A stretch of DNA of 64,000 nt. It comes from Thunnus maccoyii. Taxonomy: Eukaryota > Chordata > Actinopteri > Scombriformes > Scombridae. A program made the position numbers and the translations under genes. This document shows positions 1-64,000 of the stretch, piece after piece (positions within the stretch are counted from its first letter, which is position 1; each line of letters opens with the position of its first letter). Under the pieces are notes generated by a model. It was not told the DNA's origin and ran no database searches. It saw only the letters and a list, made by a program, of their open reading frames with translations. The stretch spans positions 19,529,791 to 19,593,790 of the forward strand of contig NC_056536.1 of assembly GCF_910596095.1 (NCBI RefSeq), in the 5' to 3' direction.

Positions 1-266
1 ATGTCTGACACACATTTAACAGCTTACAGTACAACAAACAAAAAACTACAGTCATTATGTTAAAATAGCCCTGAAAATGAAACATTGGTGGAAAAAAAGT
101 CTTTGCATAATTTTATAGTGTAACTCAAAAAAGGATATATTGGGCTACTATTGAGCTATTCACATATAGTGACACTATTTCTTGTGTTCTTTCACCTTGA
201 AACAGCGAGTGTGTATCATCACATTAATAGCCTATATGAATATGTCTTAATGTGTGTATGTTGCAG

Positions 267-3200
267 CATGAGACTGCCTCTCGAGAGATGTTTGACTACC
301 TGGTGGATGATAATGATCTGAAGCCAGTGATGGAGCAATACGGCCTGAAGCTGCCTGAGGACCAGACTTTCATCACAGAGATGTTTGCAGGACCTCTGGA
401 CACTAATGCAGCTCAAGGCCAGACGGTACCTGCCAGTGTGAAATTGTGTGTAATCAGTCAGTATCCTTTTACAGCAGCCAACGTCTGATGCCATTGTTGT
501 GCCATCGTCTTCACAGTGGCCGTATAAAGGCCGACCAGAGGACAAGTCCTTCCTCTATGAAATCGTGGCCAACAAAAGAAATGGCATTGATGTGGACAAG
601 TTTGACTACTTTGCCAGGTGAGGTTTGTTAAACAGCAACTGTAGGATAATTAACTTTTTCCCTTTAGAGTTATGAACTACAATGTTATTTAATTACTACA
701 ATTACATTATCCTCATGATTATTTTAACAATGTTTGGCATTCCCCAGCATAGTATTGTTGTTTTAACTTAATAGGCTCATCTTCACATTTTCAGGGACTG
801 CCACCACCTGGGCATCCAGAACAACTTTGACCATCAACGCTTCATCATGTTTGCCAGGGTGTGTGATGTGGAAGGGCAGAAGCACATCTGTGTTAGAGAC
901 AAGGTGCTGAAACTTTTACTGCTGCTTTTTTTTTTTTAATCAGATTTTTTGAAACAGCAAAATAGCAAAGATGAATTGTGACAAAACTAAAAGCGATACT
1001 CTCAACAGGAGGTGGGCAATCTGTATGACATGTTCTACACAAGGATCAGTCTCCACAGAAGAGCCTACCAGCACAAAGTGAAAAATATCATAGAAGCTAT
1101 GTGAGTACCTACCCATCCCATGTTGGTACTCAACATGTTAACATGTTGCTTGTTCACCTGTCTGATGAGGAGCTTATTTACTTTGCTTCATGATTTACCC
1201 TTTTGTATAGCATGCTGCAAAATGTTCTCAAAAGTGACAATATGTTGTGTTTATCCAGGATCACAGAGGCCTTTGTAAAAGCAGATGGGCACATCAAAAT
1301 TAAAGGCAAAGATGGGAAGAAGTTCACTCTCTCCACAGCCATAGATGACATGGAGGCCTACACCAAGCTGACAGGTTTGTAGAGATCACTGTGTGCTGTT
1401 AGCTTGTGTTTTTGGAACATCAAGAGAAAAGGAAAAGAGCACCACCTTTATAATGTTTAAAAAAATACTACATACACATCTTTTAAAACATGCAACATTG
1501 TCAGTCAATATTATCACAAAGTCTTTGAAGATTCTATAATACGTTAAGTAATTTCAGTGCTGGATGATCAGTCACTTACCTGCCTGGTGGTATCAATGGA
1601 TGCTTTAAGTCTTCTAATTCAGCTCACTGTGTGCTATTAGCTTATGTTTTTAGAACATCAAGAGAAAAGGAAAAGAGCACCACCTTTATAATGTTTAAAA
1701 GAATACTATATACGCATCTTTTAAAACATGCAACATTGTCAGACTGCTGTCAGTATTATTCTTATTTTGAAGACTCTGAAGTACTTTAAGGAATATCAGT
1801 GCTGGATGATCAGTTACAGCACACAAAGAGACAAAATATTACAACTGTGGCAGAAACATCATATGCATACTGGCTGCTGAGGAATTATGTATCAAAACCT
1901 ATGCTATAGATATCTACAGCGAGACTCCAATTATCCACTTGCATTGACCACATGTCCAGCCTTACTTACTTACTAAGCACTTTAGCTGTTCAGTTACAAC
2001 AATATCATCTTAGCTTGCTAGTTAACAACTAATTATAAACTAACACAAACACATGGATGAATTGTATTTCTGACAAATGAGCTAAATAATATCACCCTGA
2101 TGGCTTCAGTCTCGCTGCTCTAAAAGGTCATCTTCAATACAATCCATGTAGAAGTCATGGAAATAAAGAAAGCTCATTGTTTTTGTGTTGTAGCGTAGAG
2201 CTAGTTAGTCCTTAAGTATGATAAGAAAAACGTAAGACCAGACTGTTGTCTTGGTCTAACATAACCCTTTTTAGCTAACATACTAACAGTAACAATAATT
2301 CTAACAGTGAACAACAACAAAAAAACATAACCCAACAAGATAACGTAGTTAGCTAATGCAATGCTCTTTGGCCTTGGAAGTAACCATAGATATTTACAAT
2401 ATCGATGCCATGTTCCAGGCTGTGGGATATGTTTCAGTTGCCGTCATATTTATCTGGTCTTCTGGTCACTCTCTGCAGAAAAGGATACCAGAATTTTGTG
2501 CTGCATTTGAATTTTCTAAAGAAAGAACTGCTGCCCTTACTGCCCTGCTGCTTGCTCTGTGTGTGTGTGTGTAAATATGAATATTGAAACAAAATGCTAT
2601 GCATGTTATGGCATATTTGACATGCACCGACATTTGACATTTTTAATAGTTATATCTATTTAAAACATATTCAGTCTCTATTCTAAATATAATAAATGGT
2701 CAACTGAGAGTAGAAGCAACTTGCTGAAGTTTCAAAGGCATCTGATTTTGATGATGTTTGTAAAATGAAAAATAATTACTCCAGATCCCATAAATTTAAG
2801 AGCTGTAATGAGTACAGATTGAGCTGCCTGCTTTTATAAATCAAGTTTAAATCTAATTAATTTTGTAATCTTTGTAATTGTTTTTTTCACATTTAAGAAC
2901 AAATTAATGAAGTAATGTTTATCACATACTTATATAGCTTAGTTTTGTGACTTATGCCTCTCAGTTTACTGTCAATTATTTATTTGAGAAGCACTAAAAT
3001 TTAATTTGTGACCTTGACTTTGGTTTGTTTTAACTGACGGATCTTCTGCTCTGTTTCTCTGTTTGTCCTGTAGATTCTGTGTTCGAAAAAATACTCAACC
3101 CCTCCTCCTCAGAGCTGGCTGAGGCGAGGAAGATTCTGGAAAAGATCATCTCTCGACAACTCTACAAGTTTCTGGGCCAAACAAAGGCCAAAAGGCTGCC

Positions 3201-6063
3201 AGAGGGAGGGGCTGTGCAAAATAGAAGAAATGATGAGAGATTCATTGATGTCACCGAGGTGTTCACCATGTCTTTGTGTGCCTGCATCGTATTACACTTC
3301 TGCTTGATGTGGACTAAAACACAGCCTATTCCTGTCAGTCCTAGAAATTGAATTTAGAGGATGTGATAGCAGCGTGAGCATAATTATGGGGTCAAATGTC
3401 ACTTGTCACACTACTAACGCCATGTCTACACAGAAAGTATTTCAGCTGCCTTTCTATTTACTCCCATTAAAATCAAAGCATATCTGTTCCGTCAGACGTG
3501 CATGAGATGGACAAATGAACAACACAGTTGAAACGCTTTCAGTATTGAATTCGGTTCAATCATGGCTCATAAATACTCTGCATAGCCGCTGGGGCTCAAG
3601 AGGTAGAGCAAGTTTGAGATTAATTCTCAGACTCTTCCTGTCCATATGTTGATGTGTCCTTGAGCAAGACACTGAACCCCAAGTTGTTCCTGACAGGCAG
3701 GTCAGCGCCTTACATGGCAGCTTTGCCACCACTGGTGTGTTTGTATGTGTGTATGAACAGTAAGGCACTTTGGCCTTTAAGGTAGTAAAGCACAGCCTAT
3801 TTACATGTTAACATGTACATGTCATTCTCAAGGTGCGGTGCTGATAAAATGATTCTTTTATTAAAGCAACATCATCTGGCAAAATCAACTTAAGTATACG
3901 TTAATGTGGGCGTGCTCTGAACTGTTTGCTGTCAAGATGAAATGAGTCAAATCTATTGTCCTTCATACTTTTCTCCTCTCTCAGGAGATAATTTCCACTT
4001 GGAAAGAGGAACTGGCTCAAGCCGTCCCTGATGCTCAGGATGGGCTGAACCCAGAGGACTTTGAAATTATTGTAAGTTTTCAAGTCTAATTACTTTCACT
4101 TCAATTTTCTTCAAATATTGGGTTTAGTTGATTATCATTTGATTTGTATCATGTTGCCTACCTCTGTTGTGGCATAATTTAATTAAATTGCCAAATTTTA
4201 AAAACAGGCTTCTCTCTCATCCTTCTCTTTTAGAAAGTCACTATAAACTATGGGAAGAAGGACCAGAATCCTGTTGATGATGTATATTTCTACAGCAAAA
4301 ATGATCATACTAGAGCTTTCCAGATCCCTCAAGAACAGGTTGGATATAAAGCACTGACAGCAAGAATTTGAATCCTCTGTTTGTTTCTTGTGTGTTCATT
4401 CATTTTTCTTAAATGTATGCTACTGTCTTTCCTGTCAGATGTCTGAGCTGCGCCCAACATGCTTTTCTGAGATGTTGATTATGGTTTACTGCAAGAGGAC
4501 TGATGACAAGAGTCTGGAGGCTGCCAAGAAGCACTTTTCCCAGTGGTGCACAAATAAGGGCTTTCAGGTAATATTTAGATGTTAAAAAGCATAGAAATGT
4601 CAAAGGCTGCAGTGTATTAGTAACGGCAGTGTCAGCTGACAGAAAGTTACCCATTAACACAATAGCCAGGTGCCTACTGGAACAATGAATCAGGTTTTGT
4701 AATCCCTGTTCATTCTGACCGATAGAAGATCCCAAATGTGCTTCTAATGACAAGTCAAGTCAATTTTATTTATAAAGTACATTTAAAAACATTCTGTGTT
4801 TATAAATTTCATTTCATGTGCAGGAAATGGTGTATGCATGGTTTTTGTGTGTATGCATTGTTTATGCATCTGACCTCCAGAGTATACAGTAGTCGACTGT
4901 ATCAAAAGCAGCAGAAAGGTCCAATAACATTAAAACAGAAACGTTTCCACCATCTAAGGACAGCAGTAAGTTATTTGTTAATCTTAGCAGAGCGGACTCA
5001 GTACTGTGGTGCATCCTGAAATCTGACTAGAATTTGTCTAAAATGTTGTTCCTCTGTTAAAAAAAGAAGAAGAAAAAAAAGAAAACTTTTTCCAGAGCTT
5101 TTCAGAGAGAACACAATTTTGAGATTGGGTGGAAGTTATTAAGTGTAGTTGGATCTAATTTGTTTTTTTGATTAGAGGTTGAATGACAGCATGCTTGAAG
5201 GAGAGTGGGATGTAACCATTAACTAGGGATGAGTTTATTATGGATAAAATACTGGGCCCAACTGTATCAAACATTTGCTTAAGGAGATGAGGTGGAATTA
5301 TAACCAGCGGGCAAGTAGTGGGATTCATCTGTGAAATAATGAGGGAGGGAAGAAAGAGAAATGGGTTCAAAATGATTAAAAATTGCAGGTTGTTTGATTA
5401 AATCAGAGGGATCATGGAAAAGAGTTAAGATGTGAGACCTTATAATGTCAATTTTAGTGATAAAGAATTGTAAGAAATTTGCACAGGTTTCAGGAGATAC
5501 CTCAGGACAATTTATGGCTGTAAGATTAAGAATTGTACTTATTGTCTTTACTAAGATCTTTTTTAATTTTTTAAAATGATGTCTGAAAAATATTTTACTC
5601 TTTTAGCCTTGATACCACGCTGAGATTTGGGATTTTGGTTGAGGTGTGAGGAGGCAAAAACAATGGGCCTACGGTCTGATAAAACGCCACAGTATTAAAA
5701 GATCAGATTTTGTTACTGAAATAGACAATAGATCAGAAAATTCAGAGATAAAAGTATTGTTAAATTGTAAATGAATGCACAGGGTACTGGACTTGACATG
5801 TCAATCCTGCACAGTAGCAATTCAAAGGTTAGATATTTTTCATAAATAACAGAGGACAAAATCCTCAGTCTTCATTTTGAGCAAATATGTAAAAGTTCTA
5901 TTACTCTCTGACCTTGGATCTGTTGTTAGTGCAGTCTATAGTGCCCTGGCTCAGTTGTGATGAACTGCATCTCTCTGAGTGCACTCTGCACTGCTCTTGT
6001 TAATACTGATGTTTTTGTCCTTGTTCTCTTCAAATGCAGGTTGGAGACACAGTAGGACTGTAG
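267..6063 (+). CDS. samhd1: SAMHD1 paralogue, copy 1 (3' part, exons 7-16)
   Basis: Ten exons join in frame (368 codons plus stop): 267-425, 517-617, 795-903, 1009-1100, 1259-1374, 3074-3258, 3985-4071, 4234-4338, 4439-4567, 6040-6063, all with AG/GT borders. Exons 1-6 lie left of the window. The family hydrolyses dNTPs to deoxynucleosides and triphosphate as a GTP/dNTP-activated tetramer, limiting retroviral and DNA-virus replication. Visible residues, in human numbering: D311, K312, Y315 and D319 in exon 8 ([10 protein letters not shown]), R352/K354/N358 (RDKEVGN), R366, H370, R372, Y374, H376 and K377 ([13 protein letters not shown]). Exon 12 is 18 nt longer than in copies 2 and 3 and encodes a basic loop ([14 protein letters not shown]). 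The last exon encodes only VGDTVGL then TAG, well short of mammalian SAMHD1. No frameshift or internal stop seen. Family assignment is firm; activity is inferred. Confidence 0.9.
1381..1815 (+). repeat. 240-bp tandem duplication in intron 11 of copy 1
   Basis: The segment starting CACTGTGTGCTGTTAG at about 1385 recurs at about 1625 with a period of 240 bp. Copies 2 and 3 have a single version (23521 and 48549 onward) that resembles the second unit more. The first unit is more diverged. Confidence 0.8.
3585..3788 (+). mobile_element. tRNA-derived SINE (V-SINE-like), intron 12 of copy 1
   Basis: GCCGCTGGGGCTCAAGAGG (tRNA-like box A region), then GTGTCCTTGAGCAAGACACT, GGCAGGTCAGCGCCTTACATG and GGCACTTTGG in the usual order of a common teleost tRNA SINE. 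Degenerate box B. Copies 2 and 3 keep only the first 60 bp. Confidence 0.7.
4745..5700 (-). mobile_element. LINE relic (reverse transcriptase fragment) in intron 15, copy 1
   Basis: Read on the minus strand, 5370-5155 encodes an RT stretch typical of fish L2/Rex-type LINEs ([17 protein letters not shown], then [15 protein letters not shown]). The region at 5040-4870 resembles the degraded next RT block. A LINE-like tail lies at 4752-4790. Broken by stops and indels; inactive. Confidence 0.6.
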
Positions 6064-6593
6064 CTCATCACTAATGGCTAAAACAATGAAGCTGAAGATG
6101 GTGGTAGCAAGCTGTAAAGCACAACCTACATGTGTAATAATGAGTAATTTAATATGAACATTTAATTTCAGGTTTAGGGATTTCAAACATTTAGTGGTAT
6201 TTGGTTTTAACGTGAATGATATGAATTGATGTGGAAATCTGATTATTATTTTGACTTTGGATGACTTTTGATCAGAGGCAGTTTTGGTGGTTGTTTTTAG
6301 TTATTTTATTGTAGCTTTCTTCACTTTCAGCATTTATTGTCACTTATTTACTGTTTTTAAATGTCTCCATTATGGTGGTTTTATATATATTATTTTATAT
6401 TATATCTATCTATATGAAATAAGAATTGAATAATGTGTGATAAATCACTTATTACTGTTATAATTACATCATATATCACCAATTTTACTACTACTTATTC
6501 TATGTAGCTCAACCTGCATGTTACTTTCATCAATGTTATCTATATCAACTATAATTCTATTGAGACAGGTTGATAACAGATTGCACTATTTGA

Positions 6594-6599
6594 AATAAA
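6594..6599 (+). terminator. Polyadenylation signal, copy 1 (distal)
   Basis: AATAAA followed about 20 nt later by a GT-rich element (TGTTGTGTGTCC), the usual poly(A) site layout. In copy 1 it is the only good signal after the stop at 6063, because the proximal one present in copies 2 and 3 is deleted. Confidence 0.55.
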
Positions 6600-7103
6600 A
6601 CTGTCTTTCTCTCTGTTGTGTGTCCTTGTGTAGTTCAATTTCTTTCAACACCATGGGGAATCTTTTTTTTTTTAAATGTGCTCCAAAAAATGCTTTAACT
6701 TTTATGTTAAATTTTATGTTAAAATATAGTTTCTAGTAGGTAATATGGGAACCCAAAAGTTACGTTTTTTTTTTAAAAAAAAATCTTACATTCACAAGAT
6801 AATGTCTTGTGGCATGACTTATGGTCTTGTCATTTAAGATAATAACTAGTATTCATATGGAATCTAATAATGGTCATTTGAGCTTGTGAAATGGTTTGTG
6901 AAAGTGTAATAAAGTTTTGCAGCTGTAGAAGTATTTTGTGTACGTGTAGTTAAAATTTGTGCAAGATTTTTTTCAACAGTGAAGTTTCACAAAGTCTAAG
7001 AGACAAACACACAAATTTCCTACCTGTGGGTGTGACACTGAAGTTGCAACTACAAACTGCAAGTTACGAGTACGAATTTCAACCGTTTTTGACGTGTGAA
7101 TCC

Positions 7104-8083
7104 GATTGGTCAAATGCAGAGTCAATCTGTCCAATCAGGGGGCAGATGGTTCTGTTGCATTCATGCCCCTGCAGGTCTTGAAAGATAGACGATGGTGCGA
7201 GCTCTCCTGCAACCCAGGTGGGTTTAATTGTACTTGAGGATGCTGTAAATATTAATGGTAAATATTTCAATGTGTTGTGTATTTAGCTTGTAGTTAGTTC
7301 GCTGTTATTTTAAGGCAACGCAGTTGTCCAAAATGTATATTTTCATGTTCAGAAGGGCCGCTTTATGTACTCAGAATAGAACAGTAATGTAGCTTTTTGT
7401 TAGCAAATGTCTGCCAGCATAACCAAAGTAGCCGCTGGCAGGAATTTTTCAAACTGAAGGCAAACCACCTATGATGACGTACCGTAATTACACATAATTA
7501 GACTAATTAACACTAGTACACTCCTTAGTATTTACAATTTGGTAGATTTAGGACAATCTAGCTCCTGTGGGATTACAGAAGCTTCATTGCAAATGTGAAG
7601 ATAGTATCAGGTTTATATTGGCTTGCTTACTAAGATGAAGTTAACATTAGCTATTAGCTTAGTTAAGGTTGATGATAACAGTAAGCCAGTAAATTTGCAG
7701 AAAAGTTGATTATGTTTTCTGTACTGCAATTGGTTTGCATTTTAATCTTATTCTGTTTGTTGGCACAGGGAGAGCTGATGGTGGCTGTGGCTGCTTCTAC
7801 GAGCTGACGGTCCAGTGGAAGTGTGAGCAGTTGACAGGAAACAGGCAGAGGGTGTCAATGAGCCTGGCGCTGAGGATCCTGCTCGGTGTGTTGGTCAGAA
7901 ATGAAGGGAAATACCGACAACTGTGGACAGGAAATGCTACAACCAATGACTAGAGACAATTTCAACGCTGCTGTGTATGGAGGCTCACATATTGCAGGAG
8001 GGAGTATTGCACAGAGGATCAGGAGCTGTTGTGGAGAATCTGATATCCAGAGTGTCACAGAAAGCACAGTTTCATCTGTATGA
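7104..8083 (+). ncRNA. Putative CCAAT-promoter, two-exon transcript (block 2 spacer)
   Basis: Two CCAAT elements in opposite orientation (GATTGGT 7104-7110, CCAATCA 7131-7137) precede a GC-richer segment ending at a donor-like CCCAG/GTGGGT (7217/7218). A candidate acceptor TGGCACAG ends at 7768 and opens a GC-rich segment running to about 8083. The longest frame there encodes about 70 residues with no family I recognise (GGCGCFYELTVQWKCEQL...). Unit is almost unchanged at 30769-31748. It could be a non-coding RNA, a relic gene or part of an old element; function unknown. Confidence 0.3.
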
Positions 8084-8164
8084 GGATGTAGCTTTCATTT
8101 CAATTTTTGTTAAATGTTAAAGACAAATGAGACAGCAACTGTCTGTGCTAGACAACTTTACATT

Positions 8165-8502
8165 GTTTATCTTACAAATGTAAATCCTTTTTTAGAACAA
8201 AAGTCCCTACTTTCTGTCCTTTCTTTTTTGTTTGAGTGAATTTAGGCTCACCACCTCAGTTTCAACCTTCAAGTCCCTTCTTAAAACACACTTATTCAGG
8301 CTTTTTCCTGTTCTCAATCTGTACTCTGCTGTTAGCTTATTTTTTGTTTATTGTGGTTGGATTTTGAGTGGTTTTGTTAATTTTGTTTTGTTTTTATTTC
8401 ATTCTACATTTTATATAAGCATTGAGTGTTCCAATGCTCTGTGAAGAACTTAGTAACTATTGTTTTGAAAAGTGCTATACAAATAAAGTTATTATTATTA
8501 TT

Positions 8503-8574
<72 letters not shown>
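8165..8574 (+). mobile_element. LINE 3' end with trinucleotide tail
   Basis: Encodes the typical C-terminal end of a fish LINE ORF2 (SVSTFKSLLKTHLF at about 8260-8301), followed by a 3'UTR ending GTGCTATACAAATAAAG and a (ATT)n(GTT)n tail at 8489-8574. Its inner part forms the outer end of the left inverted-repeat arm. Confidence 0.6.
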
Positions 8575-10168
8575 AAATCCCTGATCTGTGTGTTCCCTTG
8601 TTAAAAAGTTGAAATGTTTAATTATAACAATCCTGGATAGAATGAAGAGTGTAAAAAGTAAGTTACTAATATGACTGTATGTGATGGTTTCTCTGCATCA
8701 TCTGGTCATTAATAGATTGATTTGTGTTTGAGTAGCTAACATAGACATGACAGTAAAAAGAGATTTGTTAGTTTGGTAGTTTATTTGTGTAATGTTACCC
8801 TGTCAGGAGGTGAGAAATCACTTTATTTGTACCATTTTACCATACTAAGTATCTATGCTTTTCATTATTCATATTGTCTGAGAGTTCATTTTCAAATGGA
8901 TCACCGAGTACCCAGACCCTGAAAGACATTTAGACAGCTAATGTAGACTAATGAGGTGCTTTTAAAAGCCCTTTTTTTTTTAAAGGGGAGGCCTAACATG
9001 CCTTTCCAGTGCTAATAGAAACTCTGGGATAGAAACCAGGTTTAAAAGAATTATTAATAATAATAAATTCAGAAGTGAGAAGCAGTTTTTCTCAGTAGCT
9101 AAAGCCACATGGTCAGAGTGAAACGTTCATTTTCAGTAGTGGACCACATAACTGGCTTATTTCTAATATTAAACGCTAATATCATGTGGCTAAATCATTC
9201 TAAACCTACTGAAATTGATTTCCGTAGGGTTCAATAGAGCTGAGAAAGTTGGAGAAACAATGATGAAGGCTTGTGGCCTAATCTGACAATATGCTGCCGG
9301 TACATCATGCAATTCTGCGATGCAAATCTCCCCTGAGTTTGATTTCTGTATGTAAATCTGAAGCTTGATTTCCCTGTGGACTCTTCCTGACTCATTTGAC
9401 TGCGAGATGTGATACAGTAACAGTAACAGTATTTGCTTCCCATAATTTGGTGCTTGAAAAAGTTAACCACAACACCTGTGTTTCTCTAAGGTTTCATACC
9501 TCTCTTTATATATTATTCTTTACTCTGCTCTTTTATTGTTTTCTTTTGTCCATTGTGTCTCGGCAATTGGTGACTGCATGAGTGAAAATCCTACACAGTA
9601 TCTGGAAGTTCTGGCAGATCACAGAACAAGGCAAGATAATTATCAAACATCACACTACAATTTCAGGGCTAGAGCTTGTAGCATAAATGACAAGCAAGGG
9701 TGAAAGATATCAGGACCAGTCAATGAACATTCACCACCACATAATCAACATTGTGCTTCTTTACCTCTCTAAAGTCCATTGTCAGTCTACAGCCAATGAT
9801 GATGAGAAAGGCTAGATAAAATGACAAGGATGTTTGCAGCATGAAATTAAGAAAGACTAGTTAGTTGTTCCTTCCACAGAACAGCATGTTTTCTTATGAG
9901 TCATAAATAGACTAGGTGTGTTATGTCCTATTTTGTTTTACCAGCTGCTTAATGATCCCATTTGCATTGTTTTGAATCCATTCATGTGTAGCTTTGGCTT
10001 CATGCTTGGGCTCATTGGGCCTCAAGCAAGTATATTTTATTATTGATATCCTAAATCTCTAGCTTTTTTCTGTGAGGTTTGTTCGTACAAATGTTCCACG
10101 TGATTCACCAAATCCCCTCAACTGCACAAATTTTCATAAATTGCTTTTGTCCTGATGAGTGCAACCTG
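8253..10168 (+). repeat. Large inverted repeat, left arm (block 2)
   Basis: Reverse complement of 13845-15784. Outer end is ACCTCAGTTTCAACC; inner end is near GAGTGCAACCTG. Arm length about 1.9 kb. Includes a LINE 3' end with a trinucleotide tail and an otherwise unidentified AT-rich segment. Confidence 0.88.
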
Positions 10169-10209
10169 TTCATGAGTGCACATTTGTGAGATTTGATTCT
10201 CAGCATAAT

Positions 10210-12133
10210 TGTGATCACATGTGGGGACTGGCTCCCAAATAGTAATTGAGAGCAGCTGGGTGCATTCCCCTCTTGGCCAATCAGGGTGTGACGACGCCCT
10301 TTTTCTGGGGTTTAAGAGAGGAGAGAAACTGCACACCCTGGTCACTCTGTTCTTTCCTCAAGTGGTTACATTACATTACATTACATTACATTACATTACA
10401 TTACATTTAATTTTATTTCATTTCATTTCATTTCATTTAGCAGACGCTTTTATCCAAAGCGACGTACATCTGAGACTGATACAACACAAGCAAGGATCTA
10501 GTCAGGAGACAAAAACACGAGTAAGTGCCATAAAGCTTAAGTTTGGGCCTGGTAGGACGTAGATGCCAACAAGCAGTGCAAAAAGGCAATGATTAGAATG
10601 AATATAGTGCATAGAAGTTGTTTGTTTGTTTTTTTACCCTACAGTTCATCAAGTGAAGAAGTGTTCGCGAAAGAGCTTGGTCTTTAGTCTTTTCTTAAAG
10701 ATTGAGAGGGACTCTGCAGATCGAACAGAGTTTGGTAACTCGTTCCACCACCGGGGAACTACAGAGGAGAAGAGTCTAGCTAGTCACTTAGAGCCCTGTT
10801 GTGGTGGTGGTACCAGGTGCCTTTAAAGAGCGTAGTGGGCGGGAGGGAGTGTAGACCTGAATGAGGGAGTTCAGGTAGGCAGGAGCCATTTTAGTTGCTA
10901 TTTTGTAAGCAAGTCTCAGGGTTTTGAATTTGATGCGGGCAGCAACTGGGAGCCAGTGGAGGGATATCAACAGCGAGGTGACATGTGCTGTTTTGGGCTG
11001 ATTGAAGACCAGACGCGCTGCCGCGTTCTGGATCATCTGCAGAGGTTTAAGTGTACATGCAGGGAGGCCTGCCAGTGAGGAGTTGCAGTAGTCGATGCGT
11101 GATATAACGAGAGCCTGTACCAGGAGTTGGGCTGCATGCTCAGACAGGTAGGGTCTGATCTTTCTGATGTTGTACAAGGCGAATCGACATGATCGAGCGA
11201 CTGAGGTCACGTGAACCTTAAAGGTTAGTTGGTCATCAATCATGACACCCAAAGTTCGGGCAGACTTTGTGGGTTGATTCGAGCTGGATGCTGACATTTT
11301 GTTTATGGAAGGACTGGCTGGTATGACAAGGAGCTCGGTTTTAGAGAGGTTAAGCTGAAGGTGGCGTTCTTTCATCCATGCCGATATATCGGCAAGGCAT
11401 GAAGAGATCCTAGCGGAGACTGAGTGGTCTTCCAGGGAATGACAGGAAGAGCTGGGTATCATCAGCATAGCAGTGGTATGAGAAACCATGGGAGTGGATG
11501 ATTGCGCCAAGTGAGGTGGTGTATAATGAGAAAAGCAGGGGACCAAGCACTGAGCCTTGGGGAAGCCCTGTGGATAAGCTGTGCAGTTTGGACATTTCTC
11601 CAGTCCAAGATACTCTATAATATCTCCCTAACAGGTAGGACATGAACCAGCGGAGGGCGGATCCTGAGATACCGAGCTCAGTGAGTGTGGAGAGGAGGAG
11701 TTGGTGGTTAACTGTATCCAAGGCAGCTGACAGGTCCAGTAGCAAAAGGGCTGAGGATTGACCAGCAGCTCTAGCTGAGCGCAGTGATTCCATGACCGAC
11801 AGTAGTGCAGTCTCGGTAGAGTGACCCTGTTTAAAGCCAGACTGATTTGGGTCGTACAGGTTGTTGGCAGAGAGGATTTCAAAGACTTGATTAAAGACTG
11901 TGCGCTCAAGTACTTTTGACAGGAAGGGCAGGAGTGAGGTTGCAGACCTCATTTGTAGAGATTGTCAGACAGAACCGCTGGTCTGTTCAGGCCCCTTTGA
12001 GTCTTCTTTCTGGTCTTTTGCCTTTCTGATTTGAGGGTACCTTTGAGGAACACTACAAAATAAACCTTTCAACCAAGCGACCTGCTTTGGGTCTCTCTTA
12101 ATGCTTTGTGCAAGAGGTTGTGCTTGCCTCACA
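10210..12133 (+). mobile_element. Putative solo LTR interrupted by an L2 element (block 2)
   Basis: The two flanks of the L2 insertion (10210-10365 and about 11966-12133) read together like a retroelement LTR: begins TG (TGTGATCACATG), has CCAAT (GGCCAATCAGGG), a TATA-like GGGTTTAAGAG, a later AATAAA (12059-12064), and ends CA (TGCCTCACA). No internal retroviral genes and no clear target duplication. Could instead be an ordinary promoter fragment. Confidence 0.35.
10366..11965 (-). mobile_element. 5'-truncated L2-type LINE (block 2)
   Basis: Minus-strand RT. 11952-11410 contains SGFKQGHSTETALL, LLDLSAALDTVNHQLL, GLPQGSVLGPLLFSLY and the catalytic YADDTQLF. A frameshift near 11415-11440 moves the frame to 11546-10788 (ISAWMKERHLQLNLSKTELL, SRIDYCNSSLAGLP, LHWLPVAARIKFK). 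The 3' end on this strand is a (TGTAA)n tail (10366-10406), typical of fish L2. Non-autonomous now: 5' truncated and frameshifted. Confidence 0.88.
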
Positions 12134-13117
12134 ATAGCCTAACCCCTGCAGGCTTTATATTTTGTTTATTTATTATACATATTAAAGAGACATTTTTTTA
12201 TTATTATTGTTGAAGAGCCATTTGTTTATTAAGGGGACGTTTCCCAATGTACAGAACCTTGTGAGGTGGTTTCTCAAAGTGAATATTATTATTATTATTT
12301 TTTTTTATGTGGCTGGGAGCTGGTTTCAGGCTACTTTCCGATCAACTGTGGTCTGGAGGATCAGTACCGCCACAATTGATGTCACTAAGTTGTCATATCA
12401 GGCTACCTGTTATGTTCCGTTTGTGGGCAACTTTTATTTACAAACATGTAAATAATATTAACAATAATAATACCTGTGAATAAGAAGAAGAATGTCACAT
12501 GAAAACAGAACAAATTTAGCAGCATGTGCTTAACTAAAACCATTCAGATTAAGGCAATTATACTAATTCTTATGGTCAGAAAAGTGTTGTTTTTTTCCAC
12601 TCTACAGAAAGGCAAACTTTTTCTGCAACAGGTCTGGACCACTTGTGAATTTTTTTCATACCAAAGAGAAAATTCCCTAATAACCTTAACCCTAACAGAA
12701 TCCAAAACTTAGCTTTATTTGTTTTTTTTATTTCATTGTGGGTCCTTACTAAATAAAAAAAACACAAATAAAACTAATAGCAACAATATACTGTGCCCAC
12801 ACAGTATATTTAATGTACTACTGAATGCTTAAATTCAACATTGTGGAGTGGCAATAGAGAGCTGATCTGGTGCCAGTCCTGCTCACTTTGTGGTTAATTC
12901 TGTTTACCTGGCACTGTAGGTTGGGCCAACCAGTCAGACAAGAGTTATACAATAGCTGTTCTGCTTTGAAGAGCAACATCACACCCTTAAAATACATTTA
13001 CACTTCAGTTATTGACACTGACATTTAAAAGTTGTTTTCATAACTACAGAGATAGAGAAAAAGAGAGTACAGACAAAAGGGGAGAAGTTAAACTGAAACT
13101 TAACTTCAGTCTGTAAC
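12134..13117. other. Unassigned loop sequence (block 2)
   Basis: AT-rich DNA between the LTR-like segment and the dispersed repeat. I see no supported gene or recognisable element; the equivalent in block 3 is 35817-36802. Confidence 0.5.
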
Positions 13118-13215
13118 TGTGTAATGGTTAGCACTGTCATCAGGTTTGAACCTGCTGGCCAGCCAGCTGAATTTGCATGTTCTCCCTGTGCCTGCATGAA
13201 TTTCCTCTGGAAGGA
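13118..13215 (+). repeat. Degraded dispersed fish repeat (TTTGCATGTTCTCC type)
   Basis: Text such as GGTTAGCACTGTC, GGTTTGAACCTGCTGGCC and TTTGCATGTTCTCCCTGTG matches the order of a widespread vertebrate repeat seen in many fish genomes. Class not settled from this fragment. Repeated at 36803-36900. Confidence 0.45.
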
Positions 13216-13415
13216 GACTTGTGAGGTCAGCCACCAAAAGATCCAAGGCAGCTATAAAGGATTTATCAACTTCAGAGGGTGAGATTGGAGAGACTGTATA
13301 CAACGACTGCTGCCCAGGTGCCTCATAAGTCATAGCTTTATGCGAGAGTAGCAAAGAGGAAGCCACTATTGGAAAAAACTCAAATGACATCTCAGCTAAA
13401 GTTTGTGTAACAGCA

Positions 13416-13502
13416 TATAAAAAGCGCCGAAGTCAGCAGGAAGAAGTTCTGTAGTCTGATTGTGTTGTGGAAATATTAAGCGATGGTCAGCACTTCAGTG
13501 GA
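13416..13502 (+). promoter_or_regulatory. TATA box and 7-codon mini-exon with donor (block 2)
   Basis: A textbook TATAAAA (13416-13422) lies 61 bp upstream of ATG at 13483, whose frame reads MVSTSVE up to a perfect donor GTAAGT (13503). This is the pattern of a promoter plus first coding exon, but I see no recognisable following exon before the inverted-repeat arm. It may be the stranded front end of a captured gene. Repeated at 37101-37187. Confidence 0.3.
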
Positions 13503-13844
13503 GTAAGTGCACACAAGCCTTTGATGTCTTAATGCAGAAAATGTTTATTGAAACACTTGGCCAAGCGGAGAACTGAAACAGTAAACATCAAGGTGTTCTG
13601 CACAAGATGCTGTCTCTTCCCATTCTCCCTTCTGAAGGTCTGACTCTTAGTCTCTAACCCCAACAGATCAGCCTACAATATGAAAAATTAGTCTAATTGG
13701 TTCTCTAGTTTCTAAACAAAGAAATGCACTTTACCCGTGTTAGTTCAGGTCATGTTGCATGGAACCTAGGTCACCGTCAGCACATTCTGGTTTGAATGTC
13801 TGATTATGCCAATGGAATCTACGCATTCACCTATCTGTGTTGTC

Positions 13845-15488
13845 CAGGTGGCACTCAACAGGACAAAACAAGCAGTTTATGAAATTTGTGCAGTTGAGGG
13901 GATTTGGTGAATCACGTGGAACAATTGTATGAGCAAACGTCACAGAAAAAGCAAGAGGTTTAGGATAGGAATAATTAAGTATACTTGCTTGAGGCTCAAT
14001 GAGCCCAAGCATGAAGCCAAAACTACACATGAATGGATTCAAAACAGTGTGGGATGGGATCAGTCATACCACACTCTCAGCTGGTAGAACAAAATAGAGG
14101 ATAACACACCTAGTTTATTTATTAATCATAAGAGTACCAGAAGAAAACACTGTTCTGTGAAAGGATCAACTAACTAGTCTTTCTTCATTTTATGCTGTAA
14201 ACATCCTCATCATTTTATCTAGCCTTCCTCATCATCATTGGTTGTAGACTGACACTGGACTTTAGAGAGGTAAATAAGCACAATGTTGATTATGGGGTGA
14301 TGAATGTTCATTCACTGGTCCTGTTATCTTTCACACTCCCTTGTCGTTTATCCAACAAGCTCTAGCCCTCACATTGTAGTGTGATGTTTGATAATTATCT
14401 TGCCTTGTTCTGTGATCTGCCAGAACTTCCAGATACTGTGTAGGATTTTCACTCATGCAGTCACCAATTGCCTAGACAAAATGGAAAAAGAACACAATAA
14501 AAGAGCATAGTAAAAAATAAGTTAAAGAGACTAAAGGGAGGTATGAAACCTTAGAGAAACACAGGTGTTGTGGTTAACTTTTTCAAGCACCAAATTATGG
14601 GAAGCAAATACTGTTACTGTTACTGTTACTGTATCACATCTCGCAGTCAAATGAGTCAGGAAGAGTCCGCAGGGAAATCAAGCTTCAGATTTACATACAG
14701 AAATCAAACTCAGGGGAGATTTGCATCGCAGAATTGCATGATGAACCGGCAGCATATTGTCAGATTAGGCCACAAGCCTTCATCATTGTTTCTCCAACTT
14801 TCTCAGCTCTATTGAACCCTACGGAAAACAATTTCAGTAGGTTTAGAATGATTTAGCCACATGATATTAGCGTTAAAGAGCGTAGTGGGCGGGAGGGAGT
14901 GTAGACCTGAATGAGGGGAACGTTTCACTCTGACCATGTGGCTTTAGCTACTGAGAAAAACTGCTTCTCACTTCTGAATTTATTATTATTAATAATTCTT
15001 TTAAACCTGGTTTCTATCCCAGAGTTTCTATTAGCACTGGAAAGGCATGTTAGGCCTCCCCTTTAAAAAAAAGGGCTGACAGCTTTTAAAAGCACCTCAT
15101 TAGTCTACATTAGCTGTCTAAATGTCTTTCAGGGTCTGGGTACTCGGTGATCCATTTCGGTGATCAGACAATATGAATAATGAAAAGCATAGATACTTAG
15201 TATGGTAAAATGGTACAAATAAAGTGATGTCTCACCTCCTGACAGGGTAACATTACACAAATAAACTACCAAACTAACAAATCTCTTTTTACTGTCATGT
15301 CTATGTTAGCTACTCAAACACAAATCAATCTATTAATGATCAGATGATGCAGAGAAACCATCACATACAGTCATATTAGTAACTTACTTTTTACACTCTT
15401 CATTCTATCCAGGATTGTTATAATTAAACATTTCAACTTTTTAACAAGGGAACACACAGATCAGGGATTTAACAACAACAACAACAAC

Positions 15489-15545
<57 letters not shown>

Positions 15546-15784
15546 TTTATTTGTATAGCACTTTTCAAAACAATAGTTACTAAGTTCTTCACAGAGCATT
15601 GGAACACTCAAAGCTTATATAAAATGTAGAATGAAATAAAAACAAAACAAAATTAACAAAACCACTCAAAATCCAACCACAATAAACAAAAAATAAGCTA
15701 ACAGCAGAGTACAGATTGAGAACAGGAAAAAGTCTGTCTGTATAAGTGTGTTTTAAGAAGGGACTTGAAGGTTGAAACTGAGGT
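13845..15784 (-). repeat. Large inverted repeat, right arm (block 2)
   Basis: Inverted partner of 8253-10168. The LINE tail appears as (AAC)n(AAT)n at 15472-15544. Two local rewrites distinguish it from the block 3 arm: a 45-bp foreign patch at 14873-14917 and a short change near 15151-15162. Confidence 0.88.
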
Positions 15785-16138
15785 CATCATCATTGGTTGT
15801 AGACTGACACTGGACTTTAGAGAGGTAAATAAGCACAATGTTGATTATGGGGTGATAAATGTTCATTCACTGGTCCTGTTATCTTTCACATTCCCTTGTC
15901 GTTTATCCAACAAGCTCTAGCCCTGACATTGTAGTGTGATGTTTGGTGATTATCTTGCCTTGTTCTGTGATCTGCCAGAACTTCCAGATACTATGTAGGA
16001 TTTTCACTCATGCAGTCACCAATTGCCTAGACAAAATGGAAAAAGAACACAATAAAAGAGCATAGTAAAAAATAAGTTAAAGAGACTAAAGGGGGTATGA
16101 AACCTTAAAGAAACACAAGTGTGTGGTTAACTTTTTCA
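15785..16138 (+). repeat. Third, directly repeated copy of an arm segment (block 2)
   Basis: About 350 bp (starting CATCATCATTGGTTGTAG) that duplicates 14230-14585 of the right arm and abuts the arm's outer end. The same sequence occurs inverted in the left arm at about 9453-9812. Confidence 0.85.
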
Positions 16139-16349
16139 CAGAAAGTTGCTGCCTCATATGTCTTCAGCTCAACTTTTACTAAGAGGACTGCAGATTTTGT
16201 CACTTGCATATCACTATCATTTGCATTGTAATCGCTCCATGCTTTCAGGAGGAATGATTACAGCCAACAACAACTCTTTTAGTGAACATGTTGTATGAAC
16301 ATTGGAGTATTGTTTAAAGGGAGACTTAAAAAATGGTGAAACTATCCTT

Positions 16350-16510
16350 TCAAATAATTTTTATACCGATGATGTAATATTATTCTTGTAGAACCTGGTG
16401 AATCACCTAATCAAGTCATTAAACATTTCAACTCCTCCTGTATCCAACTCAAAAACTGGAATAAATCTGGAATGAATAAACTAACTAAAATATCTGTTTA
16501 AATCAGAGAA
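16350..16510 (+). mobile_element. L1-like RT relic (block 2)
   Basis: Plus-strand frame reads FYTDDVILFL, close to the RT catalytic box FADDVILFL of fish L1 elements, then a stop and further L1-like spacing. Only a short decayed fragment. Block 3 counterpart is about 40037-40195. The rest of 16139-17040 holds nothing I recognise. Confidence 0.35.
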
Positions 16511-17042
16511 AAAATCATGATACAAGTTCAGTTTCAGGCAAGTTATGTCAGCAAATACATATTCAGTAAAGTAAAATCTTACACCCCTGAGATGTGGTAG
16601 TGGTGGAGTAGGTGATGAATCTGAAGCAATTTATATTTATAGTTTAAACATTTCCAGTGTCACAGAACTGAAAACGTTTTCACTTGACGAGACTGACATT
16701 GGTTATTATATTTCAATTTCAAGCGGTGTAGTTTTTCTCATTTGTGATTGTTGCTCAGACATGACGTAATTTTATTAAACAAATTCATCACTGTAGGCAA
16801 CAAGGTCTCCCAAAGTGAATTAAGATTATAGGTCCTTTCTTAAAAAAAAAACAGCAAAAAAAAAAAAAACAAGTGTCAGGGTGTCAGTAACAGCTGAGCT
16901 TATCAAATAAGAACGTTCTGTACTCAATTCAAATATGTGTCTTCTTTGACATCATGAGGAGAAATATCTTGTATATTATCTCATCCCTCCCCCTTTCCAT
17001 GAGTGGATCAAAATAATAGATATGACATGGACATTGTTTGAA

Positions 17043-17180
17043 ATGCAAATAAGCCATAGCTTGTTCATAAATAGCGAGAGCAGCAGGAGTAGAATGAAAA
17101 ATAAAACAAGTAGATGTTTTGAGATTATTTTAAGATATCAATCAACAAACTGAAAGAAAGACAGAGCTTCAGAATCTCAG
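17043..17180 (+). promoter_or_regulatory. Octamer+TATA promoter and untranslated first exon, copy 2
   Basis: An ATGCAAAT octamer (17043-17050) lies 16 bp upstream of a TATA-like CATAAATA (17066-17073). Transcription would then start near 17097, and the following sequence ends in CTCAG with a strong GTAAGG donor at 17181. A matching acceptor is TTGTCAG at 18121-18127, with a consensus-like branch site TGACTAAC about 24 nt upstream. This would join a 5'UTR exon to the exon with the copy 2 start codon. The arrangement repeats upstream of copy 3. Inferred from motifs; no RNA evidence. Confidence 0.5.
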
Positions 17181-17642
17181 GTAAGGTTTTAAAATGGTTT
17201 ACAGCAGACAGTTGATTTAAACAGAGTTACCTCCAGGTTTTATACATTTTTTTTTCTTGTAACAGCTATTGTAAAAATCTATCATATGTCAATTTTAAAT
17301 ATCAATTTTGGTCTCAGTTCTATAGTTATAATTCTTATGGTGTAACTTTCTTGTAAGAATCCATACATATAAAATACTTACCGGTTCCCACTAGTACTTA
17401 AATGTAGGTACAGTGGAAGAAAACAAGACAATGAGGAACAAGGGAGTAACATTTGGGGATTTAAAGTGTCACTTCCCGACATTTCCTGTGTAACTTACCA
17501 GAACTTAAGGTGTAATTTTGTCGTATGAATCAGTACGTATGTATATGTGCAATGAAATCAAATGTTTTTGCCCTGGTTATTTTTATGCATGTGTGTTTGG
17601 CAGGTAAGTTTCACCCACACTCCAGAGATTTATTATGCTTAT

Positions 17643-17684
17643 GTCTTTTACTTCATTGTATTCATATACAATGAAGTAAAAGAC
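17643..17684. repeat. Perfect 19-bp hairpin in leader intron, copy 2
   Basis: GTCTTTTACTTCATTGTAT and its exact reverse complement flank a 4-base TCAT loop. Lies 0.5 kb downstream of the untranslated exon. Confidence 0.85.
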
Positions 17685-18151
17685 AAAATTGTACTATATA
17701 AAACTTGAACAACAAAATATCTTAACTCTTAACTAATCTATTATCTTAACTAGGGAAACAAGATTCTACAAATGTTCATGGCAATCAAAATGTAGTTATA
17801 AAATGATTAATTATAGTAAAAAAAAAAGAAACTATGGAAACTATGTTTAAATTGTACAGTGTTTTGTGTTTTGCTGATTTTTCTTGTGAAATCCTAATGT
17901 ATTTTCAGTTTTTTTAATTGCTTTTCTAAAATGTTTTTGTTGTTCAATCAATTACAAAAGACTTCCTAAGAGGACAATGACCAATTTAATAGGTAGGAGA
18001 GAAACAAGAGGCAGGTGTTGTTCAAACGCTGGGTGTCTTTTGTGTATGTCTGCCCTTATCACCTCTAGTAGATATTATAATATATCATTATTTGAGTGAC
18101 TAACCTTCATAACCGACTGCTTGTCAGGTCAACAAGAACTGAAAACGTCGG

Positions 18152-18153
18152 AG
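18152..18153. other. Deletion junction that removed SAM exons from copy 2
   Basis: Sequence to 18152 (AAAACGTCGGA) matches copy 3 up to 41829. Sequence from 18153 (GAGGAAGATCACAG) matches copy 3 from 43241. The 1411 bp at 41830-43240, holding coding exons 1-3, is missing. There is no obvious microhomology at the join. Copies 3 and 4 both have the SAM exons, so deletion in copy 2 is the simplest reading. Confidence 0.9.
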
Positions 18154-18167
18154 AGGAAGATCACAGT

Positions 18168-21100
18168 ATGAAAGTAAGACAGTCTATTTTGCTGATCCCT
18201 TAGCAGAACTGGTTTTACTGGTGCTGTTTTGGATAATAATTTCCCTGGGTTTGTCTAATGTTTGTTCTTTTGTGTTCTGCAAGGTGTTCAATGATTCTAT
18301 CCATGGTCATATCAAGTTGCATCCGCTTCTCGTCAAAATCATTGACACACCTCAGTTCCAGAGACTACGAAACATCAAGCAGCTTGGAGGGGGTTATTTT
18401 GTTTTCCCTGGAGCATCCCACAACCGCTTTGAACACTCAATCGGGTATGTCCTTATGTTTTCAGATAGACACAGTTATGTGTCTTAAGGTATTCATTCAC
18501 AAGCCAAATAAAGGGACCACTGATTTGCAGTAAAGCATAAAATACAAACAATAAAACCAAAGTAAACTCATCGCATACCTTGGTAGAGGTACTGTATAAC
18601 AATTTGGGTTTTTTTTTTTGCTGCTGTATGTGCTGGTACAGGGTGGCATACTTAGCAGGACAGCTTGTACAAAATCTGAAAACAGAGCAGGAGGAACTCG
18701 ACATCGATGACAGAGACATCCTTTGTGTGCAGATTGCTGGACTTTGCCATGACCTCGGTGAGTGATACACACCTTTCCATTGTTACATGTAGTAGTTTTT
18801 TTTAAATAGTTTTGAATTGCAAGGTGTGCTTACGAACAAAAATAACATTAGTTTTATAACTGCTGTTATGGATGTCATCATTGACTCATTCAATAAAAAG
18901 CAACTTTGGGCTGCACTCTTTGTAGATCTGATGAATGTGTGCATTTCACAAGAGCACAAACCATTGATGTTCCCACACCTATCTATGCTCTAATTGACAC
19001 AGTACAGCACTCCTACAAAACTCATGTCAAACATCTCGCTCAAAAACTTAAAATTTAAACTGGTTTCTTGTACTGGAACAGAGGTTGTTTCTCTTTTCAA
19101 AGCAGAAAACAATCTACCATACTGTGCACATTGGATTATGGTGATATCCTGTATGCTCATGCTGCTGCCACCACCCTTTAACCTCTGGATACTATCTACC
19201 ACAGTGCCATTCCATTCATACAGCAGGCAGCTATCACACTCACCACCATGAGTTATATGAAAAGTTCAGATGATCATCACTGACATCCAGAAGGCACCTG
19301 AGTCTTCATTTATAAGACATTGATACCTAAATTACTGAGTAATTTAACATCTTTAGTTGAGAGCTAATAACCATGACACAAGGTCATGGCTCATTGGCTT
19401 TAAAAGTTCCTCACACAAACTCTGAATTGGGGAAGACTGGTTTCAGGTACTATGCACCTTATTACTGGAGTGAACTGCAAAACCGCTTGAAGTTAGAGAC
19501 ACTTGTTCCTCTGAGGGATTTTATTGCTGATATTATCATTATAGCTGATATTCTTCAGAATGTTTGTGATTGTTTCAAGTAGTGTGTCTGTCAGTGTGCA
19601 TGATGATTGTTTTGTGATTGTCATGTGAATGAACCATCTTATTCTGATCCTTTGTATATGTAACATGTTCTCAGGTCTCTGTTGCAAAAGAGATGTTAAT
19701 CTCAGTGAGATTTCCTGAATAAATAAAGCTAATAAAACTATCCACTAACATGGCAAACATTTTTGACTTGCAAAAGCAACTTGCTCAAAGTCAAGTTAAA
19801 AAAGTCTGCTGTTGGAAAGAGGAGCGAGAGAGGACAATTGTTTTAATATACAATAACAATACACACTTTCAGACAGTCTCTCTTGGAAGGCATTCATAGT
19901 GTTACTTGTCTGCACACACAAAGAGTGGCAGATTGTTGTGTAAAGAATGAAAAGAGAGACCTTGGCACCCTCATTTACTCATTCACTACTACATACTATA
20001 TAATACACTTAATAGTTTCTTCTGTAGTGAGTAGTGAATCATGATTTCAGACACTTATTCATCATCATTTTGAGTTGTCAGTGACAAGTTATTTTCAACG
20101 GTAATTTTCCCATCTATAAAATGCAGAGCAGAGAGGCAGAAATAACGTCACTTTGCTGATTTTAATCATTTTGTTCATATTAGCTCAAAGATTCATACTC
20201 ACTGAGTATGTAGTTGTTGACTTTTTGTCTAACATATGCAACTGCATCAATGTTCAAATGCACTTCCAGTGCTTATAACAGTAAGTGAACATACCACTAT
20301 TCATACTGCTGTGACCTTCAGCGCTCATTCTGAAGGTCTTCTGTTCATTCAGTGGTACATTCAGTCTGTTATTGGTTCAAAACTAAACTACTAAACTATG
20401 TTTAGTTCAGTACAAAACTAGGCCTATACAAGAACAATTTATAAGCTTAAGAGCTCAATAATCTACTACAAATAACACAATCATTAACTTATATTTATTT
20501 TATCAACATCTAGGACATGGACCCTTTTCTCATCTGTTTGATGGAATGTTCATCCCCAAAGTACGTCCAGATCTGAAGTGGAAGGTAAGAAACAATTAAA
20601 CTTTTTCTGTTGCGTGTGATAAGAATATAACCAACTACAAAAATAAATCATACATTGAAAAAACACAGCCACAGACAGAAATACCAATCTCTATACTACT
20701 ACCACTGTTTATATGCTAAAAACAAAACTACATCCAGCAGCCAGCTCGTTGGAGGAATGATTACAGCAAGCAAAACCTCTTTCAATGTACATTTGGTCAC
20801 ATGACTATTAACAACCCTTTAACAACATCTTTTGGTGCCTTGGTGTTTGTATTTGCACAGATAATATGATTATCTGTCTAAATAATACAGTAAGAAGGGC
20901 ACAAAGTTATCACTGCCAGTTCAGCAGTGTAGTAATGTCCACCAACATGACAAAAGAAATATGTGCATGTCTGTTTCTCTTAAAATAAACAGTTTGACAA
21001 CCATCAACACAGATCCATCAAACTTAATTTTTTAAAGTTGTTGTTCAGACACTCAATTCAGGTCACCTGAGGAGTGAGGAGACATGACAACAAGGTAATA

Positions 21101-24100
21101 ACAAGCATCTCTGGTCCACCACCAAGCCACTTTGTCAGTTTTACTGCATCACTTCCTTGCAAATTTGCCCTCATTTGCATAAAAATGAAATTTTTCAACT
21201 TTCGACCTGCTTTGTGAAGCGATTTGCTTGTGTCCCATAGAAAATAAATGTGGGGTGAATGTCATGTCGCACCACCTTCACTTATCAAATGCCACTGATA
21301 TCACTATTCACCTGCTTTTAGTGCCATCACACATTACTAATCACATGTGATCTACAAGAACTATCAATATGGCTGTAATTAGTATAGTTAATGGGTTGGG
21401 GAGTCAATGGTGGTTTTCCAGCTTGAGGCATGTTTTCGAATTGTTTTATTGATTTGAGTCCAGTAGTCCAATCTATCCCTCTATTTTTTGAGTTTATTAT
21501 TAATTATTATTCAAATTATGCAACTTTTATTTTCAATGTTTCTTTTATTTACAGAACTATTTTAACATAATGACTGTAGGCTTTTTTGTACTTTTGTAAC
21601 CTAGTGAATTTATATAGGTAATACATTTGCTCCACTGTGAGCTGGACAGCTAAAGGTTATTGATTCATTCCTTGCATGGGTTATAGCTTTTCACTGTTTT
21701 CATGATTTGAGTTTAGTAGTCCAATCTCTCCCCTTTTTCAGTCACAATATGTAATTATGCAAACACTTTTCTTTCATTTCAAAAGTTAATTTTCAGGTAA
21801 GCAGTTAATGTGTAAAGTTCACCAGTGTTTAACCTGCTGTTAAACTAATTAAATCAGTTTTGTAAAATAATCTTCATTGTGTCATTCACAATAACTGTCA
21901 CGTCACTGTGACATGTCCTCAGTTCAATGGCTTTCATAACCAAAGAGTCCTCCATCTCCTCCTCCTCTCACTCTCAAGTCTTGGGGTTTGGACACTGGGC
22001 GTCTTTCCCACCTCCAGAGGTGGAGGACTCTTTTAGTGAGAGAGCCACACTGAATGACACACTGAATATTATTTTACTAAACTGATTTAATTAAAGTTTA
22101 ACAGCAAGTTAAACACAGGTGAACTCTCATTTTACAAATGTCTGACACACATTTAACAGCTTACAGTACAACAAACAAAAAACTACAGTCATTATGTTAA
22201 AATAGCCCTGAAAATGAAACATTGGTGGAAAAAAGTCTTTGCATAATTTTATAGTGTAACTCAAAAAAGGATATATTGGGCTACTATTGAGCTATTCACA
22301 TATAGTGACACTATTTCTTGTGTTCTTTCACCTTGAAACAGCGAGTGTGTATTATCACATTAATAGCCTATATGAATATGTCTTAATGTGTGTATGTTGC
22401 AGCATGAGACTGCCTCTCTACAGATGTTTACCCACCTGGTGGATGATAATGGTCTGAAGCCAGTGATGGAGCACCACGGCCTGAAGCTGAATGTGGACCT
22501 GGACTTCATCAAAGAGATGATTGCAGGACATCAGGAAACTAATGCAGTTCAAGGCCAGAAGGTACCTGCCAGTGTGAAATTGTGTGTAATCAGTCAGTAT
22601 CCTTTTACAGCAGCCAATGTCTGATACCATTATTGTGCCATCATCTTCACAGTGGCCGTATAAAGGCCGACCAGAGGACAAGTCCTTCCTCTATGAAATC
22701 GTGGCCAACAAAAGAAATGGCATTGATGTGGACAAGTTTGACTACTTTGCCAGGTGAGGTTTGCTAAACAGCAACTGTAGGATAATTAACTTTTTCCCTT
22801 TAGAGTTATGAACTACAATGTTATTTAATTACTACAATTACATTATCCTCATGATTATTTTAACAATGTTTGGCATTCCCCAGCATAGTATTGTTGTTTT
22901 AACTTAATAGGCTCATCTTCACATTTTCAGGGACTGCCACCACCTGGGCATCCAGAACAACTTTGACCATCAACGCTTCATCATTTTTGCCAGGGTGTGT
23001 GATGTGGAAGGACAGAAGCACATCTGTGTTAGAGACAAGGTGCTGAAACTTTTACTGCTGCTTTTTTTAAAATCAGATTTTTTAAAAAGCAAAATAGCAA
23101 AGATGAATTGTGACTAAACTAAAAGCGATACTCTCAACAGGAGGTGGGCAATCTGTATGACATGTTCTACACAAGGATCAGTCTCCACAGAAGAGCCTAC
23201 CAGCACAGAGTGAACAAGATCATAGAAGCTATGTGAGTACCTACCCATCCCATGTTGGTACTCAACATGTCAACAACATGTCGCTTGGTCTCCTGTCTGA
23301 TGAGGAGCTTATTTACTTTGCTTCATGATTTACCCTTTTGTATAGCATGCAGCAAAATGTTCTCAAAAGTGACAATATGTTGTTGTGTTTATCAAGGATC
23401 ACAGAGGCCTTTGTAAGTGCAGATGGGCACATCTGGATTACAAACAAAGATGAGGAGGAGTTCACTCTCTCCACAGCCATAGATAACATGGAGGCCTACA
23501 CCAAGCTGACAGGTTTGTAGAGATCACTGTGTGCTATTAGCTTATGTTTTTAGAACATCAAGAGAAAAGAAAAAGAGCACCACCTTTATAATGTTTAAAA
23601 AAATACTACATACACATCTTTTAAAACATGCAACATTGTCAGACTGCTGTCAGTATTATTCTTATTTTGAAGACTCTGAAGTACTTTAAGGAATATCAGT
23701 GCTGGATGATCAGTTACAGCACACAAAGAGACAAAATATTACAACTGTGGCAGAAACATCCTATCATATGCATACTGGCTGCTGAGGAATTATGAATCAA
23801 AATCTATGCTATAGATATCTACAGCAAGACTCCAATTATCCACTTGCATTGACCACAAGTTCAGACTAACTTACTTACTAAGCATTTTAGCTTTAGTTAC
23901 AACAATATCATCTTAGCTTGCTAGTTAACAACTAATTATAAACTAACACAAACACATGGATGAATTGTATTTCTGACAAATGATCTAAATAATATCACCC
24001 TGATGGCTTCAGTCTCGCTGCTCTAAAAGGTCATCTTCAATACAATCCATGTAGAAGACATTGAAATAAAGAAAGCTCATTGTTTTTGAGTTGTAGCATA

Positions 24101-24784
24101 GAGCTAGTTAGTCCTTAAGTATGATAAGAAAAAATGTAAGATCAGACGGTTGTCTTGGTCTAAAATAACCCTTTTTAGCTAACATACTAACAGTAACAAT
24201 AATTCTAACAGTGAACAACAACAACAAAAACATAACCCAACAAGATAACGTAGTTAGCTAATGCAATGCTCTTTGGCCAAGGAAGTAACCATAGATATTT
24301 ACACTCTTGATGCCATATTCCAGGTTGTGGGCTGTGTCTCAGTTGCCATCATATTTATCCGGTTTTCTGGTCACTATCTGCAGAAAAGGATACCAGAATT
24401 TTGTGCTGCATTTTGATTTTCTAAAGAAAGAAATTCCAAAATTGAGGCACAAGGAATAATTTCATGGGCGAGTAATTATTACAAAACACTGTCACAAACA
24501 TGTTGAATTTAATATGCCGTTATCACTAAAAAGCAATTTTAAGTGGTTATTAGTCTTTGTAGTAGGACTTTCTATTGAGAATTTTTGAGTGAATAGAATT
24601 TGTAGGTTCCATTTATTATTATTATTTACTATTACATTAATTGACAACCTGGATATAGCCACATGTACACACAGAAGCCAACCAGTGTCCAGCTGTTCAT
24701 GTTGTTCATACACAAACATGCATCCCAAAACTCAAAATCAATTACTGTATGCATAAGTTACGTAAATACTGAGGGAAATGTCAG

Positions 24785-24863
<79 letters not shown>

Positions 24864-27800
24864 AATATGACTATTAAAACAAAATGCTATGCATGCTATG
24901 GTATATTTGACATGCACTGACATTTTTAATAGTTATAACTATTTAAAATGTATTCAGTCTCTATTCTGTATTCTTTAATGATCCTACTAGCCATACAGCA
25001 CTGCAAGATGAAAACATACTATATTTCTAAAATAATTACAAAAAGTAGGCTCAACTTTAATTTATTATAGTAATATTAGTCTACTCTGCATTAAATAGAA
25101 GTACTTTGCTATGAAAACCATCATTTCGGATAAACAAAGTATTCTGTATTACACATAAATGTCTAGTATTCTGTGACAACCCAAACTGCTGAAAAACGGA
25201 TTTATTGATTGACAATTCAGTGAGTTATGGTAGCTGTAAGAGCGGCTGGACCTCTTTCCACAATATACTTATATGCATTCAGAGAGGCAACTAGACCAAC
25301 CAATATGGTGTCCGCGTTGGACGCATTGATACAATGACTAGCAGCATCCAGTGTGGCATCTACGTGTATCTATAAGAAGATTACAACTGTAGGTAGTAAG
25401 CTAGTTAGCCAGACATGCTAACGATTGCAGTTGGAGCAGATAAACACACTGTTTAATCCATTCATTACACTTTTGCTCGTGTTTTTGGTTTTGTAAGGGC
25501 TAAATAAAAAGAAACCACCCTCCAAAGAGCATCACTCTTACTATAGCACCATGTACATCGCTACAGCATGTGGAGAAATCCAAAGCTTAACAAACAAAGT
25601 GTAGCAACTATTCAGTGGAGGGAAACAGTAAATGGTCACTGGAGAGTAGAAGCAACTTGCTGAAGTTTCAACGGCATATTTTTAAAATGAAAAATGATTA
25701 CCCCAGATCCTGTAAATTAAAGAGTTGTAATGAGTACAGATTGAGCCGCCTGCTTTTTTTTTCACATTTAAGAACAAATGAATGTTTATAACATAGTTAT
25801 ATAGCTTAGTTTTGTGAGTTATGCCTCTCAGTTTACTGTCAATTATTTATTTGAGAAACGCTACAAATTAATTTGTGACCTTGACTTTGGTTTGTTTTAA
25901 CTGACCGAACTTCTGCTCTGTTTCTCTGTTTGTCCTGTAGATTCTGTGTTTGACGAAATACTCAAGTCCTCCTCCCCAGAGCTGGCTGAGGCGAGGAAGA
26001 TTCTGGAAAGAATCTATTCTCGACAACTCTACAAGTTTCTGGGCCAAACAAAGGCTCTGCAAAAGAAGAAAATAAGAAATGATGAAAGATACATTGATGT
26101 CACCAAGGTGTTCACCACATCTTTGTGTACCTGTACTGGATTACACTTCTGCTTGATGTGGACTAAAACACAGCCTATTCCAGTCACTCCTAGAATTGAA
26201 TTTAGAGGATGTGATAGCATTGTCCACAAAATTATAGGGTCAAATGTCACTTGTCACACTACTAATGCCATGTCTACACAGAGAATATTTCCGCTGCATT
26301 TTCTATTTTCCTCGGGTTAAAATAAAAGTGTATCTGTTCCATCAGACGATGGACGACTGAAAAACATGGTTGAAACACCTTCAGTGTTGACATGATGTAA
26401 GTCAATTGAAAACATTTTTTTGTGAGAAAATCATTTGCATCCAGCATTTCAAGGTTGAGGCCTTTTGCCCATAGTGAAACATTGGTAAAACTGCAAAATC
26501 TCTTCTTCTTTATCGTCTTTTCAGTTGGCAAACAACAAAATTGTGCATCACAGCCAATATCTTGTAAGGAGTGGGAGAGACAGTCCAGTTGACCAAATCA
26601 TGATCATTATTTTATGGTTGCAGCATTGTCTGACAAAATTAAACATAAATACAGGTTAATGATTGGGCTGTAGTACTCAAGTCTGGTCTCCATCTCAAGC
26701 TGTTTACTGGGATCTTGAACTAACAGTGTTTGACGGAACAGTTATTTCATACTGAAATGATTTAATCATGGCTCATAAATATTCTGTGTAGCCGCTGTGG
26801 CTCAAGAGGTAGAGCAAGTCTGGGATTAATTCCCAGACTCTTCCTGTCGATACATGTTAACATGTACACATCATTCTCAAGGTGTAATGTTGATAAAATA
26901 ATTATTTTATGAAAGCAACATCATCTGGCAAAATCAACCTAAGTATATATTAATGTGGACGTGCTCTTAACTGTTTGCTTTCAAGATAAAATGAGTCAAA
27001 TCTATTGTCCTTCATACTTTTCTCCTCTCTCCCTTAGGAGATAATTTCCACTTGGAAAAAGGAACTGGCTCAAGCCCTCCCTCAGACTGATGCTCAGGAC
27101 GGGCTCAAGCCAGAGGACTTTGAAATTATTGTAAGTTTTCAAGTCTAATTACTTTCACTTCAATTTTCTTCAAATATTGGGTTTTGTTGATTATTATTTG
27201 ATTTGTATCATGTTGCCTACCTCCGTTGTGGCATAATTTAATTTAATTGCCAAATTTTAAAAACAGGCTTGTCTCTCATCCTTCTCTTTTAGAAAGTCAC
27301 TATGAACTATGGGAAGAGAGACCAGAATCCTGTTAATGATGTATATTTCTACAGCAAAAATGATCATACTAGAGCTTTCAACATCCCTCAAAAACAGGTT
27401 GGATATAAAGCACTGACAGCAAGAATTTGAATCCTCTGTTTGTTCCTTGTGTGTTCATTCATTTTTCTTAAATGTATGCTACTGTCTTTCCTGTCAGATG
27501 TCTGAGCTGCGCCCAACATGCTTTTCTGAGACGCTGATCATGGTTTACTGCAAGAGGACCGATGACAACAGTCTGGAGGCTGCCAAGAACCACTTTCTCC
27601 AGTGGTGCAGAAACAAGGGCTTTCAGGTAATATTTAGATGTTAAAAAGCATAGAAATGTCAAAGGCTGCAGTGTATTAGTAACGGCAGTGTCAGCTGACA
27701 GAAAGTTACCCATTAACACAATAGCCAGGTGCCTACTGGAACAATGAATCAGGTTTTGTAATCCCTGTTCATTCTGACCGATAGAAGATCCCAAATGTGC

Positions 27801-28102
27801 TTCTAATGACAAGTCAAGTCAATTTTATTTATAAAGCACATTTAAAAACATTCTGTGTTTATAAATTTCATTTCATGTGCAGGAAATGGTGTATGCATGG
27901 TTTTTGTGTGTATGCATTGTTTATGCATCTGACCTCCAGAGTATACAGTAGTCGACTGTATCAAAAAGGTCCAATAACATTAAAACAGCAACGTTTCCAC
28001 CATCTAAGGACAGCAGTAAGTTATTTGTTAACCTTAGCAGAGCGGACTCAGTACTGTGGTGCATCCTGAAATCTGACTGGAATTTGTCTAAAATGTTGTT
28101 CC

Positions 28103-28135
<33 letters not shown>

Positions 28136-29061
28136 CTTTTTCCAGAGATTTTCAGAGAGAACACAATTTGGAGATTGGGTGGAAGTTATTAAGTGTAGTT
28201 GGATCTAATTTGTATTTTTATTAGAGGTTGAATGACAGCATGCTTGAAAGAGAGTGGGACATAACCATTAACTAGGGATGAGTTTATTATGGATAAAATA
28301 CTGGCCCCAACTGTATCAAACATTTGCTTAAGAAGATGAGGTGGAATTATAACCAGCGGGCAAGTAGTGGGATTCAGCCGTGAAATAATGAGGGAGGAAA
28401 GTAAGAGAAATGGGTTCAAAATGATTAAAAATTGCAGGTTGTTTGATTAAATCAGAGGGATCATGGAAACGGGTTAAGACGTGAGACCTTATAATGTCAA
28501 TTTTATTGATAAAGAATTGTAAGAAATTTGCACAGGTTTCAGGAGATGCCTCTTTTTTAATTTTTTAAAATGATGTCTGAAAAATATTTTACTCTTTAAG
28601 CCTTAACACCACCCTAAGATTTGGGATTTTGGTTGAGGTGTGAGGAGGCAAAAACAATGGGCCTACGGTCTGATAAAACGCCACAGTATTAAAAGATCAG
28701 ATTTTGCTACTGAAATAGACAATAGATCAGAAAATTCAGAGATAAAAGTATTCTTTAATTTATGAGGTCTGTAAATGAATGCACAGGGTACTGGACTTGA
28801 CATGTCAATCCTGCACAGTAGCAATTCAAAGGTTAGATATTTTTCATAATAACAGAGGACAAAATCCTCAGTCCTCATTTTGAGCAAATATGTAAAAGTT
28901 CTATCACTCTCTGACCTTGGATCTGTTGTTAGTGCAGTCTATAGTGCCCTGGCTCAGTTGTGATGAACTGCATCTCTCTGAGTGCACTCTGCACTGCTCT
29001 TGTTAATACTGATGCATTTGTCCTTGTTCTCTTCAAATAGGACTCTACAGTAGGACTGTAG
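18168..29061 (+). CDS. samhd1: SAMHD1 paralogue, copy 2, lacking the SAM domain
   Basis: Proposed coding exons: 18168-18173, 18284-18444, 18642-18757, 20514-20584, 22403-22561, 22653-22753, 22931-23039, 23141-23232, 23397-23512, 25941-26107, 27038-27130, 27293-27397, 27498-27626, 29041-29061. They sum to 481 codons with no frame break. The HD core is intact: R164/H167 (NRFEH), H206/D207/H210/H215 ([11 protein letters not shown]), D311-D319 in exon 8. The allosteric GTP site is also intact: N119, D137, Q142, R145. The three SAM-domain exons found in copies 3 and 4 are deleted. The start is the tiny exon ATG AAA followed by a GTAAGA donor; phase 0 splicing gives MKVFND, placing Lys at the position of human K116. 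Kozak -3 is A. The acceptor before exon 11 is CAAG instead of CCAG. Terminal exon is DSTVGL then stop. The start exon is inferred from sequence and needs RNA support; the HD exons are certain. Confidence 0.85.
18990..19738 (+). mobile_element. LINE relic in intron 5, copy 2
   Basis: The plus-strand frame [16 protein letters not shown] (about 19131-19178) matches the conserved C-terminal RT segment of Rex/L2-type fish LINEs. The segment ends in a 3'UTR-like AAGAGATGTTAATCTCAGTG and a TAAATAAAGCTAATAAAAC tail. Many stops; inactive. Confidence 0.65.
19740..20513. other. Intron 5 remainder, copy 2
   Basis: No gene or recognisable element seen. The block 3 equivalent (44827-45540) has lost about 70 bp near 45249. 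Confidence 0.5.
21440..21745 (+). repeat. Short direct repeat in intron 6, copy 2
   Basis: TTGATTTGAGTCCAGTAGTCC followed by AATCT.TCCC recurs about 260 bp later with few changes (21442-21490 and 21697-21742). It recurs in copy 3 at 46468-46765. Confidence 0.55.
21811..22136. mobile_element. MITE-like foldback element in intron 6, copy 2
   Basis: 326 bp whose ends are long imperfect inverted repeats (about 115 bp; TGTAAAGTTCACC... against ...GGTGAACTCTCATTTTACA). Candidate AATG target duplication on both sides (21807-21810, 22137-22140). A TIR-type non-autonomous DNA transposon is the likely class. Its position-1 counterpart ends exactly at the window's left edge. Confidence 0.6.
24791..24861 (+). 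repeat. (GT)n microsatellite, intron 11, copy 2
   Basis: About 35 GT units. Copy 1 has only about 9 units at the matching site (2554-2572). Confidence 0.95.
26791..26850 (+). mobile_element. Truncated tRNA-derived SINE, copy 2 intron 12
   Basis: Same SINE insertion as in copy 1, but only the tRNA-like head remains (GCCGCTGTGGCTCAAGAGG...). The tail was lost by deletion into ACATGTTAACATG. Confidence 0.6.
27803..28640 (-). mobile_element. LINE relic in intron 15, copy 2
   Basis: Orthologous to the intron 15 relic of copy 1; RT fragment on the minus strand at 28419-28189. Contains a poly(A) run at 28108-28135 where copies 1 and 3 have a purine-rich AAGAAG tract, and a 66-bp deletion near 28553. 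Confidence 0.6.
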
Positions 29062-29124
29062 CTCATCACTAATGGCTAAAACAATGAAGCTGAAGATGTG
29101 GAAGACAGAGAAACTGAAAAAAGA

Positions 29125-29130
29125 AATAAA
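29125..29130 (+). terminator. Proximal polyadenylation signal, copy 2
   Basis: AATAAA 64 nt downstream of the stop codon. No strong GT-rich element follows at once, so it may be weaker than the distal signal at 30249-30254. Confidence 0.4.
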
Positions 29131-30248
29131 ACACTACCTGATACTCATTGGTTCATTAATTGGTTAAAAAAATTACCAATGTTTTCTACAAGCTGAGTAT
29201 GTTATTGAGAACAGCAAAGCTTAAATCATTATGGCTCTAAAGTTCAGCATTTTTCTCCAAAAAGAGATTATTTCAGAGTATAGATGAGGATGCATTATTG
29301 CACATTCAGGCCTTGTTCTCAGGGTTTTTACAGAACTGTTCAAACACATATCTTTGTTTTAGTTTGTAGATTTCCCTCCATCTGCAGCTGTATGTCATTT
29401 TAAACAGAATCACTGAACCACTGAATCACCATGTTGGTACCAAAACCATACCATGTAATTCTGTTGTAAACCATCAATCATGGTGACTTAAAATGTTATT
29501 GTCTGAAATTGAATATGTATACAGCATGTGTCAGAGCCTTGTTTTATTCAGCTCTCAGTCACATTTATGCTTTTTTTTGTTTTGCATAACTGCAGAGCTT
29601 TAAAATGAGATAAATAAAATCTACAATCAAAAGTTAAATTAGCAAATTAGCTATGTATTCCTTGGTGGTGGCAAGCTGTAAAGCACAACCAACGTGTGAA
29701 ATAATGAGTAATTTAATATGAATATTTAATTTCAGGTTCAGGGATTTCAAACATTTAGTGGTATTTGGTTTTAACGTGAATGATATGAATTGATGTGGAA
29801 ATCTGATTATTATTTTGACTTTGATGACTTTTGATCAGAGGCAGTTTTGGTGGTTGTTTTTAGTTATTTTATTGTAGCTTTCTTCACTTTCAGCATTTAT
29901 TGTCACTTATGTACTGTTTTTAAATGTCTCCATTATGGTGGTTTTATATATATTATTTTATATTATATCTATCTATATGAAATAAGAATTGAATAATGTG
30001 TGATAAATCACTTATTACTGTTATGATTACATCATATATCACCAATTTTACTACTACTTATTCTATGTAGCTCAACCTGCATGTTACTTTCATCAATGTT
30101 ATCTATATGAATTTGGACAAGAAGACAAATTTTGGGTATCATCATGTTTTGTGCATTGTGTGAAAATTACTGATATGCTTAATATGTAATGGGAACCTTT
30201 CAACTATAACTCTATTGAGAGAGGTTGATAACAGATTGCGCTATTTGA

Positions 30249-30254
30249 AATAAA
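30249..30254 (+). terminator. Distal polyadenylation signal, copy 2
   Basis: AATAAA with the same GT-rich downstream element as in copies 1 and 3 (TTGTGTGTCCTTGTG), giving a 3'UTR of about 1.2 kb. Confidence 0.5.
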
Positions 30255-30768
30255 ACTGTCTCTCTCTCTATTGTGTGTCCTTGTGTAATTCAATTTCTTT
30301 CAACACCACGGGGAATCATTTTTTTAAAAATGGAGACAATGCTCCAAAAAATGCTTTAACTTTTATGTTAAATTTTATGTTAAAATATAGTTTCTAGTAG
30401 GTAATATGGGAACCCAAAAGTTACGTTTTTTAAAAAAAAAAATCTTACATGCACAAGATAATGTATTGTGGCATGAGTTATGGTCTTGTCATTTAAGATA
30501 ATAACTAGTATTCATATGGAATCTAATAATGGTCATAAATACTTTGAGCTTGTAAAATGGTTTGTGAAAGTGTAATAAAGTTTTGCAGCTGTAGAAGTAT
30601 TTTGTGTACGTGTAGTTAAAATTTGTGCAAGATTTTTTTCAACAGTGAAGTTTCACAAAGTCTAAGAGACAAACACACAAATTTCCTACCTGTGTGTGTG
30701 ACACTGAAGTTGCAACTACAAACTGCAAGTTACGAGTACAAATCTCAACCGTTTTGATGAGTGAATCC

Positions 30769-31748
30769 GATTGGTCAAATGCAGAGTCAATCTGTCCAAT
30801 CAGAGGGCAGATGGTTCCGTTGCGTTCATGCCCCTGCAGGTCTTGAAAGATAGACGATGGTGCGAGCTCTCCTGCAACCCAGGTGGGTCTAATTGTACTT
30901 GTGGATGCTGTAAATATTAATGGTAAATATTTCAATGTGTTGTGTATTTAGCTTGTAGTTAGTTTGCTGTTATTTTAAGGCAACGCAGTTGTCCAAAATG
31001 TATATTTTCATGTTCAGGAAGGCTGCTTTATGTACTCAGAATAGAACAGTAATGTAGATTTTTGTTAGCAAATGTCTGCCAGCATAACCAAAGTAGCTGC
31101 TGGCAGGAATTTTTCAAACTGAAGGCAAACCACCTATGATGACGTACCGTAATTACACATAATTAGACTAATTAACACTAGTACACTCCTTAGTATTTAC
31201 AATTTGGTAGATTTAGGACAATCTAGCTCCTGTGGGATTACAGAAGCTTCGTTGTAAATGTGAAGATAGTATCAGGTTTATATTGGCTTGCTTACTAAGA
31301 TGAAGTTAACATTAGCTATTAGCTTAGTTAAGGTTGGTGATAACAGTAAGCCAGTAAATTTGCAGAAAAGTTGATTATGTTTTCTGTACTGCAATTGGTT
31401 TGCATTTTAATCTTATTCTGTTTGTTGGCACAGGGAGAGCTGATGGTGGCTGTGGCTGCTTCTACGAGCTGACGGTCCAGTGGAAGTGTGAGCAGTTGAC
31501 AGGAAACAGGCAGAGGGTGTCAATGAGCCTGGCGCTGAGGATCCTGCTCGGTGTGTTGGTCAGAAATGAAGGGAAATACCGACAACTGTGGACAGGAAAT
31601 GCTACAACCAATGACTAGAGACAATTTCAACGCTGCTGTGTATGGAGGCTCACATATTGCAGGAGGGAGTATTGCACAGAGGATCAGGAGCTGTTGTGGA
31701 GAATCTGATATCCAGAGTGTCACAGAAAGCACAGTTTCATCTGTATGA
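30769..31748 (+). ncRNA. Putative CCAAT-promoter, two-exon transcript (block 3 spacer)
   Basis: Duplicate of the unit at 7104-8083: CCAAT elements at 30769-30775 and 30796-30800, donor at 30883, acceptor ending at 31433. The second segment appears identical between blocks, consistent with recent duplication rather than proven constraint. Confidence 0.3.
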
Positions 31749-31829
31749 GGATGTAGCTTTCATTTCAATTTTTGTTAAATGTTAAGGACAAATGAGACAG
31801 CAACTGTCTGTGCTAGACAATTTTACATT

Positions 31830-32183
31830 GTTTATCTTACAAATGTAAATCCTTTTTTAGAACAAAAGTCCTTACTTTCTGTCCTTTCTTTTTTGTTTGA
31901 GTGAATTTAGGCTCACCACCTCAGTTTCAACCTTCAAGTCCCTTCTTAAAACACACTTATTCAGACAGGCTTTTTCCTGTTCTCAATCTGTACTCTGCTG
32001 TTAGCTTATTTTTTGTTTATTGTGGTTGGATTTTGAGTGGTTTTGTTAATTTTGTTTTGTTTTTATTTCATTCTACATTTTATATAAGCTTTGAGTGTTC
32101 CAATGCTATGTGAAGCACTTAGTAACTATTGTTTTGAAAAGTGCTATACAAATAAAGTTATTATTATTATTATTATTATTATT

Positions 32184-32243
<60 letters not shown>
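31830..32243 (+). mobile_element. LINE 3' end with trinucleotide tail (block 3)
   Basis: Same element as at 8165-8574. The tail (32158-32243) has a longer (ATT)n part and shorter (GTT)n part, showing microsatellite drift after duplication. Confidence 0.6.
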
Positions 32244-33852
32244 AAATCCCTGATCTGTGTGTTCCCTTGTTAAAAAGTTGAAATGTTTAATTATAACAAT
32301 CCTGGATAGAATGAAGAGTGTAAAAAGTAAGTTACTAATATGACTGTATGTGATGGTTTCTCTGCATCATCTGGTCATTAATAGATTGATTTGTGTTTGA
32401 GTAGCTAACATAGACATGACAGTAAAAAGAGATTTGTTAGTTTGGTAGTTTATTTGTGTAATGTTACCCTGTCAGGAGGTGAGACATCACTTTATTTGTA
32501 CCATTTTACCATACTAAGTATCTATGCTTTTCATTATTCATATTGTCTGAGAGTTCATTTTCAAATGGATCACCGAGTACCCAGACCCTGAAAGACATTT
32601 AGACAGCTAATGTAGACTAATGAGGTGCTTTTAAAAGCTGTCAGCCCTTTTTTTTAAAGGGGAGGCCTAACATGCCTTTCCAGTGCTAATAGAAACTCTG
32701 GGATAGAAACCAGGTTTAAAAGAATTATTAATAATAATAAATTCAGAAGTGAGAAGCAGTTTTTCTCAGTAGCTAAAGCCACATGGTCAGAGTGAAACGT
32801 TCATTTTCAGTAGTGGACCACATAACTGGCTTATTTCTAATATTAAACGCTAATATCATGTGGCTAAATCATTCTAAACCTACTGAAATTGTTTTCCGTA
32901 GGGTTCAATAGAGCTGAGAAAGTTGGAGAAACAATGATGAAGGCTTGTGGCCTAATCTGACAGTATGCTGCCGGTTCATCATGCAATTCTGCGATGCAAA
33001 TCTCCCCTGAGTTTGATTTCTGTATGTAAATCTGAAGCTTGATTTCCCTGCGGACTCTTCCTGACTCATTTGACTGCGAGATGTGATACAGTAACAGTAA
33101 CAGTATTTGCTTCCCATAATTTGGTGCTTGAAAAAGTTAACCACAACACCTGTGTTTCTCTAAGGTTTCATACCTCTCTTTACTCTCCTTAACTTATTCT
33201 TTACTCTGCTCTTTTATTGTTTTCTTTTGTCCATTGTGTCTCGGCAATTGGTGACTGCATGAGTGAAAATCCTACACAGTATCTGGAAGTTCTGGCAGAT
33301 CACAGAACAAGGCAAGATAATTATCAAACATCACACTACAATTTCAGGGCTAGAGCTTGTAGCATAAATGACAAGCAAGGGTGAAAGATATCAGGACCAG
33401 TCAATGAACATTCACCACCACATAATCAACATTGTGCTTCTTTACCTCTCTAAAGTCCATTGTCAGTCTACAGCCAATGATGATGAGAAAGGCTAGATAA
33501 AATGACAAGGATGTTTGCAGCATGAAATTAAGAAAGACTAGTTAGTTGTTCCTTCCACAGAACAGCATGTTTTCTTATGAGTCATAAATAGACTAGGTGT
33601 GTTATGTCCTGTTTTGTTTTACCAGCTGCTTAATGATCCCATTTGCATTGTTTTGAATCCATTCATGTGTAGCTTTGGCTTCATGCTTGGGCTCATTGGG
33701 CCTCAAGCAAGTATATTTTATTATTGATATCCTAAATCTCTAGCTTTTTTCTGTGAGTTTTGTTCGTACAAATGTTCCACGTGATTCACCAAATCCCCTC
33801 AACTGCACAAATTTTCATAAATTGCTTTTTTTGTCCTGATGAGTGCAACCTG
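31918..33852 (+). repeat. Large inverted repeat, left arm (block 3)
   Basis: Duplicate of the block 2 left arm, pairing with 37530-39451. Confidence 0.88.
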
Positions 33853-33893
33853 TTCATGAGTGCACATTTGTGAGATTTGATTCTCAGCATAAT

Positions 33894-35816
33894 TGTGATC
33901 ACGTGTGGGGACTGGCTCCCAAATAGTAATTGAGAGCAGCTGGGTGCATTCCCCTCTTGGCCAATCAGGGTGTGACGACGCCCTTTTTCTGGGGTTTAAG
34001 AGAGGAGAGAAACTGCACACCCTGGTCACTCTGTTCTTTCCTCAAGTGGTTACATTACATTACATTACATTACATTACATTACATTACATTACATTACAT
34101 TTAATTTTATTTTATTTCATTTCATTTCATTTAGCAGATGCTTTTATCCAAAGCGACGTACATCTGAGACTGATACAACACAAGCAAGGATCTAGTCAGG
34201 AGACAAAAACACGAGTAAGTGCCATAAAGCTTAAGTTTGGGCCTGGTAGGACGTAGATGCCAACAAGCAGTGCAAAAAGGCAATGATTAGAATGAATATA
34301 GTGCATAGAAGTTGTTTGTTTGTTTTTTTACCCTACAGTTCATCAAGTGAAGAAGTGTTCGCGAAAGAGCTTGGTCTTTAGTCTTTTCTTAAAGATTGAG
34401 AGGGACTCTGCAGATCGAACAGAGTTTGGTAACTCGTTCCACCACCGGGGAACTACAGAGGAGAAGAGTCTAGCTAGTAACTTAGAGCCCTGTTGTGGTG
34501 GTGGTACCAGGTGCCTTTAAAGAGCGTAGTGGGCGGGAGGGAGTGTAGACCTGAATGAGGGAGTTCAGGTAGGCAGGAGCCATTTTAGTTGCTATTTTGT
34601 AAGCAAGTCTCAGGGTTTTGAATTTGATGCGGGCAGCAACTGGGAGCCAGTGGAGGGATATCAACAGCGGGGTGACATGTGCTGTTTTGGGCTGATTGAA
34701 GACCAGACGCGCTGCCGCGTTCTGGATCATCTGCAGAGGTTTAAGTGTACATGCAGGGAGGCCTGCCAGTGAGGAGTTGAAGTAGTCGATGCGTGATATA
34801 ACGAGAGCCTGTACCAGGAGTTGGGCTGCATGCTCAGACAGGTAGGGTCTGATCTTTCTGATGTTGTACAAGGCGAATCGACATGATCGAGCGACTGAGG
34901 TCACGTGAACCTTAAAGGTTAGTTGGTCATCAATCATGACACCCAAAGTTCGGGCAGACTTTGTGGGTTGATTCGAGCTGGATGCTGACATTTTGTTGTA
35001 TGGAAGGACTGGCTGGTATGACAAGGAGCTCGGTTTTAGAGAGGTTAAGCTGAAGGTGGCGTTCTTTCATCCATGCCGATATATCGGCAAGGAATGAAGA
35101 GATCCTAGCGGAGACTGAGTGGTCTTCCAGGGAATGACAGGAAGAGCTGGGTATCATCAGCATAGCAGTGGTATGAGAAACCATGGGAGTGGATGATTGC
35201 GCCAAGTGAGGTGGTGTATAATGAGAAAAGCAGGGGACCAAGCACTGAGCCTTGGGGAAGCCCTGTGGATAAGCTGTGCAGTTTGGACATTTCTCCAGTC
35301 CAAGATACTCTATAATATCTCCCTAACAGGTAGGACATGAACCAGCGGAGGGCGGATCCTGAGATACCGAGCTCAGTGAGTGTGGAGAGGAGGAGTTGGT
35401 GGTTAACTGTATCCAAGGCAGCTGACAGGTCCAGTAACAAAAGGGCTGAGGATTGACCAGCAGCTCTAGCTGAGCGCAGTGATTCCATGACCGACAGTAG
35501 TGCAGTCTCGGTAGAGTGACCCTGTTTAAAGCCAGACTGATTTGGGTCGTACAGGTTGTTGGCAGAGAGGATTTCAAAGACTGTGCGCTCAAGTACTTTT
35601 GACAGGAAGGGCAGGAGTGAGGTTGCAGACCTCATTTGTAGAGATTGTCAGACAGAACCGCTGGTCTGTTCAGGCCCCTTTGAGTCTTCTTTCTGGTCTT
35701 TTGCCTTTCTGATTTGAGGGTACCTTTGAGGAACACTACAAAATAAACCTTTCAACCAAGTGACCTGCATTGGGTCTCTCTTAATGCTTTGTGCAAGAGG
35801 TTGTGCTTGCCTCACA
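33894..35816 (+). mobile_element. Putative solo LTR interrupted by an L2 element (block 3)
   Basis: Duplicate of the block 2 structure: TG at 33894, CCAAT and TATA-like motifs before 34050, AATAAA and terminal CA after the L2 insertion. Same uncertainty. Confidence 0.35.
34050..35650 (-). mobile_element. 5'-truncated L2-type LINE (block 3)
   Basis: Same insertion as in block 2, with the same catalytic YADDTQLF and same frameshift, plus a private 1-base indel near 34997 that breaks the second frame and a 12-bp deletion near 35580. The shared frameshift predates the block duplication. Confidence 0.88.
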
Positions 35817-36802
35817 ATAGCCTAACCCCTGCAGGCTTTATATTTTGTTTATTTATTATACATATTAAAGAGACATTTTTTTATTATTATTGTTGAAGAG
35901 CCATTTGTTTATTAGGGGGACGTTTCCCAATGTACAGAACCTTGTGAGGTGGTTTCTCAAAGTGAATATTATTTATTTTTTTTTTTTTATGTGGCTGGGA
36001 GCTGGTTTCAGGCTACTTTCCGATCAACTGTGGTCTGGAGGATCAGTACCGCCACAATTGATGTCACTAAGTTGTCATATCAGGCTACCTGTTATGTTCC
36101 GTTTGTGGGCAACTTTTATTTACAAACATGTAAATAATATTAACTTAATAATACCTGTGAATAAGAAGAAGAATGTCACATGAAAACAGAACAAATTTAG
36201 CAGCATGTGCTTAACTAAAACCATTCAGATTAAGGCAATTATACTAATTCTTATGGTCAGAAAAGTGTTGTTTTTTTCCACTCTACAGAAAGGCAAACTT
36301 TTTCTGCAACAGGTCTGGACCACTTGTGAATTTTTTTCATACCAAAGAGAAAATTCCCTAATAACCTTAACCCTAACAGAATCCAAAACTTAGCTTTATT
36401 ATTTTTTTTTTTTTATTTCATTGTGGGTCCTTACTAAATAAAAAAAACACAAATAAAACTAATAGCAACAATATACTGTGCCCACACAGTATATTTAATG
36501 TACTACTGAATGCTTAAATTCAACATTGTGGAGTGGCAATAGAGAGCTGATCTGGTGCCAGTCCTGCTCACTTTGTGGTTAATTCTGTTTACCTGGCACT
36601 GTAGGTTGGGCCAACCAGTCAGACAAGAGTTATACAATAGCTGTTCTGCTTTGAAGAGCAACATCACACCCTTAAAATACATTTACACTTCAGTTATTGA
36701 CACTGACATTTAAAAGTTGTTTTCATAACTACAGAGATAGAGAAAAAGAGAGTACAGACAAAAGGGGAGAAGTTAAACTGAAACTTAACTTCAGTCTGTA
36801 AC

Positions 36803-36900
36803 TGTGTAATGGTTAGCACTGTCATCAGGTTTGAACCTGCTGGCCGGCCAGCTGAATTTGCATGTTCTCCCTGTGCCTGCATGAATTTCCTCTGGAAGGA
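36803..36900 (+). repeat. Degraded dispersed fish repeat (block 3)
   Basis: Copy of 13118-13215; here GGCCGGCCAGC keeps the element's original-looking CCGGCC where block 2 has CCAGCC. Confidence 0.45.
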
Positions 36901-37100
36901 GACTTGTGAGGTCAGCCACCAAAAGATCCAAGGCAGCTATAAAGGATTTATCAACTTCAGAGGGTGAGATTGGAGAGACTGTATACAACGACTGCTGCCC
37001 AGGTGCCTCATAAGTCATAGCTTTATGCGAGAGTAGCAAAGAGGAAGCCACTATTGGAAAAAACTCAAATGACATCTCAGCTAAAGTTTGTGTAACAGCA

Positions 37101-37187
37101 TATAAAAAGCGCCGAAGTCAGCAGGAAGAAGTTCTGTAGTCTGATTGTGTTGTGGAAATATTAAGCTATGGTCAGCACTTCAGTGGA
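37101..37187 (+). promoter_or_regulatory. TATA box and 7-codon mini-exon with donor (block 3)
   Basis: Duplicate of 13416-13502: TATAAAA at 37101-37107, ATG at 37168, donor GTAAGT at 37188. Sequence unchanged across the motif. Confidence 0.3.
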
Positions 37188-37529
37188 GTAAGTGCACACA
37201 AGCCTTTGATGTCTTAATGCAGAAAATGTTTATTGAAACACTTGGCCAAGCGGAGAACTGAAACAGTAAACATCAAGGTGTTCTGCACAAGATGCTGTCT
37301 CTTCCCATTCTCCCTTCTGAAGGTCTGACTCTTAGTCTCTAACCCCAACAGATCAGCCTACAATATGAAAAATTAGTCTAATTGGTTCTCTAGTTTCTAA
37401 ACAAAGAAATGCACTTTACCCGTGTTAGTTTAGGTCATGTTGCATGGAACCTAGGTCACCGTCAGCACATTCTGGTTTGAATGTCTGATTATGCCAATGG
37501 AATCTACGCATTCACCTATCTGTGTTGTC

Positions 37530-39179
37530 CAGGTGGCACTCATCAGGACAAAACAAGCAGTTTATGAAATTTGTGCAGTTGAGGGGATTTGGTGAATCAC
37601 GTGGAACAATTGTATGAGCAAACGTCACAGAAAAAGCAAGAGGTTTAGGATAGGAATAATTAAGTATACTTGCTTGAGGCTCAATGAGCCCAAGCATGAA
37701 GCCAAAACTACACATGAATGGATTCAAAACAGTGTGGGATGGGATCAGTCATACCACACTCTCAGCTGGTAGAACAAAATAGAGGATAACACACCTAGTT
37801 TATTTATTAATCATAAGAGTACCAGAAGAAAACACTGTTCTGTGAAAGGATCAACTAACTAGTCTTTCTTCATTTTATGCTGTAAACATCCTCATCATTT
37901 TATCTAGCCTTCCTCATCATCATTGGTTGTAGACTGACACTGGACTTTAGAGAGGTAAATAAGCACAATGTTGATTATGGGGTGATGAATGTTCATTCAC
38001 TGGTTCTGTTATCTTTCACACTCCCTTGTCGTTTATCCAACAAGCTCTAGCCCTGACATTGTAGTGTGATGTTTGGTGATTATCTTGCCTTGTTCTGTGA
38101 TCTGCCAGAACTTCCAGATACTGTGTAGGATTTTCACTCATGCAGTCACCAATTGCCTAGACAAAATGGAAAAAGAACACAATAAAAGAGCATAGTAAAA
38201 AATAAGTTAAAGAGACTAAAGGGAGGTATGAAACCTTAGAGAAACACAGGTGTTGTGGTTAACTTTTTCAAGCACCAAATTATGGGAAGCAAATACTGTT
38301 ACTGTTACTGTATCACATCTCGCAGTCAAATGAGTCAGGAAGAGTCCGCAGGGAAATCAAGCTTCAGATTTACATACAGAAATCAAACTCAGGGGAGATT
38401 TGCATCGCAGAATTGCATGATGTACCGGCAGCATATTGTCAGATTAGGCCACAAGCCTTCATCATTGTTTCTCCAACTTTCTCAGCTCTATTGAACCCTA
38501 CGGAAATCAATTTCAGTAGGTTTAGAATGATTTAGCCACATGATATTAGCGTTTAATATTAGAAATAAGCCAGTTATGTGGTCCACTACTGAAAATGAAC
38601 GTTTCACTCTGACCATGTGGCTTTAGCTACTGAGAAAAACTGCTTCTCACTTCTGAATTTATTATTATTAATAATTCTTTTAAACCTGGTTTCTATCCCA
38701 GAGTTTCTATTAGCACTGGAAAGGCATGTTAGGCCTCCCCTTTAAAAAAAAGGGCTGACAGCTTTTAAAAGCACCTCATTAGTCTACATTAGCTGTCTAA
38801 ATGTCTTTCAGGGTCTGGGTACTCGGTGATCCATTTGAAAATGAACTCTCAGACAATATGAATAATGAAAAGCATAGATACTTAGTATGGTAAAATGGTA
38901 CAAATAAAGTGATGTCTCACCTCCTGACAGGGTAACATTACACAAATAAACTACCAAACTAACAAATCTCTTTTTACTGTCATGTCTATGTTAGCTACTC
39001 AAACACAAATCAATCTATTAATGACCAGATGATGCAGAGAAACCATCACATACAGTCATATTAGTAACTTACTTTTTACACTCTTCATTCTATCCAGGAT
39101 TGTTATAATTAAACATTTCAACTTTTTAACAAGGGAACACACAGATCAGGGATTTAACAACAACAACAACAACAACAAC

Positions 39180-39212
<33 letters not shown>

Positions 39213-39451
39213 TTTATTTGTATAGCACTTTTCAAAACAATAGTTACTAAGTGCTTCACAGAGCATTGGAACACTCAAAGCTTATATAAAATGTAGAATG
39301 AAATAAAAACAAAACAAAATTAACAAAACCACTCGAAATCCAACCACAATAAACAAAAAATAAGCTAACAGCAGAGTACAGATTGAGAACAGGAAAAAGC
39401 CTGTCTGTATAAGTGTGTTTTAAGAAGGGACTTGAAGGTTGAAACTGAGGT
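37530..39451 (-). repeat. Large inverted repeat, right arm (block 3)
   Basis: Inverted partner of 31918-33852; retains the unpatched sequence at 38551-38595 that was replaced in block 2. Confidence 0.88.
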
Positions 39452-39805
39452 CATCATCATTGGTTGTAGACTGACACTGGACTTTAGAGAGGTAAATAAG
39501 CACAATGTTGATTATGGGGTGATGAATGTTCATTGACTGGTCCTGTTATCTTTCACACTCCCTTGTCGTTTATCCAACAAGCTCTAGCCCTGACATTGTA
39601 GTGTGATGTTTGGTGATTATCTTGCCTTGTTCTGTGATCTGCCAGAACTTCCAGATACTGTGTAGGATTTTCACTCATGCAGTCACCAATTGCCTAGACA
39701 AAATGGAAAAAGAACACAATAAAAGAGCATAGTAAAAAATAAGTTAAAGAGACTAAAGGGGGTATGAAACCTTAAAGAAACACAAGTGTGTGGTTAACTT
39801 TTTCA
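39452..39805 (+). repeat. Third, directly repeated copy of an arm segment (block 3)
   Basis: Equivalent of 15785-16138; duplicates 37917-38270 of the block 3 right arm. Confidence 0.85.
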
Positions 39806-40726
39806 CAGAAAGTTGCTGCCTCATATGTCTTCAGCTGAACTTTTACTAAGAGGACTGCAGATTTTGTCACTTGCATATCACTATCATTTGCATTGTAATC
39901 GCTCCACGCTTTCACAGCCAGTATGGACAGGAGGAATGATTACAGCCAACAACAACTCTTTTAGTGAACATGTTGTATGAACATTGGAGTATTGTTTAAA
40001 GAGAGACTTAAAAAATGGTGAAACTATCCTTTCAAATAATTTTTATACCGATGATGTAATATTATTCTTGTAGAACCTGGTGAATCACCTAATCAAGTCA
40101 TTAAACATTTCAACTCCTCCTGTATCCAACTCAAAAACTGGAATAAATCTGGAATGAATAAACTAACTAAAATATCTGTTTAAATCAGAGAAAAAATCAT
40201 GATACAAGTTCAGTTTCAGGCAAGTTATGTCAGCAAATACATATTCAGTAAAGTAAAATCTTACACCCCTGAGATGTGGTAGTGGTGGAGTAGGTGATGA
40301 ATCTGAAGCAATTTATATTTATAGTTTAAACATTTCCAATGTCACAGAACTGAAAACGTCTTCAGTTGACAAGACTGACATTGGTTATTATATTTCAATT
40401 TCAAGCGGTGTAGTTTTGCTCATTTGTGATTGTTGCTCAGACATGACGTAATTTTATTAAACAAATTCATCACTGTAGGCAACAAGGTCTCCCAAAGTGA
40501 ATTAAGATTATAGGTCCTTTCTTAAAAAAAAAACAGCAAAAAAAAAAAAAAAACAAGTGTCAGGGTGTCAGTAACAGCTGAGCTTATCAAATAAGAACGT
40601 TCTGTACTCAATTCAAATATGTGTCTTCTTTGACATCATGAGGAGAAATATCTTGTATATTATCTCATCCCTCCCCCTTTCCATGAGTGGATCAAAATAA
40701 TAGATATGACATGGACATTGTTTGAA

Positions 40727-40864
40727 ATGCAAATAAGCCATAGCTTGTTCATAAATAGCGAGAGCAGCAGGAGTAGAATGAAAAATAAAACAAGTAGATG
40801 TTTTGAGATTATTTTAAGATATCAATCAACAAACTGAAAGAAAGACAGAGCTTCAGAATCTCAG
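40727..40864 (+). promoter_or_regulatory. Octamer+TATA promoter and untranslated first exon, copy 3
   Basis: Same layout as upstream of copy 2: octamer 40727-40734, CATAAATA at 40750-40757, donor GTAAGG at 40865, acceptor TTGTCAG ending at 41814. The downstream exon here carries the SAM-domain start codon at 41882. Between donor and acceptor the 950-bp leader intron contains a conserved hairpin (41320-41361). Confidence 0.5.
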
Positions 40865-41319
40865 GTAAGGTTTTAAAATGGTTTACAGCAGACAGTTGAT
40901 TTAAACAGAGTTACCTCCAGGTTTTATACATTTTTTTTCTTGTAACAGCTATTGTGAAAATCTATCATATGTCAATTTTAAATATCAATTTTGGTCTCAG
41001 TTCTATAGTTATAATTCTTATGGTGTAACTTTCTTGTAAGAATCCATACATATAAAATACTTACCCACTAGTACTTAAATGTAGGTACAGTGGAAGAAAA
41101 CAAGACAATGAGGAACAAGGGAGTAACATTTGGGGATTTAAAGTGTCACTTCCCGACATTTCCTGTGTAACTTACCAGAACTTAAGGTGTAATTTTGTCG
41201 TATGAATCAGTACGTATGTATATGTGCAATGAAATCAAATGTTTTTGCCCTGGTTATTTTTATGCATGTGTGTTTGGCAGGTAAGTTTCACCCACACTCC
41301 AGAGATTTATTATGCTTAT

Positions 41320-41361
41320 GTCTTTTACTTCATTGTATTCATATACAATGAAGTAAAAGAC
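41320..41361. repeat. Perfect 19-bp hairpin in leader intron, copy 3
   Basis: Same hairpin as at 17643-17684, unchanged in both arms and loop. Confidence 0.85.
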
Positions 41362-41881
41362 AAAATTGTACTATATAAAACTTGAACAACAAAATATCTT
41401 AACTCTTAACTAATCTATTATCTTAACTAGGGAAACAAGATTCTACAAATGTTCATGGCAATCAAAATGTAGTTATAAAATGATTAATTATAGTAAAAAA
41501 AAAAGAAACTATGGAAACTATGTTTAAATTGTACAGTGTTTTGTGTTTTGCTGATTTTTCTTGTGAAATCCTAATGTATTTTCAGTTTTTTTAATTGCTT
41601 TTCTAAAATGTTTTTGTTGTTCAATCAATTACAAAAGACTTCCTAAGAGGACAATGACCAATTTAATAGGTAGGAGAGAAACAAGAGGCAGGTGTTGTTC
41701 AAACGCTGGGTGTCTTTTGTGTATGTCTGCCCTTATCACCTCTAGTAGATATTAAAATATATCATTATTTGAGTGACTAACCTTCATAACTGACTGCTTG
41801 TCAGGTCAACAAGAACTGAAAACGTCGGACTAACTAGATTTGACCTCTGACAGCTTAAAAAACCCAAAAAAGAGTTTGTCA

Positions 41882-43017
41882 ATGGAAAGACCAGCAGACT
41901 ACAGGCAATTGGGCGTAGAGGAAACGTGTCAATTCCTGCGAGAAGAAGGACTTGCAGAATGGGAAGACAAATTTAGAGGTTGGTTTTCTGGTTTGTTGAA
42001 GTAAATTGATGGTTTTAGTTAGTTTTCATATTATGATTGGCCCAACTAAGCCATTTAGTGCTCTTTAATGTTAACTGACCATACAATTGTAACCATACTA
42101 TATAAAATATAACTATTAATATAATATGATTACCATCTGCTGAAGACCAAGCAGGAAGACACAGGAAATGTGTCTGAATTGGGCCCTAAAATAAGTCAAC
42201 AAAAATGAAAAAAGAAAAAAGCAAAAAACTCAAATACAGCTAATTGAACTGCAGCAGAATTGAGTGACTTTCTCAGTCACAGTCAGAGTGACTGTGTTTT
42301 TCTTCTTGGTCCTACAGTTAGATGTTTGAGTTTCACTATGCAGAATGATGCTTTTCTGTGCTCTCTGGAAATCTGATTTTATGGGCTGAGCCAACGAGCA
42401 TGATTGGTGACATCACAAATAGTTTGGAAGCCAATCCTGGTCCAATATTCAACTTACACAAGTGTGATGTCGAAAACTTTAACCATGCAAAAAAAACAGA
42501 ATAGAATTAACAGTGAATAGTAGACATTTTGTGTCATGAGACATGATATCTAATACCCAGGCCACTTGTCACAGAAAATACCATATCATACATGACTGCT
42601 ACTATATTGCTTTTCCTCAGAACACAAAATCACTGGTACCAGGCTGGGAAATATCACAGCTGATGATCTGGAAGAGATGGGTATTGAGTAAGTGTGTCCT
42701 GATGTTAAACCAAGTTGTCTAAAAATTATATGGATGGATTATTTTGGATTTTGGATAAAAATCTTGGATAGAAGATAACGTGTGCAAGCCAATTCCTCTG
42801 AATTATTCAGCACTAATTTGGTGCAAGACAACAAAACCACTGATTTCATTAAGGTTGTATAACTCTCTTCAACTAATTCTCTACAATGTTCTTAAATTAG
42901 TTTCTTTACTTATTCTTTTTTTTTTTTTTTTTTTTTTTGTCTAGGAGACGTGGTGACCGCTTGAGAATCTGGCACATTATCAAGATAAAACTCTGGAAGA
43001 TCTCAGACCAAAGCAAG
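41882..43017 (+). other. SAM-domain exons 1-3 of copy 3
   Basis: These three exons (41882-41978, 42621-42687, 42945-43017; phases 1, 2 and 0) encode the sterile-alpha-motif module, which in SAMHD1 precedes the dNTPase core and influences tetramer stability and partner binding. They correspond exon for exon to 58958-59138, 59299-59365 and 59573-59645 of copy 4, and are absent from copy 2. A run of about 22 T residues (42917-42938) forms the polypyrimidine tract of the exon 3 acceptor. Confidence 0.9.
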
Positions 43018-46000
43018 GTAATATAGCATGTATCAGTGACTGTTCATCACACTACATTTCAGGGTTATGGAAATAGGAGATCTAAAATATAGAGGAGCTG
43101 AAAAGCATGAAGAATAAGCAGAAAGTGAGTGTGAGAGACGCCAGGGTCAGTGAATGAACCTACATAATCACAAAATCAAGACTGTGCAAGTTTAGAGTTG
43201 TTGTTGTTTTGAGATGTGGGAAGCTGGACAAAATAAAAATGAGGAAGATCACAGTATGAAAGTAAGACAGTCTAATTTGCTGGTCCCTCAGCAGAACTGG
43301 TTTTACTGGTGCTGTTTTGGATAATAATTTCCCTGGGTTTGTCTAATGTTTCTTCTTTTGTGTTCTGCAAGGTGTTCAATGATTCTATCCATGGTCATAT
43401 CAAGTTGCATCCGCTTCTCGTCAAAATCATTGACACACCTCAGTTCCAGAGACTACGAAACATCAAGCAGCTTGGAGGGGGTTATTTTGTTTTCCCTGGA
43501 GCATCCCACAACCGCTTTGAACACTCAATCGGGTATGTCCTTATGTTTTCAATTAGACACAGTTATGTGTCTTAAGGTATTCATTCACAAGCCAAATAAA
43601 GGGACCACTGATTTGCAGTAAAGCATCAAATACAAACAATAAAACCAAAGTAAACTCATCGCATACCTTGGTAGAGGTACTGTATAACAATTTGGGTTTT
43701 TTTTTTTGCGGCTGTATGTGCTGGTACAGGGTGGCATACTTAGCAGGACGGCTTCTACAAAATCTGAAAACAGAGCAGGAGGAACTCGACATCGATGACA
43801 GAGACATCCTTTGTGTGCAGATTGCTGGACTTTGCCATGACCTCGGTGAGTGATACACACCTTTCCATTGTTACATGTAGTAGTTTTTTTTAAATAGTTT
43901 TGAATTGCAAGGTGTGCTTACGAACAAAAATAACATTAGTTTTATAACTGCTGTTATGGATGTCATCATTGACTCATTCAATAAAAAGCAACTTTGGGCT
44001 GCACTCTTTGTAGATCTGATGAATGTGTGCATTTCACAAGAGCACAAACCATTGATGTTCCCACACCTATCTATGCTCTAATTGACACAGTACAGCACTC
44101 CTACAAAACTCATGTCAAACATCTCGCTCAAAAACTTAAAATTTAAACTGGTTTCTTGTACTGGAACAGAGGTTGTTTCTCTTTTCAAAGCAGAAAACAA
44201 TCTACCATACTGTGCACATTGGATTATGGTGATATCCTGTATGCTCATGCTGCTGCCACCACCCTTTAACCTCTGGATACTATCTACCACAGTGCCATTC
44301 CATTCATACAGCAGACAGCTATCACACTCACCACCATGAGTTATATGAAAAGTTCAGATGATCATCACTGACATCCAGAAGGCACCTGAGTCTTCATTTA
44401 TAAGACACTGATACCTAAATTACTGAGTAATTTAACATCTTTAGTTGAGCTCAGAGCTAATAACCATGACACGAGGTCATGGCTCATTGGCTTTAAAAGT
44501 TCCTCACACAAACTCTGAATTGGGGAAGACTGGTTTCAGGTACTATGCACCTTATTACTGGAGTGAACTGCAAAACCGCTTGAAGTTAGAGACACTTGTC
44601 CCTCTGAGGGATTTTATTGCTGATATTATCATTATAGCTGATATTCTTCAGAATGTTTGTGATTGTTTCAAGTAGTGTGTCTGTCAGTGTGTATGATGAT
44701 TGTTTTGTGATTGTCATGTGAATGAACCATCTTATTCTGATCCTTTGTATATGTAACATGTTCTCAGGTCTCTGTTGCAAAAGAGATGTTAATCTCAGTG
44801 AGATTTCCTGAATAAATAAAGCTAATAAAACTATCCACTAACATGGCAAACATTTTTGACTTGCCAAAGCAACTTGCTCAAAGTCAAGTTAAAAAAAGTC
44901 TGCTGTTGGAAAGAGGAGTGAGAGAGAACAATTGTTTTAATATACAATAACAATACACACTTTCAGACAGTCTCTCTTGGAAGGCATTCATAGTGTTACT
45001 TGTCTGCACACACAAAGAGTGACAGATTGTTGTGTAAAGAATGAAAAGGGAGACCTTGGCACCCTCATTTACTCATTCACTACTACATACTATATAATAC
45101 ACTTAGTAGTTTCTTCTGTAGTGAATAGTGAATCATGATTTCAGACACTTATTCATCATCATCATTTTGAGTTGTCAGTGACACGTAATTTTCAACGGTG
45201 ATTTTCACATCTATAAAATGCAGAGCAGAGAGGCAGAAATAACGTCACTTTTTGTCTAACATATGCAACTGCATCAATGTTCAAATGCACTTCCAGTGCT
45301 TATAACAGTAAGTGAACGTACCACTATTCATACTGCTGTGACCTTCAGCGCTCATTCTGAAGGTCTTCTGTTCATTCAGTGGTACATTCAGTCTGTTATT
45401 GGTTCAAAACTTAACTACTAAACTATGTTTAGTTCAGTACAAAACTAGGCCTATACAAGAACAATTTATAAGCTTAAGAGCTCAATAATCTACTACAAAT
45501 AACACAATCATTAACTTATATTTATTTTATCAACATCTAGGACATGGACCCTTTTCTCATCTGTTTGATGGAATGTTCATCCCCAAAGTACGTCCAGATC
45601 CGTGGAAGGTAAGAAACAATTAAACTTTTTCTGTTGCGTGTGATAAGAATATAACCAACTACAAAAATAAATCATACATTGAAAAAACACAGCCACAGAC
45701 AGAAATACCAATCTCTATACCACCACCACTGTTTATATGCTAAACACAAAACTACATCCAGCAGCCAGCTCGTTGGAGGAATGATTACAGCAAGCAAAAC
45801 CTATTTCAATGTACATTTGGTCACATGACTATTAACAACCCTTTAACAACATCTTTTGGTGCCTTGGTGTTTGTATTTGCACAGATAATATGATTATCTG
45901 TCTAAATAATACAGTAAGAAGGGCACAAAGTTATCACTGCCAGTTCAGCAGTGTAGTAATGTCCACCAACATGACAAAAGAAATATGTGCATGTCTGTTT

Positions 46001-49000
46001 CTCTTAAAATAAACAGTTTGACAACCATCAACACAGATCCATCAAACTTAATTTTTTAAAGTTGTTGTTCAGACACTCAATTCAGGTCACCTGAGGAGTG
46101 AGGAGACATGACAACAAGGTAATAACAAGCATCTCTGGTCCACCACCAAGCCACTTTGTCAGTTTTACTGCATCACTTCCTGGCAAATTTGCCCTCATTT
46201 GCATAAAAATGAAATTTTTCAACTTTCAACCTGCTTTGTGAAGCGATTTGCTTGTGTCCCATAGAAAATAAATGTGAGGTGAATGTCATGTCGCACCACC
46301 TTCAGTTATCAAATGCCACTGATATCACTATTCACCTGCTTTTAGTGCCATCACACATTACTAATCACATGTGATCAACAAGAACTATCAATATGGCTGT
46401 AATTAGTATAGTTAATGGGTTGGGGAGTCAATGGTGGTTTTCCAGCTTGAGGCATGTTTTCGAATTGTTTTATTGATTTGAGTCCAGTAGTCCAATCTAT
46501 CCCTCTATTTTTTGAGTTTATTATTAATTATTATTCAAATTATGCAACTTTTATTTTAAATGTTTCTTTTATTTACAGAACTATTTTAACATAATGACTG
46601 TAGGCTTTTTTGTACTTTTGTAACCTAGTGAATTTATATAGGTAATACATTTGCTCCACTGTGAGCTGGACAGCTAAAGGTTATTGATTCATTCCTTGCA
46701 TGGGTTATAGCTTTTCACTGTTTTCATGATTTGAGTTTAGTAGTCCAATCTCTCCCCTTTTTCAGTCACAATATGTAATTATGCAAACACTTTTCTTTCA
46801 TTTCAAAAGTTAATTTTCAGGTAAGCAGTTAATGTGTAAAGTTCACCAGTGTTTAACCTGCTGTTAAACTAATTAAATCAGTTTTGTAAAATAATCTTCA
46901 TTGTGTCATTCACAATAACTGTCACGTCACTGTGACATGTCCTCAGTTCAATGGCTTTCATAACCAAAGAGTCCTCCATCTCCTCCTCCTCTCACTCTCA
47001 AGTCCAGGGGTTTGGACACTGGGCGTCTTTCCCACCTCCAGAGGTGGAGGACTCTTTTAGTGAGAGAGCCACACTGAATGACACACTGAATATTATTTTA
47101 CTAAACTGATTTAATTAAAGTTTAACAGCAAGTTAAACACAGGTGAACTCTCATTTTACAAATGTCTGACACACATTTAACAGCTTACAGTACAACAAAC
47201 AAAAAACTACAGTCATTATGTTAAAATAGCCCTGAAAATGAAACATTGGTGGAAAAAAAGTCTTTGCATAATTTTATAGTGTAACTCAAAAAAGGATATA
47301 TTGGGCTACTATTGAGCTATTCACATATAGTGACATTATTTCTTGTGTTCTTTCACCTTGAAACAGCGAGTGTGTATTATCACATTAATAGCCTATATGA
47401 ATATGTCTTAATGTGTGTATGTTGCAGCATGAGACTGCCTCTCTACAGATGTTTGACTACCTGGTGTATGACAATGGTCTGGAGCCAGTGATGAAGCACT
47501 ACGGCCTGAAGCTGCCTGAGGACCAGACTTTCATCAGAGAGATGATTGCAGGACATCAGGAAACTAATGCAGCTCAAGGCCAGAAGGTACCTGCCAGTGT
47601 GAAATTGTGTGTAATCAGTCAGTATCCTTTTACAGCAGCCAATGTCTGATGCCATTATTGTGCCATCGTCTTCACAGTGGCTGTATAAAGGCCGACCAGA
47701 GGACAAGTCCTTCCTCTATGAAATCGTGGCCAACAAAAGAAATGGCATTGATGTGGACAAGTTTGACTACTTTGCCAGGTGAGGATTGTTGAACAGCAAC
47801 TGTATGATAATTAACTTTCCCTTTAGAGTTATGAACTACAATGTTATTTAATTACTACAATTACATTATCCTCATGATTATTTTAACAATGTTTGGCATT
47901 CCCCAGCATAGTATTGTTGTTTTAACTTAATAGGCTCATCTTCACATTTTTCCTCGCTCCCTTCAGGGACTGCCACCACCTGGGCATCCAGAACAACTTT
48001 GACCATCAACGCTTCATCATTTTTGCCAGGGTGTGTGATGTGGATGGGCAGAAGCACATCTGTGTTAGAGACAAGGTGCTGAAACTTTTACTTCTGCTTT
48101 TTTTATCAGATTTTTTGAAACAGCAAAATGGCAAAGATGAATTGTGACTAGACTAAAAGTGATACTCTCAACAGGAGGTGGGCAATCTGTATGACATGTT
48201 CTACACAAGGATCAGTCTCCACAGAAGAGCCTACCAGCACAGAGTGAACAAGATCATAGAAGCTATGTGAGTACCTACCCATCCCATGTTGGTACTCAAC
48301 ATGTCAACAACATGTTGCTTGTTCACCTGTCTGATGAGGAGCTTATTTACTTTGCTTCATGACTGAGCCTTTTATAGCATGCTGCAAAATGTTCTCAAAA
48401 GTGACAATATGTTGTGTTTATCCAGGATCACAGAGGCCTTTGTAAAGGCAAATGGGCACATCTGGATTACAAACACAGATGGGGAGGAGTTCACTCTCTC
48501 CACAGCCATAGATAACATGGAGGCCTACACCAAGCTGACAGGTTTGTAGAGATCACTGTGTGCTATTAGCTTATGTTTTTAGAACATCAAGAGAAAAGAA
48601 AAAGAGCACCACCTTTATAATGTTTAAAAAAAAATACTACATACACATCTTTTAAAACATGCAACATTGTCAGACTGCTGTCAGTATTATTCTTATTTTG
48701 AAGACTCTGAAGTACTTTAAGGAATATCAGTGCTGGATGATCAGTTACAGCACACAAAGAGACAAAATATTACAACTGTGGCAGAAACATCCTATCATAT
48801 GCATACTGGCTGCTGAGGAATTATGAATCAAAACCTATGCTATAGATATCTACAGCAAGACTCCAATTATCCACTTGCATTGACCACAAGTTCAGACTAA
48901 CTTACTTACTAAGCATTTTAGCTGTTTAGTTACAACAATATCATCTTAGCTTGATAGTTAACAACTAATTATAAACTAACATAAACACATGGATGAATTG

Positions 49001-49817
49001 TATTTCTGACAAATGAGCTAAATAATATCACCCTAATGGCTTCAGTCTCGCTGCTCTAAAAGGTCATCTTCAATACAATCCATGTAGAAGACATGGAAAT
49101 AAAGAAAGCTCATTGTTTTTGTGTTGTAGCGTAGAGCTAGTTAGTCCTTAAGTATGATAAGAAAAAATGTAAGATCAGACGGTTGTCTTGGTCTAACATA
49201 ACCCTTTTTAGCTAACATACTAACAGTAACAATAATTCTAACAGTGAACAACAACAACAAAAACATAACCCAACAAGGTAACGTAGTTAGCTAATGCAAT
49301 GCTCTTTGGCCAAGGAAGTAACCATAGATATTTACACTCTTGATGCCATATTCCAGGTTGTGGGCTGTGTCTCTGTTGCATTCATATTTATCCGGTTTTC
49401 TGGTCACTATCTGCAGAAAAGGATACCAGAGTTTTGTGCTGCATTTTGATTTTCTAAAGAAAGAAATTCCAAAATTGAGGCACAAGGAATAATTTCATGG
49501 GCGAGTAATTATTACACAACATTGTCACAAACATGTTGAATTTAATATGCCGTTATCACTAAAAAGCAATTTTAAGTGGTTATTAGTCTTTGTAGTAGGA
49601 CTTTCTATTGAGAATTTTTGAGTGAATAGAATTTGTAGGTTCCATTTATTATTATTATTTACTATTACATTAATTGACAACCTGGATATAGCCACATGTA
49701 CACACAGAAGCCAACCAGTGTCCAGCTGTTCATGTTGTTCATACACAAACATGTATCCCAAAACTCAAAATCAATTACTGTATGCATAAGTTACGTAAAT
49801 ACTGAGGGAAATGTCAG

Positions 49818-49904
<87 letters not shown>

Positions 49905-52900
49905 AATATGACTATTAAAACAAAATGCTATGCATGCTATGGTATATTTGACATGCACTGACATTTTTAATAGTTATAACTATTTAAAATGTATTCAGTC
50001 TCTATTCTGTATTCTTTAATGATCCTAGTAGCCATACAGCACTGCAAGATGAAAACAGACTATATTTCTAAAATAATTACAAAAAGTAGGCTCAACTTTA
50101 ATTTATTATAGTAATATTAGTCTACTCTGCATTAAAAATAAGTACTTTGCTATGAAAACCATCATTTCGGATTAACAAAGTATTCTGTATTACACATAAA
50201 TGTCTAGTATTCTGTGACAACCCAAACTGCTGAAAAACGGATTTATTGATTGACAATTCAGTGAGTTATGGTAGCTGTAAGAGCGGCTGGACCTCTTTCC
50301 ACAATATACTTGTATGCATTCAGAGAGGCAACTAGACCAACCAATGTGGTGTCCGTGTTGGACGCATTGATACAATGACTAGCAGCATCCAGTGTGGCAT
50401 CTACGTGTATCTATAAGAAGATTACAACTGTAGGTAGTAAGCTAGTTAGCCAGACATGCTAACGATTGCAGTTGGAGCAGATAAACACACTGTTTAATCC
50501 ATTCATTACACTTTTGCTCGTGTTTTTGGTTTTGTAAGGGCTAAATAAAAAGAAACCACCCTCCAAAGAGCATCACTCTTACTATAGCACCATGTACATC
50601 GCTACAGCATGTGGAGAAATCCAAAGCTTAACAAACAAAGTGTAGCAACTATTCAGTGGAGGGAAACAGTAAATGGTCACTGGAGAGTAGAAGCAACTTG
50701 CTGAAGTTTCAACGGCATATTTTTAAAATGAAAAATGATTACCCCAGATCCTGTAAATTAAAGAGTTGTAATGAGTACAGATTGAGCCGCCTGCTTTTTT
50801 TTTCACATTTAAGAACAAATGAATGTTTATAACATAGTTATATAGCTTAGTTTTGTGAGTTATGCCTCTCAGTTTACTGTCAATTATTTATTTGAGAAAC
50901 GCTACAAATTAATTTGTGACCTTGACTTTGGTTTGTTTTAACTGACCGAACTTCTGCTCTGTTTCTCTGTTTGTCCTGTAGATTCTGTGTTTGACGAAAT
51001 ACTCAAGTCCTCCTCCCCAGAGCTGGCTGAGGCGAGGAAGATTCTGGAAAGAATCTATTCTCGACAACTCTACAAGTTTCTGGGCCAAACAAAGGCTCTG
51101 CAAAAGAAGAAAATAAGAAATGATGAAAGATACATTGATGTCACCAAGGTGTTCACCACATCTTTGTGTACCTGTACTGGATTACACTTCTGCTTGATGT
51201 GGACTAAAACACAGCCTATTCCAGTCACTCCTAGAATTGAATTTAGAGGATGTGATAGCATTGTCCACAAAATTATAGGGTCAAATGTCACTTGTCACAC
51301 TACTAATGCCATGTCTACACAGAAAATATTTCCGCTGCATTTTCTATTTTCCTCGGGTTAAAATAAAAGTGTATCTGTTCCATCAGACGATGGACGACTG
51401 AAAAACATGGTTGAAACACCTTCAGTGTTGACATGATGTAAGTCAATTGAAAACATTTTTTTGTTAGAAAATCATTTGCATCCAGCATTTCAAGGTTGAG
51501 GCCTTTTGCCCATAGTGAAACATTGGTAAAACTGCAAAATCTCTTCTTCTTTATCCTCTTTTCAGTTGGCAAACAACAAAATTGTGCATCACAGCCAATA
51601 TCTTGTAAGGAGTGGGAGAGACAGTCCGGTTGACCAAATCATGATCATTATTTTATGGTTGCAGCATTGTCTGACAAAATTAAACATAAATACAGGTTAA
51701 TGATTGGGCTGTAGTACTCAAGTCTGGTCTCCATCTCAAGCTGTTTACTGGGATCTTGAACTAACAGTGTTTGACGGAACAGTTATTTCATACTGAAATG
51801 ATTTAATCATGGCTCATAAATATTCTGTGTAGCCGCTGTGGCTCAAGAGGTAGAGCAAGTCTGGGATTAATTCCCAGACTCTTCCTGTCGATACATGTTA
51901 ACATGTACACATCATTCTCAAGGTGTAATGTTGATAAAATAATTATTTTATGAAAGCAACATCATCTGGCAAAATCAACCTAAGTATATATTAATGTGGA
52001 CGTGCTCTTAACTGTTTGCTTTCAAGATAAAATGAGTCAAATCTATTGTCCTTCATACTTTTCTCCTCTCTCCCTTAGGAGATAATTTCCACTTGGAAAA
52101 AGGAACTGGCTCAAGCCCTCCCTCAGACTGATGCTCAGGACGGGCTCAAGCCAGAGGACTTTGAAATTATTGTAAGTTTTCAAGTCTAATTACTTTCACT
52201 TCAATTTTCTTAAAATATTGGGTTTTGTTGATTATTATTTGATTTGTATCATGTTGCCTACCTCCGTTGTGGCATAATTTAATTTAATTGCCAAATTTTA
52301 AAAACAGGCTTCTCTCTCATCCTTCTCTTTTAGAAAGTCACTATGAACTATGGGAAGAGAGACCAGAATCCTGTTAATGATGTATATTTCTACAGCAAAA
52401 ATGATCATACTAGAGCTTTCCAGATCCCTCAAGAACAGGTTGGATATAAAGCACTGACAGCAAGAATTTGAATCCTCTGTTTGTTCCTTGTGTGTTGATT
52501 AATTTTTCTTAAATGTATGCTACTGTCTTTCCTGTCAGATGTCTGAGCTGCGCCCAACATGCTTTTCTGAGACGCTGATCATGGTTTACTGCAAGAGGAC
52601 TGATGACAAGAGTCTGGAGGCTGCCAAGAAGCACTTTCTCCAGTGGTGCAGAAACAAGGGCTTTCAGGTAATATTTAGATGTTAAAAAGCATAGAAATGT
52701 CAAAGACTGCAGTGTATTAGTAACGGCAGTGTCAGCTGACAGAAAGTTACCCATTAACACAATAGCCAGGTGCCTACTGGAACAATGAATCAGGTTTTGT
52801 AATCCCTGTTCATTCTGACCGATAGAAGATCCCAAATGTGCTTCTAATGACAAGTCAAGTCAATTTTATTTATAAAGCACATTTAAAAACATTCTGTGTT

Positions 52901-54032
52901 TATAAATTTCATTTCATGTGCAGGAAATGGTGTATGCATGGTTTTTGTGTGTATGCATTGTTTATGCATCTGACCTCCAGAGTATACAGTAGTCGACTGT
53001 ATCAAAAAGGTCCAATAACATTAAAACAGCAACGTTTCCACCATCTAAGGACAGCAGTAAGTTATTTGTTAACCTTAGCAGAGCGGACTCAGTACTGTGG
53101 TGCATCCTGAAATCTGACTAGAATGTCTAAAATGTTGTTCCTCTGTTAAAAAAAGAAGAAGAAAAAAAGAAAACTTTTTCCAGAGCTTTTCAGAGAGAAC
53201 ACAATTTTGAGATTGGGTGGAAGTTATTAAGTGTAGTTGGATCTAATATGTTTTTTTGATTAGAGGTTGAATGACAGCATGCTTGAAGGAGAGTGGGATG
53301 TAACCATTGACTAGAGACGAGTTTATTATGGATAAAATACTGGGCCTAACTGTATAAAACATTTGCTTAAGAAGGTGAGGTGGAATTATAACCAGCGGGC
53401 AAGTAGTGGGATTCATCTGGGAAATAATGAGGGAAATTTGCACAGGTTTCAGGAGATACCTCAGGACAATTTATGGCTGTAAGATTAAGAATTGTACTTA
53501 TTGTCTTTACTAAAATCTTTTTTTAATTTCTTTAAATGATGTCTGAAAAATATTTTGCTCTTTTAGCCTTAACACCACGCTGAGATTTGGGATTTTGGTT
53601 GAGGTGTGAGGAGGCAAAAACAATGGGCCTACGGTCTGATAAAACGCCACAGTATTAAAAGATCAGATTTTGTTACTGAAATAGACAATAGATCAGAAAA
53701 TTCAGAGATAAAAGTATTGTTAAATTTATGAGGTCTGTAAATGAATGCACAGGGTACTGGACTTGACATGTCAATCCTGCACAGTAGCAATTCAAAGGTT
53801 GATATTTTTCATAAATAACAGAGGACAAAATCCTCAGTCCTCATTTTGAGCAAATATGTAAAAGTTCTATTACTCTCTGACCTTGGATCTGTTGTTAGTG
53901 CAGTCTATAGTGCCCTGGCTCAGTTGTGATGAACTGCATCTCTCTGAGTGCACTCTGCACTGCTCTTGTTAATACTGATGCATTTGTCCTTGTTCTCTTC
54001 AAATGCAGGTTGGAGACACAGTGGGACTGTAG
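41882..54032 (+). CDS. samhd1: SAMHD1 paralogue, copy 3, full SAM+HD architecture
   Basis: Sixteen coding exons: 41882-41978, 42621-42687, 42945-43017, 43372-43532, 43730-43845, 45541-45608, 47428-47586, 47678-47778, 47967-48075, 48175-48266, 48426-48541, 50982-51148, 52079-52171, 52334-52438, 52539-52667, 54009-54032. Total 1677 nt, 558 residues, against 626 in human SAMHD1. Residues about 1-79 form a SAM domain ([21 protein letters not shown]..., exons 1-3). The HD dNTPase follows from VFNDSIHG: R164/H167, HD pair in CHDLGHG, D311/K312/Y315/D319, and the allosteric D137, Q142, R145, R352, K354, N358 and R372; position 377 is Arg instead of Lys. The N-terminus is very short ([10 protein letters not shown]) and lacks the KRP-type nuclear signal seen in copy 4. 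Exon 6 is one codon shorter than in copies 2 and 4. The protein stops at VGDTVGL, before the mammalian regulatory tail. All borders are GT-AG. Predicted dNTPase, perhaps with altered localisation. Confidence 0.92.
44078..44826 (+). mobile_element. LINE relic in intron 5, copy 3
   Basis: Same insertion as in copy 2 intron 5, nearly identical. Confidence 0.65.
46835..47160. mobile_element. MITE-like foldback element in intron 6, copy 3
   Basis: Same 326-bp element as in copy 2, with AATG on both sides. Confidence 0.6.
49824..49903 (+). repeat. (GT)n microsatellite, intron 11, copy 3
   Basis: About 40 GT units at the site matching that in copy 2. Confidence 0.95.
51832..51891 (+). mobile_element. 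Truncated tRNA-derived SINE, copy 3 intron 12
   Basis: Identical truncation to that in copy 2, so the deletion predates the split of copies 2 and 3. Confidence 0.6.
52844..53600 (-). mobile_element. LINE relic in intron 15, copy 3
   Basis: Same insertion as in copies 1 and 2; RT fragment at 53443-53243 on the minus strand. About 130 bp is deleted near 53430 relative to copy 1. Confidence 0.6.
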
Positions 54033-54095
54033 CTCATCACTAATGGCTAAAACAATGAAGCTGAAGATGTGGAAGACAGAGAAACTGAAAAAAGA

Positions 54096-54101
54096 AATAA
54101 A
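54096..54101 (+). terminator. Proximal polyadenylation signal, copy 3
   Basis: AATAAA 64 nt after the copy 3 stop codon, in the same position as in copy 2. Confidence 0.4.
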
Positions 54102-55167
54102 ACACTACCTGATACTCATTGGTTCATTAATTGGTTAAAAAATTACCTAGTTTTCTACAAGATGAGTATGTTAATGAGAACAGCAAAGCTTAAATCATTA
54201 TGGCTCTAAAGTTCAGCATTTTTCTCCAAAAAGAGATTATTTCATAGTATAGATGAGGATGCATTATTGCACATTCAGGCCTTGTTCTCAGGGTTTTCTT
54301 TGTTTTAGTTTGTAGATTTCCCTCCATCTGCAGCTGTATGTCATTTTAAACAGAATCACTGAACCACTGAATCACCATGTTGGTACCAAAACCATACCAT
54401 TATGTAATTCTGTTGTAAACCATCAATCATGGTGACTTAAAATGTTATTTTCTGAAATTGAATATATATACAGCTTGTGTCAGAGCCTTGTTTTATTCAG
54501 CTCTCAGTCACATTTATGCTTTTTTTTTGTTTTGCGTAACTGCAGAGCTTTAAAATGAGATAAATCAAATCTACAATCAAAAGTTAAATTAGCAAATTAG
54601 CTATGTATTCCTTGGTGGTGGCAAGCTGTAAAGCACAACCAATGTGTGTAATAATGAGTAATTTAATATGAACATTTAATTTCAGGTTTAGGGATTTCAA
54701 ACATTTAGTGGTATTTGGTTTTAACGTGAATGATATGAATTGATGTGGAAATCTGATTATTATTTGGACTTTGGGTGACTTTTGATCAGAGGCAGTTTTG
54801 GTGGTTGTTTTTAGTTATTTTATTGTAGCTTTCTTCACTTTCAGCATTTGTTGTTACTTACTGTTTTTAAATGTCTCCTTTTATGGTGGTTTTCTATTAT
54901 ATCTATCTATATGAAATAAGAATTAAATGATTTGTGATAAATCACTTATTACTGTTATGATTACATTATATATCACTATTTCTACTGCTACTTAGACTAT
55001 GTAGTAGTACTACTTTGGGTATCATCGTGTTTTGTGCATTGTGTGAAAATTACTTATATGACTAATATATAATGGGACTTAAAGGGAAACCTACCGGAGG
55101 TTTTTAAAACCTTCCAACTATAATCCTATTGAGACAGGTTGATAACAGATTGCAGATTGCTATTTGA

Positions 55168-55173
55168 AATAAA
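55168..55173 (+). terminator. Distal polyadenylation signal, copy 3
   Basis: AATAAA followed by TCTCTCTGTTGTGTGTCC; equivalent of the distal signals of copies 1 and 2 and close to the end of the duplicated block. Confidence 0.5.
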
Positions 55174-55430
55174 ACTTTCTCTCTCTGTTGTGTGTCCTTG
55201 TGTAGTTCATTTCTTTCACCACCACAGGGAATCATGTTTTTCAAGAATGGAGACAATGTTCCAAAAAAATAGATTAAGTTTTATTATGTTAAATTTTATG
55301 TTACAATATATAAATTGCATGTTTATAGTAGGTAATATGGGAACCTGAAAGTTTTTTTTAAATCTTTTGCGCACAAGATAATGAATTGTGGCACAAGTTA
55401 TGGTCTTGTCATTTAAGATAATAACTAGTA

Positions 55431-56848
55431 GTATTTACAAGTCATCTTTTTGCGTGCATGTGCGCATGCATGAGACACGCATGCAAAGGGTACTTCATGT
55501 GCACAAGTCGCCCATGTGTCATGTGACATGTGGTTGTGTATGTCATATGTATAAGTCAGGTGGAGGAGTGATGTTATAAAAAAGAGGGAGGGTGAAAAGG
55601 GAATTTTTGTGCATGTTTTTGTCTTTTTACAAGATGTGACTGAAGCATGATCTAACAATAAAAAGGGACGATTTGAATTGTTCAAATAAAAAGGGGTGTG
55701 TTTTTAACAACCTTCTTGCGTATATAAGTTGAGAATCAGTCTAGTCATGTTAACCCACCTTTAACAAAAGATTGCCTGCTTTGTTATGCACGGCTCTGTA
55801 AGGACAATAGGTGCTTGTGTTTACATGCTGAGACATTACAATGACATGTCCTCGTGGATATTTGAAAGGAGTCAGTGTGTGTATGTAATGTCTTTTACAA
55901 AGGTGTGACTGAGGGATGTTCTAGTAATAAAAAGAGAGACAGACAACAGATAGATACAATATATAAGGAGACAAAACTTTTCATTCTGGTCTATACCCTG
56001 GACATGACTTGCTATATTAACATTAGTTGTAAACACACTGAAGCATGGCTGGCTTACAGATGAAACATTCAGTGACAGAGGGAGTCCAAACTCTCTGCAT
56101 CAAGATCCATTCATTATGTTCTTCCTCACTGTTCAGCTTCAACTCTGCTGGTGTTTGTTAGTAGTGATGCGTGTGTGTGAAGCTGTGTAGAGCGACAGCC
56201 GGCCATATTGATCTGGCCTATAACTGTTATTATCTGTGTGTTTCTTAAATGTATCTGCCTTTTAAAATTAATTTAATTGTTAACATCCAGCAGATAACAC
56301 TTACTACAAAGTTTTTGCACTCCATTAATATATTCATTATTTCATCAGGAAAAATTCATGAATTTTCATAAATGTGAAGTGGTGCATAGAATCTAAGAGA
56401 CACTGAGCTGCTTTTTAAGTAATTTCCAGTCAACTGTCTTAAATTTTGAACAACCTACTTTTGTCAAACTGTTTTTGAGTCCAACAAAGCTTCAATTTAC
56501 AGACCACTGTTCAGTTAATTAAATTTGAGGGCGATCATGGTGTGAAGTAATTTCACTTTATTTTAGCACTAACAGTAGGATTTCAGGAAACGTTTGATGA
56601 TCATTGTGATATTTCTACCTACAATAATCATAGCATGAAAATTTGATACTGGCCCATCCCTACTGCAGCTAATGATGCACACCTGTCGTCACTATCATTG
56701 ATTAAGCAGACAATCTCCCACACAATCACAAAATTTTTTTAAGAAGCCACATCACAGCAGGACTGAAGCCCTTCAACAAAATATAACATTCTGAAACGCA
56801 AACTACTCAACTGAAACCTGACATCCATTATTTGTGCAATGTGAATGA
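55431..56848. other. Unshared spacer between block 3 and the hAT-like element
   Basis: Not part of the tandem duplication. Contains a purine-pyrimidine alternating stretch (55450-55530, TGCGTGCATGTGCGCATGCA-type) and no supported gene. Confidence 0.5.
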
Positions 56849-57418
56849 CAGGGGCGGACTTTACCATCAGGTAACTGCCTGGGATCCCCAATTAAAAAGG
56901 TCCCCAAACAACTATTATGTTTATTATGATATTTAGATATGAAAAATATTGAATTATGTTACTATTCTAACTCATTATACACCTGTAATAAGTTACAAAA
57001 GCACTTAAAAAATATGTAACTATATACTTCAGAGGACAACATTGTACCACTACGTTTACCTGACAGATAAATGTTACTATTATGTGGCAGATTCAGAATT
57101 TACTAATGAAAAATAAATAAAATATAATGCAATTCACTAAAACTATCCAGCACTATATAAAAGTTAAAAGCTCCATTTTTAACAGACGTTTAGTAAATTA
57201 AAGTACATTGTGTTAAAAATACCTCTCTTTCACTCCTCACTTTTAAGCAAAAATTTGAATGCTGGCTTTTGCTTGGATAGTATTTTTACTGTGTGGTATT
57301 CATAGTTTTACTTAAGAAAAAGCCTTAAGAATACCAACATTTCCAGTTAGAGAAAGTGTAAAAATAAAGCAGGACAGTTTGCCTGCATGGGGCCCCCAAA
57401 TCACTAAATCCACCCCTG
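56849..57418 (+). mobile_element. Non-autonomous hAT-like element
   Basis: 570 bp bounded by CAGGGGCGGACTTTACCAT and its imperfect inverted counterpart ending ATCACTAAATCCACCCCTG. Flanked by an imperfect 8-bp duplication (GTGAATGA at 56841-56848, GTGACTTA at 57419-57426; 6 of 8 match), the length expected for hAT. No transposase. Confidence 0.65.
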
Positions 57419-58019
57419 GTGACTTATAAATTAACAGAAACATTGGACTGAAATTAGTGATCTAATACATAAAACAATAGTAATATTGGGAACCAGGACC
57501 CAGTCAAAAGGGAGAGGAGAAATTTTTCTACAGTTATAGTCTACACTGTACACAATCTAGTGCCTTGTGTGTCACCTTTACAGTGCTATCTGTTGGATTA
57601 GAGCTGCAGAAGAGGAGGCTACAGGTCAGGTTGGCTCAATTTACCGCGTACTTTGGCACAGAGTCGCGTCCTGTCAGTGGTTTTTCACTGACCACGTGTT
57701 TAAATTGCCTAACCATACCTCCCTTGCATCATGCCCGTAGGGATAAACCGTTTTAAAAACGTCGGCAATGCACGTTTTACATCACTGTCACTGGATGTAA
57801 CCCGTAGTTTGGCTAAGAACACTGCTGACAACACTCCGGCTTCTGTTGCCGTATTATATTTGGCTCCTCCTTCTTCATGTCAACCACAAAACCGCCCTGA
57901 GTCAAGCTGTCTGCAGCAAGCACAAATGAACCGGAAACACTGTGATTTATTAAATAAAGTAATAAAATAGAGTTGGAGTTGGTAGGATACAGAGGCTGTC
58001 ACGAAATGTGTTTTTTGTT
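57419..58019. other. Spacer with no supported gene
   Basis: One 79-codon frame (57731-57970) is open but has no recognisable family or splice context. I see nothing else. Confidence 0.45.
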
Positions 58020-58200
58020 TTCTTTACTGAACAGTGGTGGATAAAGTATTCAGATCCTTTACTCCAGTAAAAGTACCAATACAGCAATGTAAAAATACTC
58101 CATTACAAGTAAAAGCCCTGCATGAAACTTAAGTAAAAGTACAGAAGCAGCGAAATACAGTCAAAGTATTGCAGTAAAAGTATTGGTCACAATAAATAAA
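58020..58200 (+). mobile_element. Dispersed teleost repeat (AAGTAAAAGTA-rich, hAT-like)
   Basis: CAGTGGTGGATAAAGTATTC followed by ACTCCATTACAAGTAAAAG and repeated AAGTAAAAGTAC matches a very common fish interspersed repeat, probably non-autonomous hAT. Class assigned from memory of the family, not proven. Confidence 0.5.
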
Positions 58201-58266
58201 CGATTGTATATTTTCCCATCAGAACTTTACTGTTGTGACTTTGAAACATTTTCCGCCTTTATGTTG

Positions 58267-58350
58267 GAGAATATCAATATCAGAATCAGGTTTATTTTCA
58301 AGTAAATTTATTTTTTTACATACAAGGAATTTGCCTCGGTGCTGTGGTGC
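58267..58350 (+). repeat. Dispersed teleost repeat (ATCAGAATCAGGTTTATT type)
   Basis: AATATCAGAATCAGGTTTATT then ACATACAAGGAATTTGCCTC is the common start of a repeat frequent in teleost genomes; class uncertain. Confidence 0.45.
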
Positions 58351-58531
58351 ATAACAGTCAAAAATATTCACAAATTATATTATATGCACAATTTTTAAAA
58401 AAAATATGTAAAATAAATTCTAAGAAGAGCTGCAACAGATTTACATTTTAAATATTTCATAGGAGAGAATGAGATGAAATGTAAGAAATATTGACCAGGA
58501 GTAAACAGTATATGCAGTTTGCAATTCATAA

Positions 58532-58562
58532 CCATCATCATCATCATCATCATCATCATCAT
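58532..58562 (+). repeat. (CAT)n microsatellite
   Basis: About ten CAT units, 400 bp upstream of the copy 4 start codon. Confidence 0.9.
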
Positions 58563-58679
58563 GTAAAGCGCCATATTAGATTATGAGGTCACGTTAATAT
58601 AACGTTTAATGTCCATGCGGGATATATTACTGAACATAACATAAATGTAACTGAACTACAACATTATATCAACGCTCCA

Positions 58680-58957
58680 GCCCGGGTTTTATTCAGTTGA
58701 ACAGCACAGTGACATAAAGCGTGGTTTCAATTGACTCGTGTTTTGAAAACACTTCCGGAAAGCAGCTCGTGTGTCGGTTAAGCTTGACGCACCCGGCGCG
58801 GAGACAAAACCCGGGTATTTTTCACCGCCAGAGTGTCTTCTTTGCAGAGCAGCCAGATCAGCTGTTGCAGTCAACGTGTGCAACATTATCTGGTGTAATT
58901 TTGCTGGCTTGAACTCTTCTGATTAGTCTTGAATTACCGCCTGTTTGTAGGGTCAAC
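58680..58957 (+). promoter_or_regulatory. samhd1: GC-rich promoter and 5'UTR of copy 4
   Basis: This stretch is clearly richer in G+C and CpG than its surroundings and contains an ETS-type ACTTCCGG (58751-58758) and several CG-rich tracts (CCCGG, GGCGCGG). No TATA box is seen. It looks like a TATA-less CpG-type promoter, unlike the octamer/TATA promoters of copies 2 and 3, suggesting different expression control for copy 4. Confidence 0.55.
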
Positions 58958-61900
58958 ATGGACAGTCGGAAACGACCGTTAGAGGCTGTTTTGAGCGCCG
59001 GTAACAGCTTCAAAACACCGGAGAAGAGAGTGTCCGTTGTCCCTCTGCTGGACTCGGACTACACGCGATGGGGAGTGGAGGAAACGTGTCAGTATCTGCG
59101 AAGAGAGGGTCTCGGAGAATGGGAGGATAAATTTAGAGGTTGGTTTCATGGTTTCTATAGTTTTAATGCTCAGATTTACATTTTACAGTAGGTCTAAATA
59201 CAGCTAGTCAGTTGAAAGCTGCTCAGTGTTAACGCTGCACGTTGCTGTGGCATGATATTTATCATCAAAACTTATGTTTGCTCTTTTATGTTATGTAGAG
59301 CAAAAGATCACTGGTGTGGGGCTGAGATATCTCAAGGATGCTGACCTGGAAAAGATTGGCATACAGTAAGTGTCAAACCGAGTTGTGGGATTTCTAAAAA
59401 AAAATGTCCTGAGCACTTGTGGGGAGGAGGAAATGTGACCAAAACCACTTCCCCCTGAGGCTGAAGCACTAACGATACTGCCAAATAATGGCCAAATGAC
59501 CCCCTTGTTTACTTTGATGCTTCACATCTCATCCTCCCCCCTCCTCTCCCTTTTCTATTTTATTCTGTCTAGGTATCTTGGTGATCGCCTACAGATCCTG
59601 CACAGCCTCAGGAAGCTGTGGCAGGTAGAAGCGGAGCCAAGTAAGGTAACAACTACATCACAGTGCTTCACTTTCAAGGCTTTAGAGATAAGAAATATAG
59701 ACATAACAGAACGAAGAAAATGAGCTTGTAGGATAAACAGTAAGGAAGTGTGAAAAGATAGCAGCGTCAGTGAACTGTGCCTCTTTATTCTCTGTTCTCA
59801 AAACATGACAAATGGCTGGAAAGAATTATTAAAGGGGATGATTGTGTAGTGTGAAATGTAGAAAGACTACTCCCTAGATTCCTGGAGGTAAACTTTCTGG
59901 GGCTTTGAGTGACATCTTAGCAAGTTGGAAGCTTTAATGAGCTGTTACTAGCTAAAACACATGTACACCTGCCTCCATCAAAAAGCTATAGGCAAGCAAC
60001 AGCCTGTACAAGATCACATCTTTTAACTTGAACGAAGAGATGGGATCACTTTAAACCTGTTTTAGCCTCTTAACACTAACTGCCTGTTTGTTTGCAAATT
60101 GTTTTTGGTTTTTCAAAGCATTGCACAGACTGGCCTTGGCTACATTACTGAACTGTGTGAGCCTTCAGGTACAGTAGTCTGAGATCTTTTAGCAGTGGCC
60201 CGTGGCTGCGTGGCCATCCAAGAGTAAAGGCTAAACAGGATGAGCAAGTCTTCTCCGTCAGGGCCCAGAGACTCTGGAACAATTTGCATGAGAAAATCTG
60301 CTCATCCTCTGTTACATAACTTTTCCAATCACACTTTTATCACAAAGCTCACATTTTAGTTAATTCTACTCTCTTCTATTTTATCCGATTTTGCACCCAG
60401 TCATTTTTAACTGCTTTGTTTTCAGGTTGTCTTGTGTAATTCTGTATTTTATAGTCTTTTTATTTTGTAAATAACATTTTTTTTAGAAATGTAAACTATA
60501 AATGAAGTTTATTATTACTATTTTATTGTGGGTTACTAGTGTTGTGGTAAGGAACAAAAAAATCAAATCACCCTGTCATCTATACATAAACACAAATACT
60601 GGATATTTTGGCACTTTTCTGTTTTGATTATGAAAGATTAAGTAAGTCTCTTTTGTGTTCTCATAGCAGCTCGTTGTCCTGTCTCCCGCCAGGTGTTTAA
60701 TGATCCCATCCACGGCCATGTGGAGTTACACCCACTCCTAATCAAAATCGTTGACACGCCTCAGTTCCAGAGACTACGAAACATCAAGCAGCTTGGAGCG
60801 ACCTACTTTGTTTTCCCTGGAGCATCCCACAACCGCTTTGAACACTGCATCGGGTATGTATTCCTGTTTTTTATTCAGGTGTCGTGTATATTAAGTTGGG
60901 TTTATCATGAGTCAACATTGCTTGGCTGTTAAATACATGTGTAAAGCAATAAAACCATAGTCACATCTTAAGGGCAGTAAAACTCAGAGAAGACTCACAG
61001 TCATCAAATTGACAAACAGAAATGCAATGTCCTCTCTCAATAATCTTTTTAAATGGGACTTACATTTTGAAGATGCCTGCAGTTTTGTTTTATACAACAC
61101 TGCCATCGTAACGCAACATTAATATAACATCCCGCGGACCAGGCCACATGAGAACCACCCCCATGAGTGCAGCTCTAAGGGTAAAAACAACCTCCCCTGC
61201 CCTCCTAGGAACAGAAATGCTGCCTGTCATACTGTAGTCAGAGAGAAAAAGATTATTGGCAATGTGATGTTGAGAGATATGGATTGGTCTGGCAGAAAAT
61301 TAAGTGCGTGAACTTAGTGAGAAGGGTGTGACGTATCAAACACAAATGTTAATTCCCATGTTTGGAGCAGGATGGTCAAACAGCAGAAGTGGAGTTAATG
61401 GAGTAGAAAAATGCCTTTCTTTCACCTTCTCCCATTTAATTGCTGCTAACTTTGATTGTAATTCCAAACGATATTGTTATTTATATTTTATTATATTGTC
61501 AGGCAAATTCCACATAAAAACTTTTAAATGTAAGTTTTTTGAATTAACTGTCTGAACCACATTGAAACTGTATCACCCAATGTTACATAAAGCAACATGT
61601 GTGTATTTATTAATATAATCATTTATTTGTCATGTTTTGTGGTATTGTCATTGCATATCTAGTATGGAATTAATTGTTTTGTTGTGTGCTGGTAGAGTGG
61701 GTTACTTAGCAGGACGACTTGTACAAGCTCTGAATGAGAAGCAGCCAGAACTCCTCATTTCTCGCAGAGATGCTCTTTGTGTGCAGATTGCCGGGCTCTG
61801 CCATGATCTTGGTGAGTGGTTCACACATCCTATCAGTAACAAGGAGTAGACATGAGTGAGAATGAAAGTGAAACTATATTTATTGTGTACTATTTTTAGG

Positions 61901-62015
61901 AACTCAAATATATGTGTAATGTTTGTTTTTTCCTCAACATCCAGGACATGGGCCATTTTCTCACATGTTTGATGGCATGTTCATCCCCAAAGCACGTCCA
62001 GAAATTACCTGGAAG
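58958..62015 (+). CDS. samhd1: SAMHD1, copy 4 (5' part, exons 1-6; continues past window)
   Basis: Exons 58958-59138, 59299-59365, 59573-59645, 60693-60853, 61696-61811, 61945-62015 join in frame; exon 7 onward lies beyond the right edge. The N-terminus [13 protein letters not shown] carries a KRP motif like the known nuclear localisation signal of mammalian SAMHD1, followed by a SAM domain (about residues 37-105: [42 protein letters not shown]). The HD domain begins at VFNDPIHGH, with [10 protein letters not shown] (allosteric GTP contacts), NRFEH and [11 protein letters not shown] (metal and catalytic His/Asp). The segment after QLG is ATYF rather than the GGYF of copies 2 and 3. Intron sequences show no close match to copies 1-3 and the promoter is GC-rich, so this is probably the conserved ancestral-type gene, while the other three are a younger tandem expansion. 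The ATG is preceded by GTCAAC, a good Kozak context. Confidence 0.93.
60060..60480 (+). mobile_element. LINE 3' relic in intron 3 of copy 4
   Basis: Decayed plus-strand RT tail: the run around 60235-60350 resembles the LINE C-terminal pattern of (basic)..[12 protein letters not shown]..., followed by a T-rich 3'UTR. Broken by stops. Confidence 0.4.
60854..61695 (+). other. Intron 4 of copy 4
   Basis: 842 bp, compared with 197 bp in copies 2 and 3. No gene or recognised element. Confidence 0.6.
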
Positions 62016-64000
62016 GTAAGAAACTTTGATTTCTATTTCTGTTCTGTTTCTGAAAACAAAACCAGCAGCTGCATTGAGGGAGACATCCCAGGTCACATAT
62101 ATTGTAGCATTAGTGATAACACAGTTAGGACGACAAATTAGTTTAAACCCACACTAAGAGCCAGTACAATACAGTGCTGGTTTGTTCATCAGTGGGCCAA
62201 ACTAAAAATATTCATTATTCAATACTCAATATTCAACTGAGTTATTTGTTGCAAAGGCAGATTATCTACATCTGCTTTTTATCATGTGAAAAGGCAGCCT
62301 GTTAACACCCATCGATCTACAACTGCAACAAATTACTGCAGACATGCATCAGTTGAACCACATAACCATGAAGAACAATTGTTTAAAAGCTCAGATTGTT
62401 GTTGTGGTTTCAAAAGAGCATAACTTCCCCACCAGTGTTCTCAAACTAAGCTACTGACTGCAAAAAGTCAGACCAAATGATAATGACTGACTGTCTAGAA
62501 AAGCAGACTGTTTTTGGGTCGGCTATTTTGAGAAGTAAGTGGAAAAGGCCTTGAGCTCTCTCTAAACTCCATTCAGACTGGATTAACATTACAGGGGGAG
62601 GTGGGGAATGATACATTTACTGTGTTACTTGGTAATTTAACTCATTGTTCTGGATCGGATTTTAACCAAAGGGAAATTACAGGATATGGTCAGTAATAAA
62701 TGTGGACATTCAGCAGGACAAAGTCAAATGCCCCCCCAGGAGGGGGTGAGAAAATTGAAGGTGAAGCAAAGATACTGTGTGAGGTGAATCTGAGTTAAAA
62801 AAAAATTTAAAAAAAGAACTCCTAATATCCACCATACACTAGAAGACTTTGAAAAGACTAAAGTTTGACACCCTCACACATCTAAAGACAATCTGTTTTT
62901 AGTCACAGACAAGATTTTGCAAAGACTGGGGATCGTGCAGGTTCACTATTTACAAGACTACAACTAGATTCCTTTTGAGATTATTTCCCATCCTGCTCCT
63001 GCTGTAACTTTACAAGAAGAAAAACTGTTGAACAGTGGAGCAGAAACAGAAGCTGCCCTTGTGTGTGTAGTGGTTCGTTTTGAATCACGAGCCAAAAGAA
63101 AATATAAATTAATCAATTAAGGAATTAATTCAGTTATAACTGAACAACAACAACAACTGTGAAAAGAAACAGACCATATATGCTGATTAACTCATTTTTG
63201 TTTAACAACTAAACTAAACTACTGTTTAACAAATAAAAATATATTTGAGTTAATGTTTCTTAGATCATATCAGCTAAGACAATCACATGTCAAAAGGTGT
63301 CATCCTGTACTTGAATTTTTACAACTTTAAAACAGCTACACTGTGGTTTCTGCCCACAGAAACCATCTTCAACCATTAACTATCTGGACACAGCACTTTC
63401 AACTGCTGGATGTTGCAGTATTTCTGTTTGGAAACCCTACAAACTGCATGAAATAGAATCGAAACAGCAGCAGCCTGGAGGATTATGCAAAGGCAGAAAG
63501 TCACACGTTTAATTCCTCCAACTGGCCTGAAATTATGTGTGAAAAACCATTAAATACACTGCAGACACACAGCAGCTGACAGAAAGGAAGTCAAATTATA
63601 CAGAGTTAATATTAGTTTTTTTTCTGGGTGAATAAATGTTCATGTGACTTATAAAACGGGAAGCTAAAGGAAAAAAGGAATACTGCGCTTTCAAGTTTCA
63701 TCAGGAGTCATTAATAACACCATCAAGCACATCATTTTTGGAAAGTAATTTAAAAACATGCATACAGAGGGCAACCATTTAATGCATACTGCAGTTAGAA
63801 ACTGAGCACAGTCAGCTACTGTCAGTAATCAATACAAACACACATTATTAGGCTGTAAAGCATTAATCAAACCAATAACTAACAGCAGTCAACGTCAGAC
63901 AACCTTATGATACTTAAGCAGTTAGCTATTGTGTGGTGGAAAATCTCCCACAACACTTGAAACTCAAAAAACTCAGGTAGATTCAGACTCAAAGAAAAAC
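62016..64000 (+). other. Intron 6 of copy 4 (to window end)
   Basis: Starts with a GTAAGA donor after exon 6. No exon 7-like sequence is present, so the gene continues to the right. No recognisable element seen apart from AT-rich tracts. Confidence 0.6.

Follow-up and report, generated by a model that had tools for sequence, protein, structure and literature searches.

A SAM-less SAMHD1 paralog with a predicted start codon from intron sequence in a tandem array of Thunnus maccoyii

SAMHD1 proteins that lack the SAM domain are a known kind. In zebrafish, the samhd1 paralogs LOC793232 and si:ch211-233g6.2 (chromosome 1) are described as having no SAM domain and match each other at 94%, and full-length samhd1 (chromosome 23) at 58% and 57% (PMC12062899). 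The Caenorhabditis elegans protein ZK177.8 is an HD-only, dGTP-activated tetrameric dNTPase (PMC10485159), and activity is reported for a SAM-free fungal enzyme (PMC12042053). The human HD domain is reported to be more active than the full-length enzyme, SAM being dispensable there, whereas the mouse HD domain alone is nearly inactive, tetramerises poorly, and is insufficient for activity (PMC5788916). Among human constructs, 115-626 forms tetramers with dGTP, and 115-583 still hydrolyses TTP with a similar KM and a kcat of 0.15 versus 1.3 per second (about 10-fold lower); the latter forms no stable tetramer in solution, yet is tetrameric in crystals (PMC4592219). Residues K116, Q142, R145, R451, R333, R352, K354, and N358 are given as allosteric (PMC11074143). 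The titles and abstract openings of the (mostly open-access) literature on SAMHD1 in fish, duplication, tandem copies, or paralogs describe no deletion or start exon of the kind reported here. The novelty lies in a case that can be traced to its origin by comparison with a sister copy. Age generally obscures how SAM disappears from such genes; in this case a single 64-kb window contains the ancestral sequence, the breakpoint, and a sister copy that was never broken.

The window (the whole stretch analysed, 64,000 nucleotides) holds a tandem array of SAMHD1-like copies, numbered 1 to 4 from its left end (Table 1). Copies 2 and 3 are tied together by blocks of 11.6 kb and 8.2 kb (97.9% and 98.0% identity), and copy 1 aligns with both in shorter blocks, mostly at 94 to 96%, with one block pair at 85%. 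Copy 4 is distant, with three pieces aligned to copy 3 at 64 to 74%; detectable homology between these two begins at 41774/58920 and extends through the copy 4 start codon at 58958. Copies 1, 2, and 3 end a few residues past the equivalent of position 579, near human residue 585, with DSTVGL-stop as the last residues of copy 2 and VGDTVGL-stop in copies 1 and 3. The C-terminal region 584-626, including T592, is absent from all three, and the 3' end of copy 4 falls outside the window. Two UnaL2-type LINE 3' elements are also present in the window.

Table 1. Features of the SAMHD1-like array, in window coordinates (MK, the Met-Lys site read ATGAAA in copy 2)
Feature	Position	Strand	Basis or remark
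Copy 1, 3' part (exons 7 onward)	267-6063	+	SAMHD1-like, tandem array of the window
SAMHD1-derived fragment between genes, spanning the end of intron 2 to the start of exon 4	9509..9961	+	MK site ATGAAATTAAGA; twin 33117-33642
Inverted SAMHD1-derived fragment	14078..14597	-	MK site ATAAAATGAAGA; twin 37763-38282
Candidate promoter and leader exon	17043..17180	+	octamer ATGCAAAT at 17043, TATA-like ATAAATAG at 17067, donor-like TCTCAG/gtaagg after 17180
Candidate alternative first exon	17539..17603	+	donor-like TGGCAG/gtaagt after 17603; ATGs at 17539, 17545, 17562, 17589
Copy 2	18128-29061	+	SAMHD1-like, SAM-less
Candidate 46-base chimeric exon (exon 1 remnant 18128-18152, intron 3 piece 18153-18173)	18128..18173	+	if a leader were spliced at cag/GTCAAC
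Deletion junction	18152..18153	+	copy 3 equivalent 41829/43241; 1,411 bp lost
ATGAAA, predicted start, sole two codons of first coding exon (Met115-Lys116 equivalents)	18168..18173	+	donor gtaaga next
Predicted first intron of copy 2, once the 3' part of intron 3	18174..18283	+	spliced alignment
Exon 4 equivalent, VFND...	18284..18444	+	161/161 bases same as copy 3
Exon 5 (HD, H206-D207 equivalents)	18642..18757	+	spliced alignment
Exon 6	20514..20584	+	spliced alignment
Exon 7	22403..22561	+	17 mismatches versus copy 3 in 159 bases
Exon 8	22653..22753	+	spliced alignment
Exon 9	22931..23039	+	spliced alignment
Exon 10	23141..23232	+	spliced alignment
Exon 11	23397..23512	+	spliced alignment
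Exon 12	25941..26107	+	spliced alignment
Exon 13	27038..27130	+	start set by hand at better acceptor ctctcccttag (automatic alignment: 27062)
Exon 14	27293..27397	+	spliced alignment
Exon 15	27498..27626	+	spliced alignment
Last exon, DSTVGL-stop	29041..29061	+	picked by eye from homology, outside spliced alignment
Copy 3 segment missing in copy 2	41830..43240	+	exons 1-3 (41882-41978, 42621-42687, 42945-43017); encode SAM domain
Copy 3	41882-54032	+	SAMHD1-like, SAM-bearing sister of copy 2
Same ATGAAAGTAAGA within intron 3 of copy 3	43256..43267	+	sequence match
Copy 4, 5' part	58958 to beyond window	+	SAMHD1-like
Copy 4 exons 1-6 (MDSRKRP..., SAM and HD start)	58958..62015	+	comparison polarising the deletion

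Copy 2 was aligned with copy 3 by BLASTN, which gave two collinear blocks, the first ending at 18152/41829 and the second restarting at 18153/43241, with exactly 1,411 bp gone between them; a clean deletion of this length had been proposed in a sequence-only reading of the window and is borne out to the base. The flanks are 98.97% (1,654 columns) and 98.8% (848 columns) identical to copy 3. Microhomology is absent at the join (copy 3 has C after 41829 and T before 43241, and neither matches the junction), and the two ends have no base in common, the pattern of a blunt, end-joining type deletion. In Pfam domain searches, SAM_2 was found in copy 3 (2.5e-13) and copy 4 (6.2e-12), while the predicted copy 2 protein had no SAM match up to an E value of 0.1 and matched HD at 5.1e-10. 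Together with an open frame of 481 codons, this agrees with the earlier claim that SAM was lost and an HD-only reading frame left. Copy 4 also carries the SAM exons, so copy 2 is the derived state. As read from these alignments, a blunt deletion removed SAM exons that are still present in copies 3 and 4 and joined a remnant of exon 1 to intron 3.

The left break cuts a former coding exon 1, and the start codon region of copy 4 (58958) aligns just 5' of it. The sequence-only reading, which had the 5' untranslated side of exon 1 fused to intron 3, agrees with this on intron 3 and is refined on the left side. Where copy 4 reads GTCAACATGGAC, copy 3 reads GTCAACAAGAAC, with AAG instead of the start codon, and copy 2 is the same as copy 3; the original start and the MDSRKRP... 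segment were therefore lost earlier, and the first Met ahead of SAM in copy 3 is at 41882. The human SAMHD1 nuclear localisation signal (NLS) likewise opens with KRP. A KRPR-type N-terminal signal is absent from copy 2; in copy 4 the KRP is there, with E taking the place of the last R. On this alignment, loss of the N terminus is stepwise, with the NLS-like segment going first and SAM afterwards in copy 2.

The predicted copy 2 gene has 14 exons and no internal stop, and all its introns are GT-AG; two exon ends (exon 13 and the last exon) were set by hand after automatic alignment. The protein was compared with PDB chains using phmmer, which placed residues 1-475 on 115-579 of 7ujn_A (E value, 1e-191), the basis of the human numbering used here; of the 471 residues aligned with human SAMHD1, 288 are identical. 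The active-site positions listed (H167, H206, D207, D311, and neighbours) are kept in all 18 cases, as are 19 of the 20 listed allosteric A1/A2 positions, the other being K377R, which is conservative and also found in copy 3; catalytic and allosteric residues together, 37 of the 38 checked are unchanged.

A splice-aware alignment of human SAMHD1 to copy 2 reads ...EDHSMK/VFND, plus two spurious upstream pieces where SAM is missing. In the phmmer comparison, predicted residue 1 falls on position 115 of 7ujn_A, a chain of 626 residues, and chain 8gb1_A reads MKVIND at the position of the MKVFND start. The predicted frame and both alignments are in accord with the proposal that phase-0 splicing to exon 4 gives MKVFND... 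and restores Met115-Lys116. The + strand of the window has two occurrences of the motif ATGAAAGTAAGA, at 18168 and 43256, and the opposite strand none. ATGAAA/GTAAGA spans 18168-18179, and its donor scores 3.7 (rank 61 of 4082 GT sites in the window), donors and acceptors being scored with a simple matrix of base frequencies.

The right break also altered which ATG comes first. The copy 3 sequence AAAAATGAGGAAGATCACAGTATGAAAGTAAGA contains two ATGs, the first of which (43239-43241) is out of frame and opens a short frame that stops at a TGA overlapping the second. The deletion takes the first two bases of ATG 43239, leaving ATGAAA at 18168 as the first ATG past the junction and the first since 18046. 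Of the 354 positions in intron 3 at which the right break could have fallen, 17 would make ATGAAA the first ATG. When 9,000 start points along the window were tried, the first ATG downstream led in frame to a phase-0 donor of equal or better score in 154 cases (1.7%), of which 21 are this very site or its counterpart in copy 3. The arrangement is uncommon and well within reach of one lucky deletion or of selection among deletions.

We put it at about an even chance that copy 2 is a SAMHD1 paralog of recent origin that lacks SAM and has an intact predicted HD-only frame, used through the MK start as an HD-only dNTPase. The deletion would have followed the duplication that gave copies 2 and 3, and the old 5' promoter or leader would continue to drive transcription of copy 2. 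The new donor (after 18173) would be spliced to exon 4 (18284), translation would begin at the Met115-Lys116 equivalents, and the product would be a GTP/dNTP-binding dNTPase without SAM, the NLS-like segment, or the C-terminal tail.

That copy 2 is instead a decaying pseudogene, its start and SAM exons gone with the deletion and its open HD frame a leftover that is unbroken as the copy is young, is a real possibility, albeit an unlikely one. The introns of copies 2 and 3 differ at 180 of 9,182 bases (about 2%), so the open frame is weak evidence of use. Across the HD part, the two copies have 34.5 nonsynonymous and 6.5 synonymous differences (dN/dS, 1.5), and the changes that could be assigned in exons 7 onward (2 codons ambiguous) fall mostly on copy 2 (20.5 nonsynonymous and 4.5 synonymous, against 7.0 and 2.0 on copy 3). 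Decay is also favoured by a start that hangs on a moderate donor (AAA/gtaaga), intronic elsewhere. However, dN/dS in exons 7 onward is 1.01 for copies 2 and 1 and still 0.86 for copies 3 and 1, both of which have open frames, and fast change is therefore a feature of the array. Predicted splice sites and frame are intact in copy 2, and coding indels are multiples of 3 in 2 of 2 cases between copies 2 and 3 and 4 of 4 between copies 2 and 1 (introns, 3 of 21 and 8 of 34), a count favoured by exon ends having been drawn with regard to the reading frame. The number of coding indels is, moreover, slightly below what would follow from the rate in introns (2 versus 3.2 for copies 2 and 3; 4 versus 6.4 for copies 2 and 1). 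Of 20 changes on the copy 2 side, 7 hit human-conserved sites, fewer than the share of such sites (283 of 468) would lead one to expect (P = 0.017), and copy 3 shows no comparable avoidance (8 of 12; P = 0.75); the avoidance in copy 2, like its indel pattern, may be partly older than the deletion. Exon 7 stands apart from the other exons (0 to 6 differences each between copies 2 and 3), and its cluster of differences suggests either that an unseen copy converted it or that change was focused there. Overall, a dN/dS of 1.5 is compatible with relaxed constraint, and the signs of constraint are mixed.

Copy 2 could also be HD-only by way of another start, which we judge quite improbable: a first exon with its donor at 17603 would be joined to 18128 or 18284, giving a short non-SAM N terminus with MK internal or skipped, and copy 3 could likewise skip SAM. 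Among the 4082 GT sites of the window, the highest-scoring distinct donor-like ones are at 17603 and 17180, equalled only by their counterparts in copy 3 (41280 and 40864), and ATGs in frame to exon 4 are at hand, 17539 and 17545 via 18128 and 17562 and 17589 directly to 18284; ATGs 41239 and 41266 of copy 3 would reach exon 4 in frame in the same manner, skipping the SAM exons. Both donor-like sites, the octamer, and the TATA-like motif sit no more than 1.2 kb upstream of the join (shuffle means, 0.1 for the octamer and 0.08 for the TATA-like motif). Against such a start, earlier ATGs (17525, 17552, and others) precede some of the candidates, the acceptor-like site at 18128 scores low (0.2; rank 612 of 4227 in the window), not one of the 7 copy 3 ATGs found no further than 80 bases from the twin donor leads into SAM via the exon 1 acceptor, and skipping the MK exon would replace Lys116 with Gln. 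Every alternative start considered is predicted to yield a SAM-less protein from copy 2.

Intron retention in place of splicing was considered and rejected, the exon 4 frame being open upstream to 18143 without any Met. Upstream of 41774, copy 3 has no detectable homology to copy 4; copies 2 and 3 thus have a promoter that is either new or no longer recognisable. Interferon-type motifs sought in 16501-18160 were unconvincing: one GAAANNGAAA (shuffle mean, 0.28), two ISRE-like motifs with at most 1 mismatch (mean, 1.2), and no GAS (mean, 1.4).

It is very improbable, in our estimate, that the ancestral gene already had the MK mini-exon as a genuine alternative first exon, which the deletion just made constitutive, an account that draws on copy 3 carrying the same ATGAAA/GTAAGA. 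Four long SAMHD1-derived fragments match copy 3 at about 61% over a stretch that begins in intron 2 or exon 3 and reaches exon 4, and all four, homologous to intron 3 across the site, have no GT donor there (ATTAAGA, ATGAAGA). Two shorter fragments (15826-16080 and 39493-39747; 69 to 71% to copy 3) are unaligned at the MK site, and the copy 4 counterpart, ATGAAAG..TAAG near 60628, is not significant, its score being reached by 22 of 1000 and 54 of 300 shuffles. The GTAAGA donor at this site is thus seen in copies 2 and 3 alone. Two of the intergenic fragments carry ATGAAA without a donor, and ATGAAA is therefore old intron sequence. The suggestion that intron 3 simply happened to read ATGAAA plus a donor holds for the ATGAAA and is refined for the donor, which the fragments lack. 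A separate idea, that the MK region is a relic of exon 3 left by an ancient exon duplication, was dropped: the region in copy 3 intron 3 does resemble the end of exon 3 (score, 18.5; 0 of 1000 shuffles and 1 of 1500 in a repeat), but fragment 9509-9961 gave a null result (252 of 500) and copy 4 a weak one (11 of 150 shuffles).

Least probable of all is that the join is an assembly artefact of a near-identical tandem array: the copies are about 98 to 99% alike, but assemblers usually misjoin at shared sequence, the join has no base in common, and copy 2 differs from copy 3 on its left (18078, 18114) and right (18187, 18195, 18201, 18264), the nearest differences lying at distances of 38 and 34 bases, so that a simple misassembly is unlikely.

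If copy 2 is used through the MK start, its product calls for a cautious comparison. The sequence-only reading set beside the active human HD fragment the view that the deletion seems to have produced an HD-only enzyme; the carry-over from the human fragment to copy 2 is weakened by the missing tail of copy 2, the roughly 10-fold drop in kcat of 115-583, and the insufficiency of the mouse HD domain. Since the C-terminal tail is missing (stop near 585), human 115-583 is the closer comparator. By analogy, the copy 2 product is probably weaker or less stably tetrameric than the human HD domain and nearer to 115-583, and our expectation is a weak to moderate dNTPase. It is probably also more cytoplasmic. 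The fullest form of the argument is tentative, and taken whole it seems to us doubtful: that one recent deletion made a minimal HD-only dNTPase out of a three-part protein of antiviral type, with SAM lost, the interfering ATG cut, and Met115-Lys116 recreated, and that the copy is in use and being kept, nature's own version of the laboratory core construct beside its SAM-bearing sister and free of SAM, NLS, and tail control. In the pair formed by copies 2 and 3, domain loss and the birth of a start codon are readable base by base, and the same pair is a natural test of the role of SAM, on which published human and mouse results disagree.

Among known systems, the mouse HD fragment resembles copy 2 in the removal of SAM, and its near inactivity is a warning for copy 2 activity (PMC5788916). 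ZK177.8 of C. elegans is likewise a natural HD-only SAMHD1 ortholog, and its structure (PDB 6pwy) matches the copy 2 protein by phmmer (E value, 1.3e-55), but it belongs to a distant lineage, has 567 amino acids, and, in the accessible portion of its description, bears no sign of a recent deletion origin (PMC10485159). The human constructs 115-626 and 115-583 begin at the same residue as copy 2, and 115-583 ends about where copies 1, 2, and 3 do; these are laboratory truncations, whereas copy 2 is a natural gene copy. The zebrafish SAM-less pair is alike in being fish SAMHD1 duplicates with SAM absent, closely similar copies beside a distant full-length gene; as described, however, that pair lies on another chromosome than samhd1 (PMC12062899), whereas the tuna array holds both the SAM-bearing sister and the exact deletion.

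In copies 2 and 3, two of the SAMHD1-like genes of the tandem array, splicing from a strong donor-like site that lies 5' of exon 1 could join an in-frame ATG directly to exon 4, and a SAM-skipping isoform arising from this site is possible in both genes. The original start codon, present in copy 4 of the array, is gone in copies 2 and 3 (ATG to AAG), as is the NLS-like N-terminus (41774-41881 versus 58920-58990); copy 3 starts further downstream, at 41882.

In exon 7, which is 159 bases long, copy 2 (22403-22561) and copy 3 (47428-47586) show 17 differences, with 0.7% and 2.2% divergence in the flanking introns; gene conversion or focused selection are possible sources of this excess. Compared with copy 2, copy 3 shows a loss of 3 bases in exon 6 (45541-45608; LKW to PW), and its exon 8 (47678-47778) reads WLYKG in place of WPYKG, changes that may point to weaker constraint on copy 3 than on copy 2. 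The last exon of copy 2 (29041-29061) has a different acceptor (aaatag), with stop and frame retained.

SAMHD1-derived fragments between the genes occur in both orientations and overlap long inverted repeats. Each of two intergenic units also holds a UnaL2-type LINE 3' element and a reverse transcriptase (RT) frame.

Coordinates of upstream and intergenic features
Feature	Positions	Strand
Strong donor-like site with in-frame ATG, upstream of exon 1	17562-17603 (copy 2); 41239-41280 (copy 3)	
Octamer and TATA-like element	17043-17075 (copy 2); 40727 on (copy 3)	
SAMHD1-derived fragments spanning intron 2 to the start of exon 4	9509-9961; 33117-33642	+
SAMHD1-derived fragments spanning intron 2 to the start of exon 4	14078-14597; 37763-38282	-
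UnaL2-type LINE 3' elements	10427-10480; 34121-34174	-
RT frames	11410-11964; 35105-35647	-

The 5' flanks of copies 2 and 3 (16501-18152 versus 40183-41829) differ at 8 of 1,645 positions (0.49%), against 1.96% in the introns, which suggests later conversion of the promoter region. Within these flanks, the octamer ATGCAAAT starts 24 bases upstream of the start of the TATA-like ATAAATAG, a layout known from immunoglobulin promoters.
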